45,156 nt of DNA. Origin: Desulfurobacterium atlanticum. Lineage in GTDB: Bacteria > Aquificota > Aquificia > Desulfurobacteriales > Desulfurobacteriaceae. Positions 1 through 45,156 of the stretch are shown piece by piece. The DNA lies in the NCBI RefSeq assembly GCF_900188395.1, contig NZ_FZOB01000014.1, positions 1 to 45,156 on the forward strand. The letters run 5' to 3'. The position numbers and the translations under genes are program-made. Position 1 is the first letter of the stretch; each line of letters opens with the position of its first letter. The notes below the pieces were generated by a model. That model saw only the letters and a list, made by a program, of their open reading frames with translations, ran no database searches and was not told where the DNA came from.

Positions 1-70
1 CGTGGTATAGGTTTATATTTAGCTGCATGGTTGTCCTCCTGGTAGTGGTTTTGGTTTTCTGAAAATTTGA

Positions 71-967
71 ATGTTTAGTGCTCTTAATATTTTAACTACC
101 AGGTGGGCAGCCTTTTTCCTTTGGTGTGGGTGGGGAGTATGTGTATACCTATGCAGGAACCTTGCCATAAGAAGCATTGACTCTTCACAGGTAAAATGGA
201 ATTCTGAAGGTTCATTCCTTAATGATGCTCATAAAGACCTGAAAGCTGATTTTGTCATGGCAAATCCGCCATTTAACGATAGTGACTGGAGTGGTGATTT
301 ATTACGAAAAGATGTCAGATGGAAGTATGGAGTGCCTCCTGTCAGTAATGCAAACTACGCATGGATTCAGCATTTTATATTTCATCTTGCTCCTCATGGA
401 AAAGCCGGCTTTGTTCTTGCAAAAGGAGCTCTTACTACAAAACAAACAGCCGAATATGAGATAAGGAAAAACATAATAGAAGATGACCTGATTGACTGTA
501 TCGTAAATCTTCCGTCCAAGTTGTTTTTAAACACCCAGATTCCAGCCTCTTTATGGTTTATCCGTAAAAACAAAACTACCCGTAAAGGTGAAATTCTTTT
601 CATAGATGCCAGAGATATGGGAAAACTCATAAACAGAAGAACAAGGGTTTTAACAGAAGAAGACATAAAAAAGATTGCTGACACCTACCACAAATGGCAA
701 AAAGGAGATGAAACTTATGAAGATATAAAAGGCTTCTGTAAATCTGTAAAAATTGAAGATGTTAGAGAGCTTGACTATGTTTTAACTCCCGGCCGGTATG
801 TTGGTCTTCCTGAAGAGGATGATGATTTTGATTTTGAAGAAAGATTTACAAAGCTAAAAGCTGAATTCATGGAACAGTTAAAGGAAGAAGAGAGACTGAA
901 TAAACTGATACTTGAAAGTTTAGAGAGAATAGAGATTCCACAGAAGGAGCAGGATAGTGAAGCTTGA
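71..967 (+). pseudogene. hsdM: Type I restriction-modification methylase subunit HsdM, C-terminal part with degenerate 5' end
   Basis: HsdM transfers a methyl group from SAM to adenine in the type I restriction-modification complex with HsdS and HsdR. The adenine-methylase motif NPPF is at residues 65-68, followed by the usual HsdM core (for example NYAWIQHF and NLPSKLFLNTQIPASLWF) and a charged C-terminal tail. HsdM proteins are normally about 500 residues; only about 270 recognisable residues are here. Residues 1-28, rich in W, C and F, do not look like HsdM. Good similarity begins at NLAIRSID (about base 158). In the same frame upstream, a TGA at 68-70 follows codons reading HGCPPGSGFGFL, which vaguely recalls the SAM-binding motif I, so the 5' half looks mutated rather than simply cut by the window edge. 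It is probably non-functional. Assembly error at the contig end is the alternative. Confidence 0.7.
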
Positions 968-1000
968 AAAAATATTAGAGCAACCTGAAGGAAAATAAAA

Positions 1001-1225
1001 ATGGAATGCTCTGAGCCCGGTTTTGCTTTTAGAGTTACATTTAAAAAAGTTAATTATGTAGAACTTGAAAAACCAGTTGCGACCGATTACGACCGATTAA
1101 CAATAAAAGAAAAAGAAATTCTTCTTTATTTACTTGAGAATCCTGAAATAACAAAGAAAACGGAAGAGGAAGTATTAAAAGCTGCTGAAACAAAAGTAAA
1201 AAAGGAGAAAAGCAATGACCGATAA
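1001..1225 (+). pseudogene. C-terminal remnant of a COG2865-like ATP-binding/winged-helix regulator
   Basis: This 74-codon frame starts abruptly with a stretch containing EPGFAFRVTFKK, which resembles the linker (EPxF...FRVTFKK) near the C-terminus of AlbA_2/COG2865 ATP-binding proteins that often sit in type I restriction loci. It continues into LTIKEKEILLYLLENPEITK, which looks like the first helices of a winged-helix domain. The ATPase part (normally 300 or more residues) is absent, and no ribosome binding site is evident. It lies between hsdM and the hsdS remnant. I read it as a deletion remnant; it could instead be a small unrelated protein. The family assignment rests on short motifs only. 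Confidence 0.4.
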
Positions 1226-1274
1226 AGTGCCGAAGGGATGGAAAAGAGTGAAGTTGGGGGATATTATAAAATGA
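1215..1274 (+). pseudogene. Remnant of an hsdS 5' end (about 19 codons)
   Basis: From ATG at 1215 the frame reads MTDKVPKGWKRVKLGDIIK and then TGA at 1272-1274. The intact hsdS at 1797 begins with nearly the same peptide (GEKIPKGWKKVKLGEVV). GGAGAAAAGCA just upstream could serve as a ribosome binding site. The TGA overlaps the ATG of the next gene (ATGA at 1271-1274). This is either the stub of an older hsdS truncated by insertion of the 1271-1807 gene, or a duplication of the hsdS start made when that gene arrived. Confidence 0.6.
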
Positions 1275-1807
1275 AAGAAATCTTTGAACAACTTGAATTG
1301 AAGCTAAAAAATAGTATTTTTAATAGAGCATCTGATATTATAAAAGCTCTTTTAGAATTTCTCCATAAAGAGAAGTTTTTACTTCAAAATGACATTAATG
1401 AAAGAGCTCTTACACACAAATTGGCTTTGTATTTGCAAAATTATTTTCACGATTACGATGTTGATTGTGAATATAACAGAATGATGAAAAACAATGAGTA
1501 TATAAAAAAGACATTAAATCTTCCGGCAGACGAAGGAATAATTATTTCCGATACAACTCAAAAGACTGTATATCCCGACATAATAATTCATAGAAGGGGA
1601 AATAATGATAATAATTTGCTGGTGATAGAAGTTAAAAAATCAGTAAATGTTAATGAAAATGAAAGAAATTTTGATTTTCAAAAATTAAAAGCATTTACAG
1701 AGCAATTGCGCTACAATCTTGGATTATATCTTGAATTTAATGAAAATGGAATTTCCGACTTTAAGTTGTTTGAAAATGGGGAGAAAGTAGGAGAGTATGA
1801 TGGGTGA
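1271..1807 (+). CDS. PD-(D/E)XK nuclease-like protein in the type I R-M locus
   Basis: This is a 178-aa soluble protein of unassigned function. The pattern PD (102-103), then DIIIHRRG, then E120-V-K122 is the core of the PD-(D/E)XK nuclease fold, and E44 in NERALTHKLALYLQ could be the upstream acidic residue. The region after it (FQKLKAFTEQLRYNLGLYLEF) resembles uncharacterised nuclease-like proteins carried inside R-M and phage-defence islands. The frame extends upstream to 1238, but the ATG at 1271 is preferred: it overlaps the stop of the preceding remnant (ATGA), and the extra 11 residues are read from hsdS-remnant DNA in another frame. The gene overlaps hsdS by 11 bases, so translation is probably coupled. 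Whether it cleaves DNA, and which DNA, cannot be read from the sequence. Confidence 0.6.
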   Translation: MKEIFEQLELKLKNSIFNRASDIIKALLEFLHKEKFLLQNDINERALTHKLALYLQNYFHDYDVDCEYNRMMKNNEYIKKTLNLPADEGIIISDTTQKTVYPDIIIHRRGNNDNNLLVIEVKKSVNVNENERNFDFQKLKAFTEQLRYNLGLYLEFNENGISDFKLFENGEKVGEYDG

Positions 1808-2978
1808 AAAGATACCAAAAGGCTGGAAAAAAGTGAAACTCGGTGAGGTAGTGTGGTTTAATCCTAAAGAAAAGCTATTAAAAGGACATTTTGCAAAAAA
1901 AATACCGATGGAAGCTTTGTCCCCTTTTACAAGAAAAATTCAGTTTTTTTATTTAGAAGAATATAAAGGAGGTGTAAAATTTAGAAATGGAGACACACTG
2001 GTGGCAAGAATAACACCGAGTTTAGAAAATGGAAAAACTGCTTTTGTTGACATTTTAAAAGCAGATGAAATAGGTTTCGGTTCTACGGAATTTATTGTTT
2101 TAAGAAATAAAAAAGGTATAACTGATAAAAAATTTGTTTATTACTTAGCTCTCTCTCCAGTTTTTAGAGAGACAGCTATAAAGTCTATGACAGGTAGTTC
2201 TGGGAGACAAAGAGTTCAAACAGAGGTTGTTAAAAATCATGAAATCCTTCTCCCTCCGCTCCCCGAGCAAAAAGCCATCGCATCGGTGCTTTCGTCGTTA
2301 GATGATAAAATAGACCTTCTCCACCGCCAGAACAAAACCCTTGAAAAAATGGCAGAAACCCTCTTTCGCCAGTGGTTTATTGAAGAGGCAAAAGAGGATT
2401 GGGAGGAAGTTTCTTTAGGGGATAGTGAACTTGCCAAAATAATTAAAAGTGGAATTAAGAAATTTGACGGTATAAAAATTTATCTTGCCACTGGTGACGT
2501 TAATGATACTAAAATTCAAGGTGGTGAATGCATTACATATTATAAAAGACCTTCAAGAGCAAATATGCAACCAGTAGAATTTTCGGTTTGGTTTGCTAAA
2601 AAAGGTGGTGTAAGGAAACTACTTATGTTTGATGATTATTCAGATATTGATAATATTATTCTATCAACTGGATTTACTGGATTAAAGACGACTGAATTAA
2701 GTCATTATTATATTTGGTGTTTTATATTATCAGAAGAGTTTCAGGAAATAAAAGATTCTTATGTTAGCGGAACAGTTCAACCTGATATAAATAATGAAGG
2801 GGTAAGACAAATAATGATATTAAAGCCTGATAAAGAGACTTTGGAGAAATTTAATAAAATCGTTAAACCTTATTTTATGAAAATTCAATCAAACAAAAAC
2901 CAAATCCGTACATTGGAAAAACTGCGGGATACACTCCTGCCAAAACTGATGAGTGGAAAAGTAAGGGTGAAAGTATGA
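1797..2978 (+). CDS. hsdS: Type I restriction-modification specificity subunit HsdS
   Basis: HsdS is the DNA-recognition subunit that positions two HsdM and, for restriction, two HsdR. The 393-aa protein shows the classical layout. TRD1 covers about residues 8-155 and starts with IPKGWKKVKLGEVV. The first conserved helix is LPPLPEQKAIASVLSSLDDK with LHRQNKTLEKMAETLFRQWF (about 152-195). TRD2 covers about 197-345. The C-terminal helix holds LRDTLLPKLMSGKV. Two start codons in tandem (1797 and 1800) follow AGGAGAG. The gene overlaps the upstream nuclease-like gene by 11 bases. It is full length and looks intact, unlike its partners hsdM and hsdR, so at most an orphan specificity subunit remains unless a second hsdM exists elsewhere. 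Confidence 0.9.
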   Translation: MMGEKIPKGWKKVKLGEVVWFNPKEKLLKGHFAKKIPMEALSPFTRKIQFFYLEEYKGGVKFRNGDTLVARITPSLENGKTAFVDILKADEIGFGSTEFIVLRNKKGITDKKFVYYLALSPVFRETAIKSMTGSSGRQRVQTEVVKNHEILLPPLPEQKAIASVLSSLDDKIDLLHRQNKTLEKMAETLFRQWFIEEAKEDWEEVSLGDSELAKIIKSGIKKFDGIKIYLATGDVNDTKIQGGECITYYKRPSRANMQPVEFSVWFAKKGGVRKLLMFDDYSDIDNIILSTGFTGLKTTELSHYYIWCFILSEEFQEIKDSYVSGTVQPDINNEGVRQIMILKPDKETLEKFNKIVKPYFMKIQSNKNQIRTLEKLRDTLLPKLMSGKVRVKV

Positions 2979-3015
2979 AAAACGGAAGGGGAATCTATTT
3001 CCATCTCCATCTTTA

Positions 3016-3098
3016 GACTCTATTCCAGATTTTTAGCCGAAAATCTGGACTTCACTCCAGAAATATCCTATATTCCCTTATGATACTGGAGTAGAGTC
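3016..3098 (+). promoter_or_regulatory. Nested inverted repeats in the leader of the AAA ATPase gene
   Basis: Two structures are nested in the 139-base gap between hsdS and the ATPase gene. The inner hairpin is CCAGATTTT (3025-3033), a 6-base loop, and AAAATCTGG (3040-3048), giving 9 perfect pairs. The outer arms are GACTCTATTCCAG (3016-3028) and CTGGAGTAGAGTC (3086-3098), 13 positions with one G-T pair. They share CCAG, so the two stems exclude each other. A third copy, ACTCCAG (3054-3060), could also pair with the 3' arm. Such mutually exclusive stems suggest an attenuator or an operator. Neither stem has a clean U-run directly after it. Confidence 0.5.
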
Positions 3099-3117
3099 AT
3101 ATTTTTTGGAGGTATAG

Positions 3118-4326
3118 ATGGAATTCCTGCTAAAGCTATCAAGAAGAAAGATAGAAAATAACAGTATCAAAACTAAAAGATATCTTTACGAAAAATTTGA
3201 CCTTAATAACAGATTAATCGCCATATTAGGAGCAAGAGGAACAGGTAAAACAACTCTAATGCTTCAAATTATCAAAGAAAAATGCAAACCTTCAGAAACT
3301 GTTTATCTTAGTCTTGACCATATCTTTTTCCTTGATAACAGGTTGATTGATGTTGTTGAAAATCTTTACACCCGATACGGGATAAGAAATTTCTTTCTGG
3401 ACGAAATACATAAATATCAGAACTGGCAGCAGGAAATAAAGAACATCTACGATTTTTATAACGATATAAAAATTGTTTTTTCAGGCAGTTCAAGTATTAA
3501 CATCCAGAAATCAAAGTATGACCTTTCCAGAAGGTGTATCACTTACTTTTTAAATGGGCTTTCTTTTAGAGAGTTTTTAAATATTAAATACGGAGAAAAC
3601 TATAAACCTTACTCTTTAAATGAAATTATAAAGAATTATAAAGACATAGCTTTTGAGATTGCAGAAAACGATAAGATTCTTCTGGATTTCCATGAATACT
3701 GCCGCTATGGTTACTATCCTATATATTTTGAAAATCCAAAAACGGTTGTTTCTAAAATAGTTAACATGTATGAAAAAGTGATTTATGAAGATATAGTTGA
3801 AGTGACAAATCTAAATACCGAAAATCTTATAGTTTTAAAAAAACTTATCTACTTTATAGCAACTATACCTCCCGGCGAAATTTCCATAAACAGTCTGAGC
3901 AGAAATTTAAAAAAAGATAATAAAACTATTATGAGTTTTATCTCAAAACTAACAGATGCCAGACTTTTAAACTTGATTTATAAAGAAGGAAGTTCTTCTG
4001 TCATGATAAGAACCCCCAGAAAAATTTACATTGAAAACGGAGCTCTTTATAACGCTATAAATGAAGAGATAAGAAACCCTGTGAATACAGGAAATTTGCG
4101 AGAAATCGTTTTTACAAATCAATTAAAAAACAGCAATTCCAGTATAAAATACAGCAAAGAAATCGGAGACTTCATAGTAGATGACTTCTACTTTGAAATT
4201 GGAGGAAAAAACAAAGGGAGAAGACAGATAAAAAAAGCAAAACAAAGCGGTTTCCTTGTAAAAGACGATATTCTCTACGGAGAAGAGGGAACTATTCCCT
4301 TATATCTGTTTGGATTTTTATATTAA
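3118..4326 (+). CDS. AAA-family ATPase with C-terminal DUF4143-like domain
   Basis: This 402-aa protein belongs to the AAA_14/DUF4143 group, a widespread ATPase family of uncertain role. The Walker A motif GARGTGKT is at residues 38-45, Walker B FFLDE at 92-96 followed by IHKYQNWQ, and the sensor-like strand IKIVFSGSSS at 117-126. The second half has a winged-helix-like stretch (about 240-300) and the terminal DFIVDDFYFEIGGKNK region that resembles a degenerate nuclease fold. GGAGG lies 8 bases before the ATG. It sits between hsdS and hsdR, a position often used by accessory genes in type I loci, and has its own structured leader. Its role with the R-M system is unknown; it may be a separate toxin-antitoxin-like or defence gene. 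Confidence 0.8.
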   Translation: MEFLLKLSRRKIENNSIKTKRYLYEKFDLNNRLIAILGARGTGKTTLMLQIIKEKCKPSETVYLSLDHIFFLDNRLIDVVENLYTRYGIRNFFLDEIHKYQNWQQEIKNIYDFYNDIKIVFSGSSSINIQKSKYDLSRRCITYFLNGLSFREFLNIKYGENYKPYSLNEIIKNYKDIAFEIAENDKILLDFHEYCRYGYYPIYFENPKTVVSKIVNMYEKVIYEDIVEVTNLNTENLIVLKKLIYFIATIPPGEISINSLSRNLKKDNKTIMSFISKLTDARLLNLIYKEGSSSVMIRTPRKIYIENGALYNAINEEIRNPVNTGNLREIVFTNQLKNSNSSIKYSKEIGDFIVDDFYFEIGGKNKGRRQIKKAKQSGFLVKDDILYGEEGTIPLYLFGFLY

Positions 4327-4393
4327 ACTGTGGATAACTTTTATTTAGCATTTGATAAAATTTCATAAATGGAATCTGAGGATGGTGAATGTT

Positions 4394-4837
4394 ATGCCTG
4401 ACCTGAACGAAAACTCCATTGAAAATTTTGCCATAGACCTTCTTAAATCCCAGGGCTGGGATTATGCTTTTGGGCCTGATATTGCCCCTGATGGAGTTAG
4501 ACCTGAAAGGAAATCTTTTGAAGATGTTATTTTAGAAAGCAGGTTAAAGAAGGCGCTAAAAATTATAAATCCGAATATACCTGAATCTGCAATAGATGAT
4601 GCAGTAAAGCAGGTAAAAAATCTTAATTTTCCTGAATTAATTTCCAACAATGAAGCCTTTCACCGTATGCTTACAGAAGGGGTAAGGGTCAGCTATCAAA
4701 AGAATGGAGAAGAAAGAGGGGATTATGTCTGGCTTGTTGATTTTGAAAATCCTGAGAATAATGATTTTTTGGTTGTTAATCAATTTACTGTAATTGAAAA
4801 CAATGTAAATAAGCGGCCGATATTGTTCTTTTCTTAA
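4394..4837 (+). pseudogene. hsdR: hsdR fragment 1: N-terminal part, ends at a -1 frameshift in the nuclease motif
   Basis: This is the first of three reading-frame pieces of a type I restriction endonuclease subunit, the ATP-driven DNA translocase and nuclease. It begins with MPDLNENSIENFAIDLLKSQ, typical of HsdR. The ATG at 4394 is chosen because GAGG lies about 12 bases upstream; the frame itself is open from 4352. It runs well to NQFTVIENNVNKRP and then reads ILFFS and stops. Adding one G after CGGCC (near 4816) would restore PDIVLFLNGIPIVVMELKNP, the D...ExK catalytic centre. The break is therefore a single-base loss inside the nuclease active site. A sequencing error is possible. Confidence 0.8.
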
Positions 4838-4857
4838 ATGGCATTCCCATTGTTGTA

Positions 4858-5430
4858 ATGGAGCTTAAAAATCCAGCAGATGAAAATGCAACCATTAAAT
4901 CAGCGTATAATCAGATTCAAACGTATAAGCAGGCAATACCTTCCCTATTTAACTACAATGAAATTTTAATTATCTCAGATGGACTTGAGGCGAGAGCTGG
5001 AAGTCTATCCGCCGGATTTGATAGGTTTATGGCGTGGAAATCTGTTGACGGTAAGAGAGAAGCATCAAATCTCATGGGACAGTTTGAGGTTTTAATAAAG
5101 GGACTTTTAAATAAAAATACCCTTCTTGACTCCATCAGATTTTTTGTTGTTTTTGACAAATCAAAAAAAGAAGATGAGAAAGGACAGGCAACCGTTACGA
5201 TAACAAAAAAAATAGCCGCATATCATCAATACTATGCTGTAAATAAAGCTATAAAATCAACACTCAGAACAGCAAATAACAGTAAAGGGAATAATCTTTT
5301 AAAAGAAAGTCCGGCATCCTACGGCCTTCCCGATGTAAAAACTCAACCTGAAGGAGATAGAAAAGCAGGGGTTGTATGGCACACGCAGGGGGTCAGGAAA
5401 ATCCCTTTCTATGTTGTTTTATACAGCTAA
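4858..5430 (+). pseudogene. hsdR: hsdR fragment 2: end of the nuclease domain to Walker A, ends at a +1 frameshift
   Basis: This is the second piece of HsdR, in the next frame. It begins with MELKNPADENATIKSAYNQI, the E-x-K half of the nuclease motif, and continues through the usual N-terminal domain (QTYKQAIPSLFNYNEILIIS). It ends at GVVWHTQG, immediately before Walker A. In the read frame GSGKS becomes [12 protein letters not shown] and a stop. A run of five G at about 5388-5392 should be four: removing one G restores [14 protein letters not shown]. The shift is opposite in sign to the first, so the third piece returns to the frame of the first. Confidence 0.8.
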
Positions 5431-7576
5431 AATTATTCAGATAATGGACAATCCTACAGTTGTTGTGATTACAGATAGGAACGACCTTGACGACCAGCTA
5501 TTTGGCACTTTTGCAGCTGCAACTCAGGCTTTAAGGCAGGAACCGATACAGGCAGAAAGCAGAGAGCACCTGAAAGAACTTTTAAAAGTGGATGCCGGAG
5601 GAGTGGTTTTTACTACCATTCAAAAATTCTGGCCTGATGATGGGAATGTTTATGAAACCTTATCAGAGCGGAGAAATATTGTTGTTATTGTTGATGAAGC
5701 TCACAGAACGCAGTATGGATTCAAGGCAAAAATAGATAAAGAAACAGGAGATATATCCTACGGTTTTGCCAAATATTTGAGAGATGCCCTGCCAAACGCA
5801 ACCTATATAGCTTTCACAGGAACACCTATTGAGAAAACAGATAAAAACACTCCGGCAGTTTTTGGAAATTACATTGATATTTACGATATTTCTCATGCTG
5901 TAGAAGATGGAGTAACTGTCCCGATCTATTATGAAAGCCGGTTGGCAAAGGTTGAGCTTACTAAAGAGGGAAAAAAACTGATTGAAAAGTTTGAAAAAGA
6001 ACTTGAAGAGCAGGACTTATCAGATTTAGAAAAAATAAAAGCAAAACGGATGAAACTTGAAGCTCTTATAGGAAGTAAAGAAAGAATAAAAAAGATTGCA
6101 GAAGACATTGTGAACCATTTTGAACAGCGTCTTGAAGCAATGGACGGCAAAGGTATGATTGTAGCGATGACAAGAAAAATTGCCGTAAGGCTTTACAACG
6201 AAATAGTTAAACTTCGCCCAGCCTGGCACAGCGACGACCTTAAAAAAGGATTTATAAAAGTTGTGATGACAACTGCTCCTTCTGATGAGCCGGAAATTTC
6301 AAGATTTCACCTGACAAAAGAACAGAGAAGAATTCTCGCAGATAGATTTAAAGATCCTGAGGATGAATTAAAATTGGTAATAGTTGTTGATATGTGGCTT
6401 ACTGGCTTTGATGTGCCATGCCTTCATACCATGTATATTGATAAACCGATGAAGGGACACACCCTGATGCAGGCAATAGCAAGAGTCAACAGGGTTTATA
6501 AAGACAAAGAAGGTGGTTTAATTGTTGATTATCTTGGGATAGCTGCTGATTTAAAAGAGGCTCTTTCTTTTTATGCTGAAAGTGGAGGGAAAGGAGATCC
6601 AGCAAAATTACAGGAAGAAGCTGTAAAGATAATGCTTGAAAAGATGGAAGTTGTAAGAGACATGCTCTTTGGATTTGATTATGAAAGATACTTTAAATCT
6701 GGTACAAAAGAAAAGCTAAACATTATCCTTGAAGCAGAGGATTTTATTCTTGGCCTTGAGAATGGCAAAAAGCGGTTTATTGATGCAGTAACTGCTCTTT
6801 CAAAAGCTTTTGCAATTGCGATTCCGCATCCTGAAGCTCTTAAAATAAAGGAGGAAGTTGCTTTCTTTCAGGCTGTTAAGTCAAGGCTTATAAAATTCAC
6901 ATCGGGAGAATACGGAAAAACACCTGAACAGATAGGAACAGCTGTAAAGCAGATAATTGATAAAGCTATAGTTTCCACTGACGTAATAGATATTTTTGAT
7001 GCCGCAGGACTTAAGAAACCTGATATATCAATCCTTTCTGATGAGTTTCTTGAAGAAGTAAGAGCGATTAAATACAAGAACGTTGCAATAGAAGTGCTTA
7101 AAAAACTCATAAATAATGAAATAAAAGGAAAAATGAAAATAAACCTTGTTAAGAGCCGCTCCCTGATGGAGTCTCTTGATTCTCTTATAAAAAAGTATAA
7201 CAATAGATTGCTGACAGCTGCAGAAGTTATTGAAGAACTTATAGAACTTGCAAAAGAGATAAAAGAGAGTGAGAAAGAACCGGCGGAGCTTGGACTTACA
7301 GATTATGAATACGCTTTTTATTGTGCTATTGCTAACAATGAAAGTGCAAAGGAAGTTATGGGAAAAGAGAAGCTGAGAGAGCTTGCGGTTGTTCTCTTTG
7401 AAAAGGTAAGAAAAAATACATCCATTGATTGGACGATAAGGGAGAATGCAAGGGCAAAGCTCAGGGTTATAGTTAAAAGGACACTTAGAAAATACGGCTA
7501 TCCACCTGATATGCAGGCTCTTGCCACAGAAACAGTTTTAAAGCAGGCAGAAGCTATTGCAGATTCTCTGATTTAA
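5372..7576 (+). pseudogene. hsdR: hsdR fragment 3: helicase motor and C-terminal domain
   Basis: This is the longest HsdR piece (734 codons) and covers the superfamily 2 motor. It has GSGKS (rest of Walker A, residues 7-11), [10 protein letters not shown], the DEAH box in [16 protein letters not shown] (motif III), TGFDVP and [15 protein letters not shown] (motif VI region), then an alpha-helical C-terminal domain that would contact HsdM. True HsdR sequence starts at RGSGKS; the first six codons are out of frame. The three pieces together would give about 1060 residues, the normal HsdR length, so only two single-base changes separate this from an intact gene. If they are real, the motor piece cannot bind ATP normally. 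The stop lies 5 bases from the stop of the convergent HD gene. Confidence 0.85.
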
Positions 7577-7581
7577 AAACA

Positions 7582-8253
7582 TTAAAGGTCAGTATCATTT
7601 ATTTTTATTCTAAACTGGCAGTTTAAAACTTTGCTGGCAGTTTTACACATTTTCATTCTTTCATTGAAAATATTGAAAAATTCAAGAATATCCGAAATTT
7701 CTGTATCCATCTTTATAACAAGCTTTATAATTCTCTCATTTCTGTCTATTTCTATATTGTTGTAATACACAGCATAATTAACTCTATCATGAATATCTTC
7801 TCTTAAATGGTCTCTGTTTCTTACTCTGTTCCTTGTTACATGGCACTTATCGGCAATAACCACAGCTGCAGCTACAGGTGTTACAGGCACTCCGGTGTCA
7901 GATTCATGGTTTCCTATTGCATACATTAGCTCTGTTAATTCTTCTTCTGTTAGCTCTTTGTATCTTTTAAGCAGCTGATATGCAAGAAGTGCTCCCGACT
8001 GAGCGTGATTATGTCTTGAAACTATATTTCCTATATCGTGTAAAAGCCCTGCTATTCCAGCAAGCTCTGTTTCTTTTTCTGAGTAGCCAAGTTTTTTAAG
8101 AATTTCTCTTGCCTTTCCTGCAACCCATACAACATGTTTAAGACCGTGGTATGTGTATCCCATATTTTGAAGAAAGAAATCTGCTCTTTCTATATAAAAT
8201 TTCACCTTATCGTCTTTCAAAAGTTTCCTGTAGGTTAATTTAAATTTTCTCAT
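7582..8253 (-). CDS. HD-domain metal-dependent phosphohydrolase
   Basis: This 223-aa protein carries an HD hydrolase domain. H36/H40 lie in YHGLKHVVWV, the H72-D73 pair in GLLHDIGN, followed by RHNHAQSGALLAY, and a later aspartate in IADKCHV completes the metal site pattern. Such proteins bind two divalent metals and hydrolyse nucleotide or other phosphoesters; the substrate is not evident. The C-terminal about 60 residues (YYNNIEIDRNERIIKLVIKM) form a small alpha/beta tail. AAGGAAG precedes the ATG at the right distance. The gene is transcribed away from argS, with 114 bases between the two starts, and converges on the broken hsdR. Confidence 0.8.
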   Translation of the reverse strand: MRKFKLTYRKLLKDDKVKFYIERADFFLQNMGYTYHGLKHVVWVAGKAREILKKLGYSEKETELAGIAGLLHDIGNIVSRHNHAQSGALLAYQLLKRYKELTEEELTELMYAIGNHESDTGVPVTPVAAAVVIADKCHVTRNRVRNRDHLREDIHDRVNYAVYYNNIEIDRNERIIKLVIKMDTEISDILEFFNIFNERMKMCKTASKVLNCQFRIKINDTDL

Positions 8254-8305
8254 TTTATTTCTTCCTTATATTCTACACCTGTAGTGCTAATTTTAATAAA
8301 TATGT

Positions 8306-8334
8306 TTGAATATCTCTCCGCAATAAAATAGAAT
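8306..8334 (+). promoter_or_regulatory. Putative sigma-70-type promoter of the argS operon
   Basis: TTGAAT (8306-8311) and TAGAAT (8329-8334) are separated by 17 bases. They lie 34 bases before the argS ATG in the divergent intergenic region. This is a match by eye to the -35/-10 consensus (five of six bases in each box). Confidence 0.5.
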
Positions 8335-8367
8335 ATTTACGACAAGTTTAAAGTCAAGGAGCGATGT

Positions 8368-10002
8368 ATGAAGGAAACAATAAAAAGAAAGGTGCAGACA
8401 GCTTTAAAAGATATATACGGAAAGGAATTTGAAGTTTTAAATAAGGCATCTTTTGAACCGCCAAAAAGAAAAGAGTTTGGAGATGTGGCTACAAATATTG
8501 CTTTTCTTCTTGCGAAAGAGCTTAAAAAAGCACCTAAAGATATTGCACAGGAAATTGCAGCAAAGCTTTCAGAAAATCCAGAATTTGAGAAAGTTGAAGT
8601 TGCAGGTTCTGGATTTATAAATCTTTTTCTTTCAAAAGAGTTCTATATAGAGCTCTTAAAGAAAATTGTAAATACAGAATTTTATCTGTCTGATATTGGT
8701 AAAGGGGAAAAAATCCTTCTTGAGTATGTTTCTGCAAACCCAACAGGTCCCCTGCACGTAGGACACGGAAGGGGAGCAGTTGTGGGAGATGTGCTTTCAA
8801 AGATTATGGAAATAGCAGGCTATAAAGTGGAGAGGGAGTTTTACATTAACGATGCAGGAAGACAGATAAAACTTCTTGGTATCTCTGTTTATTATAGAAT
8901 GCAAGAACTTGCAGGAAGAAAACTTACTCTACCAGAAGATGCATATCGTGGAGAATATATTGTTGAGATAGCAAAAGAACTTATGTTAGCTCATCCTGAA
9001 CTTATTGATATGGAAGAAGATAAGGCGATTGAGATTATTGCAAACTACGCAAAAGAAACTTTACTTAAAGAGATAAAAGAAACGCTCAGTAAACTTAAGG
9101 TTGAATTTGACAGATGGTATAGTGAAAAAAGTTTATACAGTTCTGGGAAAGTTGATGAAGTTCTTAGAAAACTTCAGGATAAGGGACTTGTTTACGAAAA
9201 AGATGGAGCACTATGGCTTAAAACTTCTCTTTTTGGAGATGATAAAGACAGGGTTGTTAAGCGTTCAAATGGAGAATACACCTATTTCGCTTCAGATATT
9301 GCATACCACTACGACAAAATAGAGCGAGGATACGATAAAGGAATAGATATATGGGGAGCGGACCATCATGGCTATATTCCAAGAGTGAAAGCTGCAATTG
9401 AAGCTCTCGGACAGTCGGCAGACTGGCTTGAAGTTATATTGGTTCAGCTTGTTAAACTGTTTAAACATGGAAAAGAAGTTAAAATGTCAAAAAGAGCCGG
9501 AAATTTTGTCACTCTTGACTGGCTTATTGAAGAAGTTGGGGTAGATGCTGTAAGGTTTTTCTTTCTTACAAAAAGACACGATACACCGCTTGATTTTGAT
9601 ATTGACCTTGCAGTTTCAGAAAAAAGCGAAAATCCCGTCTATTATGTGCAGTATGCTCACGCGAGAATATCCAGCATCCTTGATAAGGCATCTGAAGCCG
9701 GTCTATCTCCTTCAGAAGATCATCTTGGGCTTATAAAAGATGATGAGTTTGACCTGATAATCAAATGTTACGGCTTAAAAACAACTCTTGAAAATGCAGC
9801 GGTGAAAAGAGAACCTCACCTTCTTCCATACTATCTTATTGACCTTGCATCTTCATTTCATAAATATTACAACAAAAACAGAGTTATAGATAATGACAAT
9901 CCGGAACTTTCTTCTGCAAGGCTTTATATTGTTAAAGCTGTGAAAAGAGTTATAAAAATAGGACTTGATATATTAAACGTTAATGCTCCAAGGAGGATGT
10001 AA
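8368..10002 (+). CDS. argS: Arginyl-tRNA synthetase
   Basis: ArgS attaches arginine to tRNA-Arg (class I synthetase, cytoplasm). The 544-aa protein has the N-terminal Add1 domain (about 1-85), the class I signature SANPTGPLHVGHGRG with HVGH as the HIGH motif, the ArgRS-typical EFYINDAGRQI, and KMSKRAGNFV as the KMSKS motif. The C-terminal anticodon-binding DALR domain has NPVYYVQYAHARISSI. AAGGAG lies 6 bases before the ATG. It heads a plus-strand gene run that reaches trmI. The assignment is secure. Confidence 0.97.
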   Translation: MKETIKRKVQTALKDIYGKEFEVLNKASFEPPKRKEFGDVATNIAFLLAKELKKAPKDIAQEIAAKLSENPEFEKVEVAGSGFINLFLSKEFYIELLKKIVNTEFYLSDIGKGEKILLEYVSANPTGPLHVGHGRGAVVGDVLSKIMEIAGYKVEREFYINDAGRQIKLLGISVYYRMQELAGRKLTLPEDAYRGEYIVEIAKELMLAHPELIDMEEDKAIEIIANYAKETLLKEIKETLSKLKVEFDRWYSEKSLYSSGKVDEVLRKLQDKGLVYEKDGALWLKTSLFGDDKDRVVKRSNGEYTYFASDIAYHYDKIERGYDKGIDIWGADHHGYIPRVKAAIEALGQSADWLEVILVQLVKLFKHGKEVKMSKRAGNFVTLDWLIEEVGVDAVRFFFLTKRHDTPLDFDIDLAVSEKSENPVYYVQYAHARISSILDKASEAGLSPSEDHLGLIKDDEFDLIIKCYGLKTTLENAAVKREPHLLPYYLIDLASSFHKYYNKNRVIDNDNPELSSARLYIVKAVKRVIKIGLDILNVNAPRRM

Positions 10003-10004
10003 AA

Positions 10005-10631
10005 ATGGAGGGGAACAAAAAGCTTTACTACATTTTGATGGGAGCGGCTGTTGTTTTATTAACAGCATCCTACGGTGTTGGTTTTTATGTAGGAAGAGAT
10101 ACAGGGTATTCAGAAGCAAAAAAGGAGTTTGAAATTGAAAAGAAAAAGCTTCTTAAAACTATTGCTTCTTTAACTCCCCTATCAAGGCCAAAGCCTGAAG
10201 AAAAAGTGGTCGTTGTTAATGCAAAACCTGAAGAAAAAAAGTCTGAAGAGAAGAAGACTCAAACAGAAAAAGAAGCAACCACTGAAGTTAAAACAGTGAA
10301 ACCGGAAACTTCTGAAAAGAAACAAAACAGTGCAGAAAAGCAAGCTGAAATAGCAAAGAAAGAGGAAAAACAGATTAATAAACCTTCCGTGAAAACAGAA
10401 AAAGTTTCTACCAAAAAGAATTACTTTATTCAGGTTGGAATCTTTAGAAGTGAGGTAAATGCAAAGAAACTTGTTAAAAAACTATCTCAGAAAGGTATTC
10501 CAGCCACTGTAGATAGGTGGAAAGGTTACTACAGGGTTAAAACCCAGATGCTTACTCAGGATGAAGCTAAAGCTCTTCTGAAAAGGTTAAAGGAAGAGAT
10601 GAAGCTTTCTGGGATTGTAAAAAGGAGGTAA
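10005..10631 (+). CDS. Membrane-anchored SPOR-domain protein
   Basis: The 208-aa protein has a single transmembrane segment at about residues 8-28 (YYILMGAAVVLLTASYGVGF), a long Lys/Glu/Thr-rich low-complexity linker (about 55-130), and a C-terminal SPOR domain (about 134-205, starting KKNYFIQVGIFRSEVNA). This is the layout of FtsN/DedD-like cell-envelope proteins: inner-membrane anchor, periplasmic linker, and a SPOR domain that binds denuded peptidoglycan at division sites. GGAGG precedes the start, and only two bases separate it from argS, so it is probably co-transcribed. Its exact role in division is inferred from the family. Confidence 0.85.
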   Translation: MEGNKKLYYILMGAAVVLLTASYGVGFYVGRDTGYSEAKKEFEIEKKKLLKTIASLTPLSRPKPEEKVVVVNAKPEEKKSEEKKTQTEKEATTEVKTVKPETSEKKQNSAEKQAEIAKKEEKQINKPSVKTEKVSTKKNYFIQVGIFRSEVNAKKLVKKLSQKGIPATVDRWKGYYRVKTQMLTQDEAKALLKRLKEEMKLSGIVKRR

Positions 10632-10634
10632 TTC

Positions 10635-12005
10635 TTGATAGATACACATGCTCATCTTCATTTTCCACAGTATGATAAAGATAGAGATAAAATAATAGAA
10701 GAATGCAACCAGAAACTTGATGCGGTTGTTACTGTAGGTTGCAATTTTGAAGACAGTAAGAAAGCTTTGGCTTTAGCAGATTCCAATTATAAAATTTACG
10801 GTACTGCTGGAATTCATCCTCACGATGCAGTCAATTATGATTTAAATATTAAAGAAAGTTTGAAGAATCTTTTACAACATGAGAAAACTGTTGCCGTAGG
10901 AGAAGCAGGACTTGATTTTTACAGAAATCTGTCTCCGAAAGAAAAGCAGGAAGAGATTTTTAGATTACAGATTGAACTTGCAAGAGAGTTTGAAAAACCG
11001 ATTGTAATTCATACAAGAGAAGCTTCTACTGAAATGTCAGAATTTATCAAAACTGAAATGGAAGGAGTGAAAGGAATAATTCACTGCTTTAACGGTGATA
11101 AGGAACTGCTTGAAACCGCTTTGAAACACGGATTTTTTATCTCTTATGCTGGCCCTGTAACCTATCCTAAGAATGAATTTTTAAGAGAGACGCTAAAGAA
11201 TGTTCCATCATCAAGACTTCTTGTTGAAACCGATGCCCCTTACCTTTCTCCACAAAAATTCAGAGGAAAGAGAAACCATCCTGTTTATGTGGCCTATACG
11301 ATCAAAACTATAGCCGAATACCTTGGACTTAACTTTTCAGATGTTGACCGTATAACAACTGTAAACGCTAAGAGAATTTTTAACCTTCCAATGACAAAAG
11401 AGGAAAAATCTCCAAAACTTGTTTATAAAGTTAGGAATACTCTTTATATCAACCTTACAACAAAATGTCCATGTCACTGCACTTTCTGTTTCAGGGGAAA
11501 AGAAGATTATGTGCTTGGTTATAACCTTAACCTTGATAGAGAACCGATAGCGGAAGAGTATATGTATAGAATTAAAAATCCAGGAATTTACGATGAGTTA
11601 GTATTTTGCGGTTATGGAGAGCCTTTTGAGAGATTTGATGCCCTTTGTAAGATTGCAGAATGGATAAAAAAGATGGGGGCAAAAAAGGTAAGAGTAAATA
11701 CCAACGGACTTGGATATCTGATTACAAATGATAAAAAAATTCTTGACAAACTAAAAGGTCTGGTGGATTCCTTTAATATCAGTATTAACGCTTCCACTCC
11801 TGAAGAGTATTACAAAATTGTCAGGCCGTCTTTTGGAAAAGGAAGTTTTGAAAGTGTGTTAAAATTCATTCAAGATGCGAAAAAAGCTGGATTTGAAGTT
11901 GTCATTTCCGCCGTTGATATAGAAGACTTTGACAAAAATGCATTTATTCAATTTGCAAAAAAACTCGGTGTCAACTGGAAAATAAGAAACTGGAAAGTTA
12001 TTTAA
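10635..12005 (+). CDS. TatD-family metal-dependent hydrolase fused to a radical SAM domain
   Basis: This is a two-domain fusion of 456 aa. Residues 1-255 are a TatD nuclease/hydrolase: HAHLHF (HxH), VGEAGLDFYRN, IVIHTREA, GIIHCFNGD and LVETDAPYLSP supply the metal ligands. Residues about 265-456 are a radical SAM domain with the iron-sulfur cysteines C278, C282 and C285 in KCPCHCTFCFRG, followed by CGYGEPFE. This matches the known TatD-linked radical SAM family, whose substrate is not established. The start is TTG at 10635, chosen because it follows GGAGG by 6 bases and begins exactly at the conserved MIDTHAHLH. It lies 3 bases after the SPOR gene. Both halves look complete. Confidence 0.88.
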   Translation: MIDTHAHLHFPQYDKDRDKIIEECNQKLDAVVTVGCNFEDSKKALALADSNYKIYGTAGIHPHDAVNYDLNIKESLKNLLQHEKTVAVGEAGLDFYRNLSPKEKQEEIFRLQIELAREFEKPIVIHTREASTEMSEFIKTEMEGVKGIIHCFNGDKELLETALKHGFFISYAGPVTYPKNEFLRETLKNVPSSRLLVETDAPYLSPQKFRGKRNHPVYVAYTIKTIAEYLGLNFSDVDRITTVNAKRIFNLPMTKEEKSPKLVYKVRNTLYINLTTKCPCHCTFCFRGKEDYVLGYNLNLDREPIAEEYMYRIKNPGIYDELVFCGYGEPFERFDALCKIAEWIKKMGAKKVRVNTNGLGYLITNDKKILDKLKGLVDSFNISINASTPEEYYKIVRPSFGKGSFESVLKFIQDAKKAGFEVVISAVDIEDFDKNAFIQFAKKLGVNWKIRNWKVI

Positions 12006-12020
12006 CGGAGGCAGCTGGAA

Positions 12021-12428
12021 ATGGCTGGAATTGTTAGGTTTGGTATTTCAATAGATGAAAAGCTCCTTGAGAGATTTGATGAATACATAGAAAAAAAGGG
12101 ATACGTAAGTCGTTCAGAAGCTGTCAGGGATCTTATAAGAAATGCTTTAATAGAGGAATCTGTAGGAGAGGATAAGGAAGTTTTCGGAACTATTACTATT
12201 GTTTTTGACCACCACCAGAAAGAGCTTGAGGATAAACTTACTGATATAGAACATGACCATATGAACAATATAGTTTCCTCTCTTCACGTTCATATAGACC
12301 ATCATCATTGTATGGAAACAATTGTTGTTAAGGGAAAAGCAAGTGAAATCAGAGCACTTGCAGATAGGATAATAAGCCAGAAGGGAGTTAAACACGGTAA
12401 ACTTGTTGTTACCGGTATAGAGCCTTGA
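12021..12428 (+). CDS. nikR: Nickel-responsive transcriptional regulator NikR
   Basis: The 135-aa protein has a ribbon-helix-helix DNA-binding domain (about 1-45, with VRFGISIDEKLLERFDEY and SRSEAVRDLIRNAL) and a C-terminal ACT-like nickel-binding domain. The high-affinity Ni ligands of E. coli NikR (H76, H87, H89, C95) correspond to H78, H89, H91 and C97 here (HVHIDHHHC). NikR represses nickel uptake genes when nickel is sufficient; no nickel transporter is in this window, so its targets lie elsewhere. GGAGG precedes the start, and the gene follows the TatD fusion by 15 bases. Confidence 0.93.
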   Translation: MAGIVRFGISIDEKLLERFDEYIEKKGYVSRSEAVRDLIRNALIEESVGEDKEVFGTITIVFDHHQKELEDKLTDIEHDHMNNIVSSLHVHIDHHHCMETIVVKGKASEIRALADRIISQKGVKHGKLVVTGIEP

Positions 12429-12482
12429 TTTTGTGTAACCTCTAACCATATTTATTTCATCAGAAATCAAGGAGGTTTCAAA

Positions 12483-13226
12483 ATGGCTGGACATTCCAAA
12501 TGGGCAAATATTAAACATAAAAAAGCTGCGCAGGATGCGAAAAGAGGAAAAATCTATACAAAACTTGCCCGTGAGATAACAGTTGCAGCAAGAGAAGGTG
12601 GTGGTGACCCTGAGTTTAATCCGAGACTTAGAACCGCTATTGAGAAAGCAAAAAAATTTAACATGCCAAAGGAAAATATAGAAAGAGCTATCAAAAGAGG
12701 AACAGGCGAGATAGCTGGAGAAACCTATGAGGAAGTAACCTATGAGGGATACGGTCCCGGGGGAGTAGCAATCATAGTTAAGTGTTTAACCGACAACAGA
12801 AATAGAACAGCTTCTGAAGTAAGGCATGCATTCTCAAAACATGGTGGAAATCTTGGAACTTCTGGATGTGTATCATGGATGTTTGAGAGAAAAGGCGTTA
12901 TCACGGTTTCAGCTGAAGGGCAGGATGAAGAATCTGTAATGATGGTTGCCATAGATGCAGGAGCTGAAGATTTTGTTGCTGAAGATGGCACATTTATCAT
13001 TTACACACAGCCATCAGACCTTGAAACTGTTAAAAAAGCGCTGGAAGAGGCCGGGATAAAAATAGAGGAAGCCAAACTTGACCTTATACCTCAAACCACA
13101 ACAAGGGTGGAAGGTGAAACGGCACAAAAAGTTTTGAAACTGCTTGAACATCTTGAAGATCTTGATGATGTTCAGGAGGTATATTCAAACTTTGATATGC
13201 CTGAAGAGGTCCTCAATAATGCATAA
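12483..13226 (+). CDS. YebC/TACO1-family protein
   Basis: This is a full-length 247-aa YebC family member. It starts with the hallmark [20 protein letters not shown], continues with [18 protein letters not shown], and has [11 protein letters not shown] and [12 protein letters not shown]. The family was long annotated as transcriptional regulators; more recent work ties YebC/TACO1 proteins to relief of ribosome stalling at proline-rich stretches. AAGGAGG is 9 bases before the ATG. It lies 54 bases after nikR, and its 3' end overlaps the next gene by 8 bases. Confidence 0.95.
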
Positions 13227-14295
13227 ATACATAGCTGCGACAATTTTCTCTTTATTGCTTTCTTCTTCAGCAATTGCTGTAGATATCAATTCAGTTGTAA
13301 AAAAAGAGTCATTTGCACTTTTAAAAGACCAGTTTGGTGTTGAGATAAGGGAAAGTAGTTCTTCGTCTGTTCTTGATATTCCATGGAATGAACCTGGAGT
13401 TCAGTTCTGGTTGCAGTATTACAATAATGGAATGAATAGATTGAAGCTCGTTCAGCAAATTAAAAGATATGAGATGTTTCTCCCTTATGTATTACCTGTT
13501 ATTAAGGAGGAAGGAGTTCCTGAAATCCTTGCATATCTTCCTATTATAGAAAGCAATGGAAACCCAGCTGCTGTGTCAAGAGCAGGGGCAGCAGGATTGT
13601 GGCAGCTTATGCCAAGAACGGCAAGACTTTATGGGCTCAGAGTGAACAGATACATAGATGAGCGTTTTGACATAGAAAAATCAACAAAAGCGGCTGTAAA
13701 ATACCTTAAAAACCTTTATAAAATTTTTGGAAGATGGGATCTTGCAATAGCCGCCTATAATGCGGGACCGGGGAAGATAAACAGGCTTTTAAAGAAATAT
13801 AACACAAATTCTTTCTGGGATCTGGCTAAACTTCCTGATGAAACTCTCAATTACGTTCCTAAATTTTACGCTGTTGCTCATCTTATAAATTCTGGAAAAA
13901 TAAAAGTTGCAAAGAATGAACGTGAGCTTTTAAAAATAAAGATTCTCTCCAAAACAAGTTTATATACCATTTCACGTAAGTTAAAAGTGAAATACTCCCT
14001 TCTTAAAACATATAACAAACAATACCGTTCAGGAGTTGTTTATCCACACAGGTATGTTTACATTCCCTCTTTTGCCATCAGAAACAGGACATTTCTTGCA
14101 AAGGCAAAGGACGCAAAAATCTTCATTTATAGACCTTATAAAACGGAAAAAGTTACAAAAATTGCCAGAAAATTTGGTACAGATATAAAAACCATGAAAG
14201 TGATTAATAGAATTAAAGGGAAATATGTTTATAAAGGTCAGGTGCTTATAATTGTTGCTTATAATGCAGATAAGGAGAATGTGGCAATAAGATGA
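13219..14295 (+). CDS. MltD-like lytic transglycosylase with LysM domains
   Basis: This protein cleaves peptidoglycan glycan strands in the periplasm. From ATG 13219 it is 358 aa with a signal peptide (residues 1-20, cleavage after AIA). The frame is open from 13144, but the extra 25 residues lack a signal-peptide start, and GAGG lies upstream of 13219. The SLT domain spans about 85-230 with catalytic E111 in PIIESNGNP, then [16 protein letters not shown] and [12 protein letters not shown]. Two LysM-like repeats follow (about 250-295 and 305-352, the second ending GQVLIIVAY). It overlaps yebC by 8 bases and trmI by 4 (ATGA), so it is translationally coupled to both. Confidence 0.9.
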
Positions 14296-15065
14296 ACAAT
14301 ACAGTGAAACCCACAGATACTGTTATTTTTTATGATAGAGAGAAAAACAAAAAGTATTTTATAAATCTTTCTATTACTCCGAAATTTGGAACAGAAAACG
14401 GAGTTATAGAAACCAAAGATGTAATAGGTATTGAATATGGTAGCGAAGTGAAAACCCACAAAGGATATCCTTACCTTATCTTACCTGCAACCCTTTACGA
14501 TTTTATAATGTATAAACTTAACAGACTAACCCAGATAGTTTACCCGAAAGATGCTGCCTATATAGCTTTACGTCTTGATGTGAAGCCTGGAGATAAAATT
14601 ATTGAAAGTGGCGTCGGAAGTGGTGCAATGACAGCCATATTTGCTCATATTGTTGGTCCTTCAGGAAAGGTTATTTCCTATGAAAAAAGAGAAGAATTTA
14701 TCAAAAATGCAACTTCAAATCTGAATAAATTAGGTTTTCTTGATAGAGTTGAAATAAAGCACAGAGACATTTCTGAAGGTTTTGACGAAGATGATGCGGA
14801 TGCTGTTTTTCTTGATGTAAGAGAACCGTGGCTTTATCTTCATCATGCCTATAGCGCTCTTAAAAAAGGTAGAATGCTTGGAATTCTTATTCCTACTGTA
14901 AATCAAATTATAGAAACTCTAAAAAAACTTGAAGAACTTTCTTTTATAGATATTGAGGTTCTTGAAATTTTATTAAGACATTATAAAACAGTTCCAGAAA
15001 GATTAAGGCCAGAGGACAGAATGCCTGCTCACACAGCATTCCTTATTTTTGCCCGTAAAGTTTAG
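14292..15065 (+). CDS. trmI: tRNA (adenine-N1)-methyltransferase TrmI
   Basis: TrmI methylates A58 (and in some thermophiles A57) of tRNA, a modification important for heat stability. The 257-aa protein has an N-terminal beta domain and a Rossmann methyltransferase core. The SAM motif I is IIESGVGSGAMT, followed by VISYEKREEF (acidic end of beta 2), DAVFLDVREPW (motif IV) and GILIPTVNQI. LPATLYDFIM...QIVYPKDAAYI is the family signature before motif I. It starts in an ATGA overlap with the transglycosylase gene and its last 23 bases overlap the end of the convergent membrane-protein gene. Confidence 0.92.
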   Translation: MNNTVKPTDTVIFYDREKNKKYFINLSITPKFGTENGVIETKDVIGIEYGSEVKTHKGYPYLILPATLYDFIMYKLNRLTQIVYPKDAAYIALRLDVKPGDKIIESGVGSGAMTAIFAHIVGPSGKVISYEKREEFIKNATSNLNKLGFLDRVEIKHRDISEGFDEDDADAVFLDVREPWLYLHHAYSALKKGRMLGILIPTVNQIIETLKKLEELSFIDIEVLEILLRHYKTVPERLRPEDRMPAHTAFLIFARKV

Positions 15066-15942
15066 ATTCAGTAAAAAATTTTTCATACAAAATCGTAAGA
15101 AAAAATGAAACAGTTATCGCAAGTATTACCCTGATTCCTATCATAACAAATCCGTTGGCTCCAAAAAGCATAAAAAGAGCAGGATCTTCAATTATTGCAT
15201 GGGATATTAAAAGAAATGTTGCTACAAAAAAGATATTCTTACTTTTTAAGTTTCCCGATCGAAACTCACTTATTAAAATTCCAGCTCCATAGGTTATACC
15301 GAGAAAAAGACCTATAAATATGGGGAATGATGTGTTCACCTTTTCCTGATATTTTTTTATGAAAGGTAAAGACTTAGAAAAGTTTATAAAGAAAATAATT
15401 ATAGAAATTAGGACAACTATTTTAAAAGATAGCGTTGTTGCTTTTGTTATTGAAGATACTATCATTTTACTAAAACTATTAAATCTTGAAAGCTCTATAG
15501 CTGAATTTGTATTTATGTTAGAAGAAAAACTAAACGGGATAAAAGTAACAAGTAAAGCACCTATAAAAGCAGTAAAAACTCTCAAAGCTATAGAGTAGAA
15601 CACAGAAATTTCCAACTTTTTCATAATTGCAGATTCAATTAATATAGCATGAGCTATTCCAAGAAAAACTCCTATAATGGTCCATTGATATGGTGAGAGA
15701 TTTAAAGGTGCAAGGAAGGCAACAGCTGCATAGATGTTAAAAAGCATTCCTGCAGCTATACCTACTGCGCTTTCAGGTGGAAGGTGTAAAATTCCTGTTA
15801 CAGGTTCAAATATAAAAGATATCTTATTTAGGATGTTAAAATAGAAAAGCACATCTGCAAGTATGTAAAGGGGGAAGATCAGCTTTATTATGAAAATAGA
15901 TGTTTTAAATGCAAGGAGCAATGTTTCTCTAATATTTATCAT
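15043..15942 (-). CDS. Nucleoside-recognition (Gate) domain integral membrane protein
   Basis: The 299-aa protein is very hydrophobic, with about eight membrane segments (for example IFIIKLIFPLYILADVLFYF, VGIAAGMLFNIYAAVAFLAP and IFFVATFLLISHAIIEDPAL). The Gate-type signature repeats, with IAHAILIESAIMKK in one half and ISHAIIEDPALFML in the other, suggesting an internal duplication. Proteins of this group are predicted transporters of nucleosides or other small solutes; the substrate is unknown. The 3' end overlaps trmI by 23 bases on the opposite strand, so neither gene can end transcription between the two coding regions. Confidence 0.75.
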   Translation of the reverse strand: MINIRETLLLAFKTSIFIIKLIFPLYILADVLFYFNILNKISFIFEPVTGILHLPPESAVGIAAGMLFNIYAAVAFLAPLNLSPYQWTIIGVFLGIAHAILIESAIMKKLEISVFYSIALRVFTAFIGALLVTFIPFSFSSNINTNSAIELSRFNSFSKMIVSSITKATTLSFKIVVLISIIIFFINFSKSLPFIKKYQEKVNTSFPIFIGLFLGITYGAGILISEFRSGNLKSKNIFFVATFLLISHAIIEDPALFMLFGANGFVMIGIRVILAITVSFFLTILYEKFFTESKLYGQK

Positions 15943-16029
15943 TAAGACACTCCAGAACTTATGATTTAATTAAAGTTAAGATGTGCAAGATGTAAGTCAA
16001 GTAGAGATTTTTTTCTGAAATTTTAGAGA

Positions 16030-16052
16030 TTGGAGCCCGAAATGGGCTCCAA
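16030..16052 (-). terminator. GC-rich hairpin after the 5'-nucleotidase gene
   Basis: TTGGAGCCC and GGGCTCCAA form a 9-bp stem with a 5-base loop, starting 8 bases after the 5'-nucleotidase stop. On the minus strand the T-run precedes the stem instead of following it, so it is not a textbook intrinsic terminator. It could act as a terminator or a 3' stabilising stem. It is the only strong hairpin between this gene and the upstream end of the membrane-protein gene. Confidence 0.45.
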
Positions 16053-16059
16053 AAAAAAT

Positions 16060-19000
16060 TTATTCAGTTTCTATATTAACTTCATATATAGCTGTTGTTC
16101 CACTTTCTTCAAAAGATACTATAAGTAAAGGCTTTCCGTTTGGAGATTTATCAGCAGGCACAAAAGTTATTCCTTCCGGTGCTTTGTTACCTTTTGTAAA
16201 CTCAGGTAGATAATAAACAAATTGAGGATTTTCAGGGTCAGAGATATCGTAAACAACTATTGAACACTGTCTTTCAAGAGCTATAAATGCGTATATTTTG
16301 CCGTTTATCTCTCCTATAGCAACTCCTTCAGGTTCAACACCTTTATTTCCACTTCTTCCATCCATTTCTCCATCGTCATGGTTGAACAGTTCAGGCTCCT
16401 TCGCTTTAACTATTTTGCTTAACTCATCACCGCTATCCCAGACAAGATTTCCGCTTTCATCCCAGATAGCGAAGCTTCTTCCGCCAAAAGCGTAAAGCTC
16501 TTCGTATTCTCCATCATTATCAGTATCTCCAAGATCGGTCATCACTTTCAGGTCGTTATCGTCTTCATAATCGGCTGCTATTGAGCTGTCTAAATCGATT
16601 TTTTTTATTTTTTCTTCATCAGAATATCCATCATAATCTCTACCGTCTCCTTCGTTGGCGGTAACAAGATAAGTTTTCCCATCAACAATGTAAGTAGCTA
16701 TTCCATCCGGTTGGTAAAGTGCAAATAATCCATTGAAGTTTTTCATCTCTATTTTGCCGTTTTCTTCAATATCTATTGTGTAATTACCAGGTGTATAGCT
16801 TTTTCTACCAAGTGACTTAACATAATCAATCGCAAGATTTCCAAGGTCTATCTTTGCTATAGCATTATTTTCCTGTAATGTAACATAAGCGTAATTCCCA
16901 CTTACTGCTACATACTCAGGCTCAAGGTCTTTTGTTTGATTATCACTTGGTGTTCCTCCGAGCCTTACAGGTGTTCCGTCATCTGCTGGTGTTAAAGTAA
17001 TATTTCCAAAATCTAATTCTGTGTAGCTATAATCTGATGTGTTAATTATTCCAACAGTTCCCTCAGGATCAAAAGTATAATCGTCGTTTGGTTCTCCTTC
17101 GTTGGCAACAATAATTTTACTTCCATCCTCATTAAAAGTTACCATATCAGGTAGATAACCTACTTCTATCTCTTTTTTGAAGTTTCCATCAACATCAAAA
17201 ATTACAATTTTCCCTCTTTCCTGCTTTGAATCATCTGTAGCATCGACAACTTCAATAGCTACCGCAACTTTCCCGTTTTTAACAGCTACTGAATTTATTC
17301 CATCACCGTAAGCTGTAATGTCTATACTTTTTATTAAAGTAGGAGATGTGATGTTTGAAACATCAAAAATGTCAAGAGTATCATTTGCACCGTTTGTTAC
17401 AAAGAGTCTTTTAGTATCAGCATCATAAGCATTAATTTCACTACTGCTTTCAGTACCGTTGATTGTGGAAAGGAGTTTTAATGTGTCACCAGTAAACTTT
17501 TGTATTGGTTTTTCTTCTAATGGAAGTGCCTCAAGTTCTTTTCCTTCAGCATTAAGTGCTTTAATGTAATCTATAAATGTCTCAGCGTATCCAAAATATG
17601 TATCTGTTCCACCTCTTTCAGACAACACTTCACCAAAAGTTATATATCCGTCTTTTCCACTTGCAATATAACTGTTTGTTACAACCTTATACATTTTGCT
17701 TTCATCTATCGCTTGCCATTCTCCGGTAACTCTATCCATTATTTCAAGATTTGAAATTCTCTGGTTTTTAGGTTGGGATAAGTCAACTTCATATCTTATT
17801 CCATAGGCATAAGGGAATGAACCTGTGGAACCGCCATTGTCTTCAAAGTTTGTAATTGCATCTTCAAGCACCTGCTTAATTTCAGCACCTGTCATTTCAA
17901 GTGTATAAAGGGTATTGCTGAAAGGTAGTAAATCATAAACTTCACCTACGGTAATATTTCCCTCATCTATAGCTATTCTTACACCGCCGGCATTTTGAAT
18001 AGCAAGATCGGCATCGTCAACTTTCTCATAGAAAGATTTAGCAACTAATGGAGCTATCTCGCTTCCGTGTTCATTTAATTCACTTACTCCGTCGTACTTA
18101 TCTCCTGGAATTCTATTGTGCCCTAAAAATTCTTTTGAAACTCCTATTGTTAAGTTTTTAAGCTCATTAATCTGCTGGGAATACTTATCAAGAACAGCTT
18201 GAGCCGTAGGATCAGGATCAACAATTTCCAACTTTCCATTACTATTATTTATTATTTCTATTATCTTTGCTCTGGTTTCGTTATCCACTTCAGTTTTATT
18301 TCCATCAGCATCTTTCTGTAAGAAAGTATCTCCAAGTAGGATGGTATCAGTACCGGAACATTGAATAACTTTTCCTTCTCTATCAAACTCGACATCCAGT
18401 TTTCCAACAGCATAAGAATACTGCCATGCGGAAGCTATACATGCTTTAGTTCCGTCTTCCCTTTCAATCACAATCGGATAAGAATTAAATTGAGAAGATA
18501 ATCCATAATCTGTATAATTTCCAAGTAAAGAGTGAGAGTCTCCATCAATAATTACATCAACATCATCAAGCTCTTTTGCAAGATTTATATCATTTTCCAT
18601 ACCAAAGTGACTGACAAGAACTATTTTATTTATCCCTTGTTCTTTTAATTCTTCTATATATTTTTCTGCAGTTTCTTTTTCATCAAGGAAATCAATGTCG
18701 TCACCGGGATTTGAGGAATCGTGGGTTTTTTGAGCATACCCAATACCGATAATTCCTATTTTTTCTCCATTCCTTTCAACAATTTTGTAGGGCTTCCAGT
18801 AACCATTCAACACGCTACTTTCTTGAGGTACTATGTTGGCACTTACTACTGTTGCGTTAAGCTTATCAAGGTAACTTTTTAACCCTTCATTTCCATCATC
18901 AAATTCATGATTTCCAATAGTTATTGCATCCCAGTCAATCAGGTTTAAAAGTTCTGCTGTTGCATTTCCTTTAAATAAAACATAGTAAAGAGAACCTACA

Positions 19001-19296
19001 ATTGTATCCCCTGCATTTAAAACAACAGCATTTGGAGAAGTTTCTCTCAATTCTTTTATTTTTGCTATTGCTCTTGGAAGTCCCCCCATTTCCACATAGG
19101 TTTTTGTGCCATTTAGATAAAGGCTGAAACTTTCTTCATCGAGGTGGGAATGAATGTCGTTCATGTGGACGAAAGTAACTTTAAAATTTTCAGAAGTTTC
19201 GGTAGTAGTTGTTGAAGTATCACTTCCACCGCCACAGCTTCCAACTAAGATAAGACCTGACAATAAGACAGGAATATAAAATTTTTTCGATCGCAT
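16060..19296 (-). CDS. Lipoprotein 5'-nucleotidase/2',3'-cyclic phosphodiesterase fused to a choice-of-anchor I domain
   Basis: This is a large exported protein (1078 aa). The signal peptide ends in the lipobox LVGSC with C21 as the lipidated residue, followed by a Gly/Ser/Thr linker. Residues about 38-320 are a calcineurin-type phosphatase (VTFVHMNDIHSHLD, NAGDTIVGS, GNHEFDDG, ILVSHFGM-like and DSHS). Residues about 375-585 are the 5'-nucleotidase C-terminal substrate domain (NAGGVRIAIDEG, LPFSNTLYTLEMTG, NSYIASGKDGY). Residues about 605-1078 form a propeller-like choice-of-anchor I domain (ANEGEPNDDYTFDPEGTVG, PDGIATYIV, TANEGDGRDYDGY, PEGVAIGEI). It probably salvages phosphate or nucleosides from extracellular nucleotides at the cell surface. 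Start and ribosome site lie in an inverted repeat. Confidence 0.9.
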   Translation of the reverse strand: MRSKKFYIPVLLSGLILVGSCGGGSDTSTTTTETSENFKVTFVHMNDIHSHLDEESFSLYLNGTKTYVEMGGLPRAIAKIKELRETSPNAVVLNAGDTIVGSLYYVLFKGNATAELLNLIDWDAITIGNHEFDDGNEGLKSYLDKLNATVVSANIVPQESSVLNGYWKPYKIVERNGEKIGIIGIGYAQKTHDSSNPGDDIDFLDEKETAEKYIEELKEQGINKIVLVSHFGMENDINLAKELDDVDVIIDGDSHSLLGNYTDYGLSSQFNSYPIVIEREDGTKACIASAWQYSYAVGKLDVEFDREGKVIQCSGTDTILLGDTFLQKDADGNKTEVDNETRAKIIEIINNSNGKLEIVDPDPTAQAVLDKYSQQINELKNLTIGVSKEFLGHNRIPGDKYDGVSELNEHGSEIAPLVAKSFYEKVDDADLAIQNAGGVRIAIDEGNITVGEVYDLLPFSNTLYTLEMTGAEIKQVLEDAITNFEDNGGSTGSFPYAYGIRYEVDLSQPKNQRISNLEIMDRVTGEWQAIDESKMYKVVTNSYIASGKDGYITFGEVLSERGGTDTYFGYAETFIDYIKALNAEGKELEALPLEEKPIQKFTGDTLKLLSTINGTESSSEINAYDADTKRLFVTNGANDTLDIFDVSNITSPTLIKSIDITAYGDGINSVAVKNGKVAVAIEVVDATDDSKQERGKIVIFDVDGNFKKEIEVGYLPDMVTFNEDGSKIIVANEGEPNDDYTFDPEGTVGIINTSDYSYTELDFGNITLTPADDGTPVRLGGTPSDNQTKDLEPEYVAVSGNYAYVTLQENNAIAKIDLGNLAIDYVKSLGRKSYTPGNYTIDIEENGKIEMKNFNGLFALYQPDGIATYIVDGKTYLVTANEGDGRDYDGYSDEEKIKKIDLDSSIAADYEDDNDLKVMTDLGDTDNDGEYEELYAFGGRSFAIWDESGNLVWDSGDELSKIVKAKEPELFNHDDGEMDGRSGNKGVEPEGVAIGEINGKIYAFIALERQCSIVVYDISDPENPQFVYYLPEFTKGNKAPEGITFVPADKSPNGKPLLIVSFEESGTTAIYEVNIETE

Positions 19297-19336
19297 TCTG
19301 GCAACCTCCTTAAAAAGTTTTGAAGTTGCCAGAATG
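19294..19336 (-). promoter_or_regulatory. Perfect 12-bp inverted repeat enclosing the SD and start codon of the 5'-nucleotidase gene
   Basis: CATTCTGGCAAC (19294-19305) is perfectly complementary to GTTGCCAGAATG (19325-19336). In the mRNA the 3' arm contains the initiating AUG and the last base of the Shine-Dalgarno sequence AAGGAGG; the remainder of the SD lies at the 3' end of the 19-base loop. Folding would hide the start codon in 12 continuous pairs. It could be an RNA switch or thermometer, or a dyad bound by a repressor on DNA. Confidence 0.7.
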
Positions 19337-19412
19337 ATAGTAATTTGGTGCTGAAAATTAGTAAAGATTGTTAAGGATTAAAGTATAGAATTTCCAAATT
19401 AGATTAGAGTAG

Positions 19413-19709
19413 TTATAGATTTTCTTTAAGTTTTTTTACCTTTTTATCCATGGTTAAATTCACATCCCTTCTCTCATCTATTCTTATTGTTGTCATCACC
19501 CTTAATGCACCTTTTTCAAAAGGGCGTTTATGAATTTTAAGAGCAAGAGCCATTAATTCTTCCACGTCTCCCTGGACAATTACCCCCATAGCAGTTAGCT
19601 GAAAGTTGTATCCTTCCTCTTTTAAAATTTTATAGGCATAAGATACAAACTCACTTACACACGGATTTCCTGTTCCTACAGGAACAACTGAAATTTCCAT
19701 TACAGCCAT
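19413..19709 (-). CDS. UPF0045 / MTH1187-family thiamine-binding protein
   Basis: The 98-aa protein matches the small ferredoxin-fold family that binds thiamine-like ligands: EISVVPVGTGNPCVSEFVSY at the start, NFQLTAMGVIVQGDVEELM in the middle, and RVMTTIRIDERRD near the end. Structural family members form tetramers; the cellular role is uncertain. The start at 19709 overlaps the stop of the DUF151 gene by one base (TAATG), and GAGGAAGAG lies upstream; a second ATG three codons later is also possible. It is the last gene of the OmpA-miaB-DUF151 operon. Confidence 0.85.
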   Translation of the reverse strand: MAVMEISVVPVGTGNPCVSEFVSYAYKILKEEGYNFQLTAMGVIVQGDVEELMALALKIHKRPFEKGALRVMTTIRIDERRDVNLTMDKKVKKLKENL

Positions 19710-20194
19710 TACTCTTCCTCATCAAATATGTATTTTAGAAGTTTCTCAAGCTCTCTCTTCTGCTGTGGAGAGTATGGAGAGTTCTCTTCTTTTAGCTTGA
19801 TTAAACATGCTTTTTCAATTATCTCTTTCGTAACGAATATAGGAGCTCCTGTTCTAACTGCTATGTTTATAGAATCACTCGGTCGGGCATCAATTTTAAC
19901 AATTTCCCCATCTTTTCTTTTTATAAATATAGAAGCAAAATAAATCCCTTTATCAAACTGATTAATAACAACCTTTTCCACTTCACCATCAAGAGATGCT
20001 ATTACATTACAGATGAGGTCATAAGGGAAAGGTCGTGGTGGAACAGCTCCAAGTAAGCAGTTTTCGAGAAGCTCAGCTTCATAATCTCCTATCCAGATGG
20101 GTATTGCAAAGTTTTCATCTGTATTTCCAAGAATTATCATCGGCAGACCAGTAAACTTGTCATGTGTGACACTTATAACCGATACCTCTACCAT
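19709..20194 (-). CDS. Bifunctional nuclease (DUF151/BFN) family protein
   Basis: The 161-aa protein carries the DUF151 domain over about residues 1-130. It has LPMIILGNTDENFAIPIWIG at the start, the PRPFPYDLI segment, and the conserved KIDARPSDSINIAVRTGAPIF, followed by a charged C-terminal helix (QQKRELEKLLKYIFDEEE). Plant and bacterial members have reported DNase/RNase activity; the bacterial role is not well defined. It lies 2 bases downstream of miaB and overlaps the UPF0045 gene by one base. Confidence 0.88.
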   Translation of the reverse strand: MVEVSVISVTHDKFTGLPMIILGNTDENFAIPIWIGDYEAELLENCLLGAVPPRPFPYDLICNVIASLDGEVEKVVINQFDKGIYFASIFIKRKDGEIVKIDARPSDSINIAVRTGAPIFVTKEIIEKACLIKLKEENSPYSPQQKRELEKLLKYIFDEEE

Positions 20195-20196
20195 CT

Positions 20197-21522
20197 CTAC
20201 ACTCCTGCAGGTTGTTTTATTTTCCCGATTAAATAAAATGGCGTAACTTCATCTATCTCAACCGTTATCAGTTTACCTATTAAAGAATCATCTCTATCTA
20301 TAATTGCAATTTTGTTTGTTCTTGTTCTTCCTGTTAACTTATCAGGATTGTTGGAACTTATCCCTTCAACAAGAATTTCAACATCTTCCCCTTTAAGTTT
20401 TTCATTTTTCTTAAGAGCTTGTTTTTTGAGAATTTCGTTAATTATTCTGAGCCTTCTGTTTTTTTCCTCTTTTGAAACATCATCTTTAAACTTAAAGGCT
20501 TTTGTCAAAGGTCTTGGAGAATACTCGAAAACAAATGCCTGGTCGTATTTGACACTCTCTATCAGGCTTACTGTTTCTTCAAAATCTTTCTCAGTTTCAC
20601 CCGGAAATCCAACTATAAAGTCCCCTGAAATAGCTATATCAGGTACTTCTGTTTTGAGCATATCTATTTTTTCAAGATACTCTTCCCGTGTATAACCTCT
20701 GTTCATTTTTTCAAGTATTCTGTTTGACCCGCTCTGAGGAGGAAGATGAACATATTCACACACCTTTGGAATTTCTTTAATAGCTTTAACTATTGAATAA
20801 TCAAAACCTGCAGGATGAGATGTTGTAAATCTAATTCTTTCAATTCCATCAACTTCAGCCACCATATAAAGAATATCTGACAGAGTATATTTATCATATT
20901 TATAAAAATCAACATTCTGACCTAAAAGATGAATCTCTTTAACTCCTCTGGCAGCAAGACCTTGAACTTCCTTAAGAATTTCTTCTGGCGGAACACTTCT
21001 TTCCCTGCCTCTTACATAAGGCACTATACAGTAAGTGCAGAACCTATTGCAACCCCTCTGGATAGTTACATACCCTATGTAAGGATTGTTAAGATATGGA
21101 GAGATTGAAGGGATTATTTTTCCTTCATCTTCAAAATAGTGGTTTACTATCTCTTTAACTTTTTCTCCTTTAATAGCTTTTTCAAGAAACTCGGAAACTT
21201 TAAAGAAATTGAACGTTCCCATAAGAATATCAACGTAAGGATACTTATTCACTATATAATCTGCATCCTTTTGAGGAACACATCCTGTTACAACTACAAC
21301 AGCTTCAGTTTTTTTCTTTTTTATCTTTTTAAGCTCACCTATAAAGCTAAACGCTTTGTTATCAGGTTTTGCCCTTACACTACAGGTATTTACAACTATA
21401 ACATCTGCCTCTTCAATGGAATCGGTTTTAACATATCCATTTTCCGCCAGAATACCGGCTATCTTTTCAGAATCATTTACGTTCATTTGACAACCAAAAG
21501 TTTTAATAAAAAACTTTTTCAT
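20197..21522 (-). CDS. miaB: tRNA-2-methylthio-N6-dimethylallyladenosine synthase MiaB
   Basis: MiaB adds a methylthio group to i6A37 of tRNAs that read codons starting with U. The 441-aa protein has all domains: N-terminal UPF0004 with cluster cysteines C11 (TFGCQMN), C47 (NTCSVR) and C81 (TGCVPQ); radical SAM CX3CX2C at C157, C161 and C164 (RGCNRFCTYC); SPHxG-type segments such as LPPQSGSNRILEKMNRGYTR; and a C-terminal TRAM domain (about 370-435). The start overlaps the OmpA gene by 4 bases. NTCSVRAKP and VPYVRGRERS support MiaB rather than RimO or MtaB. Confidence 0.95.
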   Translation of the reverse strand: MKKFFIKTFGCQMNVNDSEKIAGILAENGYVKTDSIEEADVIVVNTCSVRAKPDNKAFSFIGELKKIKKKKTEAVVVVTGCVPQKDADYIVNKYPYVDILMGTFNFFKVSEFLEKAIKGEKVKEIVNHYFEDEGKIIPSISPYLNNPYIGYVTIQRGCNRFCTYCIVPYVRGRERSVPPEEILKEVQGLAARGVKEIHLLGQNVDFYKYDKYTLSDILYMVAEVDGIERIRFTTSHPAGFDYSIVKAIKEIPKVCEYVHLPPQSGSNRILEKMNRGYTREEYLEKIDMLKTEVPDIAISGDFIVGFPGETEKDFEETVSLIESVKYDQAFVFEYSPRPLTKAFKFKDDVSKEEKNRRLRIINEILKKQALKKNEKLKGEDVEILVEGISSNNPDKLTGRTRTNKIAIIDRDDSLIGKLITVEIDEVTPFYLIGKIKQPAGV

Positions 21523-22262
21523 CTTGCTTCACACACCCTATCAACTATTGCTTCAGGAGGATATATGTAAAACTCAACTCTTCTATTCAAGGCTCTTCCT
21601 TCCACAGAACTGTTTGGTGCTATAGGATTCTTATCTCCGCACCCTTTTGCAAGTATATTACCACTGCTTATTCCAAGTCTTTGCAAATAACTTCTAATAA
21701 CTTCAGCCCTCTTTTCTGTAATATAGGAATTAAACTGCGCGCTGCCACTATTATCAAAGTAAGTTGCGATTACTATCAGATATTTCCCAAAATTTTTTGC
21801 TAAGCTATCAAGAAGCTTTGTATTTTTAATATTTTCTCTGTTAATTTCAAAAATGTATGAGTCTTTAACAACTATCCTGACTTTGTCAGGTTCTTCAAAA
21901 AGAACAAACTTTCTATTTTTTATCTCAACTGGAAACATTGGATATACAGGAACAACCTCAACTCCCGTTTCTTTTTTAAAATTTTCAACCTCTTTTTTCA
22001 AAACATAATCTGTAAGTTTAAATTTTGGAGACTGGTGAATTGAATTTTTAAGAACCTTCACAGTTAAAGGTTCTGCAGGTTTTTTTGACTTTACCAATTG
22101 CTTCTTTTCTAAAGGTTTCTCAGGTGCAACATTTTCTTTTTTCACTTCCGTTTGATATTTTTCTGGTTTAGCTGGAATCACTGTTTCTGTTTGCTTAACA
22201 CATCCTGAAATAGAAACTGCCGTTGATACTACAAACAATAATGGTAAAATTTTAATCCTCAC
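21519..22262 (-). CDS. OmpA-family peptidoglycan-associated lipoprotein
   Basis: The 247-aa lipoprotein has a signal peptide ending in the lipobox SISGC (C21), a Lys/Pro/Glu-rich linker (about 30-75), and a C-terminal OmpA-like domain (about 150-240). That domain has YFDNSGSAQFNSYITEKRAE and GCGDKNPIAPN followed by RALNRRVEFYI, the peptidoglycan-binding signature. Residues about 75-145 do not match a domain I recognise. The start is GTG at 22262, preceded by GGAGGG. It heads the minus-strand operon with miaB (4-base overlap) and is divergent from proA. Confidence 0.85.
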   Translation of the reverse strand: MRIKILPLLFVVSTAVSISGCVKQTETVIPAKPEKYQTEVKKENVAPEKPLEKKQLVKSKKPAEPLTVKVLKNSIHQSPKFKLTDYVLKKEVENFKKETGVEVVPVYPMFPVEIKNRKFVLFEEPDKVRIVVKDSYIFEINRENIKNTKLLDSLAKNFGKYLIVIATYFDNSGSAQFNSYITEKRAEVIRSYLQRLGISSGNILAKGCGDKNPIAPNSSVEGRALNRRVEFYIYPPEAIVDRVCEAR

Positions 22263-22292
22263 AAATCCCTCCAGTGAGAAATAGCTGTAATT

Positions 22293-22321
22293 AATTTAAA
22301 ACTTTATAGGGAGGATATCAA
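22293..22321 (-). promoter_or_regulatory. Putative promoter of the OmpA-miaB operon
   Basis: On the minus strand TTGATA (22321-22316) and TAAATT (22298-22293) are 17 bases apart, about 31 bases before the GTG start of the lipoprotein gene. The -35 box overlaps the proA start codon, so the two divergent units would share control sequence. The -10 box matches four of six bases. Confidence 0.35.
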
Positions 22322-23568
22322 TGGAGATAAGAGAAATTGCACAGAAAGCAAAGAAAGTGAGCTTTGGCTTAACAAGCATATCAACAGAAATCAAAAACAG
22401 AACTCTCTTGACTGCTGCAAAGTTAATTGATGAAAAAAGAGCGTTAATTAAAATGGAAAATGAGAAAGATTTAAAAACAGCCGAAGAGAAAGGTTTATCT
22501 AAAGCAATGATAGACAGACTCCTGCTTAACGACAAGAGAATTAAAGGAATGATTGATGTTCTTTACGATGTTGCCAAAATGGAAGATCCTGTTGGTTCTG
22601 TTATAAAAATGTGGAAACGGCCTAACGGATTGAAAATAGGTAAGATGAGAGTTCCCCTTGGAGTTGTAGGAATAATATATGAGTCAAGACCAAATGTTAC
22701 TGTGGAGGCAGCATCCCTTTGCATAAAAAGTTCAAACGCAATAATCTTAAAAGGTGGAAAGGAAGCTATAAATTCTAACAGGATTCTTGTTAACATTTTA
22801 AAGGAAGCTGCTGACATAGAAGGTTTTCCTCCTGAAGCTATCCAGTTTGTTGATTCAACAGATAGGAGTGTTGTGAAAGAGATGGTTCAGCTTGATGAAT
22901 ATATAGATGTGATAATACCAAGGGGTGGTGAAGGCCTCATAAGATTTGTAGCTGAAAATTCCCGCATTCCTGTTATAAAACACTATAAAGGTGTATGCCA
23001 TGTGTATGTTGATAAATTTGCAGATTTAGAGAAAGCGTGGGACATCTGCTTTAATGCTAAAGTCCAAAGACCTGGCGTGTGCAACGCGATGGAAACGATG
23101 CTTGTTCACAGTGAAATAGCAGACGGCTTCATGCCTGAGATGATAAGAAGATTTAAGAAAGCAGGAGTTGAACTGAGAGGTTGTGAAAGAGCAAGAAGTT
23201 ATGACAGTAAATATATCAAGCCAGCTACAGAAGAGGACTGGTATGCCGAATACCTTGACCTTATTTTAGCTGTTAGAATAGTTGATTCTCTTGAAGAAGC
23301 TATAAACCATATCAACACTTACGGTTCTCACCACAGTGATGCAATCGTTACAGAAAATTACACAAATGGAATGAGATTTTTAAGTGATGTTGACTCTGCT
23401 GCCGTTTACATAAACGCTTCAACAAGATTTACAGACGGAAATGTGTTTGGGCTTGGAGCGGAGATGGGAATTTCAACAGATAAAATTCATGTAAGAGGAC
23501 CTATGGGACTTGAAGATTTAACAATTCCAAAATACATAATTTTTGGTGATGGTCAGGTAAGGGAGTAA
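22321..23568 (+). CDS. proA: Glutamate-5-semialdehyde dehydrogenase (gamma-glutamyl phosphate reductase)
   Basis: ProA reduces glutamyl-5-phosphate to glutamate semialdehyde with NADPH in proline synthesis. The 415-aa protein has the family length and motifs: MRVPLGVVGIIYESRPNVT, IILKGGKEAINSN, IIPRGGEGLIRFV, the catalytic cysteine in RPGVCNAMETM, and GLGAEMGISTDKIHVRGPMG near the end. GGAGG lies 8 bases before the ATG. proB is not in the window. A small membrane-protein gene begins 3 bases after the stop. Confidence 0.96.
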   Translation: MEIREIAQKAKKVSFGLTSISTEIKNRTLLTAAKLIDEKRALIKMENEKDLKTAEEKGLSKAMIDRLLLNDKRIKGMIDVLYDVAKMEDPVGSVIKMWKRPNGLKIGKMRVPLGVVGIIYESRPNVTVEAASLCIKSSNAIILKGGKEAINSNRILVNILKEAADIEGFPPEAIQFVDSTDRSVVKEMVQLDEYIDVIIPRGGEGLIRFVAENSRIPVIKHYKGVCHVYVDKFADLEKAWDICFNAKVQRPGVCNAMETMLVHSEIADGFMPEMIRRFKKAGVELRGCERARSYDSKYIKPATEEDWYAEYLDLILAVRIVDSLEEAINHINTYGSHHSDAIVTENYTNGMRFLSDVDSAAVYINASTRFTDGNVFGLGAEMGISTDKIHVRGPMGLEDLTIPKYIIFGDGQVRE

Positions 23569-23571
23569 TTT

Positions 23572-23685
23572 ATGAGAGAACAGATATTTAACTATATATT
23601 TCTTTTTTTAATTGCAGTATTTCTTATAAACATTTTCATCTGGGTTCCTGTAACCCTTTACAAAAAATTTAAAGGTAAGAAATGA
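23572..23685 (+). CDS. Small 37-aa single-pass membrane protein
   Basis: This short frame reads MREQIFNYIFLFLIAVF and onward, with one hydrophobic helix (about residues 6-28) and a basic tail (YKKFKGKK). GGGAG lies 6 bases before the ATG. It begins 3 bases after proA and its stop overlaps the nadD start (ATGA at 23682-23685), so it is packed exactly like a real operon gene. I do not recognise a family. Small single-helix proteins with basic ends can sit in or regulate larger membrane complexes, but nothing here names a partner. Confidence 0.6.
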   Translation: MREQIFNYIFLFLIAVFLINIFIWVPVTLYKKFKGKK

Positions 23686-24308
23686 AAGAGGCTCTTTTTG
23701 GAGGAAGCTTTAATCCTGTTCACATAGGACATCTCGTAATTGCACGGGATGTCCTTGAATCTTTTGGCTTTGACAAAATTGTTTTTGTTCCTGCTAAAAT
23801 TCAGCCGTTAAAAGGTAAACTTTCCCTTCCTTCCTCTTTAAGGTTAAAGCTCCTTGAAACAGCAACAGCAGATATTGAATATTTCTCTGTGTGGGATTAT
23901 GAAATCAGGAAAGACGGAGTCTCCTACACGGTTGATACTTTAAAAGAGTATGTAAGGATAAAAGGGAAACAACCTGTCTTTATTATGGGTGGTGATTCCT
24001 TTAGCTCTTTACATTTATGGAAATCTCCAGAGAAAATTCTTGAGATAGCAAAGATAATTGTTGTCAAAAGACCCGGAAGAGAGATTGATATTAGCAAACT
24101 GCTTGGTGAAATAGGTGTAAAGAAAGTTGTTAAATTCTCAACCGTTAAAGAGAAAAACTCTTTAAGCGAGGCCGATATATTTGTTCTTGACGGCAGATTG
24201 ATTGAAATAAGCTCCACCGAAATAAGAAAACGTCTTGAAGAGAAAAAAGATATTAGATTTCTTGTTCCAGATAGGTGTATTTCTTTACTAAAACAGTTTT
24301 ATTCCTGA
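23682..24308 (+). CDS. nadD: Nicotinate-nucleotide adenylyltransferase
   Basis: NadD joins nicotinate mononucleotide and ATP to form deamido-NAD in NAD synthesis. The 208-aa protein begins with FGGSFNPVHIGHLVIARD, holding the nucleotidyltransferase HxGH motif (HIGH), and has FVPAKIQPLKG, FIMGGDSFSSLHLW and the C-terminal ISSTEIRKR motif. The start overlaps the small membrane-protein stop (ATGA). Length and motifs are normal. Confidence 0.95.
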   Translation: MKEALFGGSFNPVHIGHLVIARDVLESFGFDKIVFVPAKIQPLKGKLSLPSSLRLKLLETATADIEYFSVWDYEIRKDGVSYTVDTLKEYVRIKGKQPVFIMGGDSFSSLHLWKSPEKILEIAKIIVVKRPGREIDISKLLGEIGVKKVVKFSTVKEKNSLSEADIFVLDGRLIEISSTEIRKRLEEKKDIRFLVPDRCISLLKQFYS

Positions 24309-24317
24309 TTAAAAAGG

Positions 24318-26375
24318 ATGGATATTAACATGAAGCCATTATCGGAAGAGATTTTAAAAGCGATAGAGAATAAAAAAGAAAAAATAGCTCTTAAAGAAGG
24401 TAGCTATAAGTTGGACGGTTTAATTAAACTAAAATCTTCTTTAAAAATAAAAGGAGAAGGAAAAGATAAAACTGTTATTGAAATAGACATTCTTTTTTCG
24501 GGTAATCATCAAGTTGAAATTCAAGATACTACCTTAAAGGTAAGAAGATTTATTTCCAATAAAAATATCAGAACAGAAAATGCTGACTTCATCTGTGATG
24601 AAACAATAACTTCCATAGCCACATCTGTTGAAGAATTTAAAAAACTATTAAAAGAAAAAACCGACCAAATATGGCTGACAGAAGGGATATTCAAAGTTGA
24701 TAAACTTTACATTCGTTCAAATCTAATTGGGGAAGGTAAGGATAAAACAAAAATAGTGGCAGAAGAATCAGTGGTGGAAAATGTTACACTTGAATCTTTA
24801 ACCTTAGAAGCAGAAACTTTCACGGAAAAGGAAAAATTCAAGTCCAAAGATATCAATCTTGCATTTAGAACACTTCTTATTAAAAAAGATTTCCTTGAAA
24901 AAGAAGTGGACGATAGATTTTTAAAACATCTTAAAGTGGACAAAGATGGAACTTTGTATGCTTCTGATGGTTATTTCCTTTATGCTTTAAATAAAGCTAA
25001 AACTTTAAAATGGAAATTTCCTTTGGAGCATATTAATAGCTCTTTTAAAGTCAAATATCCTGAAAACCTGAAAGTCCTGTTAAAAATCGTATTTAAAGAA
25101 TGCAAATCTTTTTCTAAACGGAAATTGGAAGAATTAACAAAGAAAATACTTCCAGATGAAAAAGATTCTCTTGAATCCATTATTGGAGATGTGTTTGCGT
25201 CAAAAAATACTGAACATATTAAATATCTTTTTAAAAGGTTAAAACAACATAACTTTTATGAACTTGAAATTTCTAAAATTTTTGATTGGGAGACCTGTTT
25301 TAAGGATAAAGCCAGAATAAGTATTGGTGATGACGGTACAATCTATATTTTTCCAAGCTCCTATGCTTTTGCTATAAATCCAGATGGTTCTCCTAAGTGG
25401 AAAAACAATAGAGAACTTCTTAGAGATTTCTTTTTCTATATTGTTACTAAAGATACAATTTACTATTCAAGCAGATTTCTTCAAACATTGGCACTTAATT
25501 TAGACGGTTCTATTAAATGGAAGTTTAAGCACGATAAAGATGAAGAAATCAGAAAGTTGGAAATCGATTCTGAAGGCACTCTTTATGTCGTTACTGAAAC
25601 ATTACTATATGCTGTAAATCCTGACGGTTCCTTAAAATGGAAATTTAGTCCACAATTTCAAGAACCTGAGTTTCATATCTCTTTCACCGGAGATCAAATA
25701 ATTTCTGAAGATATAATATTTGACTTTAAAATCCTTGAAAAGGATAAAAAGAAAACAATTTATATATGCACAAGAAAATTTCTTTACTCTATAGATTCTA
25801 CAGGTAGAGTAAACTGGCAGTTTAAGATTGAAAACGGAAAACTTCCCACAAAATTGGAAATAGATAGAAAAAATAACACCGTTTATCTTCTTTCTTTTAA
25901 TGACGGGATTTATGCTCTTAACTTTGATGGATTACTGAAATGGAGGTTTAAAGAAGAAAGCTCAAAGAGTAATTACTTTGGTACATCCTGGGAATACATG
26001 CTACTTGGAAATGATGGAACTGTTTATACAACAGATACATTATCAGTTTACTCTATTGATTCTGAAGGATTTGTAAAATGGAAATTTTCTCCAGGCAAAG
26101 AAGATAGTATTGAAAGAATAGGAAAAATAGAGTTTAAAGATGATGGAAAGCTATTCGTTCTCACTAACGACAAACTATACCTTTTAAAAAATGACGGTCA
26201 TGTAAAATGGGAATTTCAACCTTCAATAAAAGAGCATGAATATCTTCAAAATTTAACAATTTTAAATAAAGATGCCGTGGCAGTTTTGATAAAAAAAGCC
26301 AACGAAAGTTCCTATTTATCAGAAAGCTTTGACTCATTTTCAAGCTATGTAATTTATACTGATACTGATTTTTAA
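24318..26375 (+). CDS. Cytosolic propeller-like protein with DGS-KWKF repeats and twin beta-helix-like N-terminal modules
   Basis: This 685-aa protein has no signal peptide or membrane segment. Residues about 5-180 contain two related modules, KEGSYKLDGLIKLKSSLKIKGEGKDKT (residues about 22-48) and a second copy TEGIFKVDKLYIRSNLIGEGKDKT (about 114-137), resembling the first coils of pectate-lyase-type beta-helices. Residues about 205-670 hold about eight repeats of the PQQ-like propeller type: DGT(L/I/V)Y, about ten residues, A(I/L/V)NxDGSxKWKF, for example YAVNPDGSLKWKFSP and YSIDSEGFVKWKFSP. An insertion rich in Lys and Glu (about 240-335) interrupts blades one and two. An ATG at 24330 is an alternative start, better spaced from AAGGAT. 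The function is unknown. It lies just before the CRISPR locus but is separated from it by a palindromic element and a promoter. Confidence 0.7.
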   Translation: MDINMKPLSEEILKAIENKKEKIALKEGSYKLDGLIKLKSSLKIKGEGKDKTVIEIDILFSGNHQVEIQDTTLKVRRFISNKNIRTENADFICDETITSIATSVEEFKKLLKEKTDQIWLTEGIFKVDKLYIRSNLIGEGKDKTKIVAEESVVENVTLESLTLEAETFTEKEKFKSKDINLAFRTLLIKKDFLEKEVDDRFLKHLKVDKDGTLYASDGYFLYALNKAKTLKWKFPLEHINSSFKVKYPENLKVLLKIVFKECKSFSKRKLEELTKKILPDEKDSLESIIGDVFASKNTEHIKYLFKRLKQHNFYELEISKIFDWETCFKDKARISIGDDGTIYIFPSSYAFAINPDGSPKWKNNRELLRDFFFYIVTKDTIYYSSRFLQTLALNLDGSIKWKFKHDKDEEIRKLEIDSEGTLYVVTETLLYAVNPDGSLKWKFSPQFQEPEFHISFTGDQIISEDIIFDFKILEKDKKKTIYICTRKFLYSIDSTGRVNWQFKIENGKLPTKLEIDRKNNTVYLLSFNDGIYALNFDGLLKWRFKEESSKSNYFGTSWEYMLLGNDGTVYTTDTLSVYSIDSEGFVKWKFSPGKEDSIERIGKIEFKDDGKLFVLTNDKLYLLKNDGHVKWEFQPSIKEHEYLQNLTILNKDAVAVLIKKANESSYLSESFDSFSSYVIYTDTDF

Positions 26376-26451
26376 ATGTTTTAACAAGAATTAGCGAATT
26401 TAAATCCCGATTTTTTCATTTAAAACTTTGCCTTTTGGGTTAAATGGGGAT

Positions 26452-26467
26452 ATTCCTGTTCAGGAAT
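26452..26467. repeat. Short perfect inverted repeat ATTCCTG-tt-CAGGAAT
   Basis: Seven-base arms with a 2-base centre lie between the propeller gene stop and the larger palindromic element. It could end the propeller transcript, although no T-run follows. It may be an outer part of the same mobile or structural element. Confidence 0.4.
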
Positions 26468-26482
26468 GATGCAACGCCATCT

Positions 26483-26626
26483 GAGGGTGTTTGAAAATTC
26501 TCATTTGTCTCTAAAAGATATTGAGATTCTTCGGCTGCAAAGCAGCCTCAGAATGATGATGAAAGTCATCCTGAGGGCAAAGCCCGAAGGATCTCTTAAA
26601 GTTAATAGCATTTTTCAAACACTCTC
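26483..26626. repeat. MITE-like nested palindromic element, 144 bp
   Basis: The outer arms are GAGGGTGTTTGAAAA (26483-26497) and TTTTCAAACACTCTC (26612-26626), 15 positions with one G-T pair. Inside are two inverted copies of a hairpin unit: GATTCTTCGGCTGCAAAGCA plus the following 12 bases, and about 50 bases downstream a unit from GTCATCCTGAGGG to CCCGAAGGATC. Each unit is itself a hairpin (CTTCGG/CCTCAG-type ends). Such CCTGAGG...CGAAGGATC palindromes occur as dispersed repeats in many bacterial genomes. No transposase is present. The open frames across it are not genes. It fills most of the 320-base gap before cas6. Confidence 0.65.
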
Positions 26627-26634
26627 GCGCTATC

Positions 26635-26663
26635 TGGACAAAATTTAGAACTCTTGATAAAAT
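26635..26663 (+). promoter_or_regulatory. Putative promoter of the cas operon
   Basis: TGGACA (26635-26640) and TAAAAT (26658-26663) are 17 bases apart, each matching five of six consensus bases. Transcription would begin near 26670, after the upstream TTG at 26654 that opens the cas6 frame. This supports the GTG at 26696 as the true cas6 start. It appears to be the only clear promoter before the fourteen-gene cas run. Confidence 0.55.
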
Positions 26664-26695
26664 TTATAAAAATATGTTTTAGAGTGGGAAAAGGC

Positions 26696-27433
26696 GTGAG
26701 ATTAAAGCTAACATTTGAAGCACCAGGGGGATTAAAACTTCCTTTCCATTACCATTATATTTTGCAGGGATTTGTTTTGCATAACATTTCTCGCCCTCTG
26801 GCAGAGTTTATTCATTCTGTCGGGTATGGGAACGGTAATAAGGTTTACAAACTACTTACTTTTTCTAATTTGTATGGCAAAAACAAGGTTTTTAAAAGAG
26901 AGAAACAGATATTTTTTCCACAAAGTTTCCACTTCTATATATCAAGCTACGATTTAAACGTTTTATCAGATATTGTAAAACAGCTAATAGGAGCGAGAAA
27001 TTTAAACATTGCAGGACAGGAAGTTTTTTTATCTTCTATAGAATCTTTTGAAGAATCTATTATAACGGAAAGAGTAATATTGAAAACACTTTCTCCAATA
27101 ACAGTTCATGAAACAATAAACGGTAAAACTGTATATTACAATCCATATCAAGAAAAATTCTATCAACTTCTAATAAGAAATTTAATAAGCAAGTATAGTG
27201 TTATTACAGGACAAGCTTTTTCTGATAGCATAGAAATTTTGCAGATCAAAAATTCAAAATACAGGAAAGTTATAACTTTTTATAAAAATAACTTCGTGAT
27301 AGAGGCATGGAAAGGAAAATTTGAAATAAAAGCTCCGTTAAAGATTATAGAAATAGCTCTTAAAACAGGATTGGGAGCTCGTAACGCTCAAGGCTTTGGT
27401 ATGGTGGCAGTTGATAAAAGTGGGGAGAATTAG
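26696..27433 (+). CDS. cas6: CRISPR pre-crRNA endoribonuclease Cas6
   Basis: Cas6 cuts the repeat RNA to release crRNAs with an 8-base 5' handle (AUUGAAAC for this array). The 245-aa protein starts MRLKLTFEAPGGLKLPFHYH from GTG 26696. An in-frame TTG at 26654 is rejected because it lies upstream of the -10 box. H17/H19 near the N-terminus are candidate catalytic residues. The C-terminal glycine-rich loop GLGARNAQGFGMV is the RAMP/Cas6 hallmark that grips the repeat. It is the only cas6 in the locus and stands first, so it probably supplies crRNAs to both the type III and the type I-B complexes. cmr1 follows after 3 bases. Confidence 0.88.
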   Translation: MRLKLTFEAPGGLKLPFHYHYILQGFVLHNISRPLAEFIHSVGYGNGNKVYKLLTFSNLYGKNKVFKREKQIFFPQSFHFYISSYDLNVLSDIVKQLIGARNLNIAGQEVFLSSIESFEESIITERVILKTLSPITVHETINGKTVYYNPYQEKFYQLLIRNLISKYSVITGQAFSDSIEILQIKNSKYRKVITFYKNNFVIEAWKGKFEIKAPLKIIEIALKTGLGARNAQGFGMVAVDKSGEN

Positions 27434-27436
27434 GAG

Positions 27437-28660
27437 ATGAAAAAAGAAGTAAAAATAGCTTTTAAAACTCTAACACCGCTCTGGACAGGGGATGCAGAAG
27501 GTAAAAGTGAAAAATTAAAGCTTACTGGAATTATTGGTTCTTTAAGGTGGTGGTTTGAAGCATTGGTTAGAGGGATGGGATATTATGCATGTGATTCAAC
27601 TTCCGATAACAAGTGCAAAGTTGAAATAAAAAACCCAGGAGATATTGGCAAAATTCATGAGAAAATGTGCCCTGTATGTTTTCTTTTTGGCGCAACAGGT
27701 TGGAAAAGCAGATTTTCATTGAATATAGAAAACGATAATTTGAAAAAGCCTTATGATGGAAAAGTGGTTGTTAAACTCAATGATGGCAATGGGTGGCATT
27801 ATGAAGCCGGTCTTATGGGAGATGCAACGCTTATTTTTCAGTATGATGAATTCTATTTGTCAAAAGATTTAAATGAAGTATTTCCTTCCATTTTAAAAAT
27901 TCTTCTTTATTTAATTCAGGAATACGGAATGCTTGGGGCTAAAACTTCTATGGGGTATGGCGTAGCAAGGTTTAAAACTGCTGATAATGAACTTTCAATT
28001 AAAGATGGCAATTGGAAGAATTTTACTAATTATTTAGCATTGTTTGATAATAAATTCAATCCTGAACAAATTAATGACACTGAGAGAAAGAGAAAAATTG
28101 AAAATAATTTAAAAAATCTTCCTAATCTAAAAGACATGTTTTTTGTGAAATTTAAAATTGATGGAGAATTCAAGGAAATTTTAGAAAATATAAAGCAATT
28201 TTATAATCCTGAAAATAAAATTTCTGAAGACTTCAACTGGTTGATAACTTCTCCTGTGGTAAGGAAAGTGATAAGAAAAGAAATAAAATCACAATTTAAT
28301 TCTAATAATGATTTAAGACACTTTTTAATGGGAAAAGTTAAAGGTAAAAATTCTACTTTTTCGGCAATTCAGGTTTCTCATGTTTACACAAATAACAAGA
28401 AATTTGAATTCAGGATTTATGGATGGCTACCTGATAAAAAACCTATTCAAGGCAAGGTGAAAGATGTTTTAAATCTCTTGTCTCAACTCTTCAATGATGT
28501 GCCCTGGAAAGGAATATATGACAGTAGGCAAAAAAAGAAAGTTAGCCTTTTGCCGTCAAAAGTTGAAGATGGCGTATGCTGGCAAAATAGCAATTTAAAA
28601 TTATTGGATAGTTGTAAAAATGTGAAAAACCTATTCCTTCAAGAAGGAGAAAACCAATGA
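27437..28660 (+). CDS. cmr1: Type III RAMP protein Cmr1 (Cas7 group)
   Basis: Cmr1 is a RAMP subunit at the crRNA 3' end of type III-B/III-C complexes. The 407-aa protein begins KIAFKTLTPLWTGDAEGK and has the Cmr1 signature GIIGSLRWWFEALVRG (residues 31-46), the CPVCFLFGATGWKSRF segment with a zinc-type cysteine pair, and the glycine-rich YGMLGAKTSMGYGVARF. It follows cas6 by 3 bases and overlaps the next gene by 4 (ATGA). Confidence 0.88.
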   Translation: MKKEVKIAFKTLTPLWTGDAEGKSEKLKLTGIIGSLRWWFEALVRGMGYYACDSTSDNKCKVEIKNPGDIGKIHEKMCPVCFLFGATGWKSRFSLNIENDNLKKPYDGKVVVKLNDGNGWHYEAGLMGDATLIFQYDEFYLSKDLNEVFPSILKILLYLIQEYGMLGAKTSMGYGVARFKTADNELSIKDGNWKNFTNYLALFDNKFNPEQINDTERKRKIENNLKNLPNLKDMFFVKFKIDGEFKEILENIKQFYNPENKISEDFNWLITSPVVRKVIRKEIKSQFNSNNDLRHFLMGKVKGKNSTFSAIQVSHVYTNNKKFEFRIYGWLPDKKPIQGKVKDVLNLLSQLFNDVPWKGIYDSRQKKKVSLLPSKVEDGVCWQNSNLKLLDSCKNVKNLFLQEGENQ

Positions 28661-29682
28661 AATACGATTTTTATTCCTTTTTAAAATCTGAGAGAATAGA
28701 TAGAATTTCATATAATCAGTTTAAAAATAACCAAAATCTGTATTTTATCCATTCCAAACGAGATAAGTTATGGGGTAATAAACCGGGTGGAAATTATTCC
28801 TTGTATTTTAAAAGTAAAGGTTTTGTATATAATTTTTGCCCTGATGAAATATGGAAAAGATTAAACACATTGGGAAACGATACCAAGTTGCTAAAAACAC
28901 TAAAATTCACTTTAACTCTCACTTCAAACCTCTACACAGCATCAGAAAATAATTTCTATTCAATAGATAACCAATTCGCAAAGGAAAAAGCAACAGGACT
29001 TCTTGTATTTAAAGGAAGTTCGCTCAAAGGAGCTTTAAGGCAGGCAGCTGTTGAAAACCTTGAAGATGCATTATTAAAAGGAAATTATGGGGAAAAATTT
29101 GATGAATATATGAAAGAAAGCGAAGAAACTATCTTAGAAGAGGAAGAAAGCAACAAAGATGATAGATTCTTTTTTAAAAAAAGAGCCAGACTTGTGAAAC
29201 TTTTTGGAAATGAAAAAGATATAAACTGGTTTACATTTAAAAGTCTCCTTGCAACAGGTGGTATAAAAGATGTTGGTAAAATACAAGCTATTCTTGGAAA
29301 AATTTCCAGTGCTTTTGAAAAATATTTAAAACAGAAAAAGGTTGTAAACAGTGAGGGGATTTGCAGAGGAAGGTTAATATTTTCCGATTTACATTTTACA
29401 AAGGTAGCCCTTGATGTAATTACACCACTTAAAAGAGAAACAAGAACACCAACATCAGGGCCTATTTATTATGAGGTAGTTCCTGCTGGAGAAAATACGA
29501 CCGGAGCAATTATATGGTTTCCTTTTGATTTAATTACTAAAGGAAAACTTGATGAAATAGATGAAGAATGGAAAGCAGATAAGAAAGTAGTAAAAAAAGC
29601 TTTTGAAAAATTAAAACAAACAGGAATAGGTGCAAAAACAAAGGATGGCTGGGGAAGGTTTGAGATTCACTGGGAGGAATAA
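28657..29682 (+). CDS. Cmr6-like RAMP protein (Cas7 group)
   Basis: The 341-aa RAMP protein has a substrate-loop motif FKGSSLKGALRQAAVE (about residues 118-133), the strand GRLIFSDLHFTKVALDVITP, PTSGPIYYEVVPAGENTTG and the terminal glycine-rich GIGAKTKDGWGRFE. These fit Cmr6, and the gene order (cmr1, this gene, large subunit, cmr4, cmr5) is that of III-C modules. An acidic insertion (about 150-165, EEEES) is unusual. It abuts the large-subunit start with no gap. Another Cas7-group name would be equally defensible. Confidence 0.7.
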   Translation: MKYDFYSFLKSERIDRISYNQFKNNQNLYFIHSKRDKLWGNKPGGNYSLYFKSKGFVYNFCPDEIWKRLNTLGNDTKLLKTLKFTLTLTSNLYTASENNFYSIDNQFAKEKATGLLVFKGSSLKGALRQAAVENLEDALLKGNYGEKFDEYMKESEETILEEEESNKDDRFFFKKRARLVKLFGNEKDINWFTFKSLLATGGIKDVGKIQAILGKISSAFEKYLKQKKVVNSEGICRGRLIFSDLHFTKVALDVITPLKRETRTPTSGPIYYEVVPAGENTTGAIIWFPFDLITKGKLDEIDEEWKADKKVVKKAFEKLKQTGIGAKTKDGWGRFEIHWEE

Positions 29683-32600
29683 ATGGCACTAAAAGATTTA
29701 ATTGATAAAAGAAAGGATGTTCTTTTCGCTGAAATCGGGGCATTGATTCATGATTTGGGTAAGTTGAGTAAGGAATTTGTGGAATATTATGTTGAATCTA
29801 CTGATCCTAAGACTTGGAAGGAAGACTTACACTCTAAAACAATATTTCCTTCTCATTTAACTTGCATAGATGAACTTCTTGAGCGAATTTTCTGTCAATA
29901 TAACAAAGGAAATTATGATATAGTTGAAAGAGAGTTATTAAATGTTATTAAAACTAAATTGGAAAAAGCACTTAATTTAAGATTTGATACTAATGATTCA
30001 TTTCTGAAAGAAGTAGAAAAGAGACTTAAAATTCAGAAAAAGGGGAAAGTCAAATCATTTGCTGAGCTTAAATCAGCTTTAACTCATAAGGGTAAAAAAT
30101 ATTCAGACCAAGGAAAAGGAGAAAAATTAGATGAACTACTGGATCAAGTTTTTAAGCCTTTGATTTATATGGAAAATTTAAAGAAAGGGGTCAAAGAAGT
30201 TGGAAATTTCTTTGAAAATGATTTTTCTATCATAAATACCGCATTATGCAATATTCTAAACAATGAAAATATAGCCATATCTAACTTTATAGCAGAACAC
30301 CATTTCAAAACTTGCATTTCTAATACTATTTCTTTGATTCTGGCGGAGAAAGATGGTGCCGATGGTATAGACTCTGCCATTGACAAAATGGTAACAAACC
30401 ATAAGATTGCAAAGCAATCAAAAAATTATACTTATATCTCAACCGCCTTCGGGTATGAAAATCAAAAGATTGATTTAACCTTACCGGACACAGACGATAA
30501 ATCTTTAACCAGAATCAGAAACGATTATGCTGATAAACTTGCAAATATTCTTGAAAATCTAAAAGACATAGAAAATGATCCAGATAAAATTCAAAACTGG
30601 ATTAACAAAAGAGAAGAGCTTTTAAGAGAAACCAGAAAAGCCTTTTTAAATGCCCTTGGAGAAACAAGAAGACCTGCAAACGATGTAACTTTATGGGATC
30701 ACTCTTTTTCTGTTGCTTCCCTTTATAAAGCTGCCCTTGCTCAAGTAATAATAGATGGCTGGAAAGCCCCTAAAGATATAAAGTGGAAATTACTTGGTAT
30801 AAGATTTGATGGAAATGATTTTTACAATGCAGTTCCTAAGATAGGAGATCTCCTTGGCAGAAAAGCGCTTGTGCAAAAAATACTTGATAATATAAAAATC
30901 CTTCTTGAAGTTATTATACCAATTGGGAATGAGATTTACAGAGATGAAAACGGCAGTGTTTTTCTCGTTCCTGAGAATTGCGAAAATGAGGAAATTTTAG
31001 AAATAGATAACGATGTATGGAATTCCATTAAAAATATAAAATTACCCGTAGAATTGAATTATAGAGGTGAGTGGAATGAGAAAAAATTAGAAAATATTGT
31101 ATCTGATTGTTCTAATATAGAAGAACTCATTGAAGAGTTATCATCTTTTATTTCTCAAGGAATTATTAAACCCAAAATTATCCTTTCAAAATCATCCCGC
31201 GGTGCTTTAAATCTTGGACAAATTCTTTCCGAAGAAAAAAAATGGGAACCTGATGTAGAAAGATTAAAACAGAAATGGAGTGGTAAAAACGAAGGTTATG
31301 AAAAGTGCATCGTTTGTAACTTAAGGCCTGTTCCGTTAACAGATGAAGAATATGAAAACTTAATAAAAAGTAAAGATTGGCATGACCTTTCAGAAGAAGA
31401 AAAGAACAGTATAAAAGCCTATGAGAGAAAAGAATGCCTTGATTGTCTTAAACTGTCATTAAACAGAGTTGAAGAATGGTATAGAAACGCAAATTGGAAA
31501 AGAGGAAATCCTGAAAAACCATCCTTTGACACTTCAATCTGGATTGATGAAGTCGCAGATGAAAACCATAGAATCGCTCTTCTTTATCTAAAATTTGACC
31601 TTGAAAAATGGCTTAACGGAGAAATGCTTAATACATTTTTAAGCAATCCTTTGCTTGAAGAGGAGTTTAAAAAACAGTTGGAAAATGAACTATACAATGT
31701 GTCAGATTATAATCGCCTTATAGAACTTCTTGAAGAGGCATTTAATAAAAATGACTTTAACCAGAAATTCTCCATAACTAAACAAGATGGCAGCAACTTG
31801 ACTGTTAAAGACCTCTTTCAGGTATTAATTGGCAAAATTTACGCTACTTCTCCTACTGAATTGTTTCAATCAATTGTTGAAAACAGAGAACCTGATTGGC
31901 AGGATAGATACACCTGCCCCTCATGCGCTACAAAAGGAGATAATAAACATAAAGCAGCTGTTTTCCTTTTGCATACAACCCGCAAACATCCTTCATTTGC
32001 CCGTTTAAGGAGAATCTGGGAAACAACTAAAAATTTTGGAATTGATATATTTGAAGAAGTAAAAAGAAAACTCAATTCTAAGAAAAGATATGTGTTTGAA
32101 TTTACAGACTCCCCAAATCTCAAAACCACCCACACATACTATTTCAAAGATGATAAAGATAATAAAGGAGAAATTGTAGTTTTAGAAAACAATAAAGCAG
32201 CTGTAATCTCGGCAGCTAAGGAATTTACTCCAAAAAGTGGACAAATCCTTTACATTTTTACTGATAAATTTTTTAAAAATCAAATTGGTAGTTTAAATAT
32301 CAATAATGTGGAAAATCCAAAACCATATACGCCAATTATTCCCTACCAGTTTGAACCTTCAAATACGATGTTCTTTGTTCCCCTTAAAGAGGTTTGGGAA
32401 ATCATTAAGCACATTAAGAAGAAATACGAAATTGAATTCAACAAAGTTCAAAACAGACTTCCTATAAAGGTTGGTTTTGTTGCTTTTCACAAAAGAATGC
32501 CGATGTATGCCGTGCTTGATACTGCAAAAAGATTGATGGAAACGAATAATTCCCCTGAAATGCTTAAAGTGTGTGAAATTTCTGAATTAGAAACTGAGGA

Positions 32601-33312
32601 AAATTGTAGATTATTTGAAGGTAAGCTTAGGAATAAAGTTAAAAAAATTAAATTTGATAATGAAGAGATTTATTATTTTTCTTATGCTACCGGTGATCCC
32701 AACAAAGAAGACCTTTTCCATCCCTATTTCATAGTGGAGAACAACAACGGATGGAAAGTGCCTATAAGTGAAAGTGAAAATGAAAAATGGAAAATTATCA
32801 AGCATGTTAAAAACTTGCAGACAGGCAATAAAGTCTGGTTTTATCCTTCCTATTTTGATTTCGTCTATCTTGATACAAATACAAGAAGGCTTGATGTGGG
32901 GAAAGAAAGAAAACACTGGTTATTTAAAGAAAATTCACCGAAACCTTATAGATTAAATCAGATAGATGAATTTGAAAACTTGAGAGAATTGCTGCTTAAT
33001 AAATTAAAATTGACTTCATCTCAACTTCTTAATGCTTACGGAATGCTTATCGGAAAACTTCAAAATTGGGAGATAGATAAAACTGACAACTTTCCAATTA
33101 CAGATAAGCCTTTTGAAGAGTTTGTTGAAAATGTGATTTTAAGCATTCCATTTAGATTAAAGCTAAAAGAAGAAACAAAGAAAGGGCAGATTAGCAGGAA
33201 AGATTTTGAGTTTTTGAAAAAAGCTATGTTAAACGGTGTATTTTTTGACTTTATTGATATGTGGCATACTGTCTTAAAAAGAAAATTTTATGAGGAGGAG
33301 CAAAATGTCTGA
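29683..33312 (+). CDS. csx11: Type III-C large subunit, Cas10/Csx11-like, HD domain present, GGDD absent
   Basis: This is the large subunit of the type III module (1209 aa). The N-terminal HD nuclease motif is GALIHDLGK (H23-D24, K27), with further His-rich parts IAEHHFKTC (about 203-211) and LWDHSFSVASL (about 340). A zinc site is formed by C542, C545, C585 and C588, and another cysteine pair is at C745/C748. Where Cas10 proteins carry GGDD in a palm hairpin, this protein reads EIYRDENGSVFLVP (417-430), and no GGDD or similar motif occurs anywhere. The C-terminal FYPSYFDFVYLDTNTRRLDV is a segment I associate with Csx11. Subtype III-C is defined by such inactivated cyclase domains, so it should not make cyclic oligoadenylate but may cut DNA. 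It overlaps cmr4 by 8 bases. Confidence 0.8.
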   Translation: MALKDLIDKRKDVLFAEIGALIHDLGKLSKEFVEYYVESTDPKTWKEDLHSKTIFPSHLTCIDELLERIFCQYNKGNYDIVERELLNVIKTKLEKALNLRFDTNDSFLKEVEKRLKIQKKGKVKSFAELKSALTHKGKKYSDQGKGEKLDELLDQVFKPLIYMENLKKGVKEVGNFFENDFSIINTALCNILNNENIAISNFIAEHHFKTCISNTISLILAEKDGADGIDSAIDKMVTNHKIAKQSKNYTYISTAFGYENQKIDLTLPDTDDKSLTRIRNDYADKLANILENLKDIENDPDKIQNWINKREELLRETRKAFLNALGETRRPANDVTLWDHSFSVASLYKAALAQVIIDGWKAPKDIKWKLLGIRFDGNDFYNAVPKIGDLLGRKALVQKILDNIKILLEVIIPIGNEIYRDENGSVFLVPENCENEEILEIDNDVWNSIKNIKLPVELNYRGEWNEKKLENIVSDCSNIEELIEELSSFISQGIIKPKIILSKSSRGALNLGQILSEEKKWEPDVERLKQKWSGKNEGYEKCIVCNLRPVPLTDEEYENLIKSKDWHDLSEEEKNSIKAYERKECLDCLKLSLNRVEEWYRNANWKRGNPEKPSFDTSIWIDEVADENHRIALLYLKFDLEKWLNGEMLNTFLSNPLLEEEFKKQLENELYNVSDYNRLIELLEEAFNKNDFNQKFSITKQDGSNLTVKDLFQVLIGKIYATSPTELFQSIVENREPDWQDRYTCPSCATKGDNKHKAAVFLLHTTRKHPSFARLRRIWETTKNFGIDIFEEVKRKLNSKKRYVFEFTDSPNLKTTHTYYFKDDKDNKGEIVVLENNKAAVISAAKEFTPKSGQILYIFTDKFFKNQIGSLNINNVENPKPYTPIIPYQFEPSNTMFFVPLKEVWEIIKHIKKKYEIEFNKVQNRLPIKVGFVAFHKRMPMYAVLDTAKRLMETNNSPEMLKVCEISELETEENCRLFEGKLRNKVKKIKFDNEEIYYFSYATGDPNKEDLFHPYFIVENNNGWKVPISESENEKWKIIKHVKNLQTGNKVWFYPSYFDFVYLDTNTRRLDVGKERKHWLFKENSPKPYRLNQIDEFENLRELLLNKLKLTSSQLLNAYGMLIGKLQNWEIDKTDNFPITDKPFEEFVENVILSIPFRLKLKEETKKGQISRKDFEFLKKAMLNGVFFDFIDMWHTVLKRKFYEEEQNV

Positions 33313-34585
33313 TACATTTATACCTTTTAAAGCTAAAAAATACCTTGCCATTGCAAAAGAACCTGTATTTGTTGGAACAGGTGGATATAGAATAGGAAGA
33401 GTTGATAACACTATAGTTAGAGACCCTGCAACAAATCTTCCTAAAATTCCGGGCTCCACAATTTCGGGAAATGCAAGATATTACAGCTGGCTTTCTTATA
33501 AATCGGAAGGTATGAATTTAAATCTTGGTTGTTCAAAAGGTAAGAAAACTGAAGAACAGGACCCTTGCGGAGAATGTCCTGTTTGTCTTACCTATGGTTT
33601 TGTTAAAGACAAAAAGGCACATTCAGGGCTTGCCTATTTTTCAGATGCAAGAATTTTATTTTTCCCTGTTTCCACAATGATTGGAACAGTATGGCTTACT
33701 TCTGATGAAATTTTAAAAGAATTTGTTGAAACTGGTGGAGACGAAATTTCTGTGGAAAACAACTCTTTCCTTTATTCCCAATCCCTTGAAAGTTCTTTAC
33801 CCAAAAATGACGAAGGAAAAAAATTTTTAAACTTTGGCTGGATAATGCTTAAAGCTTCTAATTCCATTAATCCTGAAATCTGGAAGATAAAAAAAGATAT
33901 TGAGAACGATGAAATAACAGATTTAAGCGGTGTCTTAAACAGAGTGGGAACTCGTATTTGCGTAGTTTCAAAAGATGTTTTTCATCACATTGTTAATTCC
34001 AATCTTGAAACAAGAACATCTGTTTCTATAAATCCTATAACCGGTGCAGCAGAAAGTGGAGCATTATTTACCTATGAAGCACTGCCAAGAGGAGCGGTTT
34101 TTATCCTTGATGTTACTTATGAAAATCCTTCTAACTATATGAAAGATGAATCAATTGAGATAGTAATTGGCACAGTTGAGAAAGGATTTAAACTTTTTTC
34201 TTCTCTTGGTATTGGAGGAATGGGAACAAGAGGCTTTGGGAAAATTGAAATTATAGATAACTGGCTTGGTGAAAAGGAATACTTGGAGAAATTAAAGGAA
34301 TTTATTGGTAAGCTGAATAATAATCTCAATGAATTAGAAACAAAGATTAGTAAAATAAAACAAGAAATAGAAGATGAACAGGATAACAAGAAGAAAGAAG
34401 AATTGATAAAAGAGAAAAATAAATTAGAGAAAGAGAAGCAGGATATTGAAGAAAAGAAATCTCTTTGGATAGAATATGTTGAGAAAGTAAAAAAACAAAA
34501 AGAAGCAGATGTTAATAACGAGAACGAGATTTTAGATATTCTTAAAGAAATACTTTCCTCAAGCAGGGAGGCTAACAATGAATAA
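33305..34585 (+). CDS. cmr4: Type III backbone RAMP Cmr4 (Cas7) with coiled-coil C-terminal extension
   Basis: Cmr4 forms the repeated backbone that binds crRNA and cuts target RNA at 6-base intervals. In this 426-aa protein, RVDNTIVRDP then LPKIPGSTISGNARYY (residues 32-60) is the active-site loop, and D34 aligns with the catalytic aspartate of Csm3/Cmr4, so RNA cleavage is probably retained. A cysteine cluster (DPCGECPVC) follows at about 85-95. GIGGMGTRGFGKIE is the glycine-rich loop. Residues about 324-405 are a Lys/Glu heptad-like stretch (KLNNNLNELETKISKIKQEI) predicted as a coiled coil, beyond the normal Cmr4 end. ATG 33305 follows GAGGAGG. It overlaps both neighbours by 8 bases. Confidence 0.87.
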   Translation: MSDTFIPFKAKKYLAIAKEPVFVGTGGYRIGRVDNTIVRDPATNLPKIPGSTISGNARYYSWLSYKSEGMNLNLGCSKGKKTEEQDPCGECPVCLTYGFVKDKKAHSGLAYFSDARILFFPVSTMIGTVWLTSDEILKEFVETGGDEISVENNSFLYSQSLESSLPKNDEGKKFLNFGWIMLKASNSINPEIWKIKKDIENDEITDLSGVLNRVGTRICVVSKDVFHHIVNSNLETRTSVSINPITGAAESGALFTYEALPRGAVFILDVTYENPSNYMKDESIEIVIGTVEKGFKLFSSLGIGGMGTRGFGKIEIIDNWLGEKEYLEKLKEFIGKLNNNLNELETKISKIKQEIEDEQDNKKKEELIKEKNKLEKEKQDIEEKKSLWIEYVEKVKKQKEADVNNENEILDILKEILSSSREANNE

Positions 34586-35174
34586 AATCAATCTTGATAA
34601 AATTTGCGCTGAATACGGAATGGATTTGTTGACATTTCCTGAAAGTTTATACAATGAGGCTAAAAAGATTTTACAGGGCAGTAATAATAAAGAAGATTTC
34701 GAAGGTAAGAATTATGATGACTCAGACTGGAGAGAAAGTTTAAAAGAATTTAAAAATTACAATCTAATTAATCCACTTCAAGATTTAAAAAACAGAGTCA
34801 GGAAAGACAATCAATTTGATAAATTAAAAGAAAAACCATCTTCATTTAATTCATCTACTTTTGAAACAGAAATAACTAAAGCCCTTGGAATATTAGTAGA
34901 AGACGGCCCTTTTGCCTACATGATATGGCTTAAGTCTCAGGACAGAGAACCGCATAGAGCAATGCTTATCCAGACTGCAAGGATTCTTGCTGAACTAAAA
35001 GTTATTGAGAAAATTGAAACAAACGAAAATTTGAAAGAAAGGATAGAAAAGGCATTCCTTAACCTTTCTGGAAAGCTTCCCAAACTCCTTTTTGCAAAAA
35101 CTGTCCTTGAAAAGATGCTTATTTACGCAAGATACAAGGCAAAGGCGATGGAAAATAAAGTAAGTGAGGGATAA
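34578..35174 (+). CDS. cmr5: Type III small subunit Cmr5 (Cas11)
   Basis: The all-helical protein of 198 aa sits where cmr5 is expected. The C-terminal half contains the Cmr5-like pattern FAYMIWLKSQDREPHRAM... and FAKTVLEKMLIYARYKAKAM. Usual Cmr5 proteins are about 120-170 residues, so this is long; residues 1-80, rich in Asn, Lys and Asp, are the extra part. Small subunits line the complex and contact the target strand. It overlaps cmr4 by 8 bases and lies 2 bases before the next gene. Confidence 0.72.
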   Translation: MNKINLDKICAEYGMDLLTFPESLYNEAKKILQGSNNKEDFEGKNYDDSDWRESLKEFKNYNLINPLQDLKNRVRKDNQFDKLKEKPSSFNSSTFETEITKALGILVEDGPFAYMIWLKSQDREPHRAMLIQTARILAELKVIEKIETNENLKERIEKAFLNLSGKLPKLLFAKTVLEKMLIYARYKAKAMENKVSEG

Positions 35175-35176
35175 AG

Positions 35177-35878
35177 ATGACTGAAATTGAATATAAATAT
35201 TTTGAAATCAGGCTTAAAGCCCTTTCTCCTATCTCCATAACAAGAAGAACCTTCAACATCCTTTCTGAAACTTACTGGTTTATTCCTGCATGGACTATGT
35301 GGAACGCTTTTGTAAAGCTTTTTGCATTGTTTGAAGGCAATAGAGATTATAAAGATGCTAAAAGTAAACTCAAATCTATCAGATTAACAAATTTTTATAT
35401 TATAGAAAACAACGAAGCACTTTTTTCTTTTGATGAAACCAACCGTAAAAAATATATTTCTTCCGACCTTAAAAATGCCATCAATCCTCTATCCAATACT
35501 TCTCTTGAAGGTGCGTTGTATGAAAGGGAATATATCCATGCTAAAAATTTTATCGGCTGGGTGAAAATAAACAGTTCCGACAGTGATTTAAATACATTTT
35601 TTTCCGAATTAAAAGGAAAACTGTTTTTTATAGGAGCTGATAAAAATACAGGTTTTGGAAAAGTTAAAGTTGAAAAAATCAGTGAAATTCAAGTAGAAAA
35701 GCCTTCTTCTGATAAAACCAAGCCTAAAAACTTCTTGTTTAAACCAAAAAATAACAACTACTTGCTTCCTGTAGAATCTGACGAAAAAGAATTTTTTCCA
35801 TTAACCTTGAGAGAATGGGATAAGGAAAAGGGAAGCGGCATGAAAATAGTTCTTATAGAGGGTTCTCAAAATGATTGA
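35177..35878 (+). CDS. Cas5-group RAMP protein of the type III module (Cmr3-like)
   Basis: The 233-aa protein starts EIRLKALSPISITRRTFNIL and has SETYWFIPAWTMWNAFVKLF and the glycine-rich GADKNTGFGKVKVEKI (about 152-167), the pattern of a Cas5/Cmr3-type RAMP that would hold the crRNA 5' handle. It is shorter than classical Cmr3 (about 300-400 residues). By order and elimination it completes the III-C set. It overlaps cas8b by 8 bases, so the type III and type I modules are joined without a break. Confidence 0.65.
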   Translation: MTEIEYKYFEIRLKALSPISITRRTFNILSETYWFIPAWTMWNAFVKLFALFEGNRDYKDAKSKLKSIRLTNFYIIENNEALFSFDETNRKKYISSDLKNAINPLSNTSLEGALYEREYIHAKNFIGWVKINSSDSDLNTFFSELKGKLFFIGADKNTGFGKVKVEKISEIQVEKPSSDKTKPKNFLFKPKNNNYLLPVESDEKEFFPLTLREWDKEKGSGMKIVLIEGSQND

Positions 35879-37586
35879 AGCCATATATCGGTTCGGTAAG
35901 TTTATGGCGGGAGATAAGAAAACTGAAGATTTTATGACAGACAAAGTTGAAGCTGATAGGTTAATTATTTTAGAGTTTGATAGTGATGGAAATTTTATGG
36001 GTATTTCAGATACAAGGAACATTTCCGGTATTGAAAGCAAACTTCTTTATAAAAAAGTTAGAGCTTCACGCAGATGTAATTCAAATACGCCAACTTTCTT
36101 TTTAAACATTAAACATCCAGAAAAGAGTATCAGATGTCTGGAATCAATTTTTAATTGGCTTAAAAAATACTCAGAGAACATTGTTTGTATTAAAAATTAT
36201 GAAAAGGTAAAGGAAGAACTTTTAAATTATCTAAAGAATTTTCCACCTGAGAAAAATGAAAAAATTTTATTAACTACAACGTTTAACGGAAAATTTCCAG
36301 GAGAAATAGAAAGCATAGTAAAAGCATTTAAAATCGGTTATATGGAAGAATTTGAACCGGTTGAAGGTGTGTGTTCTCTCTGTGGAAAAAGAACTAAAGT
36401 TTCAGGAAAAAAATCACCTTATGCCTTTTACACTCTTGACAAGATAGGCTATATATCCGGCTTTTCAGAGAAAAATCATGAAAGGGGATTCCCTGTATGT
36501 ATAGACTGCTTTTTACTCCTTGATTTTGCTAAAAAGGTTATAGCTTCACATAAATTTTCCCTTACCAAATATGCTCCTTCCTATTGGCTTATCCCGGATC
36601 TTGTATTAACCGAAGTAGTTGACGAAAATACACAGGAAGTTTTTAAAAACATATTTGATTTAGAATTCTTAAAAAGGAAGTTAAATCTTACAAATAAAGA
36701 AAAACTTAAACTGTCCGATACTGACGAAGATATTCTTGACGTGTTAAAAGAACTTAAAGATACAGTATCTTTTCATTTTATTTTTCTAAAGATAAACAAT
36801 TCTCAGGAGCAAATAAGGCTTTATATTCAGGATGTTTATCCATCAAGAATAAAAAAACTCTTTGAAGTTAAATCTGCCATAGAGTCTGTTTTTAAACCGG
36901 AAAAAGAGTTTACTTTCAGCACTATCGGACAGTTTTTCTGGAAATGGGATAGAAATTCCCGCTCACGTGATTTAGAAGAATTCTTCCTTGAACTGATAGA
37001 TTCCATTTTCCGAAAAGTTCCGTATTCTGAAAACCTTCTTATTAAAATTCTGCTAAACGGTATAAGACAGACACTTTTAGATGAACTATTAGGAGAAAAA
37101 CTAAAAACCGCAAACAAAGCTTTTGATGCTCTTCTTTCATATCTGTTTGTTAAAGCTACTACGGAGGAAACTATGATAAACGGACAGTTTGATAATCTTG
37201 ATAAACTTCTGGAAGAACTTCCGCTACTCAAAACGGAAGAAAGTAAAGGAATATTTTTACTTGGTGTTTTAACTCAGCGTCTTATTGACAAGCAAGCTGC
37301 AAGTAGAGACGGCAGTAAACCATTTTTAAAAAAGCTTTCCGGACTTAAAATGAATGAAAGGGGTTTCAAAAAATTGATGACTGAATTAAGAGAAAAAATG
37401 GAAGCTTATGAAATTTTTAAAGGTTTTGAAAGGGAACTATTTGATATGGCTTCTGAATATTTTGCAAAAGCCCCATCTCCGTGGAAACTAAATGTAGATG
37501 AAATGAATTTCATATTTGCTGTTGGAATGGGAATGAAAAGCAGAATTTATAAAACCATTTTTGAAAAGGAGGAAGAAAATGATTAA
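35871..37586 (+). CDS. cas8b: Type I-B Cascade large subunit Cas8b (TM1802 family)
   Basis: Cas8b recognises the PAM and helps recruit Cas3 in type I-B Cascade. The 571-aa protein shows the TM1802-type zinc finger, C168 and C171 in GVCSLCGKRTK, then SPYAFYTLDKIGYISGF, then C210 and C213 in FPVCIDCFLLLD. The C-terminal half is helical (NERGFKKLMTELREKMEAYE), and may provide a small-subunit function as in other I-B systems. The ATG overlaps the type III Cas5-like gene by 8 bases and its 3' end overlaps cas7 by 8. Confidence 0.85.
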   Translation: MIEAIYRFGKFMAGDKKTEDFMTDKVEADRLIILEFDSDGNFMGISDTRNISGIESKLLYKKVRASRRCNSNTPTFFLNIKHPEKSIRCLESIFNWLKKYSENIVCIKNYEKVKEELLNYLKNFPPEKNEKILLTTTFNGKFPGEIESIVKAFKIGYMEEFEPVEGVCSLCGKRTKVSGKKSPYAFYTLDKIGYISGFSEKNHERGFPVCIDCFLLLDFAKKVIASHKFSLTKYAPSYWLIPDLVLTEVVDENTQEVFKNIFDLEFLKRKLNLTNKEKLKLSDTDEDILDVLKELKDTVSFHFIFLKINNSQEQIRLYIQDVYPSRIKKLFEVKSAIESVFKPEKEFTFSTIGQFFWKWDRNSRSRDLEEFFLELIDSIFRKVPYSENLLIKILLNGIRQTLLDELLGEKLKTANKAFDALLSYLFVKATTEETMINGQFDNLDKLLEELPLLKTEESKGIFLLGVLTQRLIDKQAASRDGSKPFLKKLSGLKMNERGFKKLMTELREKMEAYEIFKGFERELFDMASEYFAKAPSPWKLNVDEMNFIFAVGMGMKSRIYKTIFEKEEEND

Positions 37587-38496
37587 AAATCGTAGAGAGT
37601 ATCTTTTCTTCTATGATGTAACCGATGCAAATCCAAACGGTGACCCCATGGATGAAAACAGACCAAGAATAGATGAAGAAGTTGGAATCTGTTTTGTTAC
37701 TGATACAAGGCTTAAAAGAGTAATAAGAGATGAACTTGCTGATATGGGAGAAGAGATTTTTATCCGTGAGGAAAGAAAAGAAGATGGAAAATTAAAAACG
37801 AAAGAAGAACTTTTGGATCTTTACAATAACGGAGATTACAACGAAATAATAAGAAGATGCATAGATATACGGCTTTTTGGTGGAACATTTGCAGTCGGCG
37901 ATAACGCAAAAAGCTTTACAGGTCCTGTGCAGTTTAAATTTGGAAGATCTCTTCACAAAGTAAGTGTAAAACTTGTAAAAGGAACAACTGTAATGCCTTC
38001 TAAAGAAGGGAAAGGACAGGGAACCATGACAGATTTTTACATTATCCCTTACGGCTTATTTTGTTTTTACGGAATAGCAAATGAAAAAGCAGCAAAAGAC
38101 ACAGAACTAAAAGACGATGATTTAAAAAAAATGACAGAAGCAATGTGGAAAGGTATAAAAGAATCAACCGATGTAATTTCCCGCTCAAAGTTTGGTCACA
38201 TGCCAAGACTTTTAATAGAAATTATCTATAAAGAAAACACTAAAACACATATGGGTGAATTAAATAGGCTTGTTTCCATTAAAAAACCTGAAACGCTTGA
38301 CGAACTTGCAATAAGAGATATTGAAGAGATTGAGCTTGATTTTTCAAAATTAAAAAAAGTGGTTGAAGAATATAAAGATAAGATTGAAAAAATCTATTAT
38401 GCAGTTGATAAGAGACTCAAGTTTGCTGAAGGTTCAGAAGTTGAAAACATATTTGAAGGAATACCATTGGAGAAGTTCCCATGGCTTGCAGAATAA
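37579..38496 (+). CDS. cas7: Type I-B Cascade backbone Cas7 (Csh2 family)
   Basis: Cas7 forms the crRNA-binding backbone of Cascade. The 305-aa protein begins REYLFFYDVTDANPNGDPMD, the Csh2 signature (NPNGDP), with VTDTRLKRVIRDEL, DIRLFGGTFAV, FTGPVQFKFGRSLH and SKFGHMPRLLIEI. The frame is open from 37561, but ATG 37579 follows AAGGAGG and starts the conserved region. It overlaps cas8b by 8 bases and cas5 by 16. Confidence 0.93.
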   Translation: MIKNRREYLFFYDVTDANPNGDPMDENRPRIDEEVGICFVTDTRLKRVIRDELADMGEEIFIREERKEDGKLKTKEELLDLYNNGDYNEIIRRCIDIRLFGGTFAVGDNAKSFTGPVQFKFGRSLHKVSVKLVKGTTVMPSKEGKGQGTMTDFYIIPYGLFCFYGIANEKAAKDTELKDDDLKKMTEAMWKGIKESTDVISRSKFGHMPRLLIEIIYKENTKTHMGELNRLVSIKKPETLDELAIRDIEEIELDFSKLKKVVEEYKDKIEKIYYAVDKRLKFAEGSEVENIFEGIPLEKFPWLAE

Positions 38497-39227
38497 TTGC
38501 GTTTGATATATGGGGAGAGCTTGCTCATTTCAGGAGATTTTTTACCACATCTTCTCCATTGACTTTTTCCTTCCCACCACCAACCACAGTAAGAGGTATT
38601 ATTGGATCTATCTTAGGATTTTCAAAGGATGATTATATAGAAATCACTAATCGTTTAAATATCGGTATCAGATTACTTTCTCCTGTAAAGAAAATACGTT
38701 TCGGTTTAAACATAGTTTTTACTAAAGGTAGTGGAAAAAAATTTGAGCCCACCCTTTTCAGAGACCGCAAAGGTGATAACAAAAAAACAATTAGAACCCA
38801 GATATCAGCAGAATTTTTGAAAGATCCTAAATACAGAATTTTTATATCGGGAGATGATAAACTACTTGATAAACTTTTAGAATATCTACCCTTTCATAAG
38901 ACCGAATACACAGTTTCCCTTGGGCTTTCAGAATGTCTTGCTAACTTTTCGTTTACCGGAGAGTTTAAGGCTGAGCTTGTAGAAGAAACTTCAGAAATAC
39001 ACAGTGTAATTCCCACAGACAAAGTTTTCAAAATCGACATAGAAACTGACTTAAAGCTTGCGAAGGAAAGAATTCCCGTTTTTATGAACAAAAGAAGAGT
39101 TGTTCAAGAATATCAGGATGTTGTTTTTGATATTAAGGGTAAAGATTTAGAAGGGAGATTCAAAAATGTCTTCACAATCAGAGAAACGGGAGAGAACATT
39201 CACCTGTTTGCTTTCCCATCCCGATAA
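38481..39227 (+). CDS. cas5: Type I-B Cascade subunit Cas5
   Basis: Cas5 caps the crRNA 5' handle in Cascade. The 248-aa protein has the typical start IIAFDIWGELAHFRRFFTTS, LTFSFPPPTTVRGIIGSILG (the Cas5 loop PPTTVRGIIG) and LGLSECLANFSF. The C-terminal part (TIRETGENIHLFAFPSR) overlaps the cas3 start by 62 bases in another frame; the 5' end overlaps cas7 by 16 bases. Confidence 0.9.
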   Translation: MACRIIAFDIWGELAHFRRFFTTSSPLTFSFPPPTTVRGIIGSILGFSKDDYIEITNRLNIGIRLLSPVKKIRFGLNIVFTKGSGKKFEPTLFRDRKGDNKKTIRTQISAEFLKDPKYRIFISGDDKLLDKLLEYLPFHKTEYTVSLGLSECLANFSFTGEFKAELVEETSEIHSVIPTDKVFKIDIETDLKLAKERIPVFMNKRRVVQEYQDVVFDIKGKDLEGRFKNVFTIRETGENIHLFAFPSR

Positions 39228-41451
39228 ATACTTGATAAAGCATCTTCAAAATGTAGCAAAACTTGTTGAAGACACTTTTCCTATTAATGACGAAACCTTA
39301 AAGAAATTTGCTGTTTATGTGGCACAGTTCCATGATGTAGGTAAGGCAACACAATTTTTTCAACATTATATAAGAGGAGAAAAGATATTTTCTCAGGAAA
39401 AAAATCACTCTTTACTTTCAGCCATCATTCTTTTTTATTTTCTTCGTTATAACATGGATGAAAATCCTCTTTTATCTTTTCTTTCGTATGTTGCCGTTAA
39501 AAACCACCACTCTTTCCCTGAAGATGTATTTGAAGATGAAGGGGTTCTTACAGATATAGATTTGCTAAAAAAACAGCTTGATTCGCTTGAAGCTTCAATT
39601 TTCTCTGAAATGAAAGTAAAAATTGACCCAAACTCACTAAAAATAAACTTAGAAAATGTAATAAAAGATTTTAAACCTTTTCGTAGTTTAAGTAGATTCA
39701 AGAAAAAGTTTGGTGAAGTAAAAGACTATTTTCTTTACATTGCTTTTCTTTCCATCTGTTCTGCACTGCTTTTTGCCGATAGAAAAGATGCAGTTGATGT
39801 ACCAGAGATAAAATATTCCGATATTTCATACTTGCACTTTAAAAGTTTGATAGATTCCATTCCTGCAAAATATTCTATTGATAAATTACGGCAAAAAGCC
39901 AAAGATGCTGTTCTTTCAAAAGTATTTGACCCATCCAAAAGAGTTTACTCTATAAATCTTCCCACAGGTCTTGGGAAAACCTATACTGGATTTCTTTATG
40001 CACTTAAAATGAGAGAGATTTTAAAAAAACAAATTGGAAAAAATTTTAGGATAATTTATGCTCTTCCATTTGTATCAATTATTGACCAGAATTTTGAAAT
40101 TATTAAAGAAAAGTTACAACAGATTACAGATTCCTGCGACTCATCTTTAATAATTAAACATCATCATCTTTCAGAACCAGAATACAGAAAGGATGGAGAA
40201 AGTTTACCGTTTGATATTGGAAAAGTGCTGACAGAAGGATGGGAAAGTGAAATTGTGGTTACTACTATGGTTCAGCTTTTCAATGCTATTTTTCCAAAAA
40301 ATCGTTCTCAAGCTTTAAGATTTTCTCGCCTGCACAATACTATTGTTATTCTTGACGAAATTCAAACAATTCCTCTTAAATATTGGGAGATTTTTTCTCA
40401 AATTGTTGAAAATCTTGCTGAAGTCCTTGATTTTTACGTATTATTTATGACAGCAACAAAACCAGTAATTTTCCCAAATTGTGTTGAACTTGCCGGGAAA
40501 GAATTTTTTAAAGGTCTTAACAGATATAAAATAGATGTAGATATGGAAAAAAAGACCATTGATGAATTTCTAAGCACATTCAAATTTGAAGAAGATAAAA
40601 CTTACCTATTTATTCTAAACACAATTAAAAGTTCGCAAGAATTTTATAAAAAGCTAAAAGAGAAAGTTAATGGAGAAATTGAATATATCTCCGCCTCAAT
40701 CACCCCTTTTGAAAGGAAACAGCGCCTTGCAAAAATAAAAGAAGGGAAAGTTAAGTATCTTGTATCAACTCAGGTTGTTGAAGCAGGAGTGGATATAGAT
40801 TTTGACGTAGTGGTAAGAGACTTCGCCCCTTTTGATGCTCTAAATCAGTCAGCAGGAAGATGCAACAGAAATGGGGAAAAATCGGGAGCATTCAAAATTA
40901 TAAGACTTGTCGATGAAAAGGGTAAATTTTACTGGAGCTATATATACGATTCAATTTTATCTTCCTGCACTTATGAAACTCTTGAATGTGTAAACAATTT
41001 GACAGAAGAACAGTTTATAAACCTTACTGAAAAATACTTTAAACTTGTTAAAGACAGGGCAGTTGATAATGTAAAAGAATTGGCTTTATTTTCAGAGGCA
41101 CTTAAATATTTACGATTTTCAGGAAAAAATGGAAAAAGGTTCATAAAAGATATGAATCTTATTGAAAACGATTACGGAATAGAAGTTTTTGTCCAGATAA
41201 ATGAGAATGCTGTAAACGTATGGAACAAAATGATTGATATAGTTAAAAAGTTGAAGTCTGGAGAGCGTTCATCTTTCAAGGATTATATGAGATTAAAACC
41301 AAAATTTTATGAATTTGTCATTAGAGTTAATGTTGATGAAAAATCTTTACGGTTCTTTTCTGAAGAACTTGCTTTTCATTATATTCCTTTCAGGTATAAA
41401 GATATCTATTACGGAAAAACTGGCTTAAAAGAACCCAATTTAATATGGTAA
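39166..41451 (+). CDS. cas3: CRISPR helicase-nuclease Cas3
   Basis: Cas3 unwinds and degrades DNA bound by Cascade. The 761-aa protein carries an N-terminal HD nuclease (SHPDKYLIKHLQNVA with H26; QFHDVGKATQFF with H56-D57; NHHSFPED) and an SF2 helicase: Walker A PTGLGKT at 266-272, DEIQ box at 397-400 (VILDEIQTIP), FMTATKP, and QSAGRCNRNG as motif VI. It is complete in HD-helicase order. ATG 39166 is favoured by AGGGAG 9 bases upstream, although it lies 62 bases inside cas5. cas4 follows after 1 base. Confidence 0.93.
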   Translation: MSSQSEKRERTFTCLLSHPDKYLIKHLQNVAKLVEDTFPINDETLKKFAVYVAQFHDVGKATQFFQHYIRGEKIFSQEKNHSLLSAIILFYFLRYNMDENPLLSFLSYVAVKNHHSFPEDVFEDEGVLTDIDLLKKQLDSLEASIFSEMKVKIDPNSLKINLENVIKDFKPFRSLSRFKKKFGEVKDYFLYIAFLSICSALLFADRKDAVDVPEIKYSDISYLHFKSLIDSIPAKYSIDKLRQKAKDAVLSKVFDPSKRVYSINLPTGLGKTYTGFLYALKMREILKKQIGKNFRIIYALPFVSIIDQNFEIIKEKLQQITDSCDSSLIIKHHHLSEPEYRKDGESLPFDIGKVLTEGWESEIVVTTMVQLFNAIFPKNRSQALRFSRLHNTIVILDEIQTIPLKYWEIFSQIVENLAEVLDFYVLFMTATKPVIFPNCVELAGKEFFKGLNRYKIDVDMEKKTIDEFLSTFKFEEDKTYLFILNTIKSSQEFYKKLKEKVNGEIEYISASITPFERKQRLAKIKEGKVKYLVSTQVVEAGVDIDFDVVVRDFAPFDALNQSAGRCNRNGEKSGAFKIIRLVDEKGKFYWSYIYDSILSSCTYETLECVNNLTEEQFINLTEKYFKLVKDRAVDNVKELALFSEALKYLRFSGKNGKRFIKDMNLIENDYGIEVFVQINENAVNVWNKMIDIVKKLKSGERSSFKDYMRLKPKFYEFVIRVNVDEKSLRFFSEELAFHYIPFRYKDIYYGKTGLKEPNLIW

Positions 41452-41452
41452 T

Positions 41453-41956
41453 ATGGATTTAGAAAAAGCATTTATTAACGGAACACTTATCTGGTATTAC
41501 TACATTTGCAAACGGGAAGTGTGGCTTATTGCCCACGGAATAGAAGCAGAGCAGGATAACAGTTTCATTTCTATCGGCAGACTAATTCATGAAACTTATT
41601 ATAAAAGTAAAAAGAAAGAGTTATTTATAGACAACAAAATAAAGGTTGATATTCTTGAAAGTAGAAAAGTCATAGGTGAGGTAAAGAAAAGTTCCAGATT
41701 TCTGAAAAGTGCCAGAATGCAGCTTGTTTTTTATTTGTATTATATAAAGAAAGTAAAAGGAGAAGAACTTACAGGCGAACTACTGATACCTGAAGAGAGA
41801 AAGAGAATCCCTGTAAAACTTACAAAGAAATTGGAGAAAGAGATTGAAACAGCTATAGAAGAGATAGAAGAAATAATAAATCTTTCAAAACCTCCAAAGG
41901 CTGAAAAAACTGTCTTTTGTAAAAATTGCGCATACAGAGAATTTTGCTGGAGCTAA
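41453..41956 (+). CDS. cas4: CRISPR-associated exonuclease Cas4
   Basis: Cas4 trims prespacers and helps select PAM and orientation during spacer acquisition. The 167-aa protein has the RecB-like nuclease core: H46 (GRLIHETYY), D66 (KVDILES) and E76-V-K78 (IGEVKKSSR). The four iron-sulfur cysteines are C19 (YYICKREVW), C156, C159 and C165 (FCKNCAYREFCW). It lies 1 base from both cas3 and cas1. Confidence 0.93.
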   Translation: MDLEKAFINGTLIWYYYICKREVWLIAHGIEAEQDNSFISIGRLIHETYYKSKKKELFIDNKIKVDILESRKVIGEVKKSSRFLKSARMQLVFYLYYIKKVKGEELTGELLIPEERKRIPVKLTKKLEKEIETAIEEIEEIINLSKPPKAEKTVFCKNCAYREFCWS

Positions 41957-41957
41957 A

Positions 41958-42932
41958 ATGAAACAGCCTCTTATAATTTTTAAAAACGGTACAATCAAAA
42001 GAGAACAAAACACACTGTTTTTTATTGAGGAAAACGGAAGCAAGCATGTTATTCCTATAGAAGCAATATCAGAAATAGAAATCTTTGGAGAAATTAATTT
42101 CAACAAAAGAGTTCTTGAATTTTTAACGAAAAAGAAAATTCCTGTTCATTTCTATAATTATTACGGTTACTATACAGGCACTTATTATCCAAGAGAACAT
42201 CTAAATTCCGGATATGTAATTTTAAAACAAGCTGAACATTATCTGGACTATGATTTAAGGCTTTTTATAGCAAAAATGTTTGTTTATGGAGCGTATCGCA
42301 ACACAAGACAAAACTTAATCAACTATAAATGTGATGAGATTGTTGAAATTATAGATTTTAAATCATCTAACATAGATAAAGCTGCAACCATTGAAGAACT
42401 AATGGCTATAGAAGGCAACATAAAAGAGGCTTACTACAGCGGATTTAATCAAATTTTAAAACAATTTTCATTTGAGAAAAGAGAAAAACGACCTCCTGAT
42501 AGTGAAATAAATGCAATGATAAGTTTTGGAAACACCTTACTTTATACAAAAGTGTTGAGTGAAATTTACTTTACCCATCTTGACCCTCGTATAGGTTATC
42601 TCCACGAAACAAACAATAGAAGTTTCAGTTTAAATCTTGATATTGCAGAAATTTTTAAGCCTGTTATTGTAGATAGGCTGATTTTTAATCTCGTAAACAG
42701 GAAGATTATTAGAAAAGAACATTTTGAAAAAGAAGCAGGAGCATACTTTTTAAACGAACAAGGGAAAAGAATTTTCGTTCAAGCTTTTGAAAGTCGCCTT
42801 AAAGATACCATTAAACACAGAAGATTAAATAGAAAAGTCTCACTTCAAAGGCTGATAAGACTTGAATGCTATAAATTGGTTAAGCACTTAATTCAGGATG
42901 AAATATATGAACCGTTTGTGATGAGGTGGTAA
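41958..42932 (+). CDS. cas1: CRISPR integrase Cas1 (type I-B)
   Basis: Cas1 with Cas2 integrates spacers at the leader end. The 324-aa protein has the three metal ligands E152 (MAIEGNIKEAYY), H216 (DPRIGYLHETNN) and E231 (LNLDIAEIFKP). The N-terminal beta domain contains IPVHFYNYYGYYTGTYYPRE, as in Cas1b. It shares one base with cas2 (TAATG). Confidence 0.96.
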   Translation: MKQPLIIFKNGTIKREQNTLFFIEENGSKHVIPIEAISEIEIFGEINFNKRVLEFLTKKKIPVHFYNYYGYYTGTYYPREHLNSGYVILKQAEHYLDYDLRLFIAKMFVYGAYRNTRQNLINYKCDEIVEIIDFKSSNIDKAATIEELMAIEGNIKEAYYSGFNQILKQFSFEKREKRPPDSEINAMISFGNTLLYTKVLSEIYFTHLDPRIGYLHETNNRSFSLNLDIAEIFKPVIVDRLIFNLVNRKIIRKEHFEKEAGAYFLNEQGKRIFVQAFESRLKDTIKHRRLNRKVSLQRLIRLECYKLVKHLIQDEIYEPFVMRW

Positions 42933-43198
42933 TGTTTGTTATTTTGGTTTACGACGCTGGAGAAAAAAGAGTTCAAAAATTTTTAAAAATCTGCAGAAAA
43001 TATCTTGTTCATGTTCAAAACTCAGTTTTTGAAGGTGAAATCACAGAAGCAGTATTGAAAATGTTAATAAATGAGCTTAAAACAGTTATTAATGAAGATG
43101 AAGACTCTGTATTAGTATATAAATTTAGAACCAAAAAATACTATGAAAGATTATCGCTTGGCATTGACAAACCTTCTCATGAAAAATTTGTTTTCTAA
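42932..43198 (+). CDS. cas2: CRISPR adaptation protein Cas2
   Basis: Cas2 is the dimeric scaffold of the integration complex. The 88-aa protein begins MFVILVYDAGEKRVQKFLKI, with the conserved aspartate D8, and has HVQNSVFEGEIT, the usual Cas2 interface strand. The frame is open two codons earlier, but the ATG at 42932, which overlaps the cas1 stop, starts the family sequence. The leader and array begin downstream. Confidence 0.95.
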   Translation: MFVILVYDAGEKRVQKFLKICRKYLVHVQNSVFEGEITEAVLKMLINELKTVINEDEDSVLVYKFRTKKYYERLSLGIDKPSHEKFVF

Positions 43199-43389
43199 CA
43201 ACTGTCGGGAAAGAAAATTTATTTGATGGCAAGTTAAAACCTTGCCTCCCTAAGAATATCATAATACGCATAAGTTTTTTATAAATATCTTAATAATCAT
43301 CTCCGACACTTGACTTGCGATATTAAGTAATGATAATATAGATATAAACCTTGACGTTCTTTGAAAAAAGAATAAATTATTTAAATAGG
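43199..43389 (+). promoter_or_regulatory. CRISPR leader with putative array promoter
   Basis: This is a 191-base AT-rich stretch between cas2 and the first repeat with no open frame of note. It contains TTGACT (43310-43315) and TAATAT (43334-43339) 18 bases apart, a good promoter match pointing into the array, about 50 bases before repeat 1. A small stem GGCAAG/CTTGCC lies soon after the cas2 stop (about 43228-43246), without a T-run. Leader position and repeat polarity (ATTGAAAC at the 3' end) agree, so spacer 1 should be the newest. Confidence 0.7.
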
Positions 43390-44023
43390 GTTTTAAGCGT
43401 ACCTCTAAGGAATTGAAACTAGAAATAAAAAAAAAGAAAATGGAGGTAGAAAATGGGTTTTAAGCGTACCTCTAAGGAATTGAAACATAAATGATATATG
43501 TAAATGATTGCTTTCTGCTCGGAGGGTTTTAAGCGTACCTCTAAGGAATTGAAACTTTATACAGAAAACAAAATCAAAGGAGGTAAAAAATGGTTTTAAG
43601 CGTACCTCTAAGGAATTGAAACTTCAATAAAAGATAAGTTTTTAGAAAAATGTTATAGACTGTTTTAAGCGTACCTCTAAGGAATTGAAACCTGTATCCC
43701 TCTTCAACGTATTTCCTAACCCTTTCTTGTTTTAAGCGTACCTCTAAGGAATTGAAACGGGGGTTCTCCGCCATGCATAGCGTATAGTAAACTAGTTTTA
43801 AGCGTACCTCTAAGGAATTGAAACACGATATGCGTTGGTGGTGGAAGCTGTTTAAGTTCTGTTTTAAGCGTACCTCTAAGGAATTGAAACCTTCCATATC
43901 TAACCTCCTTTCTCGGTTTTCTATATTGTTTTAAGCGTACCTCTAAGGAATTGAAACGTGAGTATAGCGATATAGTTATAGAAAATAAGGATTGTTTTAA
44001 GCGTACCTCTAAGGAATTGAAAC

Positions 44024-44328
44024 CGATGCCCTGTTCAAAAATAAAAATAGGGGAGATAAAGTTTTAAGCGTACCTCTAAGGAATTGAAACCGATGCCCTG
44101 TTCAAAAATAAAAATAGGGGAGATAAAGTTTTAAGCGTACCTCTAAGGAATTGAAACCGATGCCCTGTTCAAAAATAAAAATAGGGGAGATAAAGTTTTA
44201 AGCGTACCTCTAAGGAATTGAAACCGATGCCCTGTTCAAAAATAAAAATAGGGGAGATAAAGTTTTAAGCGTACCTCTAAGGAATTGAAACCGATGCCCT
44301 GTTCAAAAATAAAAATAGGGGAGATAAA
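44024..44328 (+). repeat. Spacers 10-14: the same 37-base spacer five times in tandem
   Basis: The spacer starts CGATGCCCTGTTC and ends GGGGAGATAAA. It occurs at 44024-44060, 44091-44127, 44158-44194, 44225-44261 and 44292-44328, giving a 67-base tandem unit with no visible differences. Repeat-mediated slippage or unequal recombination in the array would produce this. Confidence 0.95.
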
Positions 44329-44358
44329 GTTTTAAGCGTACCTCTAAGGAATTGAAAC

Positions 44359-44663
44359 TAAACATTAATTTATTTACAATTTTATCAATCCTTAAGTTTT
44401 AAGCGTACCTCTAAGGAATTGAAACTAAACATTAATTTATTTACAATTTTATCAATCCTTAAGTTTTAAGCGTACCTCTAAGGAATTGAAACTAAACATT
44501 AATTTATTTACAATTTTATCAATCCTTAAGTTTTAAGCGTACCTCTAAGGAATTGAAACTAAACATTAATTTATTTACAATTTTATCAATCCTTAAGTTT
44601 TAAGCGTACCTCTAAGGAATTGAAACTAAACATTAATTTATTTACAATTTTATCAATCCTTAA
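44359..44663 (+). repeat. Spacers 15-19: a second 37-base spacer five times in tandem
   Basis: The spacer starts TAAACATTAATTTA and ends CAATCCTTAA. It occurs at 44359-44395, 44426-44462, 44493-44529, 44560-44596 and 44627-44663, directly after the first block, also in 67-base units without differences. Confidence 0.95.
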
Positions 44664-45156
44664 GTTTTAAGCGTACCTCTAAGGAATTGAAACATAAATA
44701 AAAACAAAGAAAATGGAGGTAGAAAATGAGTTTTAAGCGTACCTCTAAGGAATTGAAACATATATCAATAGCACAAAAATCTAATTTCGTAGCAGGTTTT
44801 AAGCGTACCTCTAAGGAATTGAAACCTCTCAGCTCTTTCATCACAAGAGCCATTTTTTAAGTTTTAAGCGTACCTCTAAGGAATTGAAACTTAATATAGT
44901 CTTGTAAATTATATGCTGAATATTCCATGTTTTAAGCGTACCTCTAAGGAATTGAAACTTCTTGAACAAAACTTTTTAAAGTTGTCATATATGGTTTTAA
45001 GCGTACCTCTAAGGAATTGAAACCGATGATTACGTTCATTGCGAAGACGCTATATATATTGGTTTTAAGCGTACCTCTAAGGAATTGAAACTATAAAAGG
45101 AATAAGATGTTATAGGGTGGATATTTTGTTTTAAGCGTACCTCTAAGGAATTGAAA

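Follow-up and report, generated by a model that had tools for sequence, protein, structure and literature searches.

How a type III effector came to lie inside a type I-B CRISPR operon, and whether the two interference modules draw on one supply of guides, is the question raised by a run of cas genes in Desulfurobacterium atlanticum. The window, that is, the whole 45,156-nt stretch of DNA analysed, carries at 26696-43198 a run of 14 co-directional ORFs, all on the + strand; neighbours are separated by no more than 3 nt or overlap by 4 to 62 nt. Using the curated HMMs of Pfam, NCBIfam and PADLOC for family assignment, the gene order was read as cas6; cmr1-cmr6-cas10-cmr4-cmr5-cmr3; cas8b-cas7-cas5-cas3; and cas4-cas1-cas2, followed by a leader and a CRISPR array. 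The features of the run are the following:

26696..27433, + strand: cas6 (TIGR01877, PF01881); GTG start, in-frame alternatives GTG at 26684 and TTG at 26654
27437..28660, + strand: cmr1, Cas7-like, III-C cassette (TIGR01894); lineage differs from the G001 copy
28657..29682, + strand: cmr6, Cas7-like, III-C cassette (PADLOC Cmr6, 2.4e-57)
29683..33312, + strand: cas10c (Csx11) (TIGR02682, PADLOC Cas10c, motif survey); best solved-structure matches are Cas10 chains
33290..34585, + strand: cmr4, Cas7 backbone and putative RNase (TIGR02580); D39 100% conserved
34578..35174, + strand: cmr5, Cas11 small subunit of III-C type (PADLOC Cmr5 CAS-III-C, 3.1e-29)
35177..35878, + strand: cmr3, Cas5-like, III-C cassette (PADLOC Cmr3, 1.1e-24)
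35871..35878, + strand: 8-nt cmr3/cas8b overlap, ATGATTGA, marking the 3′ limit of the type III slot
35871..37586, + strand: cas8b (TM1802/Csh1) (TIGR02556, TIGR02591)
37561..38496, + strand: cas7b (Csh2) (TIGR02590)
38481..39227, + strand: cas5b (Cas5h) (TIGR02592)
39166..41451, + strand: cas3, HD and helicase (TIGR01587, TIGR01596)
41453..41956, + strand: cas4 (TIGR00372)
41958..42932, + strand: cas1, I-B type (TIGR03641)
42926..43198, + strand: cas2 (TIGR01573)

From cas6 to cas2 the successive intergenic distances are 3, -4, 0, -23, -8, 2, -8, -26, -16, -62, 1, 1 and -7 nt. A preliminary description of this DNA had reported a same-strand run of 14 genes joining a III-C-like effector to a complete I-B system, with an 8-base overlap at the junction of the two modules (35871-35878), and both the ORFs and the HMM families agree with it; its gaps of 0-3 bases and its upper bound of 62 bases for the overlaps also held, whereas the smallest overlap is 4 nt and not 1. 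The profile matches indicated a full I-B complement, comprising Cas8b, Cas7b, Cas5b and Cas3 together with Cas6 and Cas4-Cas1-Cas2. The search for other genomes with this gene order, which had been proposed as a check, found the identical order of 14 genes in another species of this genus (G001, loci L038 and L039) and an analogous junction in relatives; because G001 repeats the order, chance or misassembly is excluded as the source of the run. Further gene runs within the window are likewise tightly packed.

The large subunit of the type III half belongs to the Csx11/Cas10c family, scoring 421.6 bits against TIGR02682 (cut-off 248.95) and 4.6e-149 against the PADLOC Cas10c profile; no GGDD occurs anywhere in the protein, EPSN occupies the aligned cyclase site, and the HD motif is retained (H23-D24). 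Homologues of Cmr1, Cmr3, Cmr4, Cmr5 and Cmr6 were all found in the cassette, whose six genes are all intact, and D39 of Cmr4 is invariant, at what we take to be the position expected of the Cas7 RNase (compare Cmr4/Csm3). Between cas6 and cas8b of the window the profiles detected no CARF or SAVED gene, whereas the III-A and III-B cassettes of relatives do have them. Judged by these sequence features, namely the Cas10c family, the loss of the cyclase motif, the missing cOA effector and the full Cmr set, the cassette is of subtype III-C. A tree of 61 Cas10c proteins resolved two superclades: the one holding the window keeps the HD motif in most members, and the opposite one, which includes all other Aquificota examined, has it in 0/35 and mostly carries FNLGK instead; in the sister species G001 the HD motif is lost. 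This agrees with a published survey, according to which III-C lacks cyclase sites and the HD domain is present in half of its systems (PMC11229360). A sequence search for a solved structure of a III-C Cas10 returned none; structure models of the two Cas10 halves reached pLDDT values of 74.7 and 83.4, and their best matches were Cas10 chains, with low TM-scores. Activity of the Cas10 HD domain is predicted from its motifs, because the N-terminal HD region was largely modelled poorly.

The position of the cassette was then compared across the phylum. About 100 Aquificota genomes were searched for cas8b and the loci read. Nine I-B loci have cas6 directly adjoining cas8b, that is, an empty slot (G074, G040, G048, G095, G056, G091, G033, G088 and G100), while the slot holds III-C in four (G000, which is the genome of the window, and G001, G041 and G066), III-B in two (G024 and G052) and III-A in two (G069 and G055). 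The cassettes of G052 and G069 and one G055 protein were typed by PADLOC scan; G024 and the remaining G055 genes were named by similarity to the scanned ones and by Cas profiles. The junction upstream of cas8b measures -17 to +30 nt in 17/17 loci, and its tightness is retained in 8/8 filled slots although the cassettes differ. Genes for CARF-RelE and SAVED-TM proteins go with the III-A and III-B cassettes and with none of the III-C ones. On the I-B tree, loci with different slot states are intermixed, implying at least five changes, to which the trees give no direction, gain and loss not being separable. The same arrangement, cas6-[III-C]-cas8b, occurs in an Aminicenantes MAG (L065). III-C modules also lie at other points of type I operons: a WOR-3 MAG (L058) has one between cas8b and cas7b, a Cloacimonadota MAG (L061) has one separating cas1 from cas2, and at a further Aminicenantes MAG locus (L054) one lies ahead of cas3. 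The slot is therefore an Aquificota preference and not a rule. Within the loci read, the cas6-cas8b junction in Aquificota is a type III slot, which is left empty or refilled repeatedly with different versions.

Pairwise DNA comparisons placed the exchange points. Between G066 (III-C) and G052 (III-B), 85-88% identity starts one base before the cas8b start codon, cas6 is 67% identical, and no match is detectable from the end of cas6 to the base before cas8b. Between G052 (III-B) and G069 (III-A) the SAVED-TM gene beside cas8b is conserved (75% DNA identity), and the exchange point there is therefore upstream of that gene. The Cas6 of G066 clusters with the one from a cas6-III-C locus that stands alone in G027 (support 100/99), and its placement with its I-B sisters was rejected (AU p 3e-5); the G066 cassette appears to have come in together with its cas6, and the Cas6 phylogeny suggests homologous recombination through cas6 as a route. 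The window Cas6 is the sister of the G001 Cas6, and the cas6 route is unsupported at the window locus. That cas6 always moves with the cassette was not supported as a general account, being true for G066 but not for the pair of the window and G001.

For this pair, the I-B genes are sisters (support 100/99; concatenated identity 69%), whereas the Cas10c proteins are only ~29% identical and fall on opposite sides of the deepest III-C split, and Cmr1/3/4/6 taken together reject a pairing of the window with G001 (AU p 1.3e-5). An uncultured bacterium and MAGs of Acidobacteriota and Aminicenantes hold the nearest relatives of the window cassette (48-60% for Cas10c), and the Cas10c of Desulfothermus okinawensis is 57% identical to that of the window in the best segment. 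These trees show, for the sequences compared, that the history of the III-C cassette differs from that of the surrounding I-B genes; the cassette may have replaced another one or entered an empty slot.

The regulatory and array features of the window are:

26635..26663, + strand: promoter-like site before cas6, TGGACA-17-TAAAAT; density no higher than chance
43199..43389, + strand: leader, 191 nt, between cas2 and the first repeat, with promoter-like TTGACT-16-GATAAT at 43310-43337
43390..45156, + strand: CRISPR array, 27 repeats of GTTTTAAGCGTACCTCTAAGGAATTGAAAC and 26 spacers; last repeat cut by the contig end

The preliminary description had seen "one good promoter" ahead of cas6, but such a site is what chance predicts in the AT-rich DNA of this region, where 77 promoter-like sites were observed versus 71.3 +/- 7.6 in shuffles; promoter and terminator scans of the window gave nothing above chance density and were uninformative. 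Promoter-like sites also occur inside the gene run, at chance density. The array is truncated at 45156, because the window is the entire contig C14. An orphan array on C2 carries 69 perfect copies of the same repeat with no cas genes nearby, and C15 carries ~31 copies in an array likewise without cas genes; C15 begins in a partial repeat copy and may continue the C14 array. The repeat of these shared-repeat arrays ends in ATTGAAAC, and the 30-nt repeat is identical in the window species and G001. Of the earlier claim that one Cas6 serves one array, the single copy in the genome of a Cas6 of this Pfam family and the single repeat stand, but the C2 and C15 arrays must be added. Elsewhere in the genome, two Csm-like (III-A) loci (L048 and L049) with different repeats appear to have their own Cas6-like genes. 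The genome also contains a third cas1-cas2 locus.

Type III interference requires a crRNA antisense to the transcript. The purine fraction of spacers was used as a proxy for their strand, assuming that targets have host-like purine-rich coding strands; in 37-nt chunks of the window genes the purine fraction of coding strands was 0.563. The 106 unique spacers of the shared-repeat arrays had a purine fraction of 0.503 (p 0.84), that is, no strand bias, with an estimated antisense fraction of 0.48 (0.27-0.68), and for the III-A-type arrays elsewhere in the genome (73 unique spacers) the values were 0.435 (p 8e-7) and 1.01 (0.83-1.20). Since these control arrays show a bias, the proxy is able to detect one. 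Use of "the same spacer set" by both complexes was therefore not supported as worded, with 48% of the shared spacers estimated as antisense versus 101% in the III-A-type arrays; the shared spacers being strand-neutral, probably only about half of them are therefore able to guide transcript targeting by III-C. No III-C imprint is visible on the spacers, and their neutrality could mean that the III-C contribution is small. The pooled mean purine fraction was 0.499 for the 233 spacers of four I-B+III-C genomes and 0.459 (p 1e-4) for the 175 spacers of four I-B+III-A/B genomes; the difference in strand bias between the two groups is suggestive only, with p 0.002 by spacer and 0.2 by genome. No protospacers were found, either when the C14 and C2 arrays were compared by BLAST with 50,697 phage records or in three exact scans of viral contigs.

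Three other readings of the locus were weighed. That the ancestor of the genus already had the hybrid operon, whose III-C half simply evolved much faster than the I-B half, for example under anti-CRISPR pressure, would accord with the like gene order in G000 and G001 and with the generally fast divergence of type III proteins, but the window Cas10c is closer to proteins of other phyla than to that of G001 and the second protein set, Cmr1/3/4/6, rejects the pair; moreover, fast evolution cannot account for the slot, because close relatives hold III-A and III-B there. The Cas10c and Cmr trees ruled out fast evolution of a single ancestral III-C, and we regard an ancestral hybrid as highly improbable. 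A decaying or inert III-C half, leaving the locus to function as I-B alone, could explain the missing cyclase motif, the run without a signalling effector and the spacers without antisense bias. Its six genes are nevertheless intact, the HD motif H23-D24 and Cmr4 D39 are conserved, and loss of the cyclase is usual in III-C (PMC11229360), which makes inertness improbable.

Less easily set aside, though still unlikely, is that the modules are mere neighbours, III-C being expressed separately or supplied with crRNAs of its own, and the tightness being a by-product of a compact thermophile genome. Tight gene runs elsewhere in the window, promoter-like sites within the run and the lack of antisense bias in the shared spacers are all compatible with this; against it stand the single Cas6 of this family in the genome, the absence of another cas set beside arrays with this repeat, and the junction coupling kept in every filled slot whatever its cassette. 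We consider it likely, instead, that this is a hybrid I-B/III-C locus in which a type III cassette was put into the recurrent cas6-cas8b slot of an Aquificota I-B operon. As far as sequence goes, the gene content, the tight coupling, the other or missing cassettes in the slot of relatives, the separate histories of the III-C cassette and the adjoining I-B genes, and the unchanged repeat are established; co-transcription of the run and sharing of crRNAs between the complexes are what we infer for the hybrid locus.

In such a hybrid locus, all genes of the run would be expressed together, and one Cas6 would release crRNAs with an ATTGAAAC handle from precursors transcribed from the shared-repeat arrays. 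The I-B complex (Cas8b-Cas7-Cas5 with Cas3) would carry out DNA interference using all spacers, and the III-C complex would take roughly half of them, those antisense to a transcript, cutting RNA by Cmr4 (D39) and transcribed DNA by the HD domain of Cas10, and would produce no cyclic-nucleotide second messenger. For the III-C of G001, which has no HD, this would leave RNA cleavage only, and DNA destruction would fall to Cas3. More generally, the balance of evidence leans slightly towards the cas6-cas8b junction of I-B operons being a preferred docking site that exchanges III-A, III-B and III-C cassettes, at times through cas6 recombination, because each can work with ATTGAAAC-handle crRNAs, so that cells would retain a single spacer memory while the second weapon is replaced. 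If so, this weapon would be either signalling (III-A or III-B with CARF or SAVED) or signal-free (III-C, with or without the HD nuclease).

The Aquificota loci offer a natural experiment, in which closely related I-B operons either stand without a type III partner or have one that signals (III-A, III-B) or is silent (III-C), and the contribution of a second effector becomes testable. Testable too are whether a second effector shapes the spacer set, given the statistically weak pattern of bias with III-A/III-B and its absence with III-C, and whether the interchangeability of crRNA handles goes far enough to permit plug-in effectors. In one gene row, a heat-loving bacterium would hold two CRISPR weapons with a common memory bank, one cutting DNA and the other probably cutting RNA.

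Hybrid loci are a recognised annotation class (PMC11229360), and the sharing of arrays by I-B and type III is already known; the novelty of the present locus is its context, namely the type III slot and cassette exchange. Literature searches, with most subscription papers outside their reach, found no description of the cas6-cas8b slot. The available parts of Vink et al. (2021; PMC8482600) report 71 genomes in which I-B and type III share repeats and acquisition genes, and the arrays described there resemble those studied here: I-B stands beside a type III effector that brings no adaptation genes, and there is a single repeat and a single acquisition set. As their category 3 is described in those parts, the run, C2 and C15 do share repeat and acquisition genes (no cas genes lying at C2 or C15), but the coding-strand bias of its spacers is missing from the shared-repeat arrays of the window (purine 0.503, p 0.84, by the proxy test), and because of this the locus resembles category 3 without being a full member; the same parts make no mention of III-C, a fixed cas6-cas8b slot or cassette exchange. 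Like the III-C (Csx11/Cas10c) effectors known elsewhere, that of the window has no cyclase motif, no cOA effectors and the order cmr1-cmr6-cas10-cmr4-cmr5-cmr3, but it shares its operon with a complete I-B system, whereas most surveyed III-C loci are without type I effector genes in the DNA examined. Mobile type III modules are known to use type I crRNAs (Silas et al., 2017; PMC5576922), and the horizontally acquired III-B of Marinomonas, which accompanies I-F, is alike in this respect; unrelated III-B modules occur there by strain, and a chimeric cas6f/III-B locus is known (PMC5576922). The Marinomonas modules lie at different genomic places, however, whereas in Aquificota different subtypes occupy one junction inside the I-B operon. 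As in known CRISPR module recombination, modules recombine as units, but there it is mainly adaptation versus interference modules that do so, and here it is interchangeable type III cassettes at one operon position.

The 30-nt repeat of the window array is shared with an orphan array on contig C2 of the same genome, near which no cas genes were found.

C2 (L036), 10481-15081: orphan array in which the shared repeat occurs 69 times without a mismatch

The final spacer of the window array (45092-45127) was found to be the exact 36-nt reverse complement of one spacer of this orphan array, with identical boundaries in the two arrays, and thus one protospacer appears, from the spacer sequences, to be stored in both orientations. 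The crRNAs predicted from this pair would be complementary over their full length.

Tandemly repeated spacers were also observed in the arrays carrying the shared repeat. At window 44024-44663, one spacer is repeated five times in tandem and is followed by another repeated five times; the C15 array (L037) carries tandemly repeated spacers as alternating pairs, and the C2 array includes a block with four copies of one spacer. The tandem blocks of these three arrays may reflect array slippage or duplication, or an assembly effect. Of the other CRISPR loci of the genome (L047, L048 and L049), two are Csm-like (III-A) and the third is a cas1-cas2 locus that stands apart from them; the arrays of this set carry pyrimidine-rich spacers and are predicted to be antisense-biased.

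Shortly upstream of cas6 lies a dispersed element, and outside the operon lies a protein whose two halves have different profile matches.

Window, 26571-26595: dispersed element CTGAGGGCAAAGCCCGAAGGATCTC
Window, 16060-19296, (-) strand: 1078-aa protein

With up to 3 mismatches, 37 copies of the element were found genome-wide versus 0 in the control. On C1 and C2, the element is present close to the other cas loci as well. The N-terminal half of the 1078-aa protein matches NAD nucleotidase (nadN), and its C-terminal half a choice-of-anchor I domain.

Among Aquificota I-B loci, a SAVED-TM gene adjoining cas8b is kept between L125 and L127 at 75% DNA identity, although the two genomes have type III complexes of different subtypes (III-B and III-A) beside it.

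L125, 8747-9745: SAVED-TM gene
L127, 9284-10279: SAVED-TM gene

In the Hydrogenothermaceae I-B operons (L123 and L127), small genes are inserted in the cas8b/cas7b or cas7b/cas5b gap, and on reading their sequences these look like nucleotidyltransferase/HEPN toxin-antitoxin pairs. In other phyla, III-C cassettes also occur within type I operons away from the cas6/cas8b junction: a WOR-3 MAG (L058) has one between cas8b and cas7b, a Cloacimonadota MAG (L061) one between cas1 and cas2, and an Aminicenantes MAG (L054) one ahead of cas3.
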